IMG/VR virus record: IMGVR_UViG_3300042554_000720
Location: 1-49,691 of that record
DNA from: a virus
Length of the DNA: 49,691 nucleotides
Reading direction: 5' to 3' (one strand)
The translations under genes were made by a program, and so were the position numbers. Positions 1 to 49,691 of the stretch are shown here, piece after piece. The notes under the pieces are model-generated. The model did not search any database and had not been told where the DNA came from. It was given only the letters and a program-made list of their open reading frames with translations. How positions within the stretch are numbered: position 1 is the first letter of the stretch; each line of letters opens with the position of its first letter.

Positions 1-358
1 CAGAGTCTACGCAGGGAAGACTACTCTGCCTGTTTTTAGTATCTTGTAAACGGGCATCACGAATAGGGGCTGCGGGTAGTTTATCAATACTGGCGTATCT
101 TTGGCTAAACTCTTGGAAGGTAAAGCTGCGGTGACGTAGCAATTGGCGTGCGATGTCTCGCGTAGTACCTACTTCAACTACCATGTTGACCATTTCAAAT
201 GGGCTCCAATGATCATTTTTAATCAGGTACTCAATCAGCTTGTGGGCCTCTTTACCCTCATTTTCAGGTGAAGACACTCGCGCCATATGCGCTACAAGTT
301 CTTCCCCACTAGGGGTTGCCCATACTGGTTTGACGTAAATAGCTTGCTGCTCGCTCAA
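1..358 (-). CDS. thyX: Flavin-dependent thymidylate synthase ThyX, N-terminal part (gene crosses the window edge)
   Basis: ThyX converts dUMP to dTMP using methylene-tetrahydrofolate, FAD and NADPH. This is the first 119 codons of a gene cut by the window edge. Joined through the 127-bp overlap it continues at 49564 down to 49272 and gives 216 residues, close to the family's usual length. The family signature RHRxxSxNExSxRY appears at residues 75-88 as RHRSFTFQEFSQRY, with conservative T for S and Q for N. The start is TTG at 358, chosen because AAGGAG lies 7 nt upstream. The first 50 nt overlap the Endo VII-like gene upstream, so the two are probably translationally coupled. With the class II ribonucleotide reductase it forms a dNTP-supply module. 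Confidence 0.93.
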   Translation of the reverse strand, partial: MSEQQAIYVKPVWATPSGEELVAHMARVSSPENEGKEAHKLIEYLIKNDHWSPFEMVNMVVEVGTTRDIARQLLRHRSFTFQEFSQRYASIDKLPAAPIRDARLQDTKNRQSSLPCVDS

Positions 359-746
359 GAACTTTCTCCTTATCGTTAAATAGCCCCAAACCTTGATTGC
401 ATTTACTACATAGAATCCCTCTTACTTTTCCAGTAGTGTGGCAGTGGTCTACATGCCAATTATATCCAGTAGGAGTATCTGTGTCACAGATAGCGCATAC
501 GCTACCTTGTGCTTTAAACAGCGCTTGGTATTCTTCTACAGTAATGCCAAACGTAGACTTTAATCGCCACGCAAACGAAGTTTGTTTTCCCTTTTCAGAA
601 CTGCGGTATTTAGCGCCTTGTTTCAACCAGTGAAACTTAGCCATACATTTCGCAGTGCAATAGTGCGTTCTGCCTGTTGTCCCCACTTCAAATTCAGTGC
701 CGCACTGCTTACAATGCCGTAAGCGGTTTTTAGTTACGCGAGGCAT
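309..746 (-). CDS. Recombination endonuclease VII-like (HNH/His-Me finger) nuclease
   Basis: About 145 residues. The C-terminal half carries the Endonuclease VII signature: a CAIC pair, then HVDHCHTTGKVRGILC, then SKCNQGLG. The N-terminal part has two further Cys pairs (CKQC and CTAKC), probably structural zinc. T4 gp49 of this family resolves Holliday junctions and branched DNA before packaging, but many small phage members are free-standing, homing-like nucleases, so the role is uncertain. ATG 746 was chosen over an in-frame TTG at 755 that overlaps the upstream stop. The 3' end overlaps the start of thyX. Confidence 0.85.
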   Translation of the reverse strand: MPRVTKNRLRHCKQCGTEFEVGTTGRTHYCTAKCMAKFHWLKQGAKYRSSEKGKQTSFAWRLKSTFGITVEEYQALFKAQGSVCAICDTDTPTGYNWHVDHCHTTGKVRGILCSKCNQGLGLFNDKEKVLERAASYLRQTSMGNP

Positions 747-751
747 TGTTA

Positions 752-958
752 TCAATAAGGGTAACGCTGATTGGTGCTGTCTTCATGTACGTACTCTTTA
801 ATTGCTTCCAAACTCTCTTGGTTACGAGTGCGGTTTAGACACTCACGCTTACGTTGCTTTCCTAGCTCCAACAGGGAGTCAGGTTTGTTGTCAGTCTTCT
901 TCGACTGGGTGAAAGCCCCGCCACGCATCTTCTTCGAGGTCATCGCTGAGGTCGTCAT
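752..958 (-). CDS. Small hypothetical protein
   Basis: Up to 68 residues, basic, not recognised. The C-terminal two thirds is a plausible charged helical segment with a Lys/Arg-rich stretch (GKQRKREC) and no transmembrane segment. The 5' part overlaps the previous ORF by 68 nt, so the real start may be a later in-frame ATG at 943 or 928; none has a well-spaced Shine-Dalgarno. It ends just before the Endo VII-like gene in the leftward unit. Confidence 0.5.
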   Translation of the reverse strand: MTTSAMTSKKMRGGAFTQSKKTDNKPDSLLELGKQRKRECLNRTRNQESLEAIKEYVHEDSTNQRYPY

Positions 959-1127
959 TGTCTACGTCTGGTGGAAACACTTTGTTGTAGGAGCGCACTA
1001 GGGCGTCAGGGAAGCATTTTACTAGATGTTCCAACTCAATGTCAAACATTACGCAAAATTCATCTACACTGTATACATTCTCATACGTCCAGTCTGTCAC
1101 TGCCTTTAGTTTTTCTGAGTAGTTCAT
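891..1127 (-). CDS. Small acidic hypothetical protein
   Basis: 78 residues. The C-terminal third is very acidic (DVDNDDLSDDLEED). No recognised domain. The start at 1127 is well supported by GGAGAG directly upstream and by a 4-nt overlap (ATGA) with the stop of the preceding gene. It belongs to a run of short coupled ORFs between the metallophosphoesterase and the Endo VII-like gene. The acidic composition would suit a DNA-mimic or host-takeover protein, but nothing shows that directly. Confidence 0.7.
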   Translation of the reverse strand: MNYSEKLKAVTDWTYENVYSVDEFCVMFDIELEHLVKCFPDALVRSYNKVFPPDVDNDDLSDDLEEDAWRGFHPVEED

Positions 1128-1342
1128 TTACTCTCCTTTGGTCCATATACTTCAGTGCGGATGTGGCTCAATACATCCACCAACTCGTCTAGGGAGGTTT
1201 CGCTAACCCACCACCTACCGTGTGTCTCAATTGAGGGGCCTTTGGTTTTGTCAAACTCCACTTGTAGTGACGCCCAATTTGTACACACGTATTTCCACTT
1301 TTCGTCTGACTTCTTGTTCCACTGCCCAGGAATGTCACTCAT
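1124..1342 (-). CDS. Small hypothetical protein
   Basis: 72 residues, soluble, Trp-rich (QWNKK, WKYVCTNW, RWWVS). No family recognised. AAGGA stands 6 nt before the ATG. The ORF overlaps the metallophosphoesterase stop by 8 nt upstream and the next gene by 4 nt, so it is embedded in the leftward operon. Confidence 0.7.
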   Translation of the reverse strand: MSDIPGQWNKKSDEKWKYVCTNWASLQVEFDKTKGPSIETHGRWWVSETSLDELVDVLSHIRTEVYGPKESK

Positions 1343-2096
1343 ACCTTTTCCTTAGATAGTTTACTGACACAAACATTTCATCGAAGTGCCCATCTTTTAC
1401 CTCGTGCAACATCACCAACCCTCGCCAATAGCGATTACTGGTAACGTCCATGTAATGTTCATCATGGAGGTAGAAGGAACCAGCGATGATGCACGTAATG
1501 GAGGAGCCATCGGCCTTACGGCCGTAGGCCACTTGCCTCCCTTGTTGGTGTCCTGCTATGCAACTCTGATGCAGTTTACCAACCATTGCAGAGGCAGTTG
1601 AAGCTGGACGCCCCATAAGGCCAGTTGGAAAGTAGTGATTGAACACCACTCCCTCAATGGTAAGCGGTTGTAGAAAGGGGTGTACGTTCCAATGACGTTC
1701 ATATTGCAAGTCTTTCGTACTAATAGTACCTTCAAGGATGGGTAGATTGTTTACAGCACGGTCAATGCGATTTTCATGATTTCCTAATAGGAGTTCCAGG
1801 CGGGGCTTGTACACCTTCTCCTTGTTCTTTTTCTGTGCCGTTTGCAGGCGCTCTAAGGGGCCTAGAAGGCGCCCCATTGCCTCCTTGGCTACCTCTACAT
1901 CATCCTTATACCTAAGCCCCTCAAACACCTTGCTGCCTGCCTTGTCGTGGGTGGACAAGGAAGGCATGTCTGCGAAGTCTCCCATGTTGACAATGATGTC
2001 GGGCTTCTTATCTACAATGTATTGCCCTGCCCAATCTAGATGCTCTAGCGGCACACCCTTCCTCACCTGCGCGTCAGGTATGATAAGAATCTTCAT
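1335..2096 (-). CDS. Calcineurin-like metallophosphoesterase
   Basis: 253 residues with the metal-binding motifs of the family in order: D8 and Q10 (PDAQ), GD at 39-40 (MGDFAD), GNHE at 105-108, a lone His in FNHYFP, and a late GHQQG. These build the di-metal site that hydrolyses phosphomono- or diesters. Similar proteins sit beside replication genes in many podophages; their substrates (nucleotides, RNA or DNA ends) are unknown. GGAGAA upstream of ATG 2096 supports the start. No extra domains. Confidence 0.88.
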   Translation of the reverse strand: MKILIIPDAQVRKGVPLEHLDWAGQYIVDKKPDIIVNMGDFADMPSLSTHDKAGSKVFEGLRYKDDVEVAKEAMGRLLGPLERLQTAQKKNKEKVYKPRLELLLGNHENRIDRAVNNLPILEGTISTKDLQYERHWNVHPFLQPLTIEGVVFNHYFPTGLMGRPASTASAMVGKLHQSCIAGHQQGRQVAYGRKADGSSITCIIAGSFYLHDEHYMDVTSNRYWRGLVMLHEVKDGHFDEMFVSVNYLRKRYE

Positions 2097-2473
2097 TTAA
2101 TATTCTCCAGTACCCACTTGGAGAAAAGCAACAGTTCTACATTTGTAGCATTGCTTTTCATATTATTAGCTAACATAGACACTACACGCACGTTACCTTT
2201 TACGTAACCTAATTCAGGCACAATACGATCTAAACTTGCGGAGTATTTTGTGCCACCGTGCTCTCCTATGTTACGGGTTAGTTGTACACCAAGAATGGGA
2301 CACTTACCCGGTATTTTAATGTCATCTACAGTCAAATCAAACTCAATGCCCCTCTTCTTAGCGCGATTGCGGGCTGAAGACAGCAGCATTTGCTCTGGAT
2401 TTCTTAGGCGATAGTTTGCGTGGTACTCTTTTGTTGGCACCCCTTTGTATTTATAGGTGTGTCCTTCCTTCAT
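2093..2473 (-). CDS. HNH-like phage endonuclease
   Basis: 126 residues. Pattern CPILGVQL, then SLDRIVPELGYVKGNVRVVS, then AN-MKSNAT is the typical small phage His-Me finger nuclease seen scattered among replication genes. The N-terminal 40 residues are basic and may contact DNA. It overlaps the metallophosphoesterase by 4 nt and has AGGGGCGG before the ATG. It is probably a mobile or homing-type nuclease inserted into the operon; a packaging or recombination role is possible but not shown. Confidence 0.8.
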   Translation of the reverse strand: MKEGHTYKYKGVPTKEYHANYRLRNPEQMLLSSARNRAKKRGIEFDLTVDDIKIPGKCPILGVQLTRNIGEHGGTKYSASLDRIVPELGYVKGNVRVVSMLANNMKSNATNVELLLFSKWVLENIK

Positions 2474-2501
2474 ATACCGCCCCTACGTATTACCAGTATT
2501 T

Positions 2502-2768
2502 TCATTCTAGCTTAAGCTCCTGGCTAACGGCTGTGAACTCTTCTAGAGCCTGTTCTTGCTTAAGGCGTTCTTGAAGGGGCTTGGCACTATACCAATCGTG
2601 TACCCTCTCAATGGAGCGCAGCAGCTTCTTAATCTTCTTACTCTCTTCTTCCTTGTCGAAAGAGAAGATGGCGATGCCGCTGGTGTTGTTAGACACACTG
2701 CGGTAGGTATTCAGTAGGCTATCTGCGAATAGCTTATCTAGCATATCGTCGTCTAGTTCAACAATCAT
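2502..2768 (-). CDS. Small hypothetical protein
   Basis: 88 residues, highly charged and predicted helical, beginning MIVELDDDMLDKLFAD. This start resembles small conserved proteins of other podophages, but no function is known to me. A strong Shine-Dalgarno (AGGAGG) precedes the ATG, which overlaps the stop of the upstream gene by 4 nt. No membrane segment or cysteines. Confidence 0.75.
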   Translation of the reverse strand: MIVELDDDMLDKLFADSLLNTYRSVSNNTSGIAIFSFDKEEESKKIKKLLRSIERVHDWYSAKPLQERLKQEQALEEFTAVSQELKLE

Positions 2769-3013
2769 GTCACCTCCTGGGTAGACTCTAAGAGTTCTCT
2801 GTCTTTCATGGCTGCAAACACGATTGCTACAGAATCATTGTTTCCTTTTAAGTATTCCAAAATATACGGATGAAATTCAATTGGGAAAGTGGTTATGTCA
2901 AAGTGTTTACACCCACCTAGTCCACCTAAAGACTTTTGTATGTCTGCATCAAACATACACATACTTAAATCTTCTCCAAACTTTTTAACAGTTTGACTAG
3001 GGTAGTTCTTCAT
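2765..3013 (-). CDS. Small hypothetical protein
   Basis: 82 residues with no recognised domain. Contains a GGLGGCKHFDI stretch and a helical C-terminus. The start overlaps the stop of a 42-residue ORF by 4 nt (ATGA), and the end overlaps the next gene the same way, so expression is likely by coupled translation. Confidence 0.7.
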   Translation of the reverse strand: MKNYPSQTVKKFGEDLSMCMFDADIQKSLGGLGGCKHFDITTFPIEFHPYILEYLKGNNDSVAIVFAAMKDRELLESTQEVT

Positions 3014-3138
3014 ACAAAACGCTCTCCATTTTGTTCTTCTACTAACATTTTACCCAGCACTTTGATTAGATATTTAAAACTAAAGTGTCGCCGTAAATCA
3101 ATTAAGGCCCGGCGAGCATCTGCTTCTTTAAACGTCAT
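3010..3138 (-). CDS. 42-residue micro-protein in the replication operon
   Basis: A complete short ORF, MTFKEADARR... to ...ENGERFV, very basic in its first half. It starts on the ATGA that ends the Cas4-like nuclease gene, with GGAGG 4-5 nt upstream, and stops on the ATGA that starts the next gene. It fills exactly the gap between the two neighbours. The double 4-nt overlap and strong ribosome site make it a convincing gene despite its size. Function unknown. Confidence 0.72.
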   Translation of the reverse strand: MTFKEADARRALIDLRRHFSFKYLIKVLGKMLVEEQNGERFV

Positions 3139-3959
3139 GTTACCTCCATAACTCGTGGAACGTCCACAACGTGGGTTAGATAGGCGGGGCCATCACTGTA
3201 AAGGAATGTTCGCAGCTTAGGAAAACACTGCTTCTTATAGGCGCAGTAGGAACAACTGGTAGCCAGCTTCATGTTCTTACTGGTCTTACTTTGTGGCACT
3301 GGTGGAATTACTGGTAATGGACTAACGTCAACTAAGGACACTACTTCAGACGCCGCTTCTGCTTGGTGATGGAAGTGTCCTTTGTCCACGTTGATCGGGT
3401 AGAAATTGATGTGCCCCAATTCCTTCTGAATAGTAAGGAAGCCAGCAGAGCCAGCATACATAGAACTAGCATAGCCGTTCAACTGACTGTAGTAGCCAAA
3501 GGGATCATCCTTTAGTCCTCCTTTAAACTTCTCTTCCGAGAATTTCGTAACGCTTTTAACGTCCACAACAACACCATCAATGACAGCATCGATGCGGCCC
3601 CGTACCTTCCAGCCGTTACCCACATCGTAAATTGTTTGCTTCTGTTCGTCACAGACCTCATGCCCTGCTGCTTGTGCGGCACGCAACACCAACTCTTCCA
3701 GCATGTCGCCATAGAAGAACTTGACAATGGAGCGACCATCTACGGGTTCAGCTACCTCACGTTGATTCACCTTATACCAAAGTCGGCGCACACACGGGTC
3801 ACCTACTTCTGAGAAATATAGAACCTTGTCCTCGCGTTCCTTATCGCGTGGCTTATTCCACTTGGCGAAGTCTACAGAGACTAGTGTGGAAGACTCAGGG
3901 GGTTTCCCCCCTTCTGCAAGTTTGTAGATGTCTGTTACCAGACTACTAATATGACTCAA
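3135..3959 (-). CDS. Cas4/RecB-like PD-(D/E)XK exonuclease with Fe-S cysteines
   Basis: 274 residues. The nuclease core is visible as E89 (GDMLEEL), D124 (RGRIDAV), D133-x-K135 (VDVKS) and a QLNGY motif at 159-163. Four cysteines flank it in the Cas4/AddB manner: C56 (GDPCVRRLW) and C236, C239, C245 (CSYCAYKKQC), which normally bind an iron-sulphur cluster. Placed immediately after DNA polymerase and the OB-fold protein, it probably replaces the T7 gp6 5' exonuclease in recombination, primer removal or host DNA degradation. There is no cas1/cas2 nearby, so a CRISPR role is unlikely. Confidence 0.85.
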   Translation of the reverse strand: MSHISSLVTDIYKLAEGGKPPESSTLVSVDFAKWNKPRDKEREDKVLYFSEVGDPCVRRLWYKVNQREVAEPVDGRSIVKFFYGDMLEELVLRAAQAAGHEVCDEQKQTIYDVGNGWKVRGRIDAVIDGVVVDVKSVTKFSEEKFKGGLKDDPFGYYSQLNGYASSMYAGSAGFLTIQKELGHINFYPINVDKGHFHHQAEAASEVVSLVDVSPLPVIPPVPQSKTSKNMKLATSCSYCAYKKQCFPKLRTFLYSDGPAYLTHVVDVPRVMEVT

Positions 3960-4480
3960 GCACCCTCCTCAGCAGCACGACGCTCAGTGTCGCCAGCACT
4001 ATATTCCTCAAACATACGGGCAATGCGGATAACTTCAGCAGCACCTTCATCCAGCGTAGCAAACGCAGTGAAGCCCCCGCCAGTACGGCTCATGTTAACT
4101 ACAAGCTCACGAGCATTGGTCAGGGAGTTCTGTCGGATGATGGAGCGATCCCCGTGCATGAGGGGAACAGGGAACACCTTAGCAGGAGGGCCAAAGCTAC
4201 GAGGAGACGCTACTCCCGCAGAAGGCGCATCCACACTTGCCGTAGGTGTCGTCGCAGCAGCACCGCTACCCTTCGATAGAACCCGCACAGTGGCATCATC
4301 GATTTGCTTGCCATAAGAGCCCTCTTCATACTTGAAGTCAATGGTGTCGCCAACATTGTACTTAGGCTTCTTAAAACCTACGCTGAACCAGTCGCCATTA
4401 GCCTTGATGGAGTAGGCTGGCTTAGGGCCAAACTTGGTTGTGACGGTTTTATTGGTAATTGATTCGACTACATAACTCAT
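3956..4480 (-). CDS. Putative OB-fold single-stranded DNA-binding protein
   Basis: 174 residues. The first 70 read as a five-strand OB-like barrel (TVTTKFGPKPAYSIKANGDWFSVGF, split here as alternating strands, then VGDTIDFKYEEG). A Pro/Ala/Ser linker follows, then a helix with IIRQNSLTNARELV, a pattern seen in phage ssDNA-binding proteins. The tail ends in acidic residues. Between DNA polymerase and exonuclease, where T7-like phages keep gp2.5, it is the best ssDNA-binding candidate. The assignment is from fold impression and position, not a diagnostic motif. Confidence 0.6.
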   Translation of the reverse strand: MSYVVESITNKTVTTKFGPKPAYSIKANGDWFSVGFKKPKYNVGDTIDFKYEEGSYGKQIDDATVRVLSKGSGAAATTPTASVDAPSAGVASPRSFGPPAKVFPVPLMHGDRSIIRQNSLTNARELVVNMSRTGGGFTAFATLDEGAAEVIRIARMFEEYSAGDTERRAAEEGA

Positions 4481-6375
4481 AGCTTTAGTTCCTTCTTATC
4501 TTGCCAGTTGGGGCCAGCCTCTACACCCACTGAGAGGCGGCATGGGAAAGTAACACCTAGATAGGTAGAAATATAATGTGGAGCTTGTTCCAATACCTCC
4601 TTAGCTAACTTGGCTACATTGTACAACACTTCGTTAGTGCAGTCAATGACTACACTGTCATGCACAGTCATCACTAGGTTGGCACTTCCTGCTTGATAGT
4701 AACCCTCTTCTTCCAGCTTGCGCTGCAACAAACCCACCATCATAGGAACCATGTCACCAGTGGCACTACCTTGAATTGGATAGTTCTTTAGTTCTGTGGG
4801 GGAAAACTCCTGCTCTCCGGTGTACTCGGATTGGTAGGAGTTGAAGACATATTTACGTCCCCAGGGCATGACTCGTTCATATTGGTAACGGAGTTGTCCT
4901 TTGTCGTACCAGACGCTACGACCTGCTTTAGCCTCTCTAGTAATGGATTCGTGGTAGCGTTTGACCCCACTGTATCGTCGGTAGAAAGTGTCGATGAACT
5001 TCCTAGCTGTTGTTCTGTCGCATCCACTTTGCGCCATGAGGGTGCTAACACCTCCACCATATACGAGAAGGAACGAAAACCGCTTGAATGGCTTTCGCTC
5101 GGCATCTGTGGGATATCGTCCATACATTTCCTTATAGAGTTCGCGGTGCATGTCGCGTCCGCTGTTAATGTCGTCCTGCAATACCTTGTCGTCGGCAATG
5201 TAGGCAAGCCACACCATTTCTAGTTGGCTGTAGTCGAGTTCTAGAATGGAGCCGTTAACACCGTGCCTACTAATAAACGCCCTCTTTACGTCACCAACAT
5301 CAGTTTGATTTTGTAGGTTTGGTTGTGTGGCTGACAAGCGGCCGGTGGATGTTGACACATGGTTGAGGTTTGGGTAGAGGAAGTTGTCAGGGAAACGTAG
5401 GTCTAGCAGACCCTGGTAGTAGGTGTCCCTTACTTTATGGTAAGTGCGTAGGTCGCTTACAGCACCAGCTACGCGATCACTGTGTGTGTCGTAAAGTTTA
5501 GTAAGTGTGTCGTCATCTACGCTGTAATAGCCGTTCTTACCGAGAGTTAGGCCGTAGTTTTCAGCAGTGTATAGCCCGTCTTGAATTACCTCCTTCTCTA
5601 CATTCTTGAACTTAGGGCGCCCATTCTTAAAGAAGCCTACTTGCTCCCTCTCAACTACCTTACGCTTACCACCAAAGAAATAGAGAGATAGTTCTTTAGG
5701 AGACTTGTAATCTAGGTCTGGCTTAAATAGTTCAATTTCACGTTTAGCTAGTTCGATGAAAGATGTGAAGACTTCAATTTGTTTCTCTACATAAACCCAA
5801 TCTACAGCCATACCGTGTAGGGCCATAGCTGTAGTGGCACGCAAAGCGTCCATTTGCGTATGGACCCAACTCTCAATACCTCGGTGTTTCACCTCGGCCC
5901 ACTGCTTTAGGAACACTTCCTTCGTATTAGTAACGTCCCCCTTCAGGTAGGCGGACAGTTCGGCTTCTGGAATGTCCTCAGTGTCTGTACCCTTGTCCCA
6001 ATAGGCTTTAATGGCATCGTCTTTAACGGCGTGAGCACCAACATACTTAGTGGTGAGTTCGTTCAGGGAAGCATACTTACTCTGCTGCCCTGTGAGTAAA
6101 TATTCTGCAAGCTGCGTGTCCCACACAGAAGGGAGGACATCATTCTTGCGGTAGCGGTAGGTGTAGAGAAGGTCAAACTTAGCGTTTTGTGCGATGAAAA
6201 GCGTGTCTTCTTTTGTTGTCAGTGGCCTAGCTAGCTCGTTGTACGGAGTTGAGTGGTCAATGATGGACAAGCCAGCCAACACCACCTTGTTAGCAGGCCA
6301 CATTGGGTGGGCCTTGTTATTACCAATAGGACACTTAACACTAGTCTCGTAGTCAACTACTACGGCTGTCATCAT
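4477..6375 (-). CDS. Family A DNA polymerase with 3'-5' exonuclease
   Basis: 632 residues, the replicative polymerase. Proofreading motifs are intact: Exo I D8-Y-E10, Exo II N64AKFD68, Exo III Y143LKGD147. Polymerase motif A is ELDYSQLE (D381). Motif B fits R427-x3-K431-x3-F435-x3-Y439-G. Motif C is VHDSV (H572-D573). The residue at the ddNTP-discrimination position of motif B is Phe (F435), as in E. coli Pol I rather than Tyr as in T7. AGGAGA precedes the start. No 5' nuclease domain, as usual for T7-like polymerases; the Cas4-like enzyme downstream may supply that activity. Confidence 0.97.
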   Translation of the reverse strand: MMTAVVVDYETSVKCPIGNNKAHPMWPANKVVLAGLSIIDHSTPYNELARPLTTKEDTLFIAQNAKFDLLYTYRYRKNDVLPSVWDTQLAEYLLTGQQSKYASLNELTTKYVGAHAVKDDAIKAYWDKGTDTEDIPEAELSAYLKGDVTNTKEVFLKQWAEVKHRGIESWVHTQMDALRATTAMALHGMAVDWVYVEKQIEVFTSFIELAKREIELFKPDLDYKSPKELSLYFFGGKRKVVEREQVGFFKNGRPKFKNVEKEVIQDGLYTAENYGLTLGKNGYYSVDDDTLTKLYDTHSDRVAGAVSDLRTYHKVRDTYYQGLLDLRFPDNFLYPNLNHVSTSTGRLSATQPNLQNQTDVGDVKRAFISRHGVNGSILELDYSQLEMVWLAYIADDKVLQDDINSGRDMHRELYKEMYGRYPTDAERKPFKRFSFLLVYGGGVSTLMAQSGCDRTTARKFIDTFYRRYSGVKRYHESITREAKAGRSVWYDKGQLRYQYERVMPWGRKYVFNSYQSEYTGEQEFSPTELKNYPIQGSATGDMVPMMVGLLQRKLEEEGYYQAGSANLVMTVHDSVVIDCTNEVLYNVAKLAKEVLEQAPHYISTYLGVTFPCRLSVGVEAGPNWQDKKELKL

Positions 6376-6559
6376 CTTCTCCTAACACAATGGAAGATAG
6401 GTCTTTGTAGAATGCGGCTTCTTTCTTTGCGTAGTTATTTTGAGAACCAACAGCTTCGTTGTGCACTTCTCCTGTCGATCTAACTACGCAGTACCACGCC
6501 TCACCGACTTGTAACCAAAGACCTTTACCTTTACAGTCCGTCATCAATGCAATTTTCAC
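6353..6559 (-). CDS. Small hypothetical protein
   Basis: 68 residues from a GTG start at 6559, which overlaps the preceding TGA (GTGA) and has GAGG 5-6 nt upstream. A longer reading frame to 6640 exists, but its first part only shadows the upstream gene. Beta-rich first half (KGLWLQVGEAWYCVVRS) and an acidic, Ser-rich tail that overlaps the DNA polymerase start by 23 nt. Not recognised. Confidence 0.6.
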   Translation of the reverse strand: MKIALMTDCKGKGLWLQVGEAWYCVVRSTGEVHNEAVGSQNNYAKKEAAFYKDLSSIVLGEDDDSRSS

Positions 6560-6741
6560 ATCAACCTCGTAAATGTTCTGTCGGAATTTATGCCGTTTCT
6601 TCCCACAAACTTTTTCCAAGTATAGTGGGTGTGGTGCCACGTTGCGGGATCAAACGCTACAGCACCTGCATTTACTTGCACGATCCAGTGGCAAACGTGA
6701 CACACATACAACCCACTCTCTTCAATTTCCCAGGCTTTCAT
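6556..6741 (-). CDS. Small Cys/His-rich protein, possible zinc-binding
   Basis: 61 residues. A CHVCHW cluster near residue 14 and a WHHTHYTW segment near residue 38 could bind one zinc ion, but the spacing does not match a named finger. Very strong ribosome site (GGAGGAG) before ATG 6741. Ends on a GTGA overlap with the next ORF. Function unknown. Confidence 0.65.
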   Translation of the reverse strand: MKAWEIEESGLYVCHVCHWIVQVNAGAVAFDPATWHHTHYTWKKFVGRNGINSDRTFTRLM

Positions 6742-6935
6742 AGCTCCTCCAACTTAAACTTTGACCAGTCTGGTTCTGAGTCATCGTTCTGATACTTGTA
6801 AATGATTGGTGACTTAAGACCGTCTGATATGCTAATCCACACAGACCCTAAGGAGTTCACCACTACAACATATCGTACACTTGCTCTATTACAACTATAC
6901 CACCCAGAAGGGGGTCTACTTGATTTTACTGACAT
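6738..6935 (-). CDS. Small beta-rich hypothetical protein
   Basis: 65 residues from ATG 6935, chosen because AAGG lies 6 nt upstream and it overlaps the helicase stop by only 20 nt; a longer frame to 7010 would run inside the helicase. The centre alternates hydrophobic strands (VRYVVVVNSLGSVWISIS). This resembles the small beta-barrel-like proteins encoded at 8166-10049. Acidic C-terminus. No known function. Confidence 0.6.
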   Translation of the reverse strand: MSVKSSRPPSGWYSCNRASVRYVVVVNSLGSVWISISDGLKSPIIYKYQNDDSEPDWSKFKLEEL

Positions 6936-8169
6936 ATCGTGCCTTACTTGGCTCAATGGACACTTCAAACATGCCGTGTCGGAACACCTCGTCCGACCCA
7001 GCACCACCAAACAACTTGTTCTTAGGGATGTGGATGAAACGGTCTAAGTCCATCCCTGGCTCATTACTCTTACCAATAGTGATGATGGCGTCTGCCTCAC
7101 CTACCTTGTCAGTCTTAGAGCCGCGCAGTTGGTTCATATGAATCCACTTCTCACCCTCACCAGTGCCATCTACTTGACTGACAGCGATGATTGGACAATA
7201 GCGTTTGGCAACTCGTCGCGCCCACTCATACAGTTTACCAATGCGCAAGTCTTCGCGGTCATTGTTGAATCCCTCTACCTTGTCGAGTTGGTCGAAGATG
7301 ATGAGGCCCGGCTTGTACTTGTCAAATAGGGCGTCAAGTTTGTGAGCACTTTTGATGGGAGAGTCATCATCAAGGATAAGAAAACGATCCCCACCAGCAC
7401 TAACCCACGATGCTTCATACTTGGCTGTATCTTTAAGGAGTTCACTACTAGTAACTTGGTGATGGGCCTGGATGGCGCGCATCATCACCTTAGCTGAAGC
7501 CTCCTCGTTGTTAATCCAAATGACATGCTCGTCTTTTTCTAGCTGACTCAGCATGAAGGTGGCTTCACTGGCAACACACGTTGTCTTACCTGTCTCAGGG
7601 CGGGCAGCTAGGATGATGAAGTCGCCCTTACGCAGTGGGCCTAGTGCTAATTGAAATTCCTTTAGCCGCCAGTTGAGGCCCTTACCAGATACCACGCGGC
7701 TAACATACTCAAGAGAAGGACTGACAAATACTTCATCATGCTTTGTTGCTGCACCAACTTCTCGATCATACTCATCCAGAAAGCCACGAATATTAGTAAT
7801 AGATTTACCAGGGGTTCCCACGCTGAGGCCCAGCGTTTCATTGTAGATGCGAGTCGCATAGTCTAGCTCCACTAGTTTACTGATAAGGGGTGCGGTGAGG
7901 TGTGTTGGAACGTGCGTCTTTAGATTGGTGAATAGAGTGTCATAGTCCCCAATGTTCTTCATCTTCCTTCCCTTCACAATGAAGAAGAAGGTGCGGAGAG
8001 TGTCCCAATCTACGGCAGTGTGTGTGGGGTAGTTGTCCCAATAGGTAGAGAGAACATCCCAAACATCGTGCGTTAGTGTGCCTACATTGTGTTTCTTAAC
8101 AACATCTTTAAATCGTAGGTAGGCTGCCTTGTCTTTACAAGCGTGCAGCAAATCTAGATCATAGCTCAT
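6916..8169 (-). CDS. DnaB-like replicative DNA helicase (RecA fold)
   Basis: 417 residues. Walker A at 190-197 reads RPETGKTT. Walker B is GLIIFDQ with D293. The sensor-like stretch AVSQVDG and the RGS/ADAIITIG segment are typical of DnaB/gp4 helicases. The N-terminal 150 residues lack a primase or zinc domain; primase is a separate gene at 8800-9609. The protein should form a hexameric 5'-3' helicase at the fork. Coupled by 4 nt to the upstream ORF. Confidence 0.93.
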   Translation of the reverse strand: MSYDLDLLHACKDKAAYLRFKDVVKKHNVGTLTHDVWDVLSTYWDNYPTHTAVDWDTLRTFFFIVKGRKMKNIGDYDTLFTNLKTHVPTHLTAPLISKLVELDYATRIYNETLGLSVGTPGKSITNIRGFLDEYDREVGAATKHDEVFVSPSLEYVSRVVSGKGLNWRLKEFQLALGPLRKGDFIILAARPETGKTTCVASEATFMLSQLEKDEHVIWINNEEASAKVMMRAIQAHHQVTSSELLKDTAKYEASWVSAGGDRFLILDDDSPIKSAHKLDALFDKYKPGLIIFDQLDKVEGFNNDREDLRIGKLYEWARRVAKRYCPIIAVSQVDGTGEGEKWIHMNQLRGSKTDKVGEADAIITIGKSNEPGMDLDRFIHIPKNKLFGGAGSDEVFRHGMFEVSIEPSKARYVSKIK

Positions 8170-8390
8170 TCATTCTCCTTATCTCCAAGCATTCCTACAT
8201 ATTTCCAGTGTATTTGGTCGCCGTTTTCAATGTAGTTTATAACAACAGGGACGCCGCGGTTACTTCGTAGGTAACCGCGAAGTACAACAACAGACACTTT
8301 AGAGCTGTCGGAAGGTTGTACTACTAGTAGTGGATCGTCTATACTATTTAGCCAAATCTGTCCTGGCTCTAGTTTATCAGGCTTATACAC
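8166..8390 (-). CDS. Small beta-barrel-like hypothetical protein (paralogue 1)
   Basis: 74 residues from GTG 8390, supported by GGAGA 6 nt upstream; the ATG at 8426 lacks a ribosome site. Pattern: EPGQIWLNSIDD, short strands, a central VVVLRG, and a terminal IHWKYVGML. The next gene and those at 8598, 9590 and 9822 share the same order: a G-x-[IV]-W/V start, 3-4 strands, and an aromatic-[VF]-x-[VI]-L ending. They look like diverged copies of one SH3-like small barrel. Role unknown. Confidence 0.65.
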   Translation of the reverse strand: MYKPDKLEPGQIWLNSIDDPLLVVQPSDSSKVSVVVLRGYLRSNRGVPVVINYIENGDQIHWKYVGMLGDKENE

Positions 8391-8601
8391 TTTCTGTCTC
8401 CGGTGAATAGAGGAGTTTACTGCCATCTAGTACGCAAACAAAACGCCATGTCGCAGGTATACCGAACACCTCGTTAGCGCACATATTGCGTAGACGCAGA
8501 GCGCGTAGATTCTTACCTGTAGGTGAGCGGTGGATGAGGTGCAAGTCACCAATGGTGTCTTGCCACACTTGACCAAGTGCTAGGGTTGTAGGTGTAGTCA
8601 T
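8383..8601 (-). CDS. Small beta-barrel-like hypothetical protein (paralogue 2)
   Basis: 72 residues. Opening LALGQVWQDTIGD and closing WRFVCVLDG match the pattern EPGQIWLNSIDD and WKYVGMLGD of the gene after it, so the two are probably duplicates. Central basic strand (KNLRALRLRN). The start ATG overlaps the preceding TGA by 4 nt; no strong ribosome site, so coupled translation is likely. Confidence 0.65.
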   Translation of the reverse strand: MTTPTTLALGQVWQDTIGDLHLIHRSPTGKNLRALRLRNMCANEVFGIPATWRFVCVLDGSKLLYSPETESV

Positions 8602-8807
8602 TTGTCTGGAATGTAGAAGTAGTTACCAATAATGGTGGCACTGCCATTTTCTAAAGCGTGTAGAGAGCTATCTGCATACACCGTGAGAGCACGCCCATCG
8701 TCGGCATCTAGGGAAAGTAGTTTGAATTCCCCGGTGGCAGCGTCGAATACAACTAAGTACGACGATGTACTAACTTTCCACCTTACAATGTCGCCTAGTT
8801 TAACCAT
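8598..8807 (-). CDS. Small beta-barrel-like hypothetical protein (paralogue 3)
   Basis: 69 residues from ATG 8807 with GAGG 6 nt upstream and an 8-nt overlap with the primase stop. The opening MVKLGDIVRWKVS and ending GNYFYIPDK fit the paralogous small-barrel pattern. A longer frame to 8867 lies inside the primase gene and was not used. No function known. Confidence 0.65.
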   Translation of the reverse strand: MVKLGDIVRWKVSTSSYLVVFDAATGEFKLLSLDADDGRALTVYADSSLHALENGSATIIGNYFYIPDK

Positions 8808-9609
8808 TGAATGCCTCACAAAGTGATGTAAGTTCCACGTAAGGAACCTCTTTAGGTTGTCTGTCAAATACAGCGTTTAGTTTGTGCGGGAACAACGCAG
8901 TCATTTCCTTGATGAACTTAGCTGCACCTACATGCCCCGCTGTGTCGTTGTCAAGCCACACCACCACTTGCTTAGGGTTAGTTAGTTCAGCAGGCCACGC
9001 ACCCTTGAGGGAAGTTCCAAGTAGTGCCACCACACTATAGCCCAAACTCCAAATCTTGTAGGAGGACAGCAAATCCTCTACAACAAACACAACATCGGGG
9101 TGTTCCTTACCAATAAGGTAGTGGTAGTATGTATAGGGCCTAACTCGTGTCGAGTATTTTACGGTGCCATTAAAGTAGCGCCGTTGAAATCCACGCAGTG
9201 CGTCACCATTATACACAGCAATTTGTAGATGGCCGCCTGAAGCACCAAACACTGCTGGAAACTCGTCAGGGTCAATTTCGTAGTGCAGCAGCCATAACGT
9301 GGCTTCTTCAGGTAGGTGTTTAGTGGAACGAAACATCTTGTCAAAGCCGCCTTCCAGCGTATCTGGAGGACGTGTTGTTATAGGTGACCAATGCTCACTG
9401 TTCCTAAAGTGACCACTACCACCGCAGTTGAAGCACTTGTATAGGTAGGCACCTCCCTTATTGATAACGTAGAGGCGCCGCTTCCTATCTACACCGGCAG
9501 GGCATGTGGCGTGGTTGTACTTCTCTTCATTGCCTACAGGCAACGAAGTCCAATCTACACCATTAGCTTCTAACTCTACCCTGGCATCCTTACCGAATTT
9601 CTTTTCCAT
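8800..9609 (-). CDS. DNA primase, zinc-binding and TOPRIM domains
   Basis: 269 residues. N-terminal zinc ligands: H33/C36 and C59-x2-C62 with H67 (KCFNCGGSGHF). A TOPRIM core follows: VVEDLLSS supplies the conserved Glu and VVWLDNDTAG the DxD. It resembles the primase half of T7 gp4, but here helicase is a separate protein, so this is a stand-alone primase that makes primers for lagging-strand synthesis. The C-terminal 30 residues may contact the helicase. Confidence 0.9.
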   Translation of the reverse strand: MEKKFGKDARVELEANGVDWTSLPVGNEEKYNHATCPAGVDRKRRLYVINKGGAYLYKCFNCGGSGHFRNSEHWSPITTRPPDTLEGGFDKMFRSTKHLPEEATLWLLHYEIDPDEFPAVFGASGGHLQIAVYNGDALRGFQRRYFNGTVKYSTRVRPYTYYHYLIGKEHPDVVFVVEDLLSSYKIWSLGYSVVALLGTSLKGAWPAELTNPKQVVVWLDNDTAGHVGAAKFIKEMTALFPHKLNAVFDRQPKEVPYVELTSLCEAFNG

Positions 9610-9829
9610 AAGCGGCCCTAATTGCTTCCATTACGTCGTCAAGGGTAGTTATTACAGGCTCTAATGTACTTTTCTTTAGAGCTAAGTCTGAGACATGTTT
9701 GAAAAAGTGTGATTGTTTGCCTTCTAATTTTAAGAAGAAACCACATTGCGTGTCATCTTCCCGGATATAGATGCGCAGATACCCGGAGTCACTAAGTGTA
9801 ATGTCACCAGTTTTGTAATAGTCACTCAT
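9590..9829 (-). CDS. Small beta-rich hypothetical protein (possible paralogue 4)
   Basis: 79 residues from ATG 9829, with AGGGAG 8 nt upstream. First half: KTGDITLSDSGYLRIYIRE, then CGFFLKLEG, similar to the neighbouring small-barrel proteins. Unlike them it has a helical extension at the end (DDVMEAIRAAYG). Overlaps primase by 20 nt. Not recognised. Confidence 0.65.
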   Translation of the reverse strand: MSDYYKTGDITLSDSGYLRIYIREDDTQCGFFLKLEGKQSHFFKHVSDLALKKSTLEPVITTLDDVMEAIRAAYGKEIR

Positions 9830-10049
9830 TGTCAAATCTCCCTACAAACTCCCAGATTTGGTTTGTAGCCTTATTCAACACCTCAATAGGTTGTTGTAAA
9901 CAATATTCTAAATTGTCATCCGTATACCTGTTTCCAGATAGACTCATTAGAGTACTGTGCTCTAAGCTCATTCGTGCAAAAATATAAGGCTGCGTGCCGA
10001 GCACAGTTGTTGACTTAAACACGTCACCTTGTTTAACAATGTGTGTCAT
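9822..10049 (-). CDS. Small beta-barrel-like hypothetical protein (paralogue 5)
   Basis: 75 residues. Opening VKQGDVFKSTTVLG, strands PYIFARMSLE and STLMSLSGN, and ending IWEFVGRFDNE follow the same layout as the proteins at 8166-8807. Start ATG overlaps the deaminase-like stop by 4 nt. It is the first of this series in transcription order. Function unknown. Confidence 0.65.
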   Translation of the reverse strand: MTHIVKQGDVFKSTTVLGTQPYIFARMSLEHSTLMSLSGNRYTDDNLEYCLQQPIEVLNKATNQIWEFVGRFDNE

Positions 10050-10351
10050 GTGTGTCTCACTTTACTAATAGAGGCCAGTTTCAGCACATGCTGACAACAT
10101 AGGCATGGTTTTGCATTCATTGGTTTGCCTTCACCATTATATCGGGAGACAAACATGGAGTCCACTTTAGACCAGTCGCATTTTAGCAACGCGGCAACTT
10201 CAGCGTGCAAGAATATGCGGGAGGGTTGCCCTACAGCCTTCGCCGCTTTAGACATAAGCGGGTGGGTCTTAGTGTAGGAGTTTTGTCCAACAGAGAGAAT
10301 GCGGCCCCTCTTGTCATAACACACAGCAGTGATGGTGGGCCGCTTGCTCAT
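10046..10351 (-). CDS. Cytidine/dCMP deaminase-like protein, minimal
   Basis: 101 residues. It keeps the two zinc motifs of the deaminase superfamily: H49-A-E51 (LHAEVAAL) and P82-C83-x2-C86 (PCLCC). It is shorter than dCMP deaminases (about 150-190 residues) and lacks much of the fold beyond the second motif, so activity is uncertain. A dCMP-to-dUMP step would feed ThyX, giving it a clear metabolic place. Relation to RNA- or base-modifying deaminases cannot be excluded. Confidence 0.7.
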   Translation of the reverse strand: MSKRPTITAVCYDKRGRILSVGQNSYTKTHPLMSKAAKAVGQPSRIFLHAEVAALLKCDWSKVDSMFVSRYNGEGKPMNAKPCLCCQHVLKLASISKVRHT

Positions 10352-10357
10352 GTTACG

Positions 10358-10651
10358 TCACAGACCTTCCGCTGCGCACAGCTCTTCCACAGCGTCCTTA
10401 CTCTCTTTCAGCCCAAGGCCCGTGCGGTAGACACCCATCCAGGCAGGTTCTTCCTGCCCATCCCGCATAGCCACCAAGGCTTTGATGAGATCAGTGTGGT
10501 CAATGGAGAAGGTCACGTATTCGCTTGCAGGCAGACCAGATCGACGAATACCAGTAGAATGCGCCCCTCGCGTAGTCATTGAAACATTGTTCCCAACGTC
10601 CGAATGCACTTCAATCCACAAGTGCCCGAGAGAGTCAATACCAATAATCAT
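10358..10651 (-). CDS. Hypothetical protein
   Basis: 97 residues from ATG 10651, where AGAGGA lies 5 nt upstream; the longer frame to 10699 has no ribosome site. Beta-rich N-terminus (MIIGIDSLGHLWIEV) and a mixed C-terminal half ending in a short acidic helix. No domain recognised. It lies between the CobS-like ATPase and the deaminase-like gene in the leftward unit. Confidence 0.65.
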   Translation of the reverse strand: MIIGIDSLGHLWIEVHSDVGNNVSMTTRGAHSTGIRRSGLPASEYVTFSIDHTDLIKALVAMRDGQEEPAWMGVYRTGLGLKESKDAVEELCAAEGL

Positions 10652-10704
10652 GTGTTCCTCTTCAGTGAAAGGTAAAGATAGGGGCCGAAGCCCCACCATC
10701 CGTA

Positions 10705-11838
10705 TTAAAACACCTTCTTGTAGAACTCCATGACGCTAACCTTGTCATCCTCGTTCAGCTTCTGAACAAAGGCAACGCTAAAGCCGTCTTGGATGCCATA
10801 GCGCTGCATCTTGCGACCCCAGTTGATGAGGGTACGCGGACTCATGGTGAGGCCCAGCTTGCCGCTGTTGTAGGCATTCCGCACCATCGTAGCGAGCTTC
10901 ACCATGTTGGCAGCAACTTCCTTGGGAGCGCCAGTCTTACCAGTAATGATGGCAATCTCGTGCTTGGCATCAAGATAGGTCAGATGCACAGTGGAAGTGA
11001 AGCGGTCAATGGTGGCCGTGTTCTGGACACCTACGCCAGTGAATGCACCACTCGTATCGCCCTGGCCCACCGTGTTACCGGCGAACACCAGCCGGAAATT
11101 GTCAGCAGGCGTCACAGTCCGTTCCTCGGACGTACCCGGCTTCTCCTTCAGGTAGAGATAGCCGCCATCTTCCAACAGGTTCTGCATACCCATTGCAATC
11201 TCAGCAGGCATCAGTTCCCACTCGTCAACAAGGCACACAGCACCACTCTTGCAAGCCTCGGTGATGGCACCGTCGCGCCAGATGGTAGCGCCACCTTCCA
11301 CCACAAGAGTGCCGAACAGTGCCGAACTCTCCACATCACCACTCATGTTGATGCGGATGAAGGGCCAGTTCAGCTTGGCGCACACATACTTCACCAGCGA
11401 ACTCTTACCGCTACCAGTTGGGCCGGTGATGAGGGACTTATCGCCGTCCATGATGCCAGCAACCAGCACAGCAGCTTCTTCCTTCTGCACCACGTAGTCG
11501 GGGTCAACAGACGGCACCATGCGCTGCACGTCAGGGGACAGGCCAGACAACACCTTCACACCAAAGTCGCCAAACTTCGGAGTGTAGCCAAACACCTTGG
11601 AAAAAGGAACTTCGTCCTTACCAATAACAAACACCTTCTTAACTTCAAGGATCGGCTCTGCGACAGGAGCAGCAGGAATAGAAGCAGCCGAGCCCTTGTT
11701 CAGTTGGGCCTTGAGGTTCTTGATGAGTTCGCTCGAAACGTCGGTGGTCATAGTGGTTCCTGATGAAGAGAATGATTTAGTACGGACAGAGTGTTTGATG
11801 GAGGCACTATAGCCCGTTTCCCAGGGCTTAGTTTTCAT
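10705..11838 (-). CDS. CobS-like / MoxR-type AAA+ ATPase
   Basis: 377 residues if started at ATG 11838, which overlaps the VWA gene's stop by 4 nt. ATG 11751 (348 residues) has a better ribosome site (AGGA, 6 nt) and may be the true start. Walker A is G139PTGSGKSS; Walker B VCLVDE (D205, E206); sensor 1 GNT near 255; a likely arginine finger in IDRF (R279). This is the MoxR/CobS clade. Such ATPases work with a VWA protein, here the next gene upstream, to remodel a metal-bound partner. CobS proper needs CobN and CobT for cobalt insertion; CobN is absent, so the target is unknown. Confidence 0.85.
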   Translation of the reverse strand: MKTKPWETGYSASIKHSVRTKSFSSSGTTMTTDVSSELIKNLKAQLNKGSAASIPAAPVAEPILEVKKVFVIGKDEVPFSKVFGYTPKFGDFGVKVLSGLSPDVQRMVPSVDPDYVVQKEEAAVLVAGIMDGDKSLITGPTGSGKSSLVKYVCAKLNWPFIRINMSGDVESSALFGTLVVEGGATIWRDGAITEACKSGAVCLVDEWELMPAEIAMGMQNLLEDGGYLYLKEKPGTSEERTVTPADNFRLVFAGNTVGQGDTSGAFTGVGVQNTATIDRFTSTVHLTYLDAKHEIAIITGKTGAPKEVAANMVKLATMVRNAYNSGKLGLTMSPRTLINWGRKMQRYGIQDGFSVAFVQKLNEDDKVSVMEFYKKVF

Positions 11839-13574
11839 AGCGCCTTATCAATAATGGACAGAATTGCAGGGGCTAGGGCATTAGTGTCGTGAATAACTAC
11901 GTTGTTCTTGTAGTACCTCTTAACGTTGGTGTCCATAATGCCAATGCCGTAGAGTTCAACTAGTTTCTTGTCTTCAATGGAGGTAGTCACTTTCTTGGTG
12001 TACGAGGAAATGTCGCCTGCCCACGAGCGGCCCGCAGGGGAACCATCACTGAGCACGATGAGGATTTTACGCTTCTCCTTTCGGGGAACAAGGTAGTTGT
12101 GCGCCCAAGCCACAGCGTCGCCGTCGCTGTTGTTCCACAGCGCACTAGAGGCAACGCCAAACCGCTTGACAAGCTCGGATTGTGTCACATTCTCTTGCCA
12201 ATCATTGAACACCCACACAATGGGGTCTTCGTTCCTTTCACAATCGTTGGTGAAACCCAGCACATTGTAGGAAATGTGCAGTGGCTTGAGGGCGAGGGCC
12301 AGTGCAGCAGCAGATGCACACGCAGTTTCAAACTTACTGCCCGACATAGACCCTGAACAGTCTACTAGTAAACTTACCGCCGTGTCCAGGGTGTCGCTCG
12401 TGACATGGCGACGAAATACGCGGGATTCTGCCTCAGTGCCTCTCGCAGACACCAATCGGTGAAGAGAACCAGTGTGCAGCTTACCAGATTTTGTACCATA
12501 TTCATACCTTCCTTTGCTACGTACTTGCAGCTTGATGCGCAGCTTGTTGGACAGAGGCTTTGCGTTATCGTCAATGACGGAGTTAACCCGGCCAGTGTTG
12601 AAGTAGCCAATGCCACCACCACCCGGGACACTGCCCTTCAGCGGCCAGCGAAACACCTTGTAATCGCGGGCAGCAGGGACAGAGTAGGAGCCTCGGCCCA
12701 CATCGTGCTTCCAATGAATGCCAGTGCGGGAGGGCTTGAAGTGATCGGCACCCATTTCCTTAGCCAAAGCATCAACAGTGATGAGTCGATCCTTACTGTC
12801 AGTGCCTTCAGCTTCGCCGTCTTTGCCTTCACTGTCTCCTTCGCCTTCGCCCTTACCCTCTCCCTTGTCAGTGCCCTTGCCTTTGCCTTTTCCTCCTTTA
12901 TCTCCAGGCTTCTGCTGATATTTCGCAGCATCTTCGCCGTAAATGTCAGTAAGGATGTCCTTAGCCAATGCCAGCAAATCGTCAGTGGCGCCATTGTCAC
13001 TGGTGCGCAGAGCTTCCAGGCGAGTGCCATAGTTGCCTGCCATCAGCTTTTTATAGCGTTCCTTACCAATAAGGTCCAACATATCGCGGCTGAACTTACC
13101 AGTGTTGGTCCACTCGCCGATCCAGGCGCGGTGCTCACTCTCCCATGCAAACAACGGAGCCAGCAGCTTTTGGTCTTCGCTGGCAGCTCCAGTGAGGCTT
13201 TGCAGCTTCTTCAGGTAGACACCAGCAAACTCATTGGATAACCGAACATCGCCAGCAAACTCGCTGTCGTTCAGGTAGTCGATGCGGTTGTCTTCCAGAA
13301 GGTTGCAGATGTAGTGCAGCAACCCTTGGCACCCTTGTTCGTGCCACCAGTCAAACTGGGTGTGGACGACGTGACTCGTCTCGTGCTTGACGAAGTAGCG
13401 CAGGTTCGTCAGGTAGTCGGGCGTGTCCTTACTGGTAATGTGTGGAAGGTGTAGAGTTTTGCCATCGGTACGCGGCACAGACCCTGCTTCGTCCCACTGC
13501 ACCTTGACGCCACATCGCGCAGCGCAAGCGTGAACGTAGGCGTCAAAGTGGATGGTATCTAGGTATGTTGTCAC
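11835..13574 (-). CDS. CobT-like VWA-domain protein with N-terminal HExxH metallopeptidase-like domain
   Basis: 579 residues from a GTG start. Residues 64-68 are HETSH, followed at 91-99 by NLLEDNRID, an arrangement like a gluzincin zinc site. A Gly/Lys/Glu low-complexity linker spans about 222-262. The C-terminal VWA domain has the MIDAS motif D405-C-S407-G-S409. Together with the following MoxR/CobS-like ATPase it forms an ATPase/VWA pair; family knowledge says such pairs act as chaperones for metal insertion or complex activation. Whether it cleaves protein is untested. Confidence 0.85.
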   Translation of the reverse strand: MTTYLDTIHFDAYVHACAARCGVKVQWDEAGSVPRTDGKTLHLPHITSKDTPDYLTNLRYFVKHETSHVVHTQFDWWHEQGCQGLLHYICNLLEDNRIDYLNDSEFAGDVRLSNEFAGVYLKKLQSLTGAASEDQKLLAPLFAWESEHRAWIGEWTNTGKFSRDMLDLIGKERYKKLMAGNYGTRLEALRTSDNGATDDLLALAKDILTDIYGEDAAKYQQKPGDKGGKGKGKGTDKGEGKGEGEGDSEGKDGEAEGTDSKDRLITVDALAKEMGADHFKPSRTGIHWKHDVGRGSYSVPAARDYKVFRWPLKGSVPGGGGIGYFNTGRVNSVIDDNAKPLSNKLRIKLQVRSKGRYEYGTKSGKLHTGSLHRLVSARGTEAESRVFRRHVTSDTLDTAVSLLVDCSGSMSGSKFETACASAAALALALKPLHISYNVLGFTNDCERNEDPIVWVFNDWQENVTQSELVKRFGVASSALWNNSDGDAVAWAHNYLVPRKEKRKILIVLSDGSPAGRSWAGDISSYTKKVTTSIEDKKLVELYGIGIMDTNVKRYYKNNVVIHDTNALAPAILSIIDKAL

Positions 13575-13690
13575 AGATTACCTTTCAAATAACGTTCAAC
13601 CAATACCCACTGCACTAGGAACCAGTCCCGTGCAGGGCGTGTATCTTCCCAAAAGATAGGGATGATTAGAGGGTCACCATGTTGTTCCAC
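13571..13690 (-). CDS. 39-residue micro-protein before the VWA gene
   Basis: Short ORF from GTG 13690, with AAGGAG 7 nt upstream, ending on a GTGA overlap with the VWA gene start. The product has an aromatic, acidic middle (FWEDTRPARDWF) and a hydrophobic helix (VQWVLVERYL). It overlaps the 55-residue ORF before it by 25 nt. Good ribosome site and coupling support it; function unknown. Confidence 0.5.
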   Translation of the reverse strand: MEQHGDPLIIPIFWEDTRPARDWFLVQWVLVERYLKGNL

Positions 13691-13833
13691 TCGTTCTCTC
13701 CTTCCAGAATGTCACTGTACATGGACATGATGCGTTGCAGTTCAGCGTCAGCAGCGTCCTCGTCAAACCAGTCATCCAGGCCACACTCAGCCTCTTCTTC
13801 AATGGTGGTAAGGGCTTCAGCAGCGGGTGTCAT
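13666..13833 (-). CDS. 55-residue acidic micro-protein
   Basis: ORF with excellent ribosome site GGAGGA just before ATG 13833. The product is strongly acidic (IEEEAECGLDDWFDEDAADAEL) if read as consecutive segments, and lacks Lys throughout. This composition is common in phage DNA-mimic or inhibitor proteins, but no specific family is recognised. Starts directly after the TGA of the preceding 25-residue ORF. Confidence 0.65.
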   Translation of the reverse strand: MTPAAEALTTIEEEAECGLDDWFDEDAADAELQRIMSMYSDILEGENEWNNMVTL

Positions 13834-13911
13834 TCAATCCTCCAACAAAATGAACAAACCCATCGCCAGGATGGGGGCGAAACAAACCACCAGGGTTACT
13901 AGTAATTCCAT
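13834..13911 (-). CDS. 25-residue membrane peptide (possible)
   Basis: Very short ORF MELLVTLVVC... ending FILLED: one hydrophobic segment with an acidic end. It starts 1 nt after the TGA of the preceding membrane micro-ORF and ends right before the next ATG, so it fills the gap exactly. No independent ribosome site, and an upstream in-frame ATG pair (MMARPAD) could extend it. Could be a small inner-membrane peptide; existence is uncertain. Confidence 0.4.
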   Translation of the reverse strand: MELLVTLVVCFAPILAMGLFILLED

Positions 13912-13912
13912 G

Positions 13913-14071
13913 TCAGCGGGTCTTGCCATCATAGAAACACCACACACTGTAACAACCTGCAAATAAAATGCCCAACACACCCAGAAATGCGGATGAGGTT
14001 GCGCCGTAGACTGCCCAATAAACAAATGAGAAAAACACCGCGTCAAAGACGATAGCACTGATTTTACGCAT
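13913..14071 (-). CDS. 52-residue membrane micro-protein
   Basis: ORF from ATG 14071 with AAGGA 7 nt upstream. The product has two hydrophobic segments (about residues 6-22 and 28-45) and a basic end, so it is probably a two-pass inner-membrane protein. It stops just before the 25-residue ORF. Possible roles are superinfection exclusion or membrane modification; nothing specific can be seen. Confidence 0.6.
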   Translation of the reverse strand: MRKISAIVFDAVFFSFVYWAVYGATSSAFLGVLGILFAGCYSVWCFYDGKTR

Positions 14072-14079
14072 GATTTTCC

Positions 14080-14619
14080 TTAGAACGTCGCCTCTTCAGC
14101 AGCCCGCGCCTTGAGTGCTTCGCGCTCGGTGCCCACGTTCGCGGCCACAACAAGCAGGCGGGATGCGATGGTTTCGAGTTGTTCATCGCTGAAGGGTTCG
14201 CGGGTGTCCTTGCCCATCAGCTTGATGAGGGCTTCGATGGAGTCGGTAACCCGGTCGAAGTCACTCTTCGCGTTCTGCAAATCACTCTTGCCACGCGGCA
14301 TCGGGTCGCTACCTTCCAAGACAATGTTACCACTGTCATCGCGTTGCCACACATCAATGGAGTTCATCACGGCTTTCTTGACGATGCACTTGGCACTGGC
14401 AAGGGAGTTTTTCTCATCCTTCGTCATCGGTCGGACGGCTTCCAATTCGGCACAGACCTTCGCATGTCGGGCGTCAAACGTGTTCTCGTCACGCGGCGCA
14501 TCCTCGTACATCGTGGCACGAACGTAGTTCGCCCAAAGGTTTGTCTTAGCGGCAGTACCTGCAACCTTAGCGGCAAGGGCATCGGCAACAGATTGGCGCA
14601 GGGCATTGATGGCGTACAT
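14080..14619 (-). CDS. Hypothetical protein, helical
   Basis: 179 residues, Ala-rich, charged and probably all-helical, beginning MYAINALRQSVADALAAK. No recognised domain. TAGGA stands 6 nt before the ATG. It is the first larger gene of the leftward unit, preceded by a hairpin at 14638-14655, so it should be made early and in quantity. GC content looks higher than in genes further along the operon. Confidence 0.75.
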   Translation of the reverse strand: MYAINALRQSVADALAAKVAGTAAKTNLWANYVRATMYEDAPRDENTFDARHAKVCAELEAVRPMTKDEKNSLASAKCIVKKAVMNSIDVWQRDDSGNIVLEGSDPMPRGKSDLQNAKSDFDRVTDSIEALIKLMGKDTREPFSDEQLETIASRLLVVAANVGTEREALKARAAEEATF

Positions 14620-14637
14620 GGTAGTTCCTAAGTAGAT

Positions 14638-14655
14638 GCGATTATCAATAATCGC
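14638..14655. repeat. Perfect inverted repeat upstream of the 179-residue early gene
   Basis: GCGATTAT-CA-ATAATCGC, an 8-bp perfect inverted repeat 18 nt before the start of the leftward gene at 14619. It may be an operator or an mRNA leader hairpin. The remaining roughly 120 nt back to 14781 hold no ORF and no convincing promoter. Confidence 0.5.
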
Positions 14656-14780
14656 GGCGGTATGGAAAGAACAAGTTTTGCACCGTTTAACGTGTTATCC
14701 AAAACTTCGGGCCTCTCGGCCGTGAAAACATAACCCACGGGAATGCCCCGACTCGCGGAACATTGTCTTAGGTTAGGCCC

Positions 14781-14957
14781 TCAAAGAATTGCAGCGCAGA
14801 ACTTTGCGACGTCAAAGCGAGGATTGTCCTGTTGCAGTGCCTTTGCCACTGCGGCAACAGTGCGTGCCCATGTGTCATGGGCATCTTCCGATTGGCACCC
14901 CATTGGCGCGGCATTTTTCAACGCTTGCGCCAGAACTTCATAATCTTTGCGTGTCAT
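14781..14957 (-). CDS. Small early hypothetical protein
   Basis: 58 residues from ATG 14957, with AAAGGA 7 nt upstream; a longer frame to 15038 overlaps the preceding gene and lacks a site. Sequence MTRKDYEVLAQALKNAAP with a helical tail matches a pattern I associate with short conserved phage early proteins. No known activity. Confidence 0.7.
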   Translation of the reverse strand: MTRKDYEVLAQALKNAAPMGCQSEDAHDTWARTVAAVAKALQQDNPRFDVAKFCAAIL

Positions 14958-14958
14958 G

Positions 14959-15126
14959 TCACTTTCCTTTGATGATGCGAACAGTACCAACCTTCGTGGC
15001 GGGCTTTGTCGCAGGCTTGAAAACCACCGGGATAGCAAACCCGACGGGACGACGGTAACCCTTGCGTGTCGGACGACTCACATCGCCTGGATTCCAATTC
15101 AGGGTGGAATAGCCGGATTGTTGCAT
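14959..15126 (-). CDS. Small basic early protein
   Basis: 55 residues from ATG 15126, with AAAGG 6-7 nt upstream. Rich in Pro, Lys and Arg (PGDVSRPTRKGYRRPVG; TKPATKVGTVRIIKGK), with few acidic residues, so it may bind nucleic acid. A longer upstream frame is a shadow of the preceding gene. Function unknown. Confidence 0.65.
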   Translation of the reverse strand: MQQSGYSTLNWNPGDVSRPTRKGYRRPVGFAIPVVFKPATKPATKVGTVRIIKGK

Positions 15127-15136
15127 GGTGTACCTT

Positions 15137-15292
15137 TCAGGAAAGGGTGTACGTAGTGTGTGGATAGACGCCGATGAGTGCGGCCAGCTTTTCGTAATCG
15201 GCCGACACGCTGCCGTCAGGGTTGACCGGCAGCATACAGAAAAACGAATATCTCCGCCCTCTGTATGTGAGGGAAACAAGAGTCAGTTTCAT
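15137..15292 (-). CDS. First gene of the leftward unit, 51-residue protein
   Basis: Short ORF beginning MKLTLVSLTYRGRRYSF, beta-like N-terminus and a helical second half. AGGA lies 6 nt before ATG 15292. It is the promoter-proximal gene of the leftward early unit, directly after the leader hairpin at 15332-15371. I recall similar short early proteins in other phages but cannot name a function. Confidence 0.65.
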   Translation of the reverse strand: MKLTLVSLTYRGRRYSFFCMLPVNPDGSVSADYEKLAALIGVYPHTTYTLS

Positions 15293-15331
15293 GATGTTCC
15301 TAGGCTAATACGCACACAATGTGCGCATTAA

Positions 15332-15371
15332 ATAGGAAACCAGGGCAGAGTGTTTTCCTGCCCATTCCTAT
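15332..15371 (-). ncRNA. Leader hairpin before the first early gene
   Basis: Two nested stems: outer ATAGGAA/TTCCTAT (15332-15338 with 15365-15371) and inner GGGCAG/CTGCCC (15343-15348 with 15358-15363), loop of 9 nt. A smaller inverted repeat, CGCACA-CAA-TGTGCG, follows at 15311-15325. On the leftward transcript this sits 40 nt before the first start codon. There is no T-tract, so it is more likely a stability, RNase III or translation-control element than a terminator. Confidence 0.45.
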
Positions 15372-15506
15372 ATGAGTGTTGCTATTGCACACTCGTGACC
15401 CATTAGTTTCAGGGCCATCGCATCCGCCAAGGCAACCCAGTGTTTACGCTGCAAATTCTCACGCCATCCCTACACTCTCTCACGTCGTCACGTTATTGGT
15501 AATGGT

Positions 15507-15543
15507 GCGCGTCTACTTTGAGACTCTGACCATTCCGCCATCC
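15507..15543 (-). other. tRNA-Leu-like 5' fragment (relic)
   Basis: Read on the minus strand, GATGGCGGAAT-GGT and, 14 nt later, GTAGACGCGC match the acceptor-end and D-arm of bacterial tRNA-Leu, except for an inserted stretch in the D loop. No matching anticodon arm follows. It lies downstream of two T-arm-like hairpins in the same transcript. Probably a relic or coincidence. Confidence 0.3.
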
Positions 15544-15610
15544 ATGAATCATGTGGGCTTTGTAGGGCCAAGCATGTTTGCCTGCGTGCCCTCTACAGGC
15601 ACCAGATATC

Positions 15611-15652
15611 GGGGAATCGAACCCCCATGCGACCCGTCGGAATCGAACCGAC
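15611..15652 (-). ncRNA. Tandem hairpins with TTCGATT loops (T-arm-like / boxB-like)
   Basis: On the leftward transcript, hairpin 1 is GTCGG-TTCGATT-CCGAC (15652 to 15636) and hairpin 2 is GGGG-TTCGATT-CCCC (15625 to 15611), separated by 10 nt. Both have exactly the stem and loop of a tRNA T arm. Neither is preceded by an anticodon arm or followed by CCA. They start 3-4 nt after the BoxA spacer, the position boxB takes in lambdoid nut sites. Confidence 0.6.
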
Positions 15653-15662
15653 TGCAAATTGT

Positions 15663-15671
15663 TAAAGAGCG
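15663..15671 (-). promoter_or_regulatory. BoxA antitermination element
   Basis: Minus-strand CGCTCTTTA is identical to the phage/rrn boxA consensus, and it extends to CGCTCTTTAACAATTT as in bacterial rRNA leaders. BoxA in RNA is bound by host NusB-NusE to make RNA polymerase termination-resistant. Placed before a leftward unit of almost 20 kb and in front of two hairpins, it would allow long-range early transcription. No N-like protein was recognised. Confidence 0.65.
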
Positions 15672-15675
15672 GCAG

Positions 15676-15689
15676 TAGGGTAAACCCTA
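15676..15689. promoter_or_regulatory. Palindromic operator candidate A
   Basis: TAGGGTAAACCCTA, a perfect TAGGG-N4-CCCTA palindrome just upstream of BoxA on the leftward strand. Related sites occur at 16116 and 16586. Could bind a phage or host regulator. Confidence 0.4.
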
Positions 15690-15857
15690 AACAGTGAACC
15701 GTCCGTCTGCACGCCTAGCCTAGATACTCGCTCACTTTGGAGCCCTGATCCGCTAGCGGGTGCATCCCCTGCTGATGTCCCGAACTCTACACGGTATGAA
15801 TACCTGAGTAAAGCGCGGGGTTACTTGTTAAAGCAGCGCCTTGGTTTCCCTTGGCCT

Positions 15858-15878
15858 GCCGTAGCGAAGCGCTGCGGC
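15858..15878. repeat. GC-rich hairpin without T-tract
   Basis: GCCGTAGCG-AAG-CGCTGCGGC, a 9-bp stem with one G-T pair and a 3-nt loop. Neither strand has a T-run after it, so it is not a standard terminator. It lies in the leftward leader, between the candidate promoter and BoxA, where it may structure the RNA. Confidence 0.45.
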
Positions 15879-16085
15879 ATGGGATGAACTATGGTCTTCA
15901 ATCCTTACATGAGCCTTACACCATTGTAAAGAAACGTGAAGTCAAAAATAGTGAGCACTCACTCACTTATGCAGGCGCGACGCGCGATTGTCTAGACCGC
16001 GCGTAATGCGTGCGTGCATGCGATTACCAGGGCGACACAGACCATGTCCATAGGTGGAAACCCGTATACTATGTTAGCAGACACT

Positions 16086-16114
16086 CACTAATGACCCTAC
16101 ACAGTGTGTGTCAA
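16086..16114 (-). promoter_or_regulatory. Candidate leftward (early) promoter
   Basis: A consensus -35 TTGACA (complement of 16109-16114) lies next to operator candidate B. The -10 at 16-17 nt (ATTAGT or TTAGTG) is poor, so the promoter would need an activator, or the true -10 is elsewhere. It is the only full-consensus -35 seen upstream of the leftward unit. Confidence 0.3.
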
Positions 16115-16115
16115 C

Positions 16116-16127
16116 TAGGGAATACCC
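16116..16127. promoter_or_regulatory. Operator candidate B
   Basis: TAGGGAATACCC. Its exact reverse complement, GGGTATTCCCTA, is found at 16586-16597, so the two form a 12-bp inverted pair spanning the origin-like region. It touches the -35 of the leftward promoter candidate. Confidence 0.45.
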
Positions 16128-16146
16128 GTCTTTGTAACAAAATGTG

Positions 16147-16223
16147 TTGTCCACAGGATGTGGACACTTTGTGGATAACTTCAGTTTTACCTATGGAGGG
16201 AGCTGTTGATAACTTGTGAATAG
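16147..16223. other. DnaA-box cluster, candidate replication origin
   Basis: Five DnaA-box-like 9-mers: TTGTCCACA (16147-16155), TGTGGACAC (16159-16167), TGTGGATAA (16170-16178, exact complement of TTATCCACA), TGTTGATAA (16204-16212) and TGTGAATAG (16215-16223). The last four point the same way; starts 16159/16170 and 16204/16215 are 11 bp apart, one helical turn. The first two form the inverted repeat TGTCCACA-GGA-TGTGGACA. An AT-rich tract follows at 16471-16612. Together this resembles a DnaA-dependent origin. Confidence 0.6.
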
Positions 16224-16351
16224 TTCATAGTGGCCGGGAAAACTTTCTTCTAGAGTAAGGGTAGCTTGACCATGAAAAACGGCGCTACGGCCCTTCTAGG
16301 CCCCTCGGTGAGCCTGCGCCATGTTGGTGCATACGTCCCCTAGTGCGTATC

Positions 16352-16366
16352 TGAGAATGATTCTCG
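16352..16366. promoter_or_regulatory. Fur-box-like motif 1
   Basis: TGAGAATGATTCTCG fits the 7-1-7 Fur inverted repeat (TGATAATnATTATCA) with the C/G variants common in betaproteobacteria and pseudomonads. Inner 13 bases are a perfect GAGAAT-G-ATTCTC repeat. Confidence 0.5.
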
Positions 16367-16405
16367 TTTAGTTGGCACGTATCTTGCAGCGTAGCTGAAC
16401 ACAAG

Positions 16406-16420
16406 TGAGAATGATTTGCA
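16406..16420. promoter_or_regulatory. Fur-box-like motif 2
   Basis: TGAGAATGATTTGCA: first half identical to motif 1, second half reads ATTTGCA as in extended Fur sites. It lies 54 bp from motif 1, about five helical turns, on the same side of the DNA. Confidence 0.45.
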
Positions 16421-16454
16421 TTACCAATAACAACGGCTCGGCCGCATACATCCC

Positions 16455-16470
16455 TTTATCAATTGATAAA
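16455..16470. repeat. 16-bp perfect palindrome
   Basis: TTTATCAATTGATAAA, perfectly symmetrical, at the edge of the AT-rich tract. Could be a regulator site or a duplex-opening feature of the origin. Confidence 0.5.
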
Positions 16471-16540
16471 CTATTCATATACATACATATAGTTATATAT
16501 ATACATATACAATATATAGCTGGGGGTAGTTATATGTATA

Positions 16541-16570
16541 TTAACAGATGTTATAACATATATATATACT
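16541..16570 (+). promoter_or_regulatory. Sigma70-type rightward promoter
   Basis: -35 TTAACA (5/6), 18-bp spacer, -10 TATACT (5/6). Transcription would start near 16577, just before operator candidate C at 16586-16597, so binding there could block it. It reads toward the late genes. Confidence 0.5.
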
Positions 16571-16585
16571 ATAGTATACTAATAA

Positions 16586-16597
16586 GGGTATTCCCTA
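16586..16597. promoter_or_regulatory. Operator candidate C
   Basis: GGGTATTCCCTA, reverse complement of operator candidate B, located about 10 bp into the transcript of the promoter at 16541-16570. Confidence 0.45.
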
Positions 16598-16627
16598 TCT
16601 CAGATATACATATTGGCTGAATGCGAC

Positions 16628-16642
16628 TCATTCTCATTTGCA
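16628..16642. promoter_or_regulatory. Fur-box-like motif 3
   Basis: TCATTCTCATTTGCA; on the other strand TGCAAATGAGAATGA, the common extended Fur half-site arrangement. It lies on the far side of the AT-rich tract from motifs 1 and 2. Confidence 0.45.
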
Positions 16643-16658
16643 ACTAAGGCACCCACCC

Positions 16659-16678
16659 CACCCCAGGGGGCAGGGGGT
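16659..16678. repeat. C-run/G-run hairpin
   Basis: CCCC-A-CCCC followed closely by GGGGG-CA-GGGGG. It can fold into a strong GC hairpin or, on one strand, supply G-tracts for a quadruplex. No T-tract follows. Beyond it to 16890 are only repeated CGTTT(T)AAA-type words near 16810, 16830 and 16890. Confidence 0.4.
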
Positions 16679-16891
16679 AAGGTATTTGTTTGCACTAACC
16701 CTTAAAAATCCCTCACAGAAATTCGTACACCTAGACTCTTTTACTAACTTCTTGGCTTCACAGCCTCAAGGTGTACCCACCCACCCTCCGCTGAATATCC
16801 CGTAAAGACGTTTTAAAGCCCCTAGAAGGCGTTTTTAAAGGCGGGTCGCTACCCAGGTAGCTTCACAGGCTTGTCCTGCCCTTAAAACTCG

Positions 16892-16920
16892 TTTAAACGC
16901 GTCGGCTTAAACTGTATAAC
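16892..16920 (+). promoter_or_regulatory. Candidate late promoter
   Basis: -35 TTTAAA (4/6), 17-bp spacer ending in TG, -10 TATAAC (5/6). The TG directly before the -10 resembles an extended -10. It is the closest promoter-like sequence to the first late gene, about 150 bp upstream, and precedes the tRNA-Met-like element. Confidence 0.4.
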
Positions 16921-16982
16921 TTTATGTAAAATTATTTTCTAAACAACGGAACTTTTTCTATTCACACTACTCTAACCTCTCA

Positions 16983-17057
16983 GCAGGCGAGGAAGACGGT
17001 AATCCGCTGGCCTCATAAGCCAGAGACACTTGGTTCAACTCCAAGGCACTGCAACCA
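16983..17057 (+). tRNA. tRNA-Met(CAT)-like element, possibly degenerate
   Basis: A perfect 5-bp anticodon stem CTGGC-CTCATAA-GCCAG with CAT anticodon, a 5-nt variable loop, and a perfect T arm CTTGG-TTCAACT-CCAAG, then GCACTGCAA and CCA at 17055-17057. The 5' part is poor: only 4 of 7 acceptor pairs form (GCAG/CTGC) and the D arm is irregular and 2 nt short. It may be an unusual functional tRNA, a pseudo-tRNA or a tRNA-like leader processed by host RNases. It ends 13 nt before the first late gene. Confidence 0.5.
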
Positions 17058-17070
17058 ACAACAAACACCC

Positions 17071-18846
17071 ATGTCAAAGCTCACATTAAATTCCATTGGA
17101 AGTCGTTATGGCAGCGTAGATGCGCTGAATGACAACTTTGACGCCATTGAACAGGCGTTCAACAACACCCTAAGCCGTGATGGTGATGGGCCAAATTTCA
17201 TGGAAGCAGATTTTGACATGAATGGCAAGGCCATCCTTAATGCTGCTTCTCTGGAGGTTTCCACCCTCACACTGGGTGGTGTAGAAGTAATCCCCTCTTC
17301 AGTGGTAACCATTCCAGCTTCAGTGGTGACGTTTGAATTCACAGCCACTGCTGGTCAAACCTCCTTTTCTATTTCCCCCTACACTCCCATTGCGTCAGCA
17401 GTTACGGTGGAAGTAAATGGCATTGTGCTGCGCACCAGTTCCATCAGTGTTACAGGTACAACCCTTAGTTTTCCAGCCTTAGCTCTAAGCGACCAAGTAC
17501 AAGTGCGTGTACACACCAGGGCGTTTACTTCCATTCCAACAGCAGGGGATATTTTTTACACTGCATCTGGTGCTGGCGGTGTTGCCCGCAGTGTGCAATC
17601 TAAGCTGGCAGACGTTTACAACGCAAAAGACTACGGCTACAAAACAGACGGCACTGACATGGGGCCGGTGATGAATGCGTTGATTCAAATTGTCGGCGAT
17701 GCTGGTGGGGGCATCATTGATGTACCAGCAGGAGCAGCCCTCATTGCCACAACGGTGGACAACAACCGAGCCCGCGTGCTAATCCGCGGCGCCGGCACGA
17801 ACACGTTCCACGACGAGCCTCCCGATACTGGAGGCACTTTGTGGTATACACTAGCACCAATCGTTCTAGCCAAACACCGCACACCTTATGGCGGCCCATT
17901 GGCACAAAAAAACACTGGCGGCGGTTTTGTCGGCATCACTATGTCAGGCAACAACGTAGGCACTTGTGCATTGGAATGTGACACTGTTTCGGAGTTCACC
18001 CACGAGCTAACTATGTTAGACTTCGCAGGGATTCCTATGGTGTTTAAGTGTGGCGTGACGGGAGTAGACTTAGGTGAGGCTTGTGATGTACAACACGGCG
18101 TACAACGCCTGTACATCCGCCAGAGGTTTGGCGCCGCAGCAAACATTGACGCTGTTTACCACGGTGGCAGCACTAATGCCAACGTGAGTTTGTGTGACTT
18201 ACGCTATGTTATTCAACACTTTAATGGCAATGGGGTTGACTTTGCCAGTAGTGACAATAATGACATTTGGCTGTTAACCTACGCCGGGGGTGGCACTGGT
18301 AAGGCTGCAATCCATCGCGGCACGTCCAACATTGTTCTACCATATTCGCGTGGCAACCGCTTCCACCTCGTGAGTGGCGACAGCCCAATGGTTTTTGAAG
18401 GGACTGACACACCTGGGGTGACCGTTCCGAGCAACGGCCACATTCACATGCTGGACTTTGAAAACAGCACTCCGTTTCCGACTCTTGGCACAGGATGTGT
18501 GGTCCCGGTGATGGGCGCTAACGGGGTGCTTTACGGCACCGCGCATACAAAGGTGCCGATTGCTGACACAGCCGGCAACGCCATTAATGCACGCAATCGT
18601 TTAGGCACGGAAGCAGTCCGTGTTTACAGCACTTCCTCTAATCACGCTGTTCTTGACGATGGAGTGAACGTATGGGGTGTATCCATTGATTCAGGAACGG
18701 GTGACCTCCGTATGGTGAGGGCAGCAGGTTCAGGCGCAGTGAATGTAGGCAATGGTGCCCCTGTAAAAATCGGAAATAAACTCGTTACCGAAGGCAACGC
18801 AGACAGCGGAGGCACTGGGTTTAGAGTGCTGCGAGTTTCAAACTGA
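17071..18846 (+). CDS. Tail spike/fibre with virion-anchoring N-terminus and beta-helix
   Basis: 591 residues. The N-terminal 70 (LNDNFDAIEQAFNNTLSRDG then MEADFDMNGKAILN) is the podophage tail-fibre anchoring type. Residues about 80-165 form a beta-rich linker. The start of a right-handed beta-helix follows (YNAKDYGYKTDGTD, then GGGIIDVPAG), as in pectate-lyase-fold spikes that cut host polysaccharide. No catalytic residues can be assigned. It is the first late gene, an unusual place for an adhesin in T7-like genomes. Confidence 0.85.
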   Translation: MSKLTLNSIGSRYGSVDALNDNFDAIEQAFNNTLSRDGDGPNFMEADFDMNGKAILNAASLEVSTLTLGGVEVIPSSVVTIPASVVTFEFTATAGQTSFSISPYTPIASAVTVEVNGIVLRTSSISVTGTTLSFPALALSDQVQVRVHTRAFTSIPTAGDIFYTASGAGGVARSVQSKLADVYNAKDYGYKTDGTDMGPVMNALIQIVGDAGGGIIDVPAGAALIATTVDNNRARVLIRGAGTNTFHDEPPDTGGTLWYTLAPIVLAKHRTPYGGPLAQKNTGGGFVGITMSGNNVGTCALECDTVSEFTHELTMLDFAGIPMVFKCGVTGVDLGEACDVQHGVQRLYIRQRFGAAANIDAVYHGGSTNANVSLCDLRYVIQHFNGNGVDFASSDNNDIWLLTYAGGGTGKAAIHRGTSNIVLPYSRGNRFHLVSGDSPMVFEGTDTPGVTVPSNGHIHMLDFENSTPFPTLGTGCVVPVMGANGVLYGTAHTKVPIADTAGNAINARNRLGTEAVRVYSTSSNHAVLDDGVNVWGVSIDSGTGDLRMVRAAGSGAVNVGNGAPVKIGNKLVTEGNADSGGTGFRVLRVSN

Positions 18847-18853
18847 GAGCAAT

Positions 18854-20059
18854 ATGAGCACAGCACTAAATAATGTGCGCAAACTTGCGCAACTCAACTT
18901 TGTCCCAGGCATTGTCACTGGCTCTAACTCAGCGGCTGCTGCTAACGCGGCCACCATTCAAGCGGCGATTGATTCGCTCGCCTCTGCTGGTTCAAACTCC
19001 TCTATTACACTGCCCGGTGGTGTCATCTACTCTAATAAAATTATTCGGCGCGGAAGTGTCGGTATTTTGGGAGTAGGTGAGACGGCCACTACGCTGATTA
19101 CGGCCAACGGCCTCAACGATAACTTGGTGGTTGATGACCGCTGGGAAAATAACACTGCGTTTAGCCAAGACCCGTTTCTTATGGCTGACCTGACGCTAGA
19201 CGGCAACCGGGCGAACAACACAAGTGGGTCTTGCTACGTCGGACAAACCTACTGGAGTACCTTCTCCCGCGTGCGTTTTCAGAACGCGGCTAGTCGCGGT
19301 GTTCAAATTAGCGCCCAAACCAAAAACGGTACAAACATTGGAAACAGTGTTGCTGACAACCGTTGGGAGAACTGCCGCTTTTTTAACAACGCGCAAGGCG
19401 GGTGGTTTGGTAAGGCAAGCACTACAGGAGCAATCCTTGCGGATCAAATCCTGACCGGCTGCATCTTCGACAGCAACGGTGGAGCCTCCCATGCACAACT
19501 CATCAGCGAGCGATTTGCTGGTTCAGTTTTGAATGAGTGCCGCTTTTACTCAGGGTATGCTGGAGGTGATGCGGACCTCACTGGATTTGCTATTTCGCAA
19601 GTCGTCGGTTGTCACTTTGAACTTGCTGCGCGATCCAGTCCAAACACCTCCTCCATCATTGCAAGTCTGCGTATTCGCACGCACGGTGGGCCAGTATATG
19701 CCATTTCAGCCATTGTTGGCAACTTGTTCTGGATGACCTCCACGAACAAGAGCGCGACGGACGTTTACTGCGGCATCTACTTCGACCAAGCATCGACGGC
19801 CCTTGCTCTGGCAGGCAACACCTTTCAGGCTGACGCAGCCATCACTACAAAGCGTGCGGTACATGGTGCAACTGCAATGGGCGGCACAACCGCAGGAAAC
19901 ACGTTCACCGGCTACACCATCGGCACTGAATACGGCACCGCGTGGAACTCGTGGACCCGTGCCACGGTGGGCGCAGCCGCAACTGACGCAGCCACCACGC
20001 AGACGCTGGCAAATAACCTGCGTACAGCTCTCATTAACGCCGGTATTGTGGGGGCGTAA
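18854..20059 (+). CDS. Second beta-helix tail spike protein
   Basis: 401 residues without the fibre-anchoring N-terminus of its neighbour. After a short helix it shows TIQAAIDSLASAG and SSITLPGG, typical of the cap of a pectate-lyase-like beta-helix, followed by Asn-rich coils (LDGNRANNTSG; WENCRFFNNAQGG). The C-terminal region is Ala/Thr-rich (AAATDAATTQTLANNLRTAL) and may trimerise. Probably a depolymerase or receptor-binding spike docked on the previous protein, with which it is in tandem (7-nt gap). Confidence 0.75.
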   Translation: MSTALNNVRKLAQLNFVPGIVTGSNSAAAANAATIQAAIDSLASAGSNSSITLPGGVIYSNKIIRRGSVGILGVGETATTLITANGLNDNLVVDDRWENNTAFSQDPFLMADLTLDGNRANNTSGSCYVGQTYWSTFSRVRFQNAASRGVQISAQTKNGTNIGNSVADNRWENCRFFNNAQGGWFGKASTTGAILADQILTGCIFDSNGGASHAQLISERFAGSVLNECRFYSGYAGGDADLTGFAISQVVGCHFELAARSSPNTSSIIASLRIRTHGGPVYAISAIVGNLFWMTSTNKSATDVYCGIYFDQASTALALAGNTFQADAAITTKRAVHGATAMGGTTAGNTFTGYTIGTEYGTAWNSWTRATVGAAATDAATTQTLANNLRTALINAGIVGA

Positions 20060-20262
20060 TGGACGAAATTTTGTTTGGTAAAATGCAGGCACGCATTGAA
20101 CAGCTTGACAAAGATGTGACAGAGCTAAAAGGAGACATGAAAACTCTCCTTGAACTTGCAAACAAAAGTAAAGGGGGTATTTGGGCAGGCATGACGTTAG
20201 TTGGTGTCTTCTCAAGTGCAATTACATGGATAGTCAGCCATCTACCGTTCTTCAAGCCGTAA
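20059..20262 (+). CDS. XhlA-like / holin-like small membrane protein
   Basis: 67 residues: a charged coiled-coil half (MQARIEQLDKDVTELKGDMKTLL, interrupted by acidic repeats) and one C-terminal transmembrane helix (about 42-61). This layout matches the haemolysin XhlA family and type III-like lysis accessory proteins. It starts on the TAATG of the spike gene. As a 3-TM holin is encoded at 44922-45323, this may be a second lysis protein or an antiholin. Confidence 0.65.
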   Translation: MDEILFGKMQARIEQLDKDVTELKGDMKTLLELANKSKGGIWAGMTLVGVFSSAITWIVSHLPFFKP

Positions 20263-20705
20263 AATGGCCTAAGCCGCATAAAGAGAGTGACACGGGGATT
20301 TTTAGTAGTAGAGTGTACGTATACACCAACCGAGAGAAGCATAAAGCAGCACTTACATATTTAGGTGAAGTTTGTGCTTCAAGTCCAGCCGTAGGTGTTG
20401 CGCAGGCTTTTCAAAATAAAGTAGACGGTAGCCACATTGTAGTAATCGGATGGTTTGACGGTGAAGTTTCTACCCTCATTCACGAAGTTTCACACACGAC
20501 GTTTTATGTTTTAGACAGTGCTGGTGTGCTCCTTACACCAGACAATCACGAAACATTTTGCTACCTACACGAATATTTGTTTAACAAAATATGGACCGAT
20601 CCCGCTACCAAGACAAAAACGGTAAAAACATCACAGTTGGACTCTTTAAAGAGTGGGCCCGAGTCGATGTTAAGTTCAAACCTGTCTACTCCCTCCCTAT
20701 CGTAA
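20226..20705 (+). CDS. Small zincin-like protein with HExxH motif
   Basis: 159 residues from ATG 20226 (a longer frame starts at 20181 inside the membrane protein gene). The core LIHEVSH with a downstream NHETFCYLHEYL gives HExxH plus a Glu, as in small phage metallopeptidase-like proteins. The last 35 residues (from about 20591) overlap the next gene in another frame and are Ser/Thr/Lys-rich, so they may not be functionally constrained. Role unknown; its position between lysis and terminase genes suggests lysis or virion maturation. Confidence 0.65.
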   Translation: MDSQPSTVLQAVKWPKPHKESDTGIFSSRVYVYTNREKHKAALTYLGEVCASSPAVGVAQAFQNKVDGSHIVVIGWFDGEVSTLIHEVSHTTFYVLDSAGVLLTPDNHETFCYLHEYLFNKIWTDPATKTKTVKTSQLDSLKSGPESMLSSNLSTPSLS

Positions 20706-21070
20706 AAGAAATGTTTTTGGCAGCTAAAGACCCAAGTGAGTATAAAGCTGCAATGTCTATTGTGGGGGATTGGGAACACTGGCAAGAAATTCGTAATCAT
20801 CCGTACATTAAACCCTATGTAGAGAAGTGGCAAGAGGAGTTGGCAGTGTTGCTTCGTTCAGAAGCTATTTCCGCAATGCAGTCACACGCGCGGGCCCCAG
20901 GTGGCACAGCCGCAGCAAAGTGGCTGGCAGACAAGGGTTATTTGGGTGAACTGCCAGAAAAGAAACGGGTCGGTAGACCATCTAAACAAGAAGTTGAAGA
21001 AGACAATTCACACGTTGAGAGTAAGTTAGCTCCAGTATTGTCCCTTATTAGTAAGGCAGCAAATGAGTAG
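20591..21070 (+). CDS. Terminase small subunit (putative)
   Basis: 159 residues, helical. The segment KWLADKGYLGE followed by KKRVGRPSKQEVEED is typical of podophage DNA-maturase/small-terminase C-termini. The N-terminal half would be the DNA-recognition part. It is separated from the large subunit (25232) by seven genes, which is unusual. The start overlaps the zincin-like gene by 115 nt and has no clear ribosome site. Confidence 0.7.
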   Translation: MDRSRYQDKNGKNITVGLFKEWARVDVKFKPVYSLPIVKEMFLAAKDPSEYKAAMSIVGDWEHWQEIRNHPYIKPYVEKWQEELAVLLRSEAISAMQSHARAPGGTAAAKWLADKGYLGELPEKKRVGRPSKQEVEEDNSHVESKLAPVLSLISKAANE

Positions 21071-21389
21071 AGGTACAACGTGGGTTAATGCTGACGGGTT
21101 AGTAGTAGGTGGCGGCCGACGCACAGCAGTAAACGTAACACAACTCGATGAACGCGCCATTGATGGCGAACTGCGGCTAACACCACAACAGCAAGTCTAC
21201 TTAAAATCTCCCGGCAATCTTTCTGGTGTAACGTATGACGCTAGTAACCGCGCAGTTGCGTGGACTATTGACGGAATCAGCTACACTGCAAACTACTCAA
21301 GTGGCCTCATCACAGTAGCAGGGACAGATGGCACTGTAGTGTTTGTTGCCGTAGATCCTGCTAATAGAATTACTGGAATTACGTCATGA
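21063..21389 (+). CDS. Small virion-type protein sharing a motif with the post-capsid gene
   Basis: 108 residues, beta-rich. Its opening SRGTTWVNADGLVVGGGRR resembles TRASVWTNPDGLKVGFGRN at the start of the gene at 30451, so the two probably share an N-terminal motif. The rest has short strands (VAWTIDGISYTANYSSGLITV). Probably a virion component; function unknown. Overlaps the terminase gene by 8 nt. Confidence 0.6.
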   Translation: MSRGTTWVNADGLVVGGGRRTAVNVTQLDERAIDGELRLTPQQQVYLKSPGNLSGVTYDASNRAVAWTIDGISYTANYSSGLITVAGTDGTVVFVAVDPANRITGITS

Positions 21390-21727
21390 AACAATATAGC
21401 ACTGCTGAGTTACGTCTTCAAACTATAGAATATTGGGCGTCGTTTACACACGCCCGTAACGACGTTGATGTGGCGCGTGTCCACGCTTTTCAGGCTTTAG
21501 TTCGTGAGAATGAAGACCTCTCTGTCTGTACTGATGAGGAAGTTTCAAAGGCTTATGGCGGTAGGGGCTGGGCGCCTATTCCAGTGTGTGTTGAGTGCGG
21601 GGCACGAGAGGATACAAACGTATTGTTTGGCGAGAAGGAAGTTCCTATTTGCCTAGAGTGCCTAACCAAAGCTGTTTCATTCAACAAACCCAAAAAGAAC
21701 TTTCTAACTCGTTTGCTAGGAAACTAA
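21386..21727 (+). CDS. Four-cysteine zinc-ribbon-like protein
   Basis: 113 residues. Helical N-terminal half; C-terminal half has CVEC and CLEC pairs about 20 residues apart, a zinc-ribbon arrangement. Basic C-terminus (KPKKNFLTRLLGN). ATGA overlap with the preceding gene. No specific family recognised; could contact DNA or other proteins during late infection. Confidence 0.65.
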   Translation: MKQYSTAELRLQTIEYWASFTHARNDVDVARVHAFQALVRENEDLSVCTDEEVSKAYGGRGWAPIPVCVECGAREDTNVLFGEKEVPICLECLTKAVSFNKPKKNFLTRLLGN

Positions 21728-21728
21728 C

Positions 21729-22124
21729 ATGGCTACAAATTTTTCTACTTCTCTCCGCACTTCCATTGTAGGCGCACTAGTCACTGCCGCAGGCGCAGGA
21801 GCAAAACTAAAGTTCTATAGTGGAACACGTCCTTCCGGTGTAGCCGCTGTTGGTGGTGGCACTACTCTGTTGGGCACTGTAACACTGAGTACAACCATTG
21901 GTACTACCAGTAGCGGTGCAATTGACTGGGACGAAGCTGGCGCTACACAAAGCAATGGCTCACACGTTAGCGGCACTCCCACATTCGTAGACCTCACTAC
22001 GTCAGGTGACACTGTGTTGTTTCGCACTGACCTTACAGGCGGTAGTTGGACCTTTACAGGCTCAATTGCTACGGGTCAAAACATCACTCTATCCTCACTT
22101 GTAACAACTGCTGGTAACGCATAA
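21729..22124 (+). CDS. Probable minor virion protein
   Basis: 131 residues, rich in Thr, Ser and Gly and beta-strand (TVTLSTTIGTTSSGAIDWDEAG), the composition of small tail or head decoration proteins. Similar in style to the product at 43390. Function inferred from composition and location only. Confidence 0.6.
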   Translation: MATNFSTSLRTSIVGALVTAAGAGAKLKFYSGTRPSGVAAVGGGTTLLGTVTLSTTIGTTSSGAIDWDEAGATQSNGSHVSGTPTFVDLTTSGDTVLFRTDLTGGSWTFTGSIATGQNITLSSLVTTAGNA

Positions 22125-23495
22125 GTGGCAACTGCAAGGAACAAAACCTACGGAGCACTGTCCGGGGACATTGTTTATGGGGGACGTTGGCGCCCCGGGC
22201 CGTTCGGCACGATGGTGCTTGACCCCTTCGTGTTGGGCGGCGCGTTCGCAAGCGTAGCGCCGCCGCCTCCTCCGCCGGGTCCGCTCGCCGAGTTCACCGT
22301 CACGACCGACGGCATCTGGACGTGGTTCACCATGCCTGAGGCCGTGCAGGTTGGGGACTACATATATCTCGGCACCGTGAGCAGCGACGGCCGCTGCCGC
22401 GCGCATCGCATCAACCTCAACGACCAGACCACGCAGACATTCGACCTGTCGGGCGTGCTGGAGATTGACGACCACAACAACGGCTCGGTATTGGCGCGGC
22501 CTGACGGCTCGGTGGTGTTTTTTTACGGCTCGCACAACGACACAGAATTCAAGTACCGAATCTGGAACGGCTCCGGGTCGTTCACCTCGTCGGGATCGTG
22601 GACAACGCAGGCGGCGCGCGGCCTTGGTGGCGGCCCGTACAGCTACCCCAAGCCGTTCATCTTCCCCGGCGACACGGTAAGCGGTCGCGTGTGGCTGTTC
22701 CACCGCCGCTGGACGGACGGCGGCGGCACGACGCGGACGATGGCGTACCGCACGACCAACACGCTCACCGGCACAAGTGACCCGTTCAGCGCTTACACCG
22801 ATGTCCTGCTAGAAACCGGCCAGCGGCCCTATGTGGTCATGTGGCAGGACGGGAACAAGCTGCACTGTGCAGCGTCCAACGCTCAGCCAAATGAATCGAC
22901 GTTCCTGACCATCCGGCACTTCTACGCCGAGATGACCGCGGGCGCGCTGGTGTGGAAGACCAGCGACGGCACGACCATCAGCGGCCTGCCGTTCGCCATC
23001 AGCGCCACGACGCGAGTAGATGACGGCGGCGACGTGAAGCGCTGGGTGTCTGACATTCAGACGGGCAGCGACGGGCACCCGCGCATTCTTTGGATGAAGT
23101 ACCCCGGCAATGACGGCAGCCTGATCGAATACTGGCACAGCCGCTGGACCGGCTCCGCGTGGGTGGCGCACAAGATCACCGACGACGGCGCAGGTCTGTA
23201 TCTCGGGGAGCCGTTTTATCACGGCGGCCTGCGGTTCAAGCGCACCGACGTAACGCGCATCTTCCTGTCAGCACCCATCAGCGGCGTGCGCCAAGTGCAA
23301 GAGTGGAGCACCAGCGACAACGGCGCCACATGGGCGTCGGTTCGGGCGCTAACCACTGGCGGCACCGCTGGGAGCCCCCTGAAGGCCCGCCCCATCGGCG
23401 TGAACAACAGTGACGGCCGGGTAAGTGTGCTTTGGTGGCAGGGCACCTACACGACGTTCGAGAACTACAGCACCTCGGTGCAGGCGGCGGGGTAA
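22125..23495 (+). CDS. BNR-repeat (sialidase-like beta-propeller) adhesin, GC-rich
   Basis: 456 residues from GTG 22125, directly after the preceding TAA. The first 18-20 residues (MATARNKTYGALSGD) have the GC content of the genome; from about 22180 the DNA becomes strikingly GC-rich. A Pro-rich hinge (PPPPPPG) precedes a propeller domain with DDHNNGSV, VFFYGSHND and several W-containing blades, as in the BNR_4 family of glycan-binding or glycosidase proteins. Probably receptor binding. It is part of a transferred cassette that also includes most of the next gene. Confidence 0.75.
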   Translation: MATARNKTYGALSGDIVYGGRWRPGPFGTMVLDPFVLGGAFASVAPPPPPPGPLAEFTVTTDGIWTWFTMPEAVQVGDYIYLGTVSSDGRCRAHRINLNDQTTQTFDLSGVLEIDDHNNGSVLARPDGSVVFFYGSHNDTEFKYRIWNGSGSFTSSGSWTTQAARGLGGGPYSYPKPFIFPGDTVSGRVWLFHRRWTDGGGTTRTMAYRTTNTLTGTSDPFSAYTDVLLETGQRPYVVMWQDGNKLHCAASNAQPNESTFLTIRHFYAEMTAGALVWKTSDGTTISGLPFAISATTRVDDGGDVKRWVSDIQTGSDGHPRILWMKYPGNDGSLIEYWHSRWTGSAWVAHKITDDGAGLYLGEPFYHGGLRFKRTDVTRIFLSAPISGVRQVQEWSTSDNGATWASVRALTTGGTAGSPLKARPIGVNNSDGRVSVLWWQGTYTTFENYSTSVQAAG

Positions 23496-23497
23496 GC

Positions 23498-24475
23498 ATG
23501 GCACTCTTCGGCACAGGCGCGGTCACGTTCACTGGGACGCAGTTCACTGAGTTGGCTGCGTTTGACGCCAGTTTCAGCAAGCAAACCGGCTATACGCAAG
23601 ACGGCATTCTTGGTGCTGGCGGCACTTATGCCATTCAGAACGGCGGCGTCGGTCCTGCCTGCTATCAGTACGCAGCCACGCCGCCCAGCGCGAATTACTC
23701 GGTGTGGGCCGACATTGCCAAACTGAGCGGCAGCACCGGCAGCGGCCCGCGCATGGGCGTGGCTGGTCGAATGGCGTCTGGTGCTGAGACGTTCTACTTT
23801 GCGCTTTACAGCCACGATGCGACAAACGTGCGTCTATTCAAGGTTGTCGCCGGCACTCAGACGCAACTCGGCAGCAGCTACACCTACACGGCAACAAGCA
23901 CGGCGGCCAAGCTCGAATTGGTCATGGACGGGTCGAGCATCAGCGTCAAGCTCAACGACACGACCGTCATCGGCCCGGTAACCGACACCGCCATCACAGC
24001 AGCGGGCAGGGCGGGTGTGTACCTGTTCGACATGCGCGAAACGGGCGTGGCCGACTCGGGCTCGCTCGACAACTTCGACGCGGCAGCGATTGGCGGCGGC
24101 CCCACCGGCTCCTTCACCCTCGACGACTTCCCCTTTACGGGGGGCTTTGCCAGCGCTCCTGCGTCCAGCTTGCTTGGTACGCTTACGCTTGACAACTTCG
24201 TCCTATCTGGCACGCTGGGCCTACTGCCGGGTCGCGTTGACACGCCGCCGTTCAAGAACTGGACCGGCACGCTGCTACCTGGAACCACTGTTCCTAATGT
24301 TGTGTTTTTACGACTAGACCGCACCACAGCGTTGTCACTTACAAACCAAACAACAGCAGGGGATGCTGTACTCACTGTTGAAAACGCATCTTTAGTTAGT
24401 GGTGTTGCGTACATTATGGTGACTTACAACGCAGATGGCACTATTGCCGGAGCCCAAAGGGTAGTTGCAGCATGA
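23498..24475 (+). CDS. Concanavalin-like (LamG-type) adhesin with native C-terminus
   Basis: 325 residues from ATG 23498; an upstream frame to 23432 only shadows the previous gene. Residues about 40-200 form a jelly-roll-like glycan-binding fold (FYFALYSHDATNVRLF, KLELVMDGSSISVKLND). Two TLDDF/TLDNF repeats follow. The last 65 residues, after about 24290, return to the genome's lower GC. So the gene looks like a fusion of imported and resident sequence. Function: tail or surface adhesin. Confidence 0.7.
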   Translation: MALFGTGAVTFTGTQFTELAAFDASFSKQTGYTQDGILGAGGTYAIQNGGVGPACYQYAATPPSANYSVWADIAKLSGSTGSGPRMGVAGRMASGAETFYFALYSHDATNVRLFKVVAGTQTQLGSSYTYTATSTAAKLELVMDGSSISVKLNDTTVIGPVTDTAITAAGRAGVYLFDMRETGVADSGSLDNFDAAAIGGGPTGSFTLDDFPFTGGFASAPASSLLGTLTLDNFVLSGTLGLLPGRVDTPPFKNWTGTLLPGTTVPNVVFLRLDRTTALSLTNQTTAGDAVLTVENASLVSGVAYIMVTYNADGTIAGAQRVVAA

Positions 24476-24945
24476 CTGTAATGAGTTATTCTTATGGTGG
24501 AACAAAAACACCTGGGGGATATCACTATGGGTTTGGTGGACTTGGTGTTCGTGGTGATGAAATTCCAGATTTTGGAGTAGCAGGAGCAGCACTTCAATAT
24601 GAGGATATTACATTGCCTGGGGAGGCTGCTGATGAGTTTCGTGTTGTTCTTTTAACAACTCCCACTCTAGGCTCACTGTTTGTTTACGAAGACAGTAGTT
24701 TTGAATATAGCGGTCCCGATGGTGTACACACGTTTACGTATGCAGGGTATAAAAACGGCATTCTTTACGGCACTGCCACAATTACAATTACAATTGGGTT
24801 GGGTTTAGGCGGAAACTTAGTGTTGGATAGTTTTCTTGTTGAAGGTACGTTTGAAGGCGTTAACATTATTCCAGATGTTTTAGGTAGACGCATTGCGCCG
24901 CGCGTAGCTTTGCGTGCTAATGGTGAATTACTAGTATTGTTTTAA
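24472..24945 (+). CDS. Probable virion-associated protein
   Basis: 157 residues (or 154 from ATG 24481). Gly/Tyr-rich start (YSYGGTKTPGGYHYGFGG), then a cadherin-like strand pattern (LLTTPTLGSLFVYEDSSFEY) and a hydrophobic C-terminus. Low GC, like the genome and unlike the cassette just before it. Probably a tail-associated protein; not recognised. Confidence 0.6.
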   Translation: MTVMSYSYGGTKTPGGYHYGFGGLGVRGDEIPDFGVAGAALQYEDITLPGEAADEFRVVLLTTPTLGSLFVYEDSSFEYSGPDGVHTFTYAGYKNGILYGTATITITIGLGLGGNLVLDSFLVEGTFEGVNIIPDVLGRRIAPRVALRANGELLVLF

Positions 24946-24953
24946 GGAATAAC

Positions 24954-25232
24954 ATGCCCTATATGACGAATGGAAAACGCGACTACAAGAAAGAACGTGC
25001 TAAATACCATAGCCGTCCTGAACAAATGGAAAACAATGCAGAGCGCAAGCGTGCTCGTAGAAAGTTGGAAGCTGAAGGTAAAGTAAAGCCACACGACGGC
25101 AAGGATGTAGACCACAAAAAGCCACTAAAGCGTGGTGGTTCAAATGGTAGGTCAAATCTTCGTGTTCAAAGTAGATCAACTAACCGCAGTGTAAGTAAAA
25201 CTAGCGGTAACCGTATGAAGGGTAGTGGTTAA
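24954..25232 (+). CDS. HNH endonuclease next to large terminase
   Basis: 92 residues, very basic. Core VDHKKPLKRGGSNGRSNLRVQS and NRSVSKT form a compact HNH site; the second residue pair of the motif is DH. HNH proteins next to the large terminase often help packaging in cos or pac phages, so that role is likely. Stop/start overlap TAATG with terL. Confidence 0.8.
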   Translation: MPYMTNGKRDYKKERAKYHSRPEQMENNAERKRARRKLEAEGKVKPHDGKDVDHKKPLKRGGSNGRSNLRVQSRSTNRSVSKTSGNRMKGSG

Positions 25233-26773
25233 TGGCAAAACTCAGTGCAGCAGATAGGCAAGCACTACGAGAGGCGTGTGAAGCAGACCTAGAGACATTC
25301 ATCAAGGTTGTTGCACCCCATCGTGTGCTTGGTGCTGTGCATAGCGAGTTGTGTCGTTGGTGGCAACGTCCAGATGCTAAGGACAACCAACTTGTTCTTC
25401 TTCCTCGTGACCACCAAAAAAGTGCAATGATTGCCTACCGAGTTGCACACCACATTACTAAAAATCCAGATGCTACGGTGTTGTACGTAAGTGCCACTGC
25501 CCTTCTGGCTGAAAAGCAGCTTAAGGCAGTAAAAGATATTTTCACAAGTGACATTTATATGTACTTGTGGCCTGACATGGTGAATGTTAACGAAAACAAA
25601 CGCGAAAAGTGGACCAACGACGAAATTTCCATTGACCACCCAAAACGCCGTGCCGAAGGTATTCGGGACGCCACCATTAAAGCAGCGGGCATTACAGCTA
25701 ACGTAACTGGCCTACACTGCACTGTTGCGGTACTAGACGACGTAGTAGTGCCTGACAACGCCTATTCTGAAATTGGCCGTGAGAGTGTGCGGGCTTTCTA
25801 CTCACAACTATCATCCATTGAAAGTACAGGCGCTAAAGAGTGGTGTGTAGGAACTCGCTACCATCCTGCGGACCTCTACCGCGACATGATGGAAATGGTG
25901 GAAATCTACTACGACAAAGAAACGGATGACGACGTAGAACACGCTGTGTACGAGGTATTTGAAAAGGTAGTTGAAACTACTGGTGAGTTTCTGTGGCCTA
26001 AGCAGCGCCGCAGCGATGGTAAAACATTTGGCTTTGACGAAAAAGAACTTGCCCGCAAGAAGGCTAAGTACCTAGACGTTACACAGTTTTACGCACAATA
26101 TTACAACAACCCCAATGCTGTAGAAACAGCTCTTATTGATAAGAGTAAGTTTAACTACTATGACCGCAGTAAGGTGGAAAACATCAGCGGTGCGTGGTAT
26201 GTGGGCGATAGACTCCTATCTGTGTATGCAGCAATGGACTTTGCTTACTCCGTTACTAATACTAGTGACTATACGGTTATTGGTGTAGTTGGAGTAGACG
26301 AAGATAGTAACTACTACATTCTAGACATTGATAGGTTCAAGACTAACAAGATTTCTGTAATGTACGATAGAGCAGAAGCTGTATTTCGTAAGTGGCGGTT
26401 TAAGAAAATGCGGTGTGAAGCTGTAGCAGCACAGCGTCTCATCGTACAGCAGTTTAAAGACTACATGCGAGGGCAGTCCATTGTGTTCACAGTGGATGAG
26501 TATTTTCCACCAAAGACAATGAATAAGGCAGAACGCATTGCCTCCATTTTGGAACCGCGCTATCAAAACAACCAAATCTACCACTACCAAGGCGGTAACT
26601 GTCAAGTGCTGGAAGAGGAGTTGCTAATGAACAACCCTGAACACGATGACGTTAAAGATTGCATTGCTGCCGCAGTAGAAATTGCAAAGCCAACAATTGG
26701 AAATACTCGTTGGGGTCGAAAGGACAATGTTGTGAGTTTTAACAGTAAGTTTGGTGGAGTAGCCTACCGATGA
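25232..26773 (+). CDS. terL: Terminase large subunit
   Basis: 513 residues. Deviant Walker A P58RDHQKS64; Walker B TVAVLDD (D169-D170); nuclease domain with MDFAYS and the later YYILDIDRF, the RNase H-like metal site. It powers DNA translocation and cuts the concatemer. Followed by portal with a 4-nt overlap, the classical order. Confidence 0.93.
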   Translation: MAKLSAADRQALREACEADLETFIKVVAPHRVLGAVHSELCRWWQRPDAKDNQLVLLPRDHQKSAMIAYRVAHHITKNPDATVLYVSATALLAEKQLKAVKDIFTSDIYMYLWPDMVNVNENKREKWTNDEISIDHPKRRAEGIRDATIKAAGITANVTGLHCTVAVLDDVVVPDNAYSEIGRESVRAFYSQLSSIESTGAKEWCVGTRYHPADLYRDMMEMVEIYYDKETDDDVEHAVYEVFEKVVETTGEFLWPKQRRSDGKTFGFDEKELARKKAKYLDVTQFYAQYYNNPNAVETALIDKSKFNYYDRSKVENISGAWYVGDRLLSVYAAMDFAYSVTNTSDYTVIGVVGVDEDSNYYILDIDRFKTNKISVMYDRAEAVFRKWRFKKMRCEAVAAQRLIVQQFKDYMRGQSIVFTVDEYFPPKTMNKAERIASILEPRYQNNQIYHYQGGNCQVLEEELLMNNPEHDDVKDCIAAAVEIAKPTIGNTRWGRKDNVVSFNSKFGGVAYR

Positions 26774-28512
26774 ACAACAACATTCAATCGGCTGTAAGTG
26801 AAGATGCGCTTGTCTACACTATTGTGGACAAGTGGATTAAGTGGAATCAAGCTAAAGTTGAGTGGCGCAACTCAATGCAAGAAATGCGCCAATATTTGTT
26901 TGCTACGTCCACCAAAACCACTACTAATAGTAAGCTGCCCTGGAAGAACTCTACGGTGACGCCCAAGCTAACACAGATTCGAGACAACCTGCATGCTAAC
27001 TACATGGCAGCGTTGTTTCCGTCTGATGATTGGTTTTTTTGGCAGAGTGAAGACAAAACTGAAGAGTTGGCTAAAAAGCGGCGCGCAATTACTTCGTACA
27101 TGAAACAGAAGATGAAGGCGTCTAACTTTCAGCTTCTAGTTAGTCAACTTATTTACGACTATATTGATTTTGGCAATGTGTTTGCTACCTACGACTACGT
27201 GCGTGATGTAGTGGGCTCTAACGTGCGCTATGTAGGCCCTAAAGCCTATCGGCTCAACCCCAACGACGTAGTGTTTAACCCAGTGGCTGATAGCTTCGAG
27301 AGTACGCCACTAGTCCGCCGCATGCTTCAAAGTTTGGGCGATCTAATGACAGACTTGGAAACCAAGCCTGCACTTGGGTATGACAAAGCAGTAGTGGCGA
27401 AAGCCCTGGAGTTTCGTGGTCAATATAGGGAAGACCCTGAGTTTAAGAAGGAAGTGAATTTAGCCATTGATGGTTTTGGCAGCTTTGACGAGTATGTTGA
27501 AAGCGACATGGTGGAGCTTCTGGAATATTGGGGCGACATTTACGACTCTGAATCTAAGAAGGTGCTGCGTAACCAACTCATCACCGTCATTGACCGCAAA
27601 TTCATTCTTCGTCGTAAAGAGAATGACAATTGGATTGGTGGTAAGCCCATTTTTCATTGTGGCTGGCGTCTTCGTAATGATAATTTGTGGGCACAAGGGC
27701 CCCTAGAGCAATTGGTTGGCATGCAATATCGCATTGACCACCTAGAAAACCTTAAGGCTGACGTGTTTGACCTCATTGCCTATCCTGTTATTAAGGTAAT
27801 GGGTAACACGGTGGAGGAGTTTGAGTACGAGCCTGGAGCTACTGCCTTTTGCGGTGATGAGGGAGACATTGAGTTTCTGCGTCCTGATGCCACTGCACTG
27901 AACGCCGACATGCAAATTGCGGAGCTAATGAACCGCATGGAGGAATTGGCTGGAGCACCCAAGCAAGCTATGGGTATTCGTACTCCTGGCGAAAAGACTA
28001 AATACGAAGTACAAACGCTGGAAAATGCAGCGGGCCGCATCTTCCAATCTAAAGTAAGTTGGCTAGAAAGAAACATCCTTGAGCCTGTTCTTAATGGCAT
28101 GCTTGCTGAATCTGTTCGTAACTTCCAAGCGGTGGAGAGGATTCGCTATGAAGATGATGAGACAGGTGCAGAAATGTATGTTGAAATTACGAAGGAAGAT
28201 TTAATGGCGGTAGGCAAGCTCTACCCCGTTGGCGCTCGCCATTTTGCTGAACAAGCTAAGTTTGTACAGGAATTGAGTCAAACCATTGCAGCCGTACAAG
28301 CTGTGCCCACAGTGGCAGCGCACATTAGCGGTAAAGCTATTGCTAAAGCACTGGAAGAGAATTTGGGTTGGGCTCGCTACCGCATCGTGCAAGATAATGC
28401 AATGGTGTTTGAGCAACAAGAGACGCAGCGCCTAATGAACACTGCTGCGGAAGATTTACAAACTGAAATGAATATTGATGAACAAGCTCCTACTGAACAA
28501 CCGGCCGTCTGA
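26770..28512 (+). CDS. Portal (head-tail connector) protein
   Basis: 580 residues. Typical podophage portal features: an N-terminal region with WRNSMQEMRQYLF and KLPWKNSTVTPKLTQ, a central PGATAFCGDEGDIEFL, and an acidic, Gln-rich C-terminus. The dodecamer would form the DNA channel. Its last 35 nt overlap the next small ORF. Confidence 0.9.
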   Translation: MNNNIQSAVSEDALVYTIVDKWIKWNQAKVEWRNSMQEMRQYLFATSTKTTTNSKLPWKNSTVTPKLTQIRDNLHANYMAALFPSDDWFFWQSEDKTEELAKKRRAITSYMKQKMKASNFQLLVSQLIYDYIDFGNVFATYDYVRDVVGSNVRYVGPKAYRLNPNDVVFNPVADSFESTPLVRRMLQSLGDLMTDLETKPALGYDKAVVAKALEFRGQYREDPEFKKEVNLAIDGFGSFDEYVESDMVELLEYWGDIYDSESKKVLRNQLITVIDRKFILRRKENDNWIGGKPIFHCGWRLRNDNLWAQGPLEQLVGMQYRIDHLENLKADVFDLIAYPVIKVMGNTVEEFEYEPGATAFCGDEGDIEFLRPDATALNADMQIAELMNRMEELAGAPKQAMGIRTPGEKTKYEVQTLENAAGRIFQSKVSWLERNILEPVLNGMLAESVRNFQAVERIRYEDDETGAEMYVEITKEDLMAVGKLYPVGARHFAEQAKFVQELSQTIAAVQAVPTVAAHISGKAIAKALEENLGWARYRIVQDNAMVFEQQETQRLMNTAAEDLQTEMNIDEQAPTEQPAV

Positions 28513-28729
28513 CAGTACGCCGGAAGAGTTTAAGAAGGCGTGGGACAACAGTGGATATGTGTTTGAAGCGCTGTACAAAACACTGGAGTCGTTCATTGCC
28601 CAAAACGAAGATGTGAAAAAGGATGATTTTGATTGTCCTAATCATTATGCAAAGCTGGCCTATCAAGCGGGCCTAAACCAAGCGTGGAAACAGGTATTAG
28701 ACATGCTGCCTGAATCTGCTAAACCCTAG
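28478..28729 (+). CDS. Small hypothetical protein between portal and scaffold
   Basis: 83 residues from ATG 28478, overlapping the portal's end by 35 nt; no clear ribosome site. Helical, with TPEEFKKAWDNSGYVFEAL and CPNHYAKLAYQAGLNQAW. Common position for a small conserved protein in podophages; role unknown. Confidence 0.65.
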   Translation: MNKLLLNNRPSDSTPEEFKKAWDNSGYVFEALYKTLESFIAQNEDVKKDDFDCPNHYAKLAYQAGLNQAWKQVLDMLPESAKP

Positions 28730-28740
28730 TAAGGAAAGTC

Positions 28741-29478
28741 ATGACAGTTGACACTATTTTTGGTAGTGGTAGTTCCGACAAGAACACTGCTACTAGCCCG
28801 GCCAAGACAGAGGATCAGGGTCTGCTAACCGCCCTAGTTGGCGAGAAGCAAAAGTACAAGAGCGTTGAAGAGTTGGCGAAAGCCTACGTGAATGCGGACA
28901 CCTTCATTGAACAGCTAAAAGAGGAAAACCGAAAGCTGCGCGAGAAGGAAGCTGCATCACGTACCATTGACGACGTTCTGGAGCGAATGAACAAAAAGGA
29001 AGAAAAGCCGGCAGACACCCCGGCCAACACCAGCCAACTAACTAAGGATGATGTTGCTGCCCTTGTAGAACAAACGCTCTCTGGTAGAGAAACTGCACGA
29101 ACCCGTGAACAAAACCTCCTTCAAGCAGACAAGCTAATGAAGGAAAAGTTTGGTGAGAAAGCTGCTGAAGTATTTAAAAGCAAAGCTGCCTCTCCTGAAC
29201 TGGTGAAGGTTTACATGGAACTTGCCAGCGTATCTCCACAAGAGTTTGTAGCTGTGTTTGCGCCATCTGGCGAACAACCAAACGGCGGCACTGTCGCCAC
29301 AGGTTCTGTCAACACCACCACAGTGGTTCCTACTAGTAATCGGGATAACCTTCCGGGTACGAAGGAGTGGGCCAATAAGCTGCGTCGAGACAAGCCTGAT
29401 GAATATTGGTCGCTGGAGTTTCAAACCAAACTGCAACGTATGGCTATTGAAAATCCTACTCTCTATTTTGGAGGCTAA
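28741..29478 (+). CDS. Scaffolding protein
   Basis: 245 residues, highly charged and helical, Ala/Lys/Glu-rich, without cysteines. Contains a coiled-coil segment (EQLKEENRKLREKEAASR) and a conserved-looking end with WSLEFQTKLQR. It precedes the major capsid gene, so it should direct procapsid assembly. Confidence 0.85.
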   Translation: MTVDTIFGSGSSDKNTATSPAKTEDQGLLTALVGEKQKYKSVEELAKAYVNADTFIEQLKEENRKLREKEAASRTIDDVLERMNKKEEKPADTPANTSQLTKDDVAALVEQTLSGRETARTREQNLLQADKLMKEKFGEKAAEVFKSKAASPELVKVYMELASVSPQEFVAVFAPSGEQPNGGTVATGSVNTTTVVPTSNRDNLPGTKEWANKLRRDKPDEYWSLEFQTKLQRMAIENPTLYFGG

Positions 29479-29481
29479 ATA

Positions 29482-30438
29482 ATGTCTGGTTTTAACTACG
29501 CAAAGGTTAACGAACATCTGGTTCGTACCGAACTGTGGAGCGCCCAACTCAAGGACGTTCTGCTTGACCAACTCATGGGCACTAAGTATCTGCGGATGCT
29601 TAACGGTTTCCCTGACGGCAACCAATTCACTATTCCGTCCATCGGCGAACTGCCTATGCGCGAAACGAGTGAAAACGATCCGGTTGTCTACGATACGATG
29701 GACACTGGTGAGTTCACTTTCCAGATTGACCGTTATGTTGAAGCTGCTACGTTCATCACTGATCGTGCCAAGCAAGATAGTTTCTACGCGAATCAACTCA
29801 TCGCAATGTTCCCGCAAAAGATGCGTCGGGCCCTGGAAGAGAACATGGAATCAAGTGTTCTCACTCTGGTGAACCAACAAACTCTGAGCAACCTCAACTC
29901 CATTAACGGTGCGCCCCACCGCTTCGTGGCTTCGGGCAACAGCAACACCACGCTGAACCTCGACAACTTTGCTCAAGCCAAGTATGCGCTTGACAAGGCT
30001 AATGCCACGGGTGCTCGAATTGCAATCATCGATCCTAGCCAAGAGTTTGAACTGAACAAGTTGGTTGGCGCGCAAGCGTTCGTCAACAACCCTCAGTTTG
30101 GCGGCATGGTGAATGGTGGCTTTGTCAACTCAACGACTGGTATGCGCTTTAGCCGTTCCATCTTTGGCTTTGACATCTATTGCAGCAACTATCTGCCTAC
30201 CACGACTGAATCGGCCATTAACTCAATTAACGTCCCGGCTTCGCCTGTGGTAAACATCTTTATGTCTGTCGGTGGTGATGAGACGCCTTTCGTTGGCGCC
30301 TATCGTCAAATGCCTCGCGTAGAGTATGAGCGTAACAAAGACTTGCGTCGTGACGAGTATGTCATGAACGCTCGCTTCGGCCTCAAGCTCTATCGTCCTG
30401 AGTGCATCGTTGGCATCATCAGCCGCAGCACCATCTAA
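29482..30438 (+). CDS. Major capsid protein
   Basis: 318 residues. The start has a strong site (GGAGG). Sequence features (FTFQIDRYVEAATFITDRAKQ; EFELNKLVGAQAFVNNPQFGG) resemble HK97-fold capsid proteins of podophages. Codon use looks well optimised, consistent with high expression. Followed by another virion gene and then a terminator. Confidence 0.92.
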   Translation: MSGFNYAKVNEHLVRTELWSAQLKDVLLDQLMGTKYLRMLNGFPDGNQFTIPSIGELPMRETSENDPVVYDTMDTGEFTFQIDRYVEAATFITDRAKQDSFYANQLIAMFPQKMRRALEENMESSVLTLVNQQTLSNLNSINGAPHRFVASGNSNTTLNLDNFAQAKYALDKANATGARIAIIDPSQEFELNKLVGAQAFVNNPQFGGMVNGGFVNSTTGMRFSRSIFGFDIYCSNYLPTTTESAINSINVPASPVVNIFMSVGGDETPFVGAYRQMPRVEYERNKDLRRDEYVMNARFGLKLYRPECIVGIISRSTI

Positions 30439-30450
30439 TAGGAGAATAGA

Positions 30451-30960
30451 ATGACTCGTGCAAGTGTTTGGACCAATCCTGATGGTCTTAAGGTGGGTTT
30501 TGGTCGGAATGATGCCGACTTTGACTCTGTTGGTGTGGTGGATCAACCCGGCCATGAACGTGAGCTAGTCCTCGTTCTAGACGGTGAAAAGTTCACTGCG
30601 GGCGTCTATCAATTCCAAGAGACGCACCTTCTTCCTGTTGGTGCAGTTCCTCTCTATGCTCACGCAGAAGTGAGTGAGGTGTTTGTTCTTGGCGGTACAA
30701 CTCCGACCATTCAAATTGGCTCTACTACGTCTAGTGCCGGTGTTCCTGCTGCTCCTGCCATTGCGTCTGCTGCTGCTGCCATTTTTGGTTCGCTGGCAGA
30801 AGCTAGTGCTGAAGCACTGGGTACTTACACCCTCAGCGTTACGGCTACTCCGCTAACGGCCACCACGGCTGGTAACCTCCAAGTAACCCTTGGTGGCACC
30901 TCGCCCACGGTGACTGCTGCTGGTCGTGTTAAGCTGGTTATTGGTTATCGCGCTGTTTAA
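30451..30960 (+). CDS. Putative head decoration protein
   Basis: 169 residues, Ala/Thr-rich in its second half. GGAGAA before the ATG. N-terminal TRASVWTNPDGLKVGFGRN is shared in pattern with the 108-residue protein at 21063. It lies between capsid and a terminator, so it should be abundant: capsid cement or decoration protein is the best guess. Confidence 0.6.
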   Translation: MTRASVWTNPDGLKVGFGRNDADFDSVGVVDQPGHERELVLVLDGEKFTAGVYQFQETHLLPVGAVPLYAHAEVSEVFVLGGTTPTIQIGSTTSSAGVPAAPAIASAAAAIFGSLAEASAEALGTYTLSVTATPLTATTAGNLQVTLGGTSPTVTAAGRVKLVIGYRAV

Positions 30961-30968
30961 GTGAGTTT

Positions 30969-30996
30969 GGGGCAGGCAGCAATGTCTGCCCCTTTT
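30969..30996 (+). terminator. Intrinsic terminator after the capsid genes
   Basis: Stem GGGGCAG/CTGCCCC (7 bp) with a 10-nt loop, followed by TTTT. It lies in the 49-nt gap after the decoration gene and probably attenuates transcription into the tail genes, boosting capsid mRNA, as in T7. Confidence 0.65.
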
Positions 30997-31009
30997 ACCC
31001 CTACTACCT

Positions 31010-31390
31010 ATGGCAACTATCAATCATAAAGATATTCCTGACGGAGAGCGCCACGAGCCTAAAGGCGTTTCCACAGCTACTGCGGGTCAAGTATATGTTG
31101 CCAGCGGTAGTGGAAGTGGTACTTGGCTTTCCCTTATTAGTAAGATTACGGCTAGTCTCACCCCCACTGCTGTAACGGCCAACGACAGTGTAGCGCAAGT
31201 TTACACTGTAACTGGCATCACTACTTCACAAACTCTACTAAACGTCATTCCTCCCAGTAACACTGGAGACACTGTTATTGGCAGTGCTCGCATCACTGGT
31301 GCTAATGAAGTTACAGTTACGTGGGCAAACGTCCACAACTCTAGTGCAACACCTCCTGCGGGAACCTACACTTTCGTAGTGGCAGCATGA
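31010..31390 (+). CDS. Small virion structural protein
   Basis: 126 residues, beta-rich, starting ATINHKDIPDGERHEPKG and continuing with Ser/Thr/Val strands. Similar short proteins follow the capsid genes of several podophages. Probably virion-associated, possibly head decoration. ATGA overlap with the next gene. Confidence 0.65.
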   Translation: MATINHKDIPDGERHEPKGVSTATAGQVYVASGSGSGTWLSLISKITASLTPTAVTANDSVAQVYTVTGITTSQTLLNVIPPSNTGDTVIGSARITGANEVTVTWANVHNSSATPPAGTYTFVVAA

Positions 31391-32088
31391 AACTTTCCCT
31401 TCTAGACATGACGCAAAACATCCTGTCCGCAATGGACAGCGATGAGGTGAGTTCCATTGATGAAACAGTGGAGTCCATTCAAGTAGCAGAACTCATTAAG
31501 GAGAGTTACTTTGACCTAATGGCCCAGCGTGACTGGCCGTTTCTACGTCAACTCTATACCCTTGAGGGTTTGGCAGATGTAGCTAACCCAACCAAGATGA
31601 AACTTCCAGACACTGCCAATAAAGTGTTCTGGATTAAGTACAACAAGAATCCAGTGGACTACATGGAGCCTGAAGCGTTCCTATCACTCATCGACCAACG
31701 TGTTCCAGCAGACAATGTAGTAGATGCGAATGGCTATGTCCTCAATCGTGATCCTCTCTATTGGACCACATATGACGACAAATACGTGGTGTTTGACGGC
31801 AGAAACTCCGCTATAGACACTACGCTGATGTCTAGCAAGACCAAGGTATATGGTACTGTAGCCCCCTCTTGGCAACACGTAGACACATTCATTCCCAACC
31901 TACCGGATAAGTTTTTTCCAACTCTACTGGCTGAAGCTAAAGCCCAATCCTTTGTCAACCTAAAGCAACAAGCTAATGCGCGAGAAGAGCGCAAGGCACA
32001 AAAAGGTAAGGTGACAATGAGGAATGAGAGTTGGAGGAATGAAGAGGGTGAGATTAAGTACAATCGCAAAGTAAACTACGGACGGTAA
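31387..32088 (+). CDS. Tail adaptor (tail tubular protein A-like, T7 gp11-like)
   Basis: 233 residues. N-terminal helices (ESYFDLMAQRDWPFLRQLY) and a C-terminal basic helix are typical of podophage head-tail adaptors. It should form a dodecamer ring under the portal that carries the nozzle encoded downstream. Confidence 0.8.
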   Translation: MKLSLLDMTQNILSAMDSDEVSSIDETVESIQVAELIKESYFDLMAQRDWPFLRQLYTLEGLADVANPTKMKLPDTANKVFWIKYNKNPVDYMEPEAFLSLIDQRVPADNVVDANGYVLNRDPLYWTTYDDKYVVFDGRNSAIDTTLMSSKTKVYGTVAPSWQHVDTFIPNLPDKFFPTLLAEAKAQSFVNLKQQANAREERKAQKGKVTMRNESWRNEEGEIKYNRKVNYGR

Positions 32089-32089
32089 T

Positions 32090-32284
32090 ATGGCTGACAT
32101 TTTTCGATCTACTAATAAGAAGCGTGAAGAGAAGGCTGGTCTTACTGACGTGCGCGCAGAAAAGAAAACTCCAAACGCTGTAGGCATGTCACAACAAAAG
32201 TTTGGTAATGCTGGTAAAGAAGACCCCCGTAAGAAAAATCTTGAGCAACGCGACAAGCTGTTGAAAAAGAAAGGATACAAGTGA
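32090..32284 (+). CDS. Small Lys-rich hypothetical protein
   Basis: 64 residues, very basic (KKREEKAG, KKTPN, KKNLEQRDKLLKKKGYK), no fold recognised. It starts 1 nt after the adaptor stop, and its TGA overlaps the GTG start of the next gene. Possibly a nucleic-acid-binding virion or assembly protein. Confidence 0.65.
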   Translation: MADIFRSTNKKREEKAGLTDVRAEKKTPNAVGMSQQKFGNAGKEDPRKKNLEQRDKLLKKKGYK

Positions 32285-32523
32285 AAACTTTGGAAGACAT
32301 CATGGAACGTAAGGCAGAGCGACAAGCTGCTGCCCGTGAGCGTAAGGAAGAGCGTAAGGAGAGTAACGACGTAAACACTCTCTCCATTGAGAAGGAGCCT
32401 ACGGGCCTCTACTTCTGTCGCTACACTAGGGGCCCTGTGCCTGACGAACTAAAAGGCATGTTCACCCACAAGCAGAAAATCCTAGACATTTGCACTCGTC
32501 GTAACATTCCAGTGGCACTCTAA
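32281..32523 (+). CDS. Small hypothetical protein
   Basis: 80 residues from a GTG start in a GTGA overlap. First half is a charged helix (MERKAERQAAARERKEERK), second half a mixed fold ending FTHKQKILDICTRRNIPV. Sits between adaptor and nozzle genes. Not recognised. Confidence 0.65.
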   Translation: MKTLEDIMERKAERQAAARERKEERKESNDVNTLSIEKEPTGLYFCRYTRGPVPDELKGMFTHKQKILDICTRRNIPVAL

Positions 32524-33488
32524 TGGCAGCTTCACCCTCTGTAGATGACTCCTTCACCTTCGTTGGCGGTTTGTACACGGAGGGTTTATTCTTTCTAACT
32601 CCTAAGAATAGTTGGAAGGAAGGAGATAATGTTGTCCCTCGTACAGACGGCTCCATCATTCGCCGTTCGGGAATAGACTACGAAGAAAACTATCAGATTA
32701 ACCCCGTTTCTATTTCCACCAGTGACATCAACAATTTTGCCTTTTGTGTTGAAACGTGGTCTAGTGTTGGCGGTAATGGTAACCTAGACTTCTTTGTTGT
32801 GCAGCAAGGTGCCACCATTGAATTTTACAAGGCGTTTAGCGGCACTGTAGGCGCAGGTAAACTATCTGCTTCCATTAACCTAAACGACTACAAGTGTTTT
32901 GGTAACACCAGTGTAATTGGCACTAACGTCATTACGGCTGCTAGTTGTTATGGCCGTCTCATCATTACGTCCATTGACACCAATCCCATTCTAGTAACGT
33001 ATAACGCCACTACAGATTCCATTACACACCAAGCACTAGAATTGAAGATTAGAGACTTTGACGGTATTCGCAGCCCTGCTCCAGAATGGGCTGAGTTTAC
33101 AGAAGATGTCTGGCAATCCACCTATGCGTTTGGAACAGAAGCACGTTACAACCTTTACAACCAAGGTTGGACACTGGATAAACTTACAGCGTTTTCTGCC
33201 GCTAATAACAACCTACTTCCTGCAAATACAAAGCAATGGTGGTATGGTAAGAACACAGACGACAACTTTGATCCGGCTCTTCTAAACAAAAATGACTTTG
33301 GAACATCACTGGCACCTCGTGGTCGGTTTGTACTTAACGCGTTCTATCAAGATAGGGCATCTGCAATTGGTGTAACGCCCCCTGGAAACTACGGTCCTTC
33401 TCCTCCTACACCAACTGTTCCTGACGGTCCCAATGATAACGACTTTACTCCAATTCCACCTTATGGCCCAGGCACACAAATCCCATGA
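32523..33488 (+). CDS. Tail nozzle protein, N-terminal half (T7 gp12-like)
   Basis: 321 residues. Begins with DDSFTFVGGLYTEGLFFLTPKNSW and DNVVPRTDGSIIRRSGI, the typical start of tail tubular protein B. The C-terminus is Pro-rich (PSPPTPTVPDGPND). The next gene supplies what looks like the remainder: together 773 residues against 794 in T7 gp12. The junction is a clean ATGA overlap. Confidence 0.75.
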   Translation: MAASPSVDDSFTFVGGLYTEGLFFLTPKNSWKEGDNVVPRTDGSIIRRSGIDYEENYQINPVSISTSDINNFAFCVETWSSVGGNGNLDFFVVQQGATIEFYKAFSGTVGAGKLSASINLNDYKCFGNTSVIGTNVITAASCYGRLIITSIDTNPILVTYNATTDSITHQALELKIRDFDGIRSPAPEWAEFTEDVWQSTYAFGTEARYNLYNQGWTLDKLTAFSAANNNLLPANTKQWWYGKNTDDNFDPALLNKNDFGTSLAPRGRFVLNAFYQDRASAIGVTPPGNYGPSPPTPTVPDGPNDNDFTPIPPYGPGTQIP

Positions 33489-34843
33489 GTAGCTTAGACA
33501 TTCAATATGACAGCTTTAGGCCAAAGGTGTGTGCTTTCTATGCTGGACGAGCGTGGTATAGCGGTGTACCTAGTGGTAGTAAACTTGGGTGGGTGATGTT
33601 TAGCCAAGTGCTAACTGACATTTCAAATGCTACTCGATGCTATCAACAAAACGACCCAACATCAGAAGCATTTAGTGATTTGCTAGATAGTGACGGTGGT
33701 GTAATTCAAATTCCAGAAGCTGGTGAAATTGTTGGCCTTACTGCACTTGGTCCTGTATTACTAGTATTTGCCAGCAATGGTGTTTGGCAAATTGGAGGTA
33801 GTGGCGGTGGATTTAGTGCTTCAGCTTACTCTGTAGAAAAAGCCACCAACATTGGGTGTTTGTTTCAAAAGTCCATTGTAGTTTCTGAAGACAGTGCCTA
33901 CTATTGGGGCAATAGCGGCATCTACCAACTCACCATTGATAGTGAAGGTAGAGCGCGAGTTGCCGACATTAGCGAACAGAAGATTAAAACCTTCTACCAA
34001 TCCATCCCTGCAATTAACAAGCTGTATGTAGATGGTAAGTATAACAATAGTGAGAAGGTTGTTTATTGGGCATACAACGGCAACACTATTGAGGATACTA
34101 GTAGTGGTGCTTACAAAAAGAATAAGTTTCTGTGTTACAACACACAACTTAGTGCGTTCTATACACTGTCCATTGACAACACTGCTGGTCCTGTTGTAAC
34201 AGCCATCGCCGTTACAAAAGAAACAGTGGAAAGTGACATTGAGTTTGATGTAGTGGTAGGCGCTGCCGAAGTTGTAGTTGGTGCAAACCAAGTAATAGCC
34301 GACATCAACGTCCTTCAAGGTGCTGTAAAGCAGCTTAAATGTCTCACCTATGCGCCAGTTGGCGTCAATTTTGCATCAGTGTGGAGTGACTTCATTCGCA
34401 CGTCCACCAATGACTGGGATAAAACATTTGTTGGTGTAGACGTTGACAGCTATGTAGTCACTGGCTATAATGTTGGTGGAGTTGGTCCGGCCAGAAGTAA
34501 AACAGCACAATATGTAAGTGTGTTTGCTAAACGCACTGAAGACGGGTTTGACGAACAAGAACAACCTACCAACCCTTCCTCCATCCTAATGCAAACTCGC
34601 TGGGACTTTACAGACAACACTCATCCCGGTAAGTGGTCAGATGATGTAGAGGTGTACAGGCCACGTCGTCCTTTCTTTGTAAACTTTCCCACCTCTTATG
34701 ACGACGGCTATCCACTAGTCATTACTAAGAACAAAGTAAGAGGTAGAGGTAAAGCCTTACAGATTAAGTTTGCTGCTGGTGAAGGTAAACAAATGCACTT
34801 AATGGGGTGGTCTATTGGATTCGTCAACAACACAACTGTATGA
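33485..34843 (+). CDS. Tail nozzle protein, C-terminal half (T7 gp12-like)
   Basis: 452 residues. FRPKVCAFYAGRAWYSG and VLLVFASNGVWQIGG plus AYYWGNSGIYQL give the repeated propeller-like strands of tail tubular protein B. With the previous ORF it would make the hexameric nozzle. Both halves have full reading frames, so this is a stable split rather than a sequencing frameshift, though that should be tested. Confidence 0.75.
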   Translation: MSSLDIQYDSFRPKVCAFYAGRAWYSGVPSGSKLGWVMFSQVLTDISNATRCYQQNDPTSEAFSDLLDSDGGVIQIPEAGEIVGLTALGPVLLVFASNGVWQIGGSGGGFSASAYSVEKATNIGCLFQKSIVVSEDSAYYWGNSGIYQLTIDSEGRARVADISEQKIKTFYQSIPAINKLYVDGKYNNSEKVVYWAYNGNTIEDTSSGAYKKNKFLCYNTQLSAFYTLSIDNTAGPVVTAIAVTKETVESDIEFDVVVGAAEVVVGANQVIADINVLQGAVKQLKCLTYAPVGVNFASVWSDFIRTSTNDWDKTFVGVDVDSYVVTGYNVGGVGPARSKTAQYVSVFAKRTEDGFDEQEQPTNPSSILMQTRWDFTDNTHPGKWSDDVEVYRPRRPFFVNFPTSYDDGYPLVITKNKVRGRGKALQIKFAAGEGKQMHLMGWSIGFVNNTTV

Positions 34844-34859
34844 TGGGCCTGAAGGTAAG

Positions 34860-35114
34860 GTGAGTGTAGAGTGGGTTGGAAAAGAGGCGTTCCTTCACTG
34901 CACTGTTGATCCCGCTACATGGGGCGTTAAGTCGTACAAGAAACTATATGTAGTATTACAGTATATAGCTTACTACTTAAAAGAAAAAGGCTATAGTAAC
35001 ATCTATATACTTATTCCAGATAATAATGAGAAGTTGTTTAAGTTTTCTTTAATGTTTGGCTTTACTTTGGTACAAATTGTTGGCGACTACATACTTATGA
35101 GTAGGAATACATAA
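34860..35114 (+). CDS. GNAT-like internal virion protein (T7 gp13 position)
   Basis: 84 residues from GTG 34860 with GAAGG just upstream; a frame starting at 34815 overlaps the nozzle gene more. SYKKLYVVLQYIAYYLKEKGYSN then FKFSLMFGF is like the core of small acetyltransferase-fold proteins that T7-like phages encode before gp14. Probably structural, not enzymatic. Confidence 0.6.
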   Translation: MSVEWVGKEAFLHCTVDPATWGVKSYKKLYVVLQYIAYYLKEKGYSNIYILIPDNNEKLFKFSLMFGFTLVQIVGDYILMSRNT

Positions 35115-35554
35115 TGGGCGCTCTTGCACTACCTCTCCTCGTAGGCACTGCTGTGGTGTCCACTGTAGGCTCAATTGACCAATCTCGCAGAGCACGTAAA
35201 GCCAGTAAGGCACAAAGTGCTGCTGAACAACGTCGTGCAGACATTGAAAACGTGTACAAGACACGGCAGGCTGTACGTCAAGCTCGTCTTGCCCAAGGTT
35301 CAATGGTGAATGCTGCCGCACAAACTGGCGGTATGGGTGGTACAGGGTTAGCTGGCGGTGTTTCCAGTGTATCGTCTCAACTTGGTGGTAATCTTGCCTT
35401 CATGGAAAGTGTTGCGCAAGAGAACAACATCATTGTAGGAGCACAAAACACCATTAACAAATCACAGACAAATGCCGCTGTGTTTGGTGCAGTGGGCCAG
35501 CTAGGACAAACCATTTTCTCTCCATACCTCAAAGCTCCTAAGAAGGAAGGCTAA
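35114..35554 (+). CDS. Internal virion protein (T7 gp14-like)
   Basis: 146 residues. A hydrophobic start (LALPLLVGTAVVSTVGS) precedes a helical Arg/Ala/Gln-rich body with VRQARLAQGSMVNAAAQTGG, the typical gp14 pattern. This protein forms the outer pore of the DNA-ejection channel. It is first of the three core proteins here. Confidence 0.8.
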   Translation: MGALALPLLVGTAVVSTVGSIDQSRRARKASKAQSAAEQRRADIENVYKTRQAVRQARLAQGSMVNAAAQTGGMGGTGLAGGVSSVSSQLGGNLAFMESVAQENNIIVGAQNTINKSQTNAAVFGAVGQLGQTIFSPYLKAPKKEG

Positions 35555-38500
35555 GTGGAAATTTCCCTCATTGACGGCTACGACCCTGATAACTACGTTA
35601 CGCCAGTAGCTGGCAGCTACGCACAACGTCCTGGCCCAAATCCTACCCTCTCCCTTCTTACTGGTAAGGATACGCAGGTACTAGGGCCTGCATTCGTTGC
35701 GTTTGAAGAGGCACAGAAAGCCCGTGCTGAATCCGTAGCTTTGTGGAAAAGTGCTGCCAACGCTGAGGCTGTAGGTGGCAACATCAATGCTGTAGCGATG
35801 GCTGCACAAGAGATTACTTCCCTACAGCAACCCAACAACAGCTACTTCGACAATGTGACAGCCATTGCCGAACAGAAGGCTGAAACACTGGCTGCCCTTT
35901 CGGCACAGACCGGGATGCAGCCCAATGAGTTGGTTCGCACTGTACGTCTTCACAGCCGCAACATGGCTGTACGTAGTGCGCTGGAAGCCTCCATTGCTGC
36001 TTTGCCAGAGCGTGGATTCCTCACACAACTAGCGCAAGATGTCACTGGTATCACCACTGCCATTGATTGGGGTCGTATTTCTCCAACTCTAAACGAGGAG
36101 TTTAAGAAGTTTGGTGTAACGCCTTCTCTGACCACTATTGGTAGCGCTGAAGACTTCTTCACCATATTGGCTGGTATGGATAGTGACGATGATGCTAAGA
36201 AGTTCATCAGTCACATTACAGATGTACTTGTTGACAGCAACACCATTCCACTAGAAAGCAGTCGTAAGTTCTTTGAAACGATGGTGGACCTCACTAATCG
36301 ATCTAAGGGCCTAGAAGGGGTGTTTGGGGGCCTAGACGTACTAGGGGTAGGGCTGCTCCTCAAAGCAGGCGCTACGGGCGTTTTAAAGGCTTCTAGAGGC
36401 ATTGCTGCTGCCAGGGCTGTGGGTGCTCATGAAGCCGTGGTGCAAGATGTGGTGAATGTCCTTACTAAAGAAGGTAAGACTTCCTTAGAAACCAGTCAAG
36501 TAGATGCACTGAAAGCCTCCCTGTCTACGGCCACCGATGGGTTGGCTGGCCTATCTCCGTCTGTACAAAAGGCACTTACTTCCCGCATTCTAGCTACTAA
36601 AGAAGCATTAGAGAACACTCTCTACACTGGAGGTGCTACGGCACCAGAACTAGCCGCGTCTAAGCGGATGTATGAACTTACCTATAGCCGACAGCGCAAT
36701 AGTGCTATTTTGGAAAGCAATGTGGAGGTAGATGTTAATAAGGGCCGCATTACGTTGGACACCCTGTACGTCCATCGTGACGGCACTCCGTTTGCCACCG
36801 CAGAAGATGCACTAGAGTATGGAAAGAAGTGGGTTGTCGGTGAACTCAGTGTAGTTCCCATTGCAGGTGAAGTGGCAGACATCGCAGCTAAGATGGGCGA
36901 CTTGTCTAGCCGCGCCAACACCCTCCTCACTGAAATTAGTGCTCTGTCTAAGGAGACGCGGAAGGCTGGTGTACGTTGGGCTGAAGACATTGGTAATCTA
37001 GAGCGCCCCACTAGTGAAGCCATTGCTGACGTTTGGAACAAGGTGAAGACAGGTCAACCTTTGTCCGAAGGCTTTGAAACCACTGTAGGTAAACTAGTTA
37101 GTAAGGCCGCTTCTGTGGAAGAAGCTCTGTTGGCTGTACAACGTAGTGTACCAGCACAAATTGGTGTAAAGCTACGTGAACTAGAGAATGTAGTGTCTGA
37201 GAAAGTATCTCTTACAATGGGGCCTAAGCGCCCTGGGTATGCGCTACGCCAGAAGGCGGACATGCCTGTACTACTGGAGAGTCTTGGTAAATACAGCCAA
37301 GATGAAATTGATTCCCTACACCTCACTGCTGGCCGCCTAAATCCTCGTCTAGCCACCGTTACCTCCATCTACACTCCTGCTCTTATGTCTTCGCTGAAGA
37401 AGCATAAGTATAGCAGAGCCTGGGCGGAAGAGGTTAGCCAAGCGTTTGACAAACTTAGCGGCAATTCAATTGACCGCGTTAACGACGCCCTCATTCAAAC
37501 AGAAGCTCTAAAGCGGGACATGACTCCTGCTGAACTTGCTGTAGCTCACATTAAGACGGAAGCAGAGCAAGAAGCCTACTACGCCTATCGCAAGATGCGT
37601 GATGCACAATGGGCAGCTAAGAATGAAGAGGCTCGTCTAGCCCTCACGTCTATGGGCTATAGGAATGTTTTCTCTGACGTGGGAGATTTGGGTACGTTTA
37701 GTGGTCCTGCTCGTCGTGTAGATGAGTGGGAACAGTTTTATGGAAAACGCCTTTACGACGCTGAGAACAACACTTTTTCTATTCTTACTGAAGAAAACAT
37801 CCACAAGTTCAAAGCTCGTGGACTAACTCTATACGACTACGCTAAAGCACAAGAGGTGCCCAACCATAAAAGCGTAGCTACTAAGGTAATGCTTCCTACT
37901 AATAAGACTACAGTAGGTGACGTAAAAAGCGTTGTAGGCCGCGTAGACGGCTCCTATAGCCGCATCTACATGGAAGAATATTTCATCAAGATGAAGGGGA
38001 ATCTGGTAGTTGACGGAGAACTAACAGATGTAAAGTATGCCTTCCGCACTGCTGCCACTGAAGCTGATGCTGCTGACTACGTACAGCGGTTTAACCAACT
38101 TATCCGTATGGGTAGGGTGGAACCAGAAGATGTGCGCCGCATCATGGGTGGGTATGAAGAGGACGCTGAAGCACTGGCTAGAGCCGTTAATGACGGCAAA
38201 TATGCCAACATGGAAGCTGCCTTTAACTATACCCGCATGGACGACAACTTCTTCCGTGATGTAACAGGCATTGGTTCCAGCGACCGATCAGGTGGCCGCA
38301 CTTTCTGGAGTGGGCGCAGTGAAGAGGGCATTCGCTCTATCTCTACTGGTAGCCGAGACACTGTAACAGCAGGGCCGTTGGCCTCTCTAGAACGTGAGAT
38401 TGGCAACACCGCCATGTTTGCTGCTATGGATGAGTGGCGTCGTAATGCCATCCAGAAGTGGTATAACACGTTTGAAGATGTTATCTCCCCCACTGATAAG

Positions 38501-40306
38501 ATGGGAACTAAGGATGCTGCTGGTGTATTCTTCAACGTAGTGAACCGAGCTAAAGAGTTCCGACTCAGTGACAGACAAGCAAATGCCATGATGGCACAAG
38601 CTCGTTTCATTGTAAACCAACTCAATGTACGCACACTGGACGAACAAATCCTAGAGCACAACATTGACAAACTCTCTCGCGTGTTTGACAACTTGCCTGG
38701 AATGACTAAGCCTGGGTTTAGTCACGTAGGCCAGTGGATGCGCCGCACTGACCTCATTGAGTTCATTAAAGGCAAGGCATCAACTCTAATGCTTGGCCTA
38801 TTCTCGCCTGCTCAACTCATTGTGCAGAGTAGCGGCATGTTGAATGCTGTGGCTATGAGTCCTAAGCACGGCCTGAAGAGTGCCTACCTTATTCGCCCTA
38901 TGCTTGCTGCTCTAAACAGCGACAATGGTAAGGTGTGGCAAGGTATCCACAAGATGTTTGATGTGGTGCAATATACAGGAATGTCTAAGGAAGAGTTTAC
39001 TCGTATTGCGGCAGCCATCCGTAAGACGGGCCTTATTGATAATATTGGTGCATCGTCCATGTACGGCGCAGAAGATGGTGCAGCCAACATCTTTAGCCGT
39101 CGTATGCGGAAGTTCAACACTGCGCAGATGGGGTTCTTCAACAAAGGTGAAGAGATTAGCCGTGTAGCAGCGTTTGACATTGCACGCCGTGAGTGGCTGG
39201 AAGTAAACCCTGGTGGAGTGTGGGACAGTGATGGTGCTCTGGCCTCCATCATGCAGCGTGCTGATGACCTCACCATGAACATGCAGCGAGTTAACGAAGC
39301 TCGCTATAGCAAGGGATTGGCTGGCATTCCTCTCCAGTTCCTACAGCATAACATTCGTCTAGGTACGAACGTGTGGGGTGGTGTAACCCAAATGTTTACT
39401 GGTAAGAGGCAAGCACTGTCTGCAAAGGATGCTGTGGCCCTTGTTGTGGGTTCTACTCTCCTCTACGGCCTAAACAACACTGCTACACCAGACATGCTGG
39501 AAGAGGCTTTAGGTAGTGCCATTAACGGCTGGGACGACGAGTATAAGATGTATGTTGCCCACGGCCTCATTGCTGGCACCATCAACAGTCTCAGTCAAAT
39601 GTTCACAGGGGAGAGTGCTGAGATTGGCATTGGCGCTCGACTATCTTCATTGCAGTGGTATGAAGATTTGTACAAAGGCATTGAAACTGTCTTCATGGAC
39701 AACAAGTTGGAGCTAGATACTCTAACTGGTCCGTCAGGCAGTGTACTTGTTAACTTGTGGGATGCTGGTAAGATTGGTCTAGACTTTTGGGAGCGGCCTG
39801 AGTGGACTACCACTGACTTCCTAGGTACTCTTAGTAAGATGGGTGCCACTATGGCTAGTTCGTGGGGTAATGCTGACAAGGCGTGGTATGCCGCGCAAGT
39901 TGATGGCTACGTGTACAACAAGAGGGGCGACAAGGTTGCACAACTCACTACACCAGAAGTTATCTGGCAAGCCATTGGTATTTCCTCGGTGGAGGCACTA
40001 GAGAGTGGCTACGTCTTCAAAAATAACCAACAGCACACTCGCATGATTAAAAAGATGAGTGAGGAGGTTATGCGACAACAAGAGGCTGCACGTAGGGCTT
40101 GGTTGAACGGGGACACGTCTGGCGCTAAGGCCGCTAATGACGCCATTGCAGCCCTTCTACTGCCCCTTAAAGCAGGAGATAGGGTAGCTGTGGTGAGAGG
40201 TGCTGCATCGCGCACAAACCCTAACAACACTGTCATTCAAGAGGCTGTGATTAAGTGGGACCAAGACTCACAAGAGCGTGCCAACAAGATTCTCATTGAG
40301 AGGTAA
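35555..40306 (+). CDS. Large internal virion (core/ejection) protein, T7 gp16-like
   Basis: 1583 residues from GTG 35555, adjacent to the gp14-like gene. Long helical, Ala/Glu/Lys-rich protein, as expected for an ejectosome core component. I see no clear lytic transglycosylase motif of the T7 gp16 N-terminus. At 1583 residues it is longer than T7 gp16 (1318). It precedes the gp15-like gene, so the order 15-16 of T7 is reversed. Confidence 0.75.
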   Translation: MEISLIDGYDPDNYVTPVAGSYAQRPGPNPTLSLLTGKDTQVLGPAFVAFEEAQKARAESVALWKSAANAEAVGGNINAVAMAAQEITSLQQPNNSYFDNVTAIAEQKAETLAALSAQTGMQPNELVRTVRLHSRNMAVRSALEASIAALPERGFLTQLAQDVTGITTAIDWGRISPTLNEEFKKFGVTPSLTTIGSAEDFFTILAGMDSDDDAKKFISHITDVLVDSNTIPLESSRKFFETMVDLTNRSKGLEGVFGGLDVLGVGLLLKAGATGVLKASRGIAAARAVGAHEAVVQDVVNVLTKEGKTSLETSQVDALKASLSTATDGLAGLSPSVQKALTSRILATKEALENTLYTGGATAPELAASKRMYELTYSRQRNSAILESNVEVDVNKGRITLDTLYVHRDGTPFATAEDALEYGKKWVVGELSVVPIAGEVADIAAKMGDLSSRANTLLTEISALSKETRKAGVRWAEDIGNLERPTSEAIADVWNKVKTGQPLSEGFETTVGKLVSKAASVEEALLAVQRSVPAQIGVKLRELENVVSEKVSLTMGPKRPGYALRQKADMPVLLESLGKYSQDEIDSLHLTAGRLNPRLATVTSIYTPALMSSLKKHKYSRAWAEEVSQAFDKLSGNSIDRVNDALIQTEALKRDMTPAELAVAHIKTEAEQEAYYAYRKMRDAQWAAKNEEARLALTSMGYRNVFSDVGDLGTFSGPARRVDEWEQFYGKRLYDAENNTFSILTEENIHKFKARGLTLYDYAKAQEVPNHKSVATKVMLPTNKTTVGDVKSVVGRVDGSYSRIYMEEYFIKMKGNLVVDGELTDVKYAFRTAATEADAADYVQRFNQLIRMGRVEPEDVRRIMGGYEEDAEALARAVNDGKYANMEAAFNYTRMDDNFFRDVTGIGSSDRSGGRTFWSGRSEEGIRSISTGSRDTVTAGPLASLEREIGNTAMFAAMDEWRRNAIQKWYNTFEDVISPTDKMGTKDAAGVFFNVVNRAKEFRLSDRQANAMMAQARFIVNQLNVRTLDEQILEHNIDKLSRVFDNLPGMTKPGFSHVGQWMRRTDLIEFIKGKASTLMLGLFSPAQLIVQSSGMLNAVAMSPKHGLKSAYLIRPMLAALNSDNGKVWQGIHKMFDVVQYTGMSKEEFTRIAAAIRKTGLIDNIGASSMYGAEDGAANIFSRRMRKFNTAQMGFFNKGEEISRVAAFDIARREWLEVNPGGVWDSDGALASIMQRADDLTMNMQRVNEARYSKGLAGIPLQFLQHNIRLGTNVWGGVTQMFTGKRQALSAKDAVALVVGSTLLYGLNNTATPDMLEEALGSAINGWDDEYKMYVAHGLIAGTINSLSQMFTGESAEIGIGARLSSLQWYEDLYKGIETVFMDNKLELDTLTGPSGSVLVNLWDAGKIGLDFWERPEWTTTDFLGTLSKMGATMASSWGNADKAWYAAQVDGYVYNKRGDKVAQLTTPEVIWQAIGISSVEALESGYVFKNNQQHTRMIKKMSEEVMRQQEAARRAWLNGDTSGAKAANDAIAALLLPLKAGDRVAVVRGAASRTNPNNTVIQEAVIKWDQDSQERANKILIER

Positions 40307-40307
40307 T

Positions 40308-42551
40308 ATGTACCAAAAGGATGTGACACAAGCGTTGACTCCCTCCACCCCCAGTGGACAAGGACAAGCCAATGCAGCTAAAGCTACAGGGATGTTTGCT
40401 GAAGCTCTACTTGGCGGTGTGAAACAAGGCATTTCTATTTTTGAAGATGTGCAGCAAGGTAAGTTTGCTACAGAACAAACTGCTCTTACTAGTAAGTTTG
40501 AAGAGGAAGGTGCTGCCCTTAAGGTAGAAGGTGGTAAACTCAAAGACATTGCGCCGTTCTTTGAAGAGGGCAAGGAAGACGACCCCGCGCTAATGGCGTT
40601 TAAAGATCGTCAGAAAGCATTTCTAGAAGCATCTAAGCAGTTTCCTAATAAGCATAAGGAAATGCGTCAGCGTAGTGGTGCCCTTCTTAAGGAATACATT
40701 GCCAAGTACCCAGGTCTTGCAGATGAGTTTCGTACTTCCAGTGCCAACATTACAGGCATTGGCCGGTTGGACCTAGAAAATCTTCGTGAACTCTACACAG
40801 ATGTGGAGTGGCTACAGAAGAAAGAGGCTGACGACGCTGCTGCTAACTCCAAAGCCCTAGAGCAACTACGTGATGCGTTTGTAAAGCAGCAAGTTGCTAC
40901 TGGAAAAATGGACGAGGTTAATGCTCGTGTACTGGCTTCTTCCATTACAACTAAGCAAATGCAGGAGTTGGCTGCTTCTACTCAAGAACAAACTAATGCA
41001 CAAGCTGCTGCTGCTGAATCCCTTAAGGTTGGTGGCTCACAACTACAGAGTTATGTAAACCATAAACGTACAGAGTGGGTGGCTAACTACCATTCCATTC
41101 TTGGTGCTGCCCATCTACAGCTAAACAAGATGGGCGTTACTAGGGCTGGTGCTATGACACCTGAGAAGCTGCAATCTCCTGAAGTGCGTAAGGTGTTGGA
41201 CGAGGCTGTGTCCACCTACTCCAGTGCCTTAGATAAGTTCTATGCTGAAGCTAGTGCCCGCTTAAATGCTTCGCTAGGTAGGGGTGATCCCACTGTGGGG
41301 CGGCAGGCTGTAAATGATCTACAGCAATGGTATGACAATGAGAAAAAGAATCTGTCACCAGATAACGTGTGGCTAAAAGCACTTACTCTCGAAGGACAAG
41401 ACGACAACAAAACTATTAAAGAGCGCAGTGAGCTAATTAACTCCATTCAAACTGGTCTTCGTCTTGACCCTATTGTACTCAGTACACTTCTCTACAGCAG
41501 CCCTGACAATCCCGGATATCAACAAATGCGGGCAGCCAATCCATATGCTGCTAAGTGGATTGAGTGGACTCGTAAAGCGCGTGAAAACCTAAACGGTAGC
41601 AGCGAGGACTGGGCCGCCGTGCTGGCCGACATGCGCAACTTGCAAGGCAGTGCGTCAGGGGCTACACCTCCCGGTGTGCCTACGACTCCTAGTGCGAAGG
41701 CGGCAAGCGCCCTAACACAGATGAATGACATTCAAGCTGTGCGCAGGTTGGCTCAAGGACAAGTACCAGAAGGCGTCAATCCAGTAGACGTGCTTAATGG
41801 CTTTCTAGCCAACAGCCTACGTACTGGTGGTAATGCAGACATGGCAAAGCAAGTGCTGCCTCTTATCAGTAAGGCTATGCAGCAGGTTCCTAAGAGCCAA
41901 CTACCTGCCGTACAAGAGAGGATGAAAACTCTCACTGACAACTTTGTTTACGGCTTTAACGGGGATGCTGACATTGCTAAGGCAACGATGCCGCCTAAGC
42001 CCGCTAAAGGATCACAAGAGGATAAACTAGGTGTAGTTACTAACTTTACTGACCTCACTGGTAGTACACCACTAGGCATGTCTAGTAGCACTACAGGTAC
42101 GGTTGGTCCGGGCCGTGTACAACTAGTTGCACGTATTCCACAACAAACAAACAGTGTGTTGTCAGCAGTGGATGCTAAACTTCTACTGCGTGCAGAAACA
42201 ACTGGTGAAGACATTCGAGAACTTCGCCGTCAATTCATGGAAGTGTTTAACCAAGATGGCGTTCCTAGTGAAAATCGCTCTCGTGCTTTGTCTAATGTTT
42301 CCACTGGTGGCGCTGGGTCCACCGGGGTTTCTTTAGGTAATCCTAACCTAGAGGGCACCAATAGTAATGTGATTTCACCTGCCTTACAGGCCCGTAGAGA
42401 CGCTGTAGCGGGCCAAGAGGCCCGTACAGCACTAACCCCTAGTGAGCGCCTAGACTACATTGCCAAACTAGAGAAGGCGCTGAAAGAGGAAATGTCTGTT
42501 GAGACTAAGGCATTCCTCAGTAGAGAACTAAAGATGATGCGAGGTGAGTGA
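40308..42551 (+). CDS. Internal virion protein (T7 gp15-like)
   Basis: 747 residues from ATG 40308 (GAGAGG upstream; longer frame to 40278 rejected). Helical, Gln/Ala/Glu-rich; its length is the same as T7 gp15. It would form the middle of the periplasmic DNA-ejection tunnel with the two preceding proteins. Assignment is by size, composition and order. Confidence 0.7.
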   Translation: MYQKDVTQALTPSTPSGQGQANAAKATGMFAEALLGGVKQGISIFEDVQQGKFATEQTALTSKFEEEGAALKVEGGKLKDIAPFFEEGKEDDPALMAFKDRQKAFLEASKQFPNKHKEMRQRSGALLKEYIAKYPGLADEFRTSSANITGIGRLDLENLRELYTDVEWLQKKEADDAAANSKALEQLRDAFVKQQVATGKMDEVNARVLASSITTKQMQELAASTQEQTNAQAAAAESLKVGGSQLQSYVNHKRTEWVANYHSILGAAHLQLNKMGVTRAGAMTPEKLQSPEVRKVLDEAVSTYSSALDKFYAEASARLNASLGRGDPTVGRQAVNDLQQWYDNEKKNLSPDNVWLKALTLEGQDDNKTIKERSELINSIQTGLRLDPIVLSTLLYSSPDNPGYQQMRAANPYAAKWIEWTRKARENLNGSSEDWAAVLADMRNLQGSASGATPPGVPTTPSAKAASALTQMNDIQAVRRLAQGQVPEGVNPVDVLNGFLANSLRTGGNADMAKQVLPLISKAMQQVPKSQLPAVQERMKTLTDNFVYGFNGDADIAKATMPPKPAKGSQEDKLGVVTNFTDLTGSTPLGMSSSTTGTVGPGRVQLVARIPQQTNSVLSAVDAKLLLRAETTGEDIRELRRQFMEVFNQDGVPSENRSRALSNVSTGGAGSTGVSLGNPNLEGTNSNVISPALQARRDAVAGQEARTALTPSERLDYIAKLEKALKEEMSVETKAFLSRELKMMRGE

Positions 42552-42931
42552 TGAAGAGTTTTGGTGTTCGTTCTACTAGTAATCTTATTGGTGTACACAA
42601 GGATTTGGTGATGGTGATGCGAGAGGCCATCAAAGAGGCGCCACATGACTTCATCATCACACAAGGACTACGCACAGAAGCACAGCAGAAAGAGTTGTTC
42701 GCCAGAGGTGCTAGTCGCACTCTGATGAGTAGGCACCTCACAGGGCACGCCGTGGACATTGCCATTATTAAAGATGGTAAAGCAGTTTGGGATTTCTCTC
42801 TATACCAAGAGGTTGCTGACCACGTTAAGAAGGTGGCTGCCGCTATGGGAGTAGCTTTGGTGTGGGGTGGAGATTGGCGCGGACTACGTGACGGCCCACA
42901 CTTCGAGCTGAATAGGAAAGTGTATGTCTAA
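42551..42931 (+). CDS. Endolysin: M15-type L-Ala-D-Glu peptidase
   Basis: 126 residues. Zinc motif S60-x-H62-x2-G65-x-A67-x-D69 (SRHLTGHAVD) and a second histidine in DGPHFEL (H117), as in the T5 endolysin and CwlK family. It cuts the peptide stem of peptidoglycan. No signal peptide, so it needs a holin. TGATG overlap with the gp15-like gene. Confidence 0.92.
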   Translation: MKSFGVRSTSNLIGVHKDLVMVMREAIKEAPHDFIITQGLRTEAQQKELFARGASRTLMSRHLTGHAVDIAIIKDGKAVWDFSLYQEVADHVKKVAAAMGVALVWGGDWRGLRDGPHFELNRKVYV

Positions 42932-43160
42932 GAAAGTATCTTTACGTAAAGAGCATAAAAACCCTGAAGGTGGATTGAATGCTAAAGGCAGGGCCTACTA
43001 CAACAGTAAGACAGGCAGTAATCTAAAGGCACCACAACCAGAAGGTGGGCCACGTAAGAGGAGTTTCTGTGCTCGTATGAGTGGTGTTAAGGGGCCGATG
43101 AAAGATGAGAATGGTAAACCCACTCGTAAAGCACTAGCCCTAAGAAAGTGGAAGTGTTAA
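42924..43160 (+). CDS. DUF6321-like conserved phage protein
   Basis: 78 residues, very basic. The pattern KEHKNPEGGLNAKGRAYYN and RRSFCARM-type ending with ALRKWKC is well conserved in many T7-like phages. Function unknown. Overlaps endolysin by 8 nt. Confidence 0.75.
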   Translation: MSKKVSLRKEHKNPEGGLNAKGRAYYNSKTGSNLKAPQPEGGPRKRSFCARMSGVKGPMKDENGKPTRKALALRKWKC

Positions 43161-43162
43161 CT

Positions 43163-43393
43163 ATGCCTACTAATAAAGAAGTACAAGATAAGAACCGCCT
43201 TGCTACGCTGTGGAGACAGCGTGGTGCTTCAGGCGGTGGAGGTGGAGGTACGTCCGATCACGGAGCACTGACGGGACTTAGTGACGACGATCATCCACAA
43301 TATTTAACACAAGCTAGAGGTGACGCCAGATATGCCGCTATTGGCAGTGGTGGTGGCACTGGTAATTCTTATTTCCCAGGAGGTTGGTCTTGA
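43163..43393 (+). CDS. Small fibre-like protein with collagen/trimerisation-style linker
   Basis: 76 residues from ATG 43163. A Gly-run is followed by DHGALTGLSDDDHPQYLTQARGDARYA, split as HGALTGLSDDDHPQY and LTQARGDARYA, the repeated element found in phage tail fibres and collar proteins. Probably a small fibre or connector. Confidence 0.6.
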   Translation: MPTNKEVQDKNRLATLWRQRGASGGGGGGTSDHGALTGLSDDDHPQYLTQARGDARYAAIGSGGGTGNSYFPGGWS

Positions 43394-43824
43394 GTAAATC
43401 AAATGCAACAGAAAACGATTGGGTGAAGTTTGTAGCTCAAGGTACAGCACTACCTAGCTATGGGTCAAACCTGCAAGTTAACCTACATACGGCTGACCCC
43501 GGTGAATCAGGCACGGCTACGACTAGTGCGGCCACGTACACGGGATACGCTGCTGTGTCAGTCTCGCGTGATGCTTCTGGTTGGACTATTTGTGACGGCA
43601 CTAACCCCTATGGTGCAAACACCGCAGGGCCAGCATTTAAGAATGCTGCTGAAGTGACGTTCCCTGAGTGTACTGGAGGCACAAACACCATTACGCACGC
43701 TAGTGTTAGTGTAGTTGCAACAGGTCAAATCTTGTACAAAGGGGCCCTCACTGCCTCACTCAGTGTGTCAAACCTCATTACTCCGCGCTTCCCAGCGGGT
43801 ACTCTAGTCATGGTGGAGGACTAA
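43390..43824 (+). CDS. Probable virion structural protein
   Basis: 144 residues from TTG 43390, chosen for AGGAGG 6 nt upstream. Beta/Thr-rich (LQVNLHTADPGESG; EVTFPECTGGTNTITHASVS). Resembles small tail-associated proteins. Overlaps the previous gene by 4 nt. Confidence 0.65.
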   Translation: MSKSNATENDWVKFVAQGTALPSYGSNLQVNLHTADPGESGTATTSAATYTGYAAVSVSRDASGWTICDGTNPYGANTAGPAFKNAAEVTFPECTGGTNTITHASVSVVATGQILYKGALTASLSVSNLITPRFPAGTLVMVED

Positions 43825-43825
43825 T

Positions 43826-44446
43826 ATGGCCCGCAGTTTTAGCCAACTTCCGCCAAATTCAACTGGCAATAAGCACGCCACACGTACTTACACTGAAGGC
43901 TCTGACCTTAAGCATTCACAAGGTGTCTATCTAGATGGTTTGCCTACTTATGGTTTGCTGTGTGAAGGCACAACTCTAGCAGCCAACGCCTACCACCTCT
44001 ATCTACGTAACGACACAGGGAGTGCTCAAACCCTATGGCTGCTGGCTCTTTACGCCATTAACACACAAGTTACAGCCATCACTGGCGGCATTGCACGGTT
44101 TGATTTGCGTCGTGTCACAGGTACTCCTACGCAAACTGCTGTCACGCCGTTTGTGTTTAATAGTGCCGATGTGGCGCTGGCGGGCGTAACTGGTGGCCGC
44201 ACAGTGACTGCTGGATTGACTGACGGGCAAATTTTACGCCCCATCATTCTATCTAGCGAAGAACAAACAGCATCTGTGGCTAACGTACAACAGCTTGTTG
44301 ACACTGTAAACTACGTCGGTCAGACGCACCCAACGTCACGTCCAATTGCACTACGCCCAGGCGAAGCCCTTGCAATTAAACAAGTAACTGCTGTCACTGC
44401 TGGTGGTATTGCTTTTCTTGCACATTTCGCAGTGGAGCCAGACTAA
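43826..44446 (+). CDS. Probable virion structural protein
   Basis: 206 residues, beta-rich with Thr/Ala content. Opening FSQLPPNSTGNKHATRTYTEGSD and the segment ALRPGEALAIKQ look like a tail-associated domain. Third in a run of four small structural-type genes before the holin. Not recognised further. Confidence 0.65.
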   Translation: MARSFSQLPPNSTGNKHATRTYTEGSDLKHSQGVYLDGLPTYGLLCEGTTLAANAYHLYLRNDTGSAQTLWLLALYAINTQVTAITGGIARFDLRRVTGTPTQTAVTPFVFNSADVALAGVTGGRTVTAGLTDGQILRPIILSSEEQTASVANVQQLVDTVNYVGQTHPTSRPIALRPGEALAIKQVTAVTAGGIAFLAHFAVEPD

Positions 44447-44925
44447 TGCTAGTGCCACAAGCGGCTAACTTCCTCACCTATGGGGTGGCGGCTGGCGCTA
44501 TGGTGACAACAGGAACACCTCTAGTTATACCAACTTTAAACGCCACTGCTAAAGCGAATAGTGTTGTAAACGCATCCGGTAGTGTGCCGCTTGCGCGGGC
44601 AACTCGGCTGGTAAACAGTCCGCTAGTAACTACAGGGAGTGGTAGTGTGGCGCAAGCTCTGCCAAAAGCAAACGCTAGAGTGGCTGCCCTCATTCAGGTT
44701 AACACCCTATCACAAGATGCAGTGACAGGTGCTGTGTTAGAAGCCCCCGTAGAGGGCTCTATAAGCCTCAAGGAGGCGTTGAGATTGCTTCTAGCTGTAG
44801 CGGTAGGTAAAACCACCATTAGCGGCTCTACGGTGACGTTTAGAGATTTGGCAGATACTAAGGCACGCATCACTGCTTCAATGACAGGAAGTGAGAGAAC
44901 CACCATTACTAGGGATGCAACATGA
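44446..44925 (+). CDS. Probable virion structural protein
   Basis: 159 residues, Ala/Thr/Val-rich, low in charged residues. Repeated Leu/Val/Thr strands without motif. Last structural-type gene before the holin. Function unknown. Confidence 0.6.
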   Translation: MLVPQAANFLTYGVAAGAMVTTGTPLVIPTLNATAKANSVVNASGSVPLARATRLVNSPLVTTGSGSVAQALPKANARVAALIQVNTLSQDAVTGAVLEAPVEGSISLKEALRLLLAVAVGKTTISGSTVTFRDLADTKARITASMTGSERTTITRDAT

Positions 44926-45323
44926 ACACATTACTAATAGGACCGCTGTTTGAGCTTGGTAAATCCCTCATAGACCGTTGGATGCCTGACCCTGCTAAAA
45001 AGGCAGAGGCTGAAATGGAGTTGTTCAAGATGGCCCAGGCGGGCGACTTGCAGAAGGTCATTGGACAACTGCAAGTGAACATGGAAGAGGCTAAACACCA
45101 ATCCATGTTTGTAGCAGGATGGCGGCCATTTGCGGGATGGGTAGGGGGTATTGGTCTTCTCTATGCGTCTGTAGGCTACTACGTGCTTGCGTGGGTAGCG
45201 TTGCTGCATGGGTGGCCTGCACCGCCTGTTGTGGACACGGAGATTCTTCTCTACGTGTTGGGCGGCATGCTAGGACTAGGTACATTGCGTACCTATGAGA
45301 AGAAAAATGGCGTTACTAAATAA
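44922..45323 (+). CDS. Holin, GTA-type 3-transmembrane family
   Basis: 133 residues. Soluble charged N-terminal 60, then VAGWRPFAGWVGG and hydrophobic segments at about 64-80, 85-100 and 108-125, matching the 3TM holin family. It should permeabilise the membrane for the endolysin at 42551. Last gene of the rightward unit, directly before the terminator. Confidence 0.85.
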   Translation: MNTLLIGPLFELGKSLIDRWMPDPAKKAEAEMELFKMAQAGDLQKVIGQLQVNMEEAKHQSMFVAGWRPFAGWVGGIGLLYASVGYYVLAWVALLHGWPAPPVVDTEILLYVLGGMLGLGTLRTYEKKNGVTK

Positions 45324-45340
45324 CTAGTAACACCACTTAA

Positions 45341-45373
45341 AACAAATGGGGGCATTGCGCCCCCATTTTTGTT
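45341..45373. terminator. Bidirectional intrinsic terminator between convergent units
   Basis: Stem AAATGGGGGC/GCCCCCATTT (10 bp) with loop ATTGC; rightward it is followed by TTTTTG, leftward by a T-rich tract. It separates the holin gene from the leftward small gene ending at 45373. It is the only such convergent junction in the genome. Confidence 0.88.
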
Positions 45374-45561
45374 TACACGTCGAGTTCTACAACTTCTGGT
45401 ACAGGTCGTTCAAACTTCTTATACGGCTTTAGCAGAGTGGATGACACCCCCTTAGCTGCCAACTCTCGTGCAACTTCGATGGCTTGCGCTTCGTTGTCAT
45501 ACTCGTAGTAGGTGGTTGAGAAGTGCCAACCACGATTTTCATTCAGTTTGAGGATGAACAT
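45373..45561 (-). CDS. Small hypothetical protein, last gene of leftward unit
   Basis: 62 residues, a beta-alpha fold by eye (MFILKLNENRGWHFSTTYYEY then QAIEVARELAAKG). Acidic end. No recognised function. TAGG before the ATG; adjacent to the terminator. Confidence 0.65.
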   Translation of the reverse strand: MFILKLNENRGWHFSTTYYEYDNEAQAIEVARELAAKGVSSTLLKPYKKFERPVPEVVELDV

Positions 45562-45762
45562 TTAGATTCCTTTCTTAATGATGACGTGCGTAAATTGTTG
45601 GATAAGCCACATAGGCGGGTGATTAGATCGATGCCACTTACTACCAGTAAAGTAGCGCATGTAAGAGCGGAGATAGGCCCGCATATCGTTGTAGGATAGA
45701 AAGCGTAGGGTGCGCTTACCACCAGGGAAACTGCCATTCTTACGGCTTAGGGTATAGCTCAT
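45562..45762 (-). CDS. Small basic hypothetical protein
   Basis: 66 residues, strongly basic and aromatic (RAYLRSYMRYFTGSKWHRS). It ends next to the following gene and overlaps the DUF3310 gene by 23 nt. Possibly nucleic-acid-binding; not recognised. Confidence 0.6.
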   Translation of the reverse strand: MSYTLSRKNGSFPGGKRTLRFLSYNDMRAYLRSYMRYFTGSKWHRSNHPPMWLIQQFTHVIIKKGI

Positions 45763-45985
45763 CGTAGTGCTCCAAAGTGTAGGATAGAAAGTGCTGCATC
45801 TTCAACAAATCTTCTTTGCCATTTTTATTTCTATGGCGCAGAAGGTACTTCAACATCGTTCCTTCAAAGTAGTCTAGTCCATTCCTAGTAATAACTGCCC
45901 AAGGTTGAATTGAGCACCTCTCGTAGTGGTCCCCGCCAACCTGTTTCACTGAGAAACTTCCTTGGCGGCCAGCTTCTTGCGTCAT
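45740..45985 (-). CDS. DUF3310-like protein
   Basis: 81 residues. VGGDHYERCSIQPW, then GLDYFEGTMLKYLLRH and KNGKEDLLKMQHFL, are the DUF3310 signature. In T7 a DUF3310-like segment occurs in the nucleotide kinase gp1.7, but the short form seen here has no known activity. ATGA overlap upstream. Confidence 0.8.
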   Translation of the reverse strand: MTQEAGRQGSFSVKQVGGDHYERCSIQPWAVITRNGLDYFEGTMLKYLLRHRNKNGKEDLLKMQHFLSYTLEHYDELYPKP

Positions 45986-46281
45986 GCTGTGGTAACTTTA
46001 AACAACTCGTCTTCCCAAAAGGAACTGCGTTCTTTTGTATACGGAGTAACTTTTGGTGCCGGGCCGTATGTACTTGTGGTGGGACCTAGAGGCGATTTAA
46101 TCCCCATAGTTTTAGTTAGTACGAAACTAGTAAGGTCTTCAGCCACACCTGGAGAGGTTTCCACCACCACATTGTCAATGAAAGAGGCTAGTTCATCCTC
46201 TGTAAACGCCACCATGCATGTGTAGAGTTGCGGGCCACTAGCTCCTTTCATTTGCTTCTTCTGTACTTTATGTAGCTTCAC
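45982..46281 (-). CDS. Small hypothetical protein
   Basis: 99 residues, mixed; begins MKLHKVQKKQMKGASGPQ and has an acidic middle (EDELASFIDNVVVE). No domain recognised. Coupled to neighbours by 4-nt overlaps. Confidence 0.65.
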   Translation of the reverse strand: MKLHKVQKKQMKGASGPQLYTCMVAFTEDELASFIDNVVVETSPGVAEDLTSFVLTKTMGIKSPLGPTTSTYGPAPKVTPYTKERSSFWEDELFKVTTA

Positions 46282-46469
46282 TTTTCGTCACCTCGTAGAA
46301 TTGCTGGCACCTTGCGCTTGGCCTCTAGCTGGTCTGCATACTCTTCTAGAAGTTTTGCAAACCCAGCTTGTACCAATGCTTCCATTTCGCGGGGAGTGAT
46401 GTCTTCCAGCATAACATCAGCACCGCCATCTTCATGTTCAATGATGGTTGTAACTTTCATAGTTCGCAA
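46278..46469 (-). CDS. Small hypothetical protein after the reductase
   Basis: 63 residues. Beta-hairpin-like start (MKVTTIIEHEDGGADVMLED) and a C-terminal helix (EALVQAGFAKLLEEYADQLEAKR, interrupted by charged residues). Overlaps nrdJ by 13 nt. Translation from MKVTT (46460) is also possible. Function unknown. Confidence 0.65.
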   Translation of the reverse strand: MRTMKVTTIIEHEDGGADVMLEDITPREMEALVQAGFAKLLEEYADQLEAKRKVPAILRGDEK

Positions 46470-48358
46470 ACTCCCGCCACACAGGCTAGTTGTTGAGCAC
46501 CCTCTACATTGTCATCCTTCTCCTTAAAAGAGTTCCAGTCAAGGGAGGTTGGCATGGTCAATTGTAGCTTAGTGTACGTCTCTTTGTCAATCTCTTCATA
46601 CGGCGCTTGTTTGTAACTACCACCGTCCCAAGGTAGGAAACTCACACCACTAATCTCGTCAAAGTGCTTCCACACCCAAGCACCTACTTCAGGCCAGTCT
46701 GCCTCCTTCACATACACAGTGACTGAGGGCTTGTGCTCGCACCAGTGTCGCTGATAGACAAGCCAGAGACGTAGATGCTCCAGGGAGGATAGGTCATCCC
46801 GTACAACACAACCATCTGGACTCTTCATTGGGAAGCTAAACACAGTGGTGTCTAGCGGCTTCATTACGTCAGGTTCAGCCGGTACTCCTGCCTCCTTCAG
46901 AAACGCTGTAATAGGGTCTTTATTGTCGTTGCGAACACGTCGAATGTAGTAAGCAGAATGACGAGCATGAATCCCGCTAGCGCTATCAACCAACTGACTA
47001 ACAGTACCAGAGGGCTTAACGCAAGTAATGGCAGCGGATGCAGGGATGCCCAACTCTCCTGCAAAGAGTTTATTTGCGTCCACAGCCACACCACGAAGCT
47101 GTTCAAGGATTCCTGGCAGTTCGCTAGAATTTGCATTATTGATAAGAGGGCAGTCTAGAATACCAGTGATTGAGACGCCAAGCAGGCGCTCCTCTTCCGT
47201 ATTCTTCTGCCACACCTTTCGTAGGTAGGGGAAGTCTGTCAGTGTAGATTGAAAGGTTCCAAGGATAGTGGCCAGTCGCACCTTTCGCTCCAAATCACTT
47301 CGGGTGTCAGTTGATCGGGCAACCACCTCAGAAAGGTTACAGAATTGATATGGGCGCAGGATGATTTCGGAGCAAGGGTTAGTTCCAAACTCAAAGTTCG
47401 TGTCTCGCCGCCCGTTCCTTGCAACTTGAAGTTTAGCAGCTTCTCGGTTGAAGATTCCTCGCTCTCCACTGTAAGATTGGTACAGTGAAAGCCACTCAGA
47501 CATAAACTCACCCACTGTTGGCTTGACATTATATGTCGCGCTATTGTTAGCAAGTGCTCGCTGTCCTTCTCGCTCCCACCACTGTCCAGACTTAGCATGG
47601 CGCATCCTATCGTCGTTGAGGTCACTGAGGCTAATCATAGCGGAGCGGCGTACACCGCCCACCACAACAACCTCACCTACTTTACACATAATGTCGTGAC
47701 ACTCTAGAGAGGTAAGGCGACGACCTGCTGCCCCTTTGAACTTACTAATAGTGAATTTGAAGAGGTCAACCAGAGGCTCAGGTCCGCTGGCTCGTCCGCC
47801 AAAAGTACGGAGTCGAGCGCCAGCAGCACGCACCCTAGAGACATCCCACTTTGGAATTTCTCCTGCATATAGGAGGGCGATGAGTTGTCGTAGGGCTTTG
47901 GCCCAACCTGCCTTACTGTCAGCCACGACGATAGTAGTAGCGGAGTCAAACAGTGTTGTCGGAACTTCTGGTAGTTTGTTGACATACTTACTCTCCACTG
48001 AGAACCCAACGCCAGTACCACACAGCAAAATGTACATGGCTTCGTCAAATGATTTAACATCATCTACAGGCAGGTAGGAGCAGTTGTACCCTGCTACGTT
48101 GTCGCGTTCTAGAGCAGGGCCAGCAGTCATCATAGCCCGCATAGAGGGCATAACCTCACGATGCACAATGGCTGCTTCCAACTCAATGCGAAGTTCAGCA
48201 GGCATGTGATAGTCGTGCTTATTGATAAGGTGTTCATCCATGAACGCCATGTAACGGTTCACCGTCTCGTGCCAGTGCTCACGACGACCCTTATCTTCTA
48301 GGAAACGGGAATACCTACTCTTAGCAATAAAACTCTCATACAGCGGCAATTCAGTCAT
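46457..48358 (-). CDS. nrdJ: Class II adenosylcobalamin-dependent ribonucleotide reductase
   Basis: 633 residues. It is a monomeric RTPR-like enzyme: NPCSEIILRPYQFCNLSEV supplies the radical Cys/Glu region, LTSLECHDI and the C-terminal ACVAGVCEL the redox cysteines. Class II enzymes use B12 to form the radical and work with or without oxygen. It makes dNTPs for phage synthesis. There is no NrdB or separate activase. The CobS/CobT-like pair in the same operon gives an interesting but unproven link to cobalamin. Confidence 0.9.
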   Translation of the reverse strand: MTELPLYESFIAKSRYSRFLEDKGRREHWHETVNRYMAFMDEHLINKHDYHMPAELRIELEAAIVHREVMPSMRAMMTAGPALERDNVAGYNCSYLPVDDVKSFDEAMYILLCGTGVGFSVESKYVNKLPEVPTTLFDSATTIVVADSKAGWAKALRQLIALLYAGEIPKWDVSRVRAAGARLRTFGGRASGPEPLVDLFKFTISKFKGAAGRRLTSLECHDIMCKVGEVVVVGGVRRSAMISLSDLNDDRMRHAKSGQWWEREGQRALANNSATYNVKPTVGEFMSEWLSLYQSYSGERGIFNREAAKLQVARNGRRDTNFEFGTNPCSEIILRPYQFCNLSEVVARSTDTRSDLERKVRLATILGTFQSTLTDFPYLRKVWQKNTEEERLLGVSITGILDCPLINNANSSELPGILEQLRGVAVDANKLFAGELGIPASAAITCVKPSGTVSQLVDSASGIHARHSAYYIRRVRNDNKDPITAFLKEAGVPAEPDVMKPLDTTVFSFPMKSPDGCVVRDDLSSLEHLRLWLVYQRHWCEHKPSVTVYVKEADWPEVGAWVWKHFDEISGVSFLPWDGGSYKQAPYEEIDKETYTKLQLTMPTSLDWNSFKEKDDNVEGAQQLACVAGVCEL

Positions 48359-48494
48359 CTTTTAGTTCCTCATACACTTCTTTAGTTATAAAACAAATAC
48401 GGAGAATGCCTAGGAAGATGGCACAGTGGAAACCGTCACCAGGGAAGTTTACTCCCACTACAAATCCTCTGATGAAGTCAAAGACGATTGCCAT
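48351..48494 (-). CDS. 47-residue conserved-looking protein before nrdJ
   Basis: ORF MAIVFDFIRGFVVGV... ending EVYEELKDD. It starts inside the end of the preceding ORF and its TGA overlaps the nrdJ ATG by 8 nt. Hydrophobic start and acidic tail; I associate the opening pattern with short phage proteins. Fills an otherwise empty gap. Function unknown. Confidence 0.65.
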   Translation of the reverse strand: MAIVFDFIRGFVVGVNFPGDGFHCAIFLGILRICFITKEVYEELKDD

Positions 48495-48723
48495 TAAGAA
48501 TCTCTGTAAACTTAGGGCCAACGTCATTAAATACTACTTGGTTCGTGAGGATGCGACGCGTTTCTTCGCTGACGGCTTCCCAGATGCGCGGGCCGAACTT
48601 GCCACTTTGCGCGTAGTGGTTAAGGTCTTGGATGAAGAAGTAGAAGGAGGCTTCCGCCTCTTCTTCAGGGGAGGGTTGTCCGACTGCAAAGTCGTCTTCT
48701 CCGAGGTCAATAGGGTACGACAT
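48478..48723 (-). CDS. Small acidic hypothetical protein overlapping the HNH gene
   Basis: 81 residues, acidic N-terminus (DLGEDDFAVGQPSPEEEAEASF). AAGGAAGAG just upstream of the ATG is a strong site. Its first 190 nt overlap the end of the HNH gene in another frame. The sequence looks like a genuine globular protein (GPRIWEAVSEETRRILTNQVVFND), so I judge it real. Confidence 0.7.
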   Translation of the reverse strand: MSYPIDLGEDDFAVGQPSPEEEAEASFYFFIQDLNHYAQSGKFGPRIWEAVSEETRRILTNQVVFNDVGPKFTEILNGNRL

Positions 48724-49073
48724 GCTTTCTCTTCCTTTGATTTAAGTTTATGGCAAGGCTTACACAATACTTGTAGGTTGTCTACGGGGCAAAATAGGCG
48801 CTGTACATATTCGTCCCAAGAACTAAAACCACGCACAGGGTCAACAACAGGGCGAATGTGGTCCACTTCGACGTTTGTACTAGTGAACTCATCAGAACAC
48901 TTTGCGCACTTGTAGTGGGCGGCTTCTCTTCCACTCTTTCCTTTCCGTTTACCAGTGTAGGCGCCCTTTAGCGTAATCCACTTGTTTGGGAATCGCCGCA
49001 TACCCCCACGCAGTGTACTAGTAATGAATGCGTTGAATCTACCCTCTGTCCATCCCTCTACAGGTACAATCAT
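48534..49073 (-). CDS. HNH endonuclease with out-of-frame-looking tail
   Basis: 179 residues. Zinc HNH core: CAKC, then VEVDHIRPVVDP, then LQVLCKPCH. The first 120 residues resemble compact HNH nucleases. The last 60, Ser/Lys/Thr-rich (RRKPPSTSSSKTLTTTRK), overlap the 81-residue gene in another frame and look like readthrough, so a lost stop codon or frameshift is likely. Probably a homing-type nuclease. Confidence 0.7.
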   Translation of the reverse strand: MIVPVEGWTEGRFNAFITSTLRGGMRRFPNKWITLKGAYTGKRKGKSGREAAHYKCAKCSDEFTSTNVEVDHIRPVVDPVRGFSSWDEYVQRLFCPVDNLQVLCKPCHKLKSKEEKACRTLLTSEKTTLQSDNPPLKKRRKPPSTSSSKTLTTTRKVASSARASGKPSAKKRVASSRTK

Positions 49074-49279
49074 AGAGTAGGTGGTTTAGGAACAACTTTA
49101 GGAGTGCTCACTTGACACACCATGAAGAGGTTTCTGTCTAGGTACATGCCGTTGGTGTGGCACTCTTCTACAATGGTGTTTTGTTTCTGTGTTCTACCCA
49201 TAATGTGCCCACCAACAAAGCTGCCAAGTATGATGACTAAGCTGAAAATAAACACGAAAACGCTGTGGTCTCTATCCAT
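49070..49279 (-). CDS. Small membrane protein with C-terminal Cys pair
   Basis: 69 residues. One N-terminal transmembrane helix (about 6-25: SVFVFIFSLVIILGSFVGG), then a periplasmic-type segment with two cysteines (ECHTNGMYLDRNLFMVC) that could form a disulfide, and a Pro/Lys-rich end. It is a possible periplasmic-facing or spanin-like protein, but no lipobox or partner is seen. Overlaps the thyX stop by 8 nt. Confidence 0.65.
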   Translation of the reverse strand: MDRDHSVFVFIFSLVIILGSFVGGHIMGRTQKQNTIVEECHTNGMYLDRNLFMVCQVSTPKVVPKPPTL

Positions 49280-49691
49280 TTACAAGTGCTCCATAGCTAA
49301 TTGGAAATAGTCGTTTCACTTCCTTACTAATAAGGGAAGCAACCTCTCGTGTCTCAAGTTGAGTGCCATTACCAGTACGCAGTTTTACAAAGTGCAGCCA
49401 GCTTCGCAAAGTACCGTTCATGTACATGCGGCTCATCGTAAGACCCTCAGGCAGTACAGCACGCGCCACTTCTTTAGCAATGCCGCTATCCAGTGCCCAT
49501 TTGTACAGACGCAAGGCATCTTGCCGCAACACATCTTGTTGGTACGCCCACTTCTCTGCAAGATCAGAGTCTACGCAGGGAAGACTACTCTGCCTGTTTT
49601 TAGTATCTTGTAAACGGGCATCACGAATAGGGGCTGCGGGTAGTTTATCAATACTGGCGTATCTTTGGCTAAACTCTTGGAAGGTAAAGCT
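49272..49691 (-). CDS. thyX: ThyX, C-terminal part (continues the gene cut at position 1)
   Basis: The last 140 codons as displayed; bases 49565-49691 duplicate 1-127, so the non-redundant part is 49272-49564. The C-terminal conserved region is present: AKEVARAVLPEGLTMSRMY, then NGTLRSWLHFVKLRTGNGTQ and ETREVA, which carry the folate- and FAD-contacting arginines. Together with the part at 1-358 the gene encodes 216 residues. Confidence 0.92.
   Translation of the reverse strand, partial: SFTFQEFSQRYASIDKLPAAPIRDARLQDTKNRQSSLPCVDSDLAEKWAYQQDVLRQDALRLYKWALDSGIAKEVARAVLPEGLTMSRMYMNGTLRSWLHFVKLRTGNGTQLETREVASLISKEVKRLFPISYGALVNG
49565..49691. repeat. 127-bp exact repeat of positions 1-127 (assembly overlap)
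   Basis: The last 127 bases equal the first 127. The reading frame of thyX continues through it, and 127 is a common assembler k-mer length. This marks a circular contig rather than a biological terminal repeat; true ends cannot be told from this. Confidence 0.85.

Follow-up and report, generated by a model that had tools for sequence, protein, structure and literature searches.

A CobS/CobT-like gene pair of viruses with a conserved HExxH...D site and a predicted zincin-like domain in its VWA partner

The gene pair and its genomic setting

The window, that is, the whole stretch of 49,691 nucleotides analysed here (IMG/VR record IMGVR_UViG_3300042554_000720), carries an exact direct terminal repeat of 127 bp (1-127 and 49565-49691) and therefore probably represents a complete genome of ~49.6 kb. 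The reading frame of ThyX (Thy1) spans the terminal-repeat junction region. In gene order the phage resembles Vibrio phage ICP2 (Zobellviridae), to whose DNA polymerase its own scores 35%, and gp41-gp42 of ICP2 are the same pair as the one studied here, at the same place. In agreement with the initial annotation, which had described a CobS/MoxR-type ATPase and a VWA protein with HETSH and NLLEDNRID as a gene pair, both open reading frames were found at the positions given in Table 1. The CobT-like gene lies upstream and the ATPase gene downstream, both on the minus strand, and the overlap of the stop codon of the first with the start codon of the second, as ATGA, suggests translational coupling.

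Table 1. Features of the gene pair and of its context in the window
Feature	Position	Strand	Evidence
CobT-like protein, 579 aa, GTG start: zincin-like N-terminal domain, charged linker, C-terminal VWA	11835..13574	-	CobT_C 2.8e-29; phrog_17276 across residues 17-576; AlphaFold model
N-terminal domain, aa 1-216, predicted to adopt a zincin-like fold	12927..13574	-	pLDDT 95.7, pTM 0.90; structural neighbours
HExxH motif HETSH, aa 64-68, with predicted metal-binding and catalytic function, within helix 52-71	13371..13385	-	H64 56/58, E65 58/58, H68 56/58
NLLEDNRID, aa 91-99, within helix 84-105; contains D95, the best candidate third metal ligand	13278..13304	-	D95 57/58
Low-complexity charged linker, about aa 213-300	12675..12938	-	pLDDT <50 at residues 224-293; sequence
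VWA domain, aa 386-579, MIDAS motif DCSGSM at aa 405-410	11838..12419	-	CobT_C match; NorD best PDB match
CobS-like MoxR-clade AAA+ ATPase, 377 aa	10705..11838	-	AAA_5, CbbQ_C, phrog_249; motifs
Overlap of cobT stop and cobS start (ATGA)	11835..11838	-	sequence
dCMP-deaminase-like gene directly downstream of the pair (context only)	10046..10351	-	phrog_174 8e-12; PF00383 8.1e-6
NrdJ, B12-dependent ribonucleotide reductase (context only)	46457..48358	-	phrog_367 1.5e-183

The ATPase matched AAA_5 (2.4e-20), CbbQ_C (6.9e-9) and phrog_249, labelled 'porphyrin biosynthesis' (6.5e-62), and its motifs are intact: Walker A (GPTGSGKS), Walker B (LVDE), GQGDTSG...DRF and sensor-2 (SPRT). A CobS homologue adjoins the CobT-like gene in 78 of the 80 IMG/VR loci. 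In the partner protein, D405, S407 and S409 of the MIDAS are invariant in the viral alignment. Among the Foldseek matches listed, which did not include 9uka and its relatives, the best PDB match of the VWA domain was NorD of NorQD (E 1.1e-9), followed by the MIDAS domain of midasin. The genes thus show the features of a MoxR AAA+/VWA pair, in that the ATPase retains its Walker A, Walker B and Arg finger and the neighbouring VWA protein has a MIDAS.

In most of the annotated records, a gene for a replicative polymerase, primase, helicase or clamp lies no more than about 5 kb from the pair, and this proximity suggests that the pair acts in replication or close to it. In the archaeal virus HCTV-5, an annotated SprT protein, a member of a zincin family (L094:1965-2627), lies a few genes from the CobS-like ATPase and VWA gene.

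A conserved HExxH...D site in the N-terminal domain

The AlphaFold model of the N-terminal domain, for which the input was alignment A2 (the window protein aligned exclusively with IMG/VR loci), was of high confidence and placed the HExxH and the NxxED motifs in two separate helices (Table 1). Foldseek returned no significant E-values for this model; its most probable match was the minigluzincin selecase (probability 0.80), and jannalysin and ArdC were also listed. The neighbours obtained with VIA-align were jannalysin (Z 5.0; 3.7 A, 95 residues), selecase (4.8), BlaR1 (4.3), ArdC (4.1), abylysin (4.0) and SPRTN (3.7), and HExxH peptidases or zincins accounted for 12 of the best 16, all with a Z of 5.0 or less. 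Scores this low prove no family by themselves, so the domain is read as zincin-like because such neighbours coincide with an invariant motif. A profile search of the PDB found no solved peptidase matching the N-terminal domain by sequence, and the Pfam search found, at E up to 1, no match of the pair to DUF2201_N (PF13203), a domain of metallopeptidase-VWA proteins.

Two of the matches bear on the idea that the pair encodes a protease for counter-defence or host takeover, whose zincin domain would act against a defence or replication protein of the host. One of the better structural neighbours, ArdC, is an antirestriction zincin, and the A2 profile weakly matched the anti-CRISPR protein AcrIIA26 (PDB 9zq6_B; E 0.0046) over 46 residues around NFVEDNFIE. 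This match spans the NLLEDxxIE helix and leaves the HExxH part uncovered; a helix of this type may have been reused in AcrIIA26. However, the PADLOC defence search on the pair gave generic ATPase matches and no specific one. A housekeeping role in replication also fits better with the location of the pair beside replication genes and with the near-universal presence of cobS in myocyanophages (PMC9983427). We therefore regard a counter-defence function as very improbable.

To evaluate the conservation of the motif, relatives were gathered from 80 IMG/VR loci, ten GenBank phages, one being a fragment, and six more distant records. A single-sequence scan found no close relatives in IMG/VR, and an alignment-based search was required. 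Of the 70 IMG/VR loci whose N-terminus is complete, 69 have HExxH. Among 58 non-redundant relatives, N91 is kept in 55 and E94 in 53, in addition to the four residues for which counts are given in Table 1, and in alignments A2 and A3 (37 and 35 viral sequences, respectively) H64, E65, H68 and D95 are the sole invariant residues of the N-terminal domain. The site persists in proteins that are 18-25% identical to that of the window: those of the archaeal virus HCTV-5 (HECGH) and of phages of Gordonia (HELCH), Bacteroides (HEGCH) and Microcystis (HETLH), and gp150 of cyanophage syn9 (HEVGH). Because it is kept across such divergent viruses, HETSH is not a chance match, and conservation of this extent in the alignments points to selection on a metal site and a general base. 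Two sequence features of zincins are therefore present, namely, a conserved HExxH in a helix and a conserved acidic residue, the putative ligand D95, in the helix that follows.

A few viral members do not have the site, namely nickie, BUCTxx99, an Acinetobacter phage-plasmid and the locus L091, which implies either that the machine can exist without it or that these members have changed function or are decaying. In the Acinetobacter phage-plasmid (L098:2864-4785), the annotation splits the CobT-like gene into two overlapping frames, and with QEVAK in place of the site this is perhaps a decaying copy. E65 remains even in sequences that have lost both histidines, and hence it may serve a structural purpose as well.

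Not all HExxH domains are proteolytic, and the pair could be a pure chaperone that remodels a metalloprotein or an assembly complex, like NorQD, CbbQO and RavA-ViaA, in which case the metal of the HExxH...D site would serve for structure or for client delivery. The persistence of a few members without the site is consistent with this idea, as are the resemblance of the VWA domain to NorD among the matches listed and the fact that those MoxR/VWA pairs whose function is known act as remodelling chaperones (PMC7159879). In contrast, E65, which in zincins acts as the general base rather than as a metal ligand, is kept without exception in the 58 relatives, and a metal site of purely structural function could do without it. 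We consider a chaperone devoid of proteolysis unlikely, although it deserves some weight. Among the proposals of the initial annotation, a chaperone or protease machine unrelated to cobalamin fits the data best, given a domain predicted with high confidence, structural neighbours that are mainly zincins, and putative ligands and general base that are the only invariant residues.

Relationship to cobaltochelatase and to NrdJ

It has been suggested that viral CobS and CobT join the CobN of the host to form a cobaltochelatase (PMC8651126), which would yield more cobalamin and feed B12-dependent enzymes such as NrdJ; the initial annotation had likewise considered cobalamin loading through host CobN. 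The homology to CobS and CobT is clear over the whole length of both proteins. The profile of the viral proteins aligned full-length to the CobT of PDB 9uka, with HEvaH opposite residues that do not form the motif. Moreover, Pfam CobT (PF06213), which corresponds to the N-terminal domain of CobT, covers the HExxH domain of the SSU5 protein (2.1e-37) and is above the cut-off in four further viral proteins with an intact site (L069, L085, L057 and L009), indicating that the viral HExxH domain and the N-terminal domain of CobT are homologous.

The H-E-H-D set conserved by the viruses is, however, missing from true CobT. It was absent in all 42 chromosomal alphaproteobacterial CobTs analysed, of which 41 have E94 and none has D95. 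The loss of D95 together with the histidines, while E94 stays, suggests from the alignment that D95 is the likely third ligand. In an unrooted quick-search tree with long branches, the cobaltochelatases form one group among the intact-site viral proteins (support 89). The simplest reading is that the site was lost once on the way to cobaltochelatase, with separate losses in nickie and the Acinetobacter plasmid, in BUCTxx99 and in some bacterial relatives; given the nature of the tree, a loss in CobT leans on parsimony and on the zincin-like fold rather than on a root. Judging from these sequences, the N-terminal domain would be a dead zincin in cobaltochelatase and an apparently live one in viruses, from archaeal viruses to cyanophages. 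Two kinds of cellular relatives were also observed. A CobT relative of Vibrio splendidus (L111:3325-5043) has a broken site and neighbours the cobaltochelatases in the tree, and Terrilactibacillus (Bacillota; L106:3735-5627 and L107) has a chromosomal MoxR and VWA pair with a degenerate site; CobN was not found in either genome.

The equivalog models for the true enzymes were missed by hundreds of bits: the CobT-like protein reached 92.1 bits against a cut-off of 759.05 for TIGR01651, and the ATPase 148 bits against 558.55 for TIGR01650. As the initial annotation had noted, CobN is missing from the phage, since a profile search found none in the window, and the same was true of 51 viral relatives. 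On the host side, CobN was found in none of the 119 genomes of Enterobacteriaceae, the host family of SSU5-type carriers, and in 6 of the 80 genomes of Vibrio, the host group of ICP2, leaving 74 without it. It was not found in the relative-bearing genomes of Buttiauxella and Kluyvera either, although some genomes of alphaproteobacteria and Burkholderia in which a relative occurs do have it. Relatives also occur on 956 plasmid records, mostly of Klebsiella, E. coli, Acinetobacter and Enterobacter. The absence of CobN in most host groups of the carriers implies that the recruitment of host CobN cannot be the general function of the pair.

We also examined the association with NrdJ, which the initial annotation had placed in the same operon as the pair. 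On the linear map, the two are ~33 kb apart. Given the direct terminal repeat, the circular distance applies, and NrdJ lies ~12 kb downstream on the circle, within the same minus-strand block; the primase, helicase and polymerase genes and many others lie in between. The block is thus common to both, but they do not form an adjacent operon. Co-occurrence, the proposed check on this association, turned out to be loose: a strong NrdJ match (E 1e-30 or better) was obtained in 18 of 51 CobT-bearing records, including several relatives of the window phage, whereas only one of 24 NrdJ-bearing records has a CobT-like gene, with a weak match. ICP2 and SSU5, which have the pair, gave no NrdJ match, and neither did the CobT-bearing CRP-810. 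An obligate link to NrdJ is ruled out by the single NrdJ record with a CobT-like gene and by the pair of ICP2 and SSU5. NrdJ is also present in cobaviruses, whose published description makes no mention of CobS or CobT (PMC6775973). Although the homology, the CobN-bearing genomes and the 18 records with NrdJ are in favour of a viral cobaltochelatase, the intact-site pair in CobN-poor hosts, the missed cut-offs, the rarity of the pair among NrdJ records and the absence of the site from true CobT make this function quite improbable.

A proposed remodelling machine and its comparison with known systems

We lean towards the view that the pair, located in the replication module, encodes an AAA+ machine of two components that remodels proteins and contains a zincin (metallopeptidase-like) domain of its own, that it is not a cobaltochelatase, and that NrdJ is carried along by the phage backbone which both share. 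It has been described that MoxR rings remodel proteins and that the VWA domain captures a peptide through its MIDAS (PMC7159879). By analogy with these families, the CobS-like protein would assemble an ATP-driven ring, on which the CobT-like VWA domain would dock and capture an extended peptide of a target protein through the MIDAS. The flexible charged linker would bear the HExxH...D domain, predicted to bind a divalent metal, probably Zn, and this domain may cut or otherwise process the engaged target. The flexible attachment of an intact zincin suggests an order of events in which the target is engaged, pulled, and then cut or processed. Given its place among the replication genes, the machine would probably act early in infection.

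The pair itself was already known, and a peptidase label had been applied to it in cyanophages and dismissed; what is new is the conserved site in the N-terminal domain, as the alignments present it. An incomplete literature search found no report of this conserved zincin site or of its loss in cobaltochelatase. The fusion of a peptidase-like domain to a VWA domain, which had been singled out as unusual, is so only in part, since HExxH, linker and VWA make up the standard architecture of viral 'CobT'. More tentatively, we propose that an AAA+/VWA metalloprotease is spread across viruses (phages, phage-plasmids, cyanophages and archaeal viruses) under the label of a cobalamin biosynthesis auxiliary gene, and that CobT is a derived member with a dead protease domain. 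Because the partner keeps a zinc-protease-like site, which is lost in the true B12 enzyme, this pair, very common among viruses, probably remodels or cuts proteins rather than serving in vitamin synthesis. Should the viral partner turn out to be an active protease, a new role would be assigned to genes that are very widespread in viruses, and it could be explained where the CobT subunit came from. Since cobS is read as a B12 gene and is so widespread in myocyanophages, a wrong functional label would skew the counts of viral auxiliary metabolism.

The closest known system is the viral CobST cluster (PMC8651126), represented by ICP2 gp41-42, SSU5, RHEph10, nickie and Druskaviridae, which has the same two genes, usually adjacent, and the same domain order; ICP2 further shares with the window phage the synteny with primase, helicase and DNA polymerase. 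In that work the cluster is considered a cobaltochelatase and the peptidase label in cyanophages a mistake, whereas we found the peptidase-like site to be conserved. The CobT of CobNST (S. meliloti CobT; PDB 9uka) is homologous over its full length, including the N-terminal domain, and has a VWA domain with a MIDAS, but it has neither HExxH nor D95 and requires CobN, which is missing in the window phage. NorQD, CbbQO and RavA-ViaA resemble the pair in having a MoxR AAA+ protein with a separate VWA partner, the VWA fold being closest to NorD among the matches listed; their VWA partners are not known to have a zincin N-terminal domain. FtsH and other AAA+ zinc proteases couple an AAA+ motor to an HExxH site with Asp as the third ligand. 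The likeness of FtsH to the window pair is limited to the way of working, as FtsH has the AAA+ and protease domains in one chain, the window pair consists of two chains from two genes that would be joined via the VWA domain, and the spacing and the fold differ. Finally, the topology predicted for the window domain, with a helix, beta strands, the HExxH helix and the ligand helix, resembles that of the minigluzincins jannalysin (4jix) and selecase (4qhi), but in the window domain the third ligand is likely the Asp of an N-x-x-E-D motif and the helical C-terminal part is longer.

Follow-up and report, generated by a model that had tools for sequence, protein, structure and literature searches.

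Genome organisation of the phage

The stretch of DNA analysed here, which we call the window, is the complete virus contig record IMGVR_UViG_3300042554_000720 (49,691 bases). The terminase shows about 55% identity to that of Methylophilales phage MEP401 and 48% to that of Vibrio phage ICP2, and these identities place the window with the Zobellviridae; judged by its sequence, it is a phage of the Zobellviridae type whose relatives include MEP401, ICP2, PA11 and CW02. The early and replication genes occupy the minus strand between about 15.3 and 0.3 kb, and more minus-strand genes lie at 46.5-49.5 kb, among them a ribonucleotide reductase (named from sequence, not by profile). The late genes are on the plus strand and start at 17.1 kb. 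The early operon is roughly 15-18 kb long, and none of the window proteins examined was recognised as a phage RNA polymerase. A tRNA-like element with a CAU anticodon (16983-17053, plus strand; 39.9 bits with Rfam, no ARAGORN call) stops 17 nt short of the first late gene, and its T-arm sequence is conserved in another contig (L007, near 430-500).

Two early proteins are needed for what follows. The first is a basic protein of 55 residues (14959-15126, minus strand), encoded close to the start of the early operon and kept only in contig L089 among the loci compared, where it is 72% identical. The first-pass annotation saw no N-like protein in this DNA, which holds as far as a recognised N is concerned, but the 55-residue protein is the sole N-like candidate by size, charge and place; a Pfam search with it gave no match. 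The second, a protein of 179 residues (14080-14619, minus strand), is the first widely conserved early gene and served as the leader anchor in relatives. At the DNA level the window leader and late region show no similarity to known phages, or short matches at chance level only. A pattern search for relatives of the CobT-like protein found none, and relatives were found instead through TerL and CobS-like queries.

The early leader and its closest relative

The untranslated early leader is preceded by a presumed promoter marked by the direct repeat TGTAAG-N5-TGTAAG (15904-15920, minus strand), which recurs in many related leaders at 9-10 nt upstream of TATAAT-like boxes. In the window a -10-like CATAGT is found at 15893-15888, and transcription would start near 15880; sigma-70 and terminator scans of the leader remained at chance level. 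The repeat, with its 11-bp period, resembles binding sites of OmpR/PhoB/CpxR-type response regulators. It is also present at window position 8827 (plus strand), and 2-5 copies are arranged in tandem promoters in the leaders of L091, L100, L101, L105, L109 and L118.

The leader contains a boxA on the minus strand, i.e. CGCTCTTTA at 15671-15663, running on as GCTCTTTAACAATTT (15670-15656). The exact match claimed in the first-pass annotation was thus confirmed by direct reading. The sequence fits GYTCTTTAANA, the published gammaproteobacterial boxA consensus (PMC5725501). Only one further match occurs in the window (41414-41424, minus strand), and it is antisense to a late gene. By the published definition (PMC10250234) a boxC (UCUGUGUGGG) lies 18-19 nt 3' of boxA, and no UGUGUG is present in 15655-15611, i.e. 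within 45 nt after boxA. The missing boxC lowers the case for strict membership among ribosomal (rrn) sites, but not the claim of action through boxA; what the window shares with rrn sites is a GYTCTTTAANA-type boxA in a leader that is presumably transcribed.

Three other parts of the leader had not been noticed in the first-pass annotation. Firstly, a hairpin with the layout TAGGG-TTTA-CCCTA (TAGGGTTTACCCTA, 15676-15689, minus strand) ends 5 nt upstream of boxA, which is the position of boxB in rrn leaders. Taken alone, this hairpin does not stand out from shuffles (P 0.33); the trend is seen across the family (see below). Secondly, a degenerate boxA, GCTGCTTTAACAAGT, is located at 15823-15837 (minus strand), about 165 nt upstream of the consensus copy, and the aligned position of L089 has the exact boxA GCTCTTTAACAAGT. 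Thirdly, the interval between the two boxA positions is spanned by a block of 135 nt (15842-15708, minus strand) that is better conserved than the rest of the leader and includes CAAAGT-GCGAGT-TAGGCG at 15739-15712. Single-sequence folding of the leader gave a z value of -1.2 for the window, which is not significant, and -2.0 for L089, and was not used as evidence.

L089 (IMGVR 3300044635_001017), the closest informative relative, has a CobS-like protein 69% identical to that of the window and can be aligned across the leader. Its upstream boxA, CGCTCTTTAACAAGT, is followed by the 135-column block (89% mean identity with the window), and it keeps CTCTTTAACAATTT exactly at the position of the consensus boxA of the window. 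On the 3' side of boxA the two sequences are unrelated; L089 has a different hairpin there, CAGGGTAAACCCTG. The alignment points to boxA and the upstream block as the conserved parts of the leader. A covariance model built from the window and L089 (R1) found nothing else above noise; its best weak match, 11.8 bits in the boxA leader of phage Klyazma, is not claimed.

The T-arm-like hairpins

Downstream of the consensus boxA, after a spacer of 10 nt, there is a 5-bp hairpin GTCGG-TTCGATT-CCGAC (15652-15636, minus strand), and after another 10 nt a 4-bp hairpin GGGG-TTCGATT-CCCC (15625-15611, minus strand), so that two hairpins with identical loops and different stems are indeed present, as first described. 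The predicted pair probability in a 200-nt context is about 0.98 for the first and about 0.75 for the second, and the latter falls to 0.29 in a 110-nt context. The 11-mer GGTTCGATTCC equals the tRNA T-arm consensus and has exactly two copies in the 49.7-kb window, both at this site and within 37 nt, therefore the pair is not a chance occurrence. However, none of the relatives examined has TTCGATT hairpins, not even L089 with its conserved boxA, and the exact boxA-to-TTCGATT pattern was found nowhere in the viral contigs searched.

A search for GGTTCGATTCC occurring twice, 8-20 nt apart, returned 86 viral contigs. Several of those examined have the two copies inside phage tRNA arrays, in genes with a tRNA-like fold and a long variable arm that bears a T-loop sequence ahead of the true T-arm, and the spacing of the window pair is similar. 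Examples are L236:4318-4394 and regions near L227 458-540, L221 4790-4890, L276 1430-1530 and L249 240-340, with the copies 12-20 nt apart; most of the genes examined score below the cut-off of the Rfam tRNA model, and ARAGORN calls some of them tRNA-Ser or tRNA-Leu. In a further viral contig a Glutamine-II riboswitch match of 42 bits was seen (L230:6030-6084, minus strand). A tRNA-derived origin of the window hairpins is plausible. It is quite unlikely, on the other hand, that the leader as a whole is tRNA-derived and that the hairpins act as RNase P or RNase Z sites, a possibility raised in the first-pass annotation, or as decoys for T-arm enzymes of the TrmA/TruB type. Such a role would agree with the paired T-arm consensus and with the similar pairs in phage tRNA-like genes, but neither ARAGORN nor Rfam calls a tRNA at the site, the pair is accompanied by no acceptor, D or anticodon arm, and the sequence, as read, has no flanking strands able to pair as an acceptor stem. 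The lack of conservation speaks against it as well, and exact matching of a 23-mer gave no source genome for the fragment.

The same hairpins bear on a lambdoid type of nut site, in which an N-like protein, perhaps the 55-residue basic protein (15126-14959), would bind them as boxB. The order of boxA, a 10-nt spacer and a hairpin is the nut geometry, and a small basic protein near the operon head, conserved in L089, is what this explanation asks for. Nevertheless we regard it as unlikely. The protein is present in L089 although the hairpins are missing there, which weakens the N-type reading; moreover the loop is a 7-nt T-loop and not a GNRA-like boxB loop, relatives have no such hairpins, and the protein is without a Pfam match. 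The hairpins look private to this one virus and are probably a lineage-specific, tRNA-derived addition that is dispensable for the core function.

boxA in the early leaders of the Zobellviridae

We searched 23 phage records and further contigs for boxA and checked the positions against the annotation. About a dozen relatives have sense-strand copies in their early leaders, often 2-3 per leader and about 165-310 nt apart: ICP2 (27000 and 27255), Saratov-15 (9048 and 8765), CW02 (41700, 41940 and 42166), PA11 (43587 and 43897), PQ867839 (705, a variant, and 933), 1.253.O (46717 and 46445), Klyazma (in the terminal repeat), Pecta (49229), VpV262 (544, where the leader position is inferred) and the contigs behind L130 and L136. 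The second copy of CW02 closely follows TTGACA-N17-TATAGT. Two boxA positions with RNA between them, as seen in the window, are found in several relatives. In six genomes with bounded leaders 10 out of 15 matches to GYTCTTTAANA fall within 1.4% of the strand positions; the binomial P of about 7e-16 is indicative, as the leaders were delimited after seeing the matches, and the enrichment is very large despite these post hoc limits. A reversed-pattern control gave zero matches in one of the boxA searches. Matches at MEP401 6840 (minus strand) and CVT22 29626 (plus strand) lie inside genes and were counted as chance, and CTCTCTTTAACAAGT in L130, L134 and L135 was dropped as a boxA candidate, being far from the leader in text that is conserved as if coding. 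The consensus boxA is absent from the leaders of SIO1, ICBM1, MEP401, GP100, RIO-1 and others, including alphaproteobacterial phages; many contigs of the nearest clade are without it too, and most show degenerate forms only. We found no report of boxA in Zobellviridae in the open-licence literature, and an earlier description is possible.

Most of 18 leader boxA sites have a stem-loop that ends 0-8 nt upstream. Tested against dinucleotide shuffles, this preference has a combined Fisher P of 1.5e-6, and of 6e-6 without close relatives. Clear cases are CW02, with GAAGCGGCAAGGCTTC-ATT-boxA and GAAGCGATACAGCTTC-TAA-boxA, as well as Klyazma, ICP2, L136 and VpV262. Ribosomal operons carry boxB, boxA and boxC in this order, directly behind promoter P2, and their boxA is both required and enough for recruiting the factors, whereas the boxB of lambda nut sites is bound by N (PMC10250234). 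With its hairpin 5' of boxA, the family resembles the ribosomal boxB-boxA order and not the lambda nut order. The nut-like, host-Nus-dependent antitermination originally suggested for the window thus stands in one part: the leader boxA is conserved across the family in position, strand and sequence, and recurs in early leaders when relatives are inspected, as had been proposed for a check. The TTCGATT hairpins as boxB find no such support, since they recur in none of the relatives examined.

It should also be considered whether boxA represses expression here, as has been described for suhB (PMC5725501). In PA11 and Pecta one boxA is placed directly before a small ORF, which would suit repression. 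The boxA of the window, however, lies more than 350 nt upstream of the first plausible start of an ORF, and tandem copies heading a long operon fit processivity better, so we consider repression highly improbable.

A pseudoknotted leader RNA in related contigs

Anchoring leaders on the 179-residue gene revealed an RNA common to about 17 distinct sequences (alignment A3), which in these Zobellviridae-like contigs immediately follows the early promoter (e.g. L118:4391-4490, L138:4399-4498, L101:4721-4820 and 14 more early leaders). In helices P2 and P3 100% of the cells are paired, and 7 of the 9 pairs show changes on both sides; helix P1 has such changes in all 4 of its pairs, and the loop interaction PK2 (84% of cells paired) in 2 of 3. 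As the structure was proposed from the same sequences, the controls and not the raw percentages carry weight: the covariation score is 0.507, whereas shuffles gave 0.172 and slid structures no more than 0.192. The pseudoknot PK1 is paired in 61% of the cells as aligned, with one subclade out of register; by eye, this subclade appears to have complementary strands of its own. Rfam gave no match on a related leader, and Rfam 15 gave no relevant match on the window leader. The RNA may represent a new class.

The relation of this RNA to the 135-nt block of the window deserves a comment. The ordered motif CAAMGT-GCGAGT-TAGGCG occurs, within 5.4 million strand-bases, only in the window, in L089 and in members of the pseudoknotted-RNA family, in the early leader every time. 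The motif was chosen after inspection, and the covariance model of the family (R2) has no significant match on the window block, therefore we consider the kinship likely but unproven, with only the ordered motif in common. One may then ask whether the folded leader RNA is itself the active element, either as a put-like antiterminator or as a protector of the 5' end, with boxA auxiliary or vestigial. The window block is, after all, the best conserved part of its leader, and related contigs without boxA still bear the strongly covarying pseudoknotted RNA at the corresponding place. However, the covariance model misses the window block, many boxA-bearing relatives have no such RNA by these models, and we consider this explanation rather unlikely.

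Proposed mechanism and comparison with known antitermination systems

The common picture of antitermination in phages is of a lambda-like system (N plus nut), a Q-like one, or one that depends on put RNA. The explanation that we consider probable is that the site in the window is an N-independent boxA antitermination element of the rRNA-operon type, placed in the early leader and recruiting host NusB/S10. Host RNA polymerase would start near 15880, and the nascent leader would expose boxA to host NusB-S10, which, together with NusA, NusG and SuhB, could render the polymerase Rho-resistant over the early operon, as extrapolated from the rrn operons. The hairpin that immediately precedes boxA would stand in for the rrn boxB, and the conserved RNA that separates the two boxA positions may be of support to the complex or to the transcript.

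It is useful to compare this leader with the systems that are already described. The rrn antitermination site (boxB-boxA-boxC, acting with NusA, NusB, NusG, S10, S4 and SuhB) has an identical boxA, a leader position after the promoter, a hairpin 5' of boxA, which in the phages is a family-wide trend, and a second boxA further along the transcript. The differences are that the phage site drives protein-coding genes, that no boxC-like sequence is found near boxA, that both boxA positions are in one short leader and that, in the window, T-arm hairpins come after boxA. The lambdoid nut sites with N, known from lambda and, as neighbouring cases, from the mEpimmI nut sites and Gp17 of mEp021 (PMC11893012), share with the window the phage early leader, the boxA and a hairpin shortly 3' of it. 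They differ in that the window has no recognised N, its 3' hairpins have a 7-nt T-loop and are not conserved, and the family hairpin is 5' of boxA. The use of boxA outside rRNA operons has precedents upstream of CRISPR arrays (Stringer et al. 2020, as cited in PMC7862264) and in suhB (PMC5725501); those are cellular genes, whereas here boxA is found in the early leaders of lytic phages, usually in tandem. HK022 put RNA (PMC9378689) is comparable as a structured part of a phage early leader for which no phage-encoded antiterminator is known to be required, but the window leader has a boxA, and the likeness to put is one of description.

A wider generalisation is possible, and we offer it tentatively as less likely than not to hold: Zobellviridae leaders might form a new antitermination class, with tandem rrn-type boxA and/or a pseudoknotted RNA and no phage antiterminator protein, which would make host polymerase processive over the whole early operon, the window carrying both elements plus the T-arm hairpins. 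The results also point to a structured RNA outside Rfam that is directly testable. If the proposed mechanism is true, these phages would provide natural variants for asking what boxA alone does outside rRNA, and it would be explained how long early operons are read in phages for which neither a polymerase nor an antiterminator is known, i.e. a lytic phage family would borrow the ribosomal boxA of its host without an N protein.

Follow-up and report, generated by a model that had tools for sequence, protein, structure and literature searches.

A conserved and recurrent DnaA-box array in the noncoding region of a cobavirus-like phage, a plausible site for host-DnaA-assisted replication

How do phages of the T7 supergroup that carry no RNA polymerase of their own start to replicate? 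The matter appears open in two papers on the family, one on Klebsiella Zobellviridae (PMC9960094) and one on cobaviruses (PMC6775973), and a search of both texts for the term found no mention of DnaA. In the literature searched, most subscription papers lying outside it, there was no report of DnaA-box phage origins, or of DnaA boxes together with Fur boxes, for Zobellviridae or cobaviruses. A DnaA-box origin has been proposed in silico in an account of phage PseuGes_254 (PMC11512268). Here we describe an array of DnaA boxes in an environmental phage genome; being conserved and recurrent, it offers a precise and small (77 bp) target for asking how such phages replicate.

Genome organisation and affiliation

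The window, meaning the whole stretch of DNA analysed, is the 49,691-base virus record IMGVR_UViG_3300042554_000720, which originates from environmental DNA and represents a bacterial virus. Its two ends carry an exact 127-base repeat (1-127 = 49565-49691). As 127 is a common assembler word size, the repeat is probably an assembler overlap and not a biological terminal repeat, and what was recorded is in all likelihood a circularised assembly with arbitrary ends. Two divergent arms of genes are separated by a noncoding stretch of about 15.68 to 17.07 kb. The leftward arm encodes CobT, CobS, a Toprim primase, a DnaB-type helicase, a family-A polymerase and a Cas4-type exonuclease, with a ribonucleotide reductase beyond the joined ends of the record. 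The genes to which we refer are as follows:

4477-6375, PolA (family-A polymerase), leftward replication arm
6916-8169, DnaB-type helicase, leftward replication arm
8800-9609, Toprim primase, leftward replication arm
10705-11838, CobS, leftward replication arm
11835-13574, minus strand, CobT-like gene, leftward replication arm
17071-18846, plus strand, tail-fibre gene, opening the rightward structural arm

The initial annotation had remarked that the genome has no T7-type RNA polymerase, and this was borne out: PF00940 was not found in the window, with T7 itself positive as a control, so that the phage single-subunit RNA polymerase by which a T7-type transcription-primed origin would be recognised is missing. 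Nor was PF00940 found in ICP2 (Zobellviridae) or ICBM1 (Cobavirinae), both of which share the two-arm plan. A search of the window for DnaA itself (PF08299) was likewise negative, 10 of 14 control genomes being positive. Judged by its gene set (PolA, DnaB-type helicase, primase, CobS/CobT and a structural arm that begins with the fibre gene, without a T7-type RNA polymerase) the phage is Zobellviridae/cobavirus-like. Divergent arms around a long noncoding region, together with PolA, are shared with Zobellviridae (ICP2, VpV262, CVT22) and Cobavirinae (ICBM1, SIO1), and ICP2 also has CobS/CobT and the DnaB-type helicase. A CobT query of viral contigs returned no match. As to the host, alignment of the fibre against genome contigs gave no relative, and the sole match from the polymerase alignment, to Aquisediminimonas, was distant (30% identity) and was not adopted as a clue.

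A DnaA-box array between the gene arms

Five DnaA-type 9-mers, one of them an exact TTATCCACA, lie within the 77 bp from 16147 to 16223, largely as the initial annotation had reported:

16147-16155, plus strand, DnaA box 1, TTGTCCACA (counterpart in the nearest relative, L068: TTATCCACA)
16159-16167, minus strand, DnaA-like box 2, GTGTCCACA (in L068: CTATTCACA)
16170-16178, minus strand, DnaA box 3, exact TTATCCACA (same in L068)
16204-16212, minus strand, DnaA box 4, TTATCAACA (in L068: TTATCCCCA)
16215-16223, minus strand, DnaA-like box 5, CTATTCACA (same in L068)

Box 3 is the sole exact TTATCCACA in the window genome. The 11-bp phasing that had been described holds for two pairs of starts (16159/16170 and 16204/16215) and does not extend to the first box, which starts at 16147 rather than 16148, 12 bp before the second, and is the only one of the five on the plus strand. 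A promoter scan found no sigma70-like sites overlapping the array.

Window-wide, the number of 9-mers with up to two mismatches is at chance level (150 observed, 142.5 by chance). When the whole genome was shuffled by dinucleotides (n = 200), the best count in any 77 bp was 2 in 50 shuffles, 3 in 134, 4 in 15 and 5 in one. With one of the 200 shuffles matching it, the cluster alone is suggestive and not conclusive. A plasmid-derived origin was rejected, the stretch 16100-16470 matching nothing in 72,556 plasmid records.

Conservation of the array and recurrence in relatives

In the noncoding region the nearest relative is L068, with 1054 aligned bases at about 76% identity. All five box positions are in register, with no insertions or deletions between boxes. 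Six of the 45 box bases differ between the two phages, yet the window agrees with the consensus at 39/45 bases and L068 at 40/45; substitutions that preserve the consensus match are what is expected under selection for DnaA binding. In seven other loci, with 442,820 positions scored, the five-box template reached 27 at most.

Further relatives came from searches of viral contigs, the polymerase query giving 36 loci and the fibre query 54. Counts use the 35 of the 54 fibre loci with at least 959 bp upstream (19 were dropped), which clustering at 80% identity reduced to 25 relatives and the window, the latter being excluded from counts. Three of the 25 (L116, L118, L119) were retained despite having little or no noncoding DNA in common with the others. 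Within the 1.6 kb that precede the fibre gene, 11 exact boxes were found in 6 of the 25 dereplicated relatives (L068, L081, L082, L094, L100 and L105; the L100 representative has one, and two other members of its cluster have two each), whereas shuffling gave a mean of 0.47 and never reached 11 in 1000 shuffles. None of 300 permuted words reached that number either, the largest count being 8. In the remaining 211,532 bases of the same loci, exact boxes numbered 2. L081, L082, L092, L101 and L102 have exact boxes paired at 11 bp, although such pairs are not rare among viral contigs generally, where at least 120 stretches have them.

The noncoding region of the other 19 of the 25 relatives contains no exact box. 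Ten named phage records (including ICP2, ICBM1, VpV262, CVT22 and 172P1; not all are placed in the family) differ from the window in having no DnaA-box cluster: each has 0-2 exact boxes, unclustered, and the numbers are similar to those of the reversed control word. On these two results a family-wide origin of this kind was rejected. On a tree of the fibre (59 columns, 30 rows) the box label is scattered, with 7 changes, at least 3 of them forced by well-supported branches; the tree is weak, 5 of its 25 inner branches being starred. Near-matches TTATACACA in L071, L086, L096, L111 and others were set aside as boxes because L061 shows them within the -10-like sequence of promoter-type modules (TGTAAG modules, below).

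The array is real and conserved, conservation in L068 and recurrence together making the cluster convincing. Two of the features by which we sought to recognise an origin were thus found: a cluster of boxes that includes at least one consensus box and, as far as L068 and the 6 of 25 relatives can indicate, a box arrangement under selection.

The AT-rich tract and the genome end

The noncoding DNA to the right of the array has the following features:

16455-16612, AT-rich tract, GC 0.22 (0.223 from 16456), with an equivalent tract in relatives
16650-16724, G-rich block plus conserved TTGCAC..AAAAATCCCTCACAGAAATT block, located where an ICBM1-type terminal repeat would end

An AT-rich tract with a 16-bp palindrome had been annotated as following the boxes. 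Both are real, the exact palindrome TTTATCAATTGATAAA (16455-16470) opening the tract, but in the window a gap of 232 bp, with 50% GC, lies between the boxes and the tract. The tract is common to relatives with and without exact boxes, and the lowest 100-bp GC was 0.07-0.20 in 9 of the 10 relatives' stretches examined (the window and the incomplete L062 excluded). Its relation to the boxes varies. In L100, L101, L102, L104 and L108 the boxes adjoin the AT-rich tract and the flanking 60 bp on each side are 17-32% GC; the boxes of L081, L082, L092 and L094 have no AT-rich DNA next to them. In several relatives a GGGGGTA element is embedded in the tract.

In relatives a G-rich block is followed by a conserved TTGCAC..AAAA..CTCA.A.AAATT block. 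The terminal repeats of ICBM1 are 172 bp long, as established from PacBio reads in the cobavirus paper (PMC6775973). A G-rich word, AAGGGGGGTNNGGGGG, is present in both ICBM1 terminal-repeat copies, at 307-322 in CVT22 and in the regions of 11 of the 25 relatives, with none in the reversed controls. The G-rich block of the window resembles that of the ICBM1 direct terminal repeat, as does its position beside the tail-fibre end, and it aligns with the block of the relatives, but it fails the strict AAGGGGGGTNNGGGGG word; allowing one mismatch, the window has a single match, at 36315, outside the block, and circular assembly hides the ends. Among the contigs of the 54 relatives, 17 break off no more than 620 bp leftward of the fibre gene, compared with 1 that does so no more than 620 bp rightward of the match. 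We infer that the physical genome end may lie in the AT-rich/G-rich region, though low-complexity DNA could be another cause of broken contigs there. The AT-rich tract is more likely to be part of the genome end than of the array. Since the tract is found in relatives that have no boxes, adjoins an ICBM1-like G-rich block and lies on the side from which four of the five boxes point away, it is probably not simply the unwinding partner of the array, the role in which it had initially been cast.

Noncoding DNA that precedes the fibre gene (16650-16850 in the window) holds conserved blocks, which were also seen in L067, L069, L079, L087, L098, L106 and L117. They comprise the G-rich block, TTGCAC..AAAACTATCTCA and CCCACCCACCC, with GGGGGTAGGTAAGGGGGTAG also in several relatives, and are possibly a packaging or leader signal.

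Other regulator-like sites

Sites resembling those of other host regulators, along with a recurrent palindrome, surround the array:

15904-15920, minus strand, TGTAAG-N5-TGTAAG direct repeat, early-gene side
16118-16127, GGG[AT]4CCC palindrome, GGGAATACCC, with further copies at 15678 and 16586
16352-16365, Fur-like palindrome TGAGAATGATTCTC
16373-16388, plus strand, sigma54-like -24/-12 promoter TGGCACGTATCTTGCA, an exact match, kept in L068 and present in L058 with a changed spacer
16405-16422, second Fur-like site, imperfect in the window and perfect in L068
16620-16640, third Fur-like site AATGCGACTCATTCTCATTTG

The TGTAAG-N5-TGTAAG repeat recurs in relatives, with 30 sites in 11 of the 25 representatives (0.02 expected). 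Direct repeats of 11 bp are of the kind used by OmpR/PhoB-type regulators. In L061 there are, by eye, four TGTAAG modules, and 9 bases beyond each of them comes a -10-like hexamer directed toward the early genes; the modules resemble putative response-regulator (PhoB/OmpR-type) promoters. Modules were also seen in L096, L113 and others, up to four per phage. A looser sigma54-like word occurs in 5 of the 25 representatives (0.04 expected), and sigma54-like matches were also noted in L100, L109 and L112. In VpV262 a tandem row of three, spaced at 41 bp, stands next to the terminal repeat (L130 173-270), the expectation in this case being for a pattern picked after the sequence had been viewed.

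Fur-like GAGAATNATTCTC or a close form was found in 4 of the 25 representatives (0.01 expected); such palindromes were seen in the window, L068, L099, L101, L102 and L103. In L101 and L102 roughly 20 bp separate this site from the DnaA pair. L100 and L104 carry GATAATGCCTTATC where L101 and L102 have GAGAATNATTCTC, meaning that both halves of the palindrome have changed together. The sequence TGAGAATGATTCTCA is listed as an E. faecalis Fur site in PMC6056675. The GGG[AT]4CCC palindrome, often AGGGTAAACCCT, occurs in 8 of the 25 representatives (0.69 by shuffling), namely L068, L070, L072, L081, L082, L094, L105 and L112. It accompanies exact DnaA boxes in 5 of 6 cases and is found in 3 of the 19 relatives without them (Fisher p = 0.0055, post hoc and with kinship ignored).

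Replication start and alternative roles of the array

Use of host DnaA, on which the initial annotation had supposed the phage to rely, is well supported by the conservation and recurrence of the boxes, and the phage has neither a T7-type RNA polymerase nor a DnaA of its own. In our reading the array would be a host-DnaA binding site under selection and would serve, most probably, to initiate phage replication, or to assist its initiation, from the noncoding region between the arms; we consider this about as probable as all else taken together. DnaA-assisted initiation is the leading explanation, and an origin role is plausible, its chances being roughly equal either way. The data suggest that related viruses with similar sites may also borrow host DnaA, most likely to start DNA copying. 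On this model host DnaA-ATP would fill the array, cooperating across the head-to-tail boxes 11 bp apart, and the DNA would melt nearby. Host DnaB and/or the phage DnaB-type helicase, with the primase, would then enter, phage PolA would copy the genome, and cleavage at terminal repeats, presumably situated within the AT-rich/G-rich stretch rightward of the array, would process the concatemers.

Counting for an origin are the apparent selection on the boxes, the recurrence of exact boxes and 11-bp pairs in relatives, the scatter of the box label over the fibre tree, the absence of a T7-type RNA polymerase to prime replication and of a DnaA gene, the presence of phage replication genes, the lack of an overlapping sigma70-like site, and the five relatives (L100, L101, L102, L104 and L108) whose boxes are flanked left and right by AT-rich DNA. 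Counting against it are the 19 of 25 relatives without an exact box, the ten named records without a cluster, the tract lying about 230 bp off in the window and the four relatives (L081, L082, L092, L094) with no AT-rich neighbour. Geometry also bears on the question. Four of the five boxes, being on the minus strand, point left, while the AT-rich tract lies to the right; the arrangement of R1 and the unwinding element in E. coli is opposite to this. In a review covering E. coli and B. subtilis the unwinding element sits beside the DnaA region, with no direction stated in the passages on it (PMC13220808). The GC-skew minimum (17915) and maximum (45796) of the window fall close to where the gene arms diverge and converge, so that the direction of transcription also switches there, and skew was rejected as proof of an origin because transcription of both arms leads outward from a single region.

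DnaA boxes are a feature of oriC-type and iteron-plasmid origins, such as E. coli oriC, those of RK2, F and pSC101, and oriR of phage P1. The array resembles these in its clustered consensus and weaker boxes, its 11-bp head-to-tail steps, its noncoding location and the AT-rich DNA nearby. It differs from them in that the tract is about 230 bp off, on the side from which most boxes point away, and in that no iterons or initiator were identified in the phage, which encodes its own helicase, primase and PolA. DnaA boxes are also clustered at datA and DARS, the DnaA-control loci of E. coli; these likewise hold several boxes in a short stretch, but the window array is located in a phage.

Among the other roles considered, DnaA might act as a transcription regulator, the array tuning divergent early and structural promoters and coupling phage expression to the host DnaA-ATP level. 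The region is indeed a divergent promoter region, where recurrent TGTAAG modules face the early genes and a sigma54-like promoter lies rightward of the array at a distance of 150 bp, and the boxes of L081, L082, L092 and L094 manage without an AT-rich neighbour. However, no sigma70-like site overlaps the array, some 230 bp separate it from the nearest TGTAAG module on the left, and relatives differ in where their boxes stand with respect to the promoters; we consider this role unlikely. A broader proposal, that the noncoding region is a sensing hub of host-regulator sites (DnaA, Fur-like, sigma54-like and response-regulator-like) through which a lytic phage would read the replication and nutrient state of its host before committing, or would draw regulators off the host as copies rise, seems more doubtful still. 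Titration, in which rising phage copies would pull DnaA off host oriC, as a datA-like sink, and so stop host initiation, is favoured by the several boxes, one of them strong, per genome copy, and by the relatives that retain boxes without adjacent AT-rich DNA. A strict spacing kept across 77 bp demands more than box number, though, and the window has only one exact box, which leaves this a distinctly improbable role.

It is slightly less probable again that the region is a packaging terminus with promoters, the boxes being minor and the true origin elsewhere. The AT-rich and G-rich blocks of box-less relatives, the G-rich word in both ICBM1 terminal-repeat copies and the excess of contig ends to the left of the fibre gene (17 of 54 relatives, against 1 of 54 to the right of the match) all accord with a terminus. 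Contig ends may, however, reflect low-complexity DNA, and the conservation and recurrence of the DnaA boxes would be left unexplained. A chance cluster, to which the chance-level total of near-matches would lend itself, is contradicted by conservation in L068 and by recurrence among relatives, and is very improbable indeed.

Minor features of the noncoding region

A direct repeat is present on the early-gene side of the array (15951-15971 and 16073-16093), the first copy of which contains the palindrome GTGAGCACTCAC; in L059, L060 and L063 similar sites border the AT-rich tract. When the whole noncoding region was compared with phages by blastn, tRNA matches only were returned. A tRNA-like feature lies just before the tail-fibre gene:

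16983-17053, plus strand, tRNA-like gene (Rfam tRNA, 39.9 bits)

It has a CAT anticodon loop, was missed by ARAGORN, and is identical in L068, compared with 76% identity for the region overall.

Follow-up and report, generated by a model that had tools for sequence, protein, structure and literature searches.

The locus described here raises one question: why does a stretch of DNA that is much richer in G+C than its surroundings begin inside one gene and stop inside the next? The window, by which we mean the whole stretch of DNA analysed, is a complete IMG/VR virus record of 49,691 bp, in which no tRNA gene was found. A first-pass annotation had described the DNA from about 22180 to 24290 as far richer in G+C than both flanks, starting some 20 codons into a gene with a GTG start at 22125 (gene A) and ending about 65 codons short of the end of the gene at 23498 (gene B). 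These limits are accurate. Maximum-likelihood segmentation of 20400-26000 places change points at 22179 and 24282 (log-likelihood gain ~87), that is, after 18 codons of gene A and 64 codons short of the end of gene B, and G+C is 0.643 in the segment between them, against 0.470 to the left and 0.455 to the right.

The check proposed along with that description, of sliding-window G+C and codon use, gives the same picture. Over the full record, the most G+C-rich 2,110-bp interval begins at 22181 (0.642), and non-overlapping intervals of this length reach a maximum of 0.539 (mean 0.485, sd 0.024). GC3 is 0.84 in the interior of gene A, 0.75 in the interior of gene B and 0.75 again in B codons 199-262, and it is low nearby (0.36 in g21729, 0.33 over the final 64 codons of gene B, 0.26 in g24472), so that the segment stands at 0.75-0.84 against 0.26-0.36 in its neighbours. 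Within the head of gene A, GC3 rises from 0.50 (codons 1-18) to 0.80 (codons 19-33). The change in G+C sits at third codon positions, and amino-acid make-up is therefore not its cause. The segment is foreign. To this extent the original idea of low-G+C ends around a foreign middle is correct: the G+C-rich stretch took the place of the middle of an older locus. The coordinates of the parts are collected in Table 1.

Table 1. Features of the locus and of its surroundings, in positions of the window
Feature	Position	Strand	Remark
Left backbone marker g20591	20591..21070	+	PHROG 8035
Module genes g21063, g21386 and g21729, low G+C	21063..22124	+	Order the same in G+C-rich phages
Identity island with L085	22107..22278	.	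Mismatch-free between 22106 and 22279
Gene A, 456 aa, starting with GTG: conserved head and BNR_4 beta-propeller	22125..23495	+	PF15892
Head of gene A, codons 1-18, resident low-G+C part	22125..22178	+	93-96% nt identical to L003
Left cassette end, G+C-rich yet conserved (codons 19-33 of A)	22179..22223	+	L003 homology stops at 22223
Exchangeable interior of gene A	22224..23495	+	Propeller here; SGNH/GDSL-type domain in L003/L096
Second identity island with L085, within the propeller gene	22855..23121	.	
Gene B, 325 aa	23498..24475	+	
Exchangeable interior of gene B, with a suggested lectin-type sandwich	23498..24091	+	Closest to G+C-rich L084, not to the twin L085
Right end, G+C-rich and conserved (B codons 199-262)	24092..24283	+	
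Resident low-G+C tail of gene B (final 63 codons and stop)	24284..24475	+	GC3 step p=2.9e-6
Gene C (g24472), final gene of the module, low G+C	24472..24945	+	
Right backbone marker g24954	24954..25232	+	

Genes A and B belong to a 3.9 kb module that also comprises g21063, g21386, g21729 and gene C and lies between two backbone genes. The product of g21729 matches PHROG 3758 ('virion structural protein', E=1.8e-9) and is 86-99% identical in six relatives. Beyond the module, the terminase lies at 25232 and the head-tail adaptor at 26770, followed by tail and internal virion genes. All relatives, which are labelled here with L numbers, are metagenome contigs. From a scan with the terminase, the best 80 of at least 600 matched loci were kept, some of them short contigs, and any of g21729, A, B and C is present in only two of these 80, L002 and L003. 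Both backbone markers can be found in 65 of the best 80 loci; in 64 of the 65 the module is absent between g20591 and g24954, which are 14-414 bp apart, and L003 alone has 3,891 bp between them. The contigs L085 and L096 were added through scans with module proteins. The two kinds of scan thus yield four low-G+C module contigs besides the window (L002, L003, L085 and L096), a small set in which two members have the same sequence. Protein searches of 50,697 phage records with g21729, gene A and the tail of gene B found no relative. Bacterial and archaeal genomes, scanned with the g21729 and gene A alignments, also gave none, and a host or prophage donor therefore could not be named.

Several other regions of the window can be described briefly. 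On the minus strand, 10705-13574 is a moderately G+C-rich stretch (0.48-0.58) with an ATPase and CobT-like pair, matching PHROG 249 (filed under porphyrin biosynthesis, E=6.5e-62) and PHROG 17276 (cobaltochelatase CobT subunit, E=9.5e-50), and 46457-48358, also on the minus strand, is a ribonucleotide reductase (PHROG 367, E=1.5e-183). A second variable tail locus, of tailspike type, occupies 17071-20059; its G+C of 0.52-0.54 is higher than that of the genes that follow, its 591-aa gene matches L096 in residues 1-156 only (61%), and its next gene has no match there. The ORF at 20181-20705 contains an HEVSH stretch that looks by eye like a metallopeptidase site, and its place in L003 (3292-3714) is taken by an ORF that looks, again by eye, like an acetyltransferase.

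The first-pass annotation had credited the G+C-rich DNA with bringing in a beta-propeller and a LamG-like domain. The propeller is present: gene A matches Pfam BNR_4 over residues 81-352 (22365-23180; E=1e-17), with 64.8 bits against a Pfam cut-off of 27.3. For the LamG-like domain there is no Pfam match, since no family, Laminin_G included, is found on the window's gene B product; at the gene B position, Laminin_G_3 appears only in two far homologous gene pairs, those of L113 and L116. Fold searches with the structure models of the two proteins, which are poor and serve as hints only, return a putative neuraminidase and a glycoside hydrolase as nearest to gene A (mean pLDDT 43.6) and lectin-type sandwiches, CBM66 and galectins, for gene B (best E 4.4e-4, to CBM66; mean pLDDT 43.9). 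The latter result suggests that gene B may encode a lectin-type sandwich. Sequence searches among solved structures gave chance matches only. Gene A homologues were also found in L114-L118 and L121, and at 4144-6761 of L114 two tandem propeller genes, each a homologue of gene A (46% and 44%), are followed by a gene B homologue. A candidate docking motif common to A, B and C, L-D-x-x-x-[LFP]-x-G, had been spotted by eye and was dropped: the regular expression matches many of the proteins, but it was derived from these same proteins, and a gene B motif profile from six relatives, run against the 213 ORFs of the window, finds gene B only and neither A nor C.

A G+C-rich middle flanked by a low-G+C head and tail could be produced if a single insertion had opened one ancestral tail gene and left its two ends as separate head and tail genes, and this is how the locus had initially been interpreted. 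The relatives speak against it. Apart from the window, eight contigs contain both ends (L085, L003, L096, L084, L102, L103, L111 and L113; L002, L104 and L109 show just one end and are outside this count). In all eight, A and B are separate ORFs with differing interiors, and the homologue sought as a link, an ORF joining the head of gene A to the tail of gene B, occurs in none of them, an outcome that the first-pass annotation had itself named as contrary to its reading. The two-gene layout is also retained in G+C-rich phages of uniform composition, and the far phage L113 keeps the order g21729-A-B-C. Head and tail are therefore the ends of two old neighbours, A and B, and a history of one gene split by one insertion is highly improbable.

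Close relatives of the window have conserved ends and non-homologous or highly diverged interiors, as expected of an exchangeable cassette. L003 is 88% identical to the window up to 22223 and 90% identical from 24091; between these points it has a GDSL-type gene A (Lipase_GDSL_2, E=5e-5, under the Pfam cut-off) and a different gene B interior. L096, which comes with a different metagenome id, is 100% identical to L003 across 13,259 bp, cassette included. L002 is 98% identical to the window from 24092 and has a third gene B interior. The interiors of L003 and L002 have a G+C content of 0.62-0.69, and GC3 drops within the conserved tail of gene B in the window (p=2.9e-6), in L003 (p=1.7e-5) and in L002 (p=1.8e-4); no such step is found in the gene B tail of the G+C-rich L084, L102, L103 and L111. 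A single ancestral import behind all the low-G+C phages was also considered. The left G+C-rich end is common to the window and L003. At the right end (B codons 204-262), four-fold sites show no resemblance between the window and L003 (12/39 identical; shuffled 0.25) and some resemblance between the window and L084 (18/33; shuffled 0.31), with p=0.056 only for the one comparison against the other. These values hint that the right G+C-rich ends of the window and L003 may be independent imports with the same end point.

The contig that we call the twin, L085 (in full L093; contig 3300046007_001990), shares 8,327 bp of exactly identical sequence with the window (24034-32360), up to the contig end. 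To the left of this region the two differ: the gene B interiors are 59% nt and 56% aa identical, and the twin's gene A is a mosaic, with two mismatch-free islands and elsewhere mostly 64-86% identity per 50 bp. The 50-bp bins beside the island at 22107-22278 are 70-96% identical on the left and ~64-85% on the right. Every sequence used here being a metagenome contig, the exact 8.3 kb common to twin and window might be taken as the mark of an assembly chimera of two phages in one sample, and the twin may differ on its left side partly because the assembly switched between strains. Pure artefact is argued against, however, because the islands have diverged sequence on both sides and because of the L003/L096 pair, with its two different metagenome ids. 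In addition, the combination of a G+C-rich interior and a low-G+C flank recurs in four other contigs, with three contents in all, and we give a chimera very little credence. The twin's identity islands, together with the different contents of the relatives, instead indicate replacement and repeated exchange, not one insertion.

The module is found in the same order in the uniformly G+C-rich phages L084, L103 and L111; L102, L104 and L109 have it in part or on shorter contigs. The portal of L103 matches Head-tail_con (E=3e-176), a family to which the window's portal has no match. Gene A is of the propeller type in L084 and of the GDSL type in L102, L103 and L104, and thus both gene A types occur in both phage groups. 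As to a donor's propeller gene, for which the first-pass annotation had suggested a search, a uniformly G+C-rich phage, L084, does have a propeller gene A, but its interior is just 69% nt identical to that of the window, below the 83% of L085. The gene B interior is nearer to L084 (85% aa and 81% nt identity; in g24472 the values are 77% and 61%), and the interiors of A and B have therefore also been exchanged separately. With 81% nt identity in one interior and 69% in the other, L084 is not the exact donor, which was not found among these contigs.

At four-fold sites, the window and L084 agree at 66/99 positions in the gene B interior (shuffled 0.33) against 10/65 in g24472 (0.14; Fisher p=5e-11), and at 77/135 in the gene A interior (0.37 by shuffling). 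Common G+C richness inflates such four-fold identities, and the shuffle is only a rough correction. The gene B interior tree joins the window to L084 (96/96), with AU p=0.020 for the topology joining the window to L085, a test done after the identities had been seen. The flank tree joins the window to L085 (99/99), with AU p=2.3e-5 for the topology joining it to L084. The interior thus has a history unlike that of the flank, a second mark of an exchangeable cassette. Taken together, the twin's differing gene B interior and the match to L084 without synonymous resemblance in g24472 therefore point to a cassette that is exchanged across phage groups. The outer module proteins are 57-96% identical to those of L084, which would agree with the whole module having come once from a G+C-rich phage, its outer parts then drifting to low G+C while the middle lagged, with no later exchange. 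Such a history is hard to reconcile with the sharp GC3 step within one conserved protein, the different contents of close relatives, the conflict between the trees, and a four-fold identity to L084 that is at chance level in g24472 and jumps to 0.67 within the interior of gene B; we regard it as barely credible.

Our preferred reading is that 22179-24282 is very probably an imported tail appendage cassette of receptor-binding type, repeatedly replaced from G+C-rich phages that carry the module. The low-G+C lineage has the module between the two backbone genes. It would keep the brief opening of gene A and the final third of gene B, whereas everything between these two parts would be swapped repeatedly by recombination with module-bearing G+C-rich phages, a propeller being traded for an esterase-type or other domain. 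The crossovers would fall at the conserved ends, presumably during co-infection.

From the domain names (BNR_4, the lectin-like folds and the PHROG 3758 neighbour), we infer that the products of A and B may be virion-borne, with surface glycans as their ligands, and may determine host range; a host-range change through the cassette is plausible. The cassette could also be real and exchanged and yet have a role other than host choice, for example in capsid decoration or matrix penetration; the presence of a second tailspike-like variable locus and the filing of the g21729 family under head and packaging would fit this, but interiors of glycan-active or glycan-binding types, and variation between close relatives as strong as in receptor-binding parts, make it unlikely. 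The exchange of host-recognition-type parts seen here, between phage groups with genomes ~15-20 points apart in G+C, points to shared hosts or co-infection. We suggest more tentatively, and with some doubt, that the module might be a general adhesin socket moving among phage groups, into which the low-G+C lineage receives repeated splices at about the same two points (the start of A and the end of B), the A and B interiors also being swapped separately. The G+C contrast shows the limits of receptor-binding-type exchange to within a few codons, and relatives are available from either side of it.

In T-even phages, adhesin content is reportedly exchanged between conserved stretches, with neighbouring genes affected. 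The present locus is similar in that adhesin content swaps between conserved stretches and the swap reaches neighbouring genes. It differs in that the conserved ends are spread over two adjacent genes, one at the start of the first and the other at the end of the second, and in that neither A nor B has a Pfam or PHROG match to the T4 fibre families. Literature searches on related terms and on this precedent, which were not built to exclude an earlier description, returned no title that names this module.

More generally, it is well documented that phages, whether near-identical or unrelated, trade host-recognition parts (PMC10579305, PMC3909814, PMC7468147, PMC10684548 and PMC7693777). In PMC10579305, a syntenic receptor-binding module is reported in the Alteromonas phages A5, V22 and P24, which belong to different families and have otherwise unrelated genomes. 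The likeness to our case is a receptor-binding-type module common to different phage groups; that module consists of a fibre and a chaperone in cultured phages, whereas here a propeller or esterase is paired with a lectin-like gene in uncultured ones, and the G+C contrast lies within genes. The SGNH-hydrolase tailspikes of Pectobacterium Studiervirinae combine a conserved N-part with a horizontally acquired domain such as SGNH (PMC7693777). The joining of a conserved N-part to an acquired domain is similar, but our locus differs: an SGNH-type domain is found only in the L003-type cassette, the window having a propeller instead, and the change extends to a second gene. Metaviromic islands of marine phages (PMC3909814), where near-identical backbones differ in their host-recognition genes at one place, and cryoconite phages with flexible modules and a GDSL lipase among the variable genes (PMC7468147) share with our contigs the near-identical backbones with differing host-recognition-type genes at one place. 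The difference is that here composition and tree conflict indicate a likely source group. The exchange of tail adhesin and host-recognition modules is thus already known, and this module is a further member.
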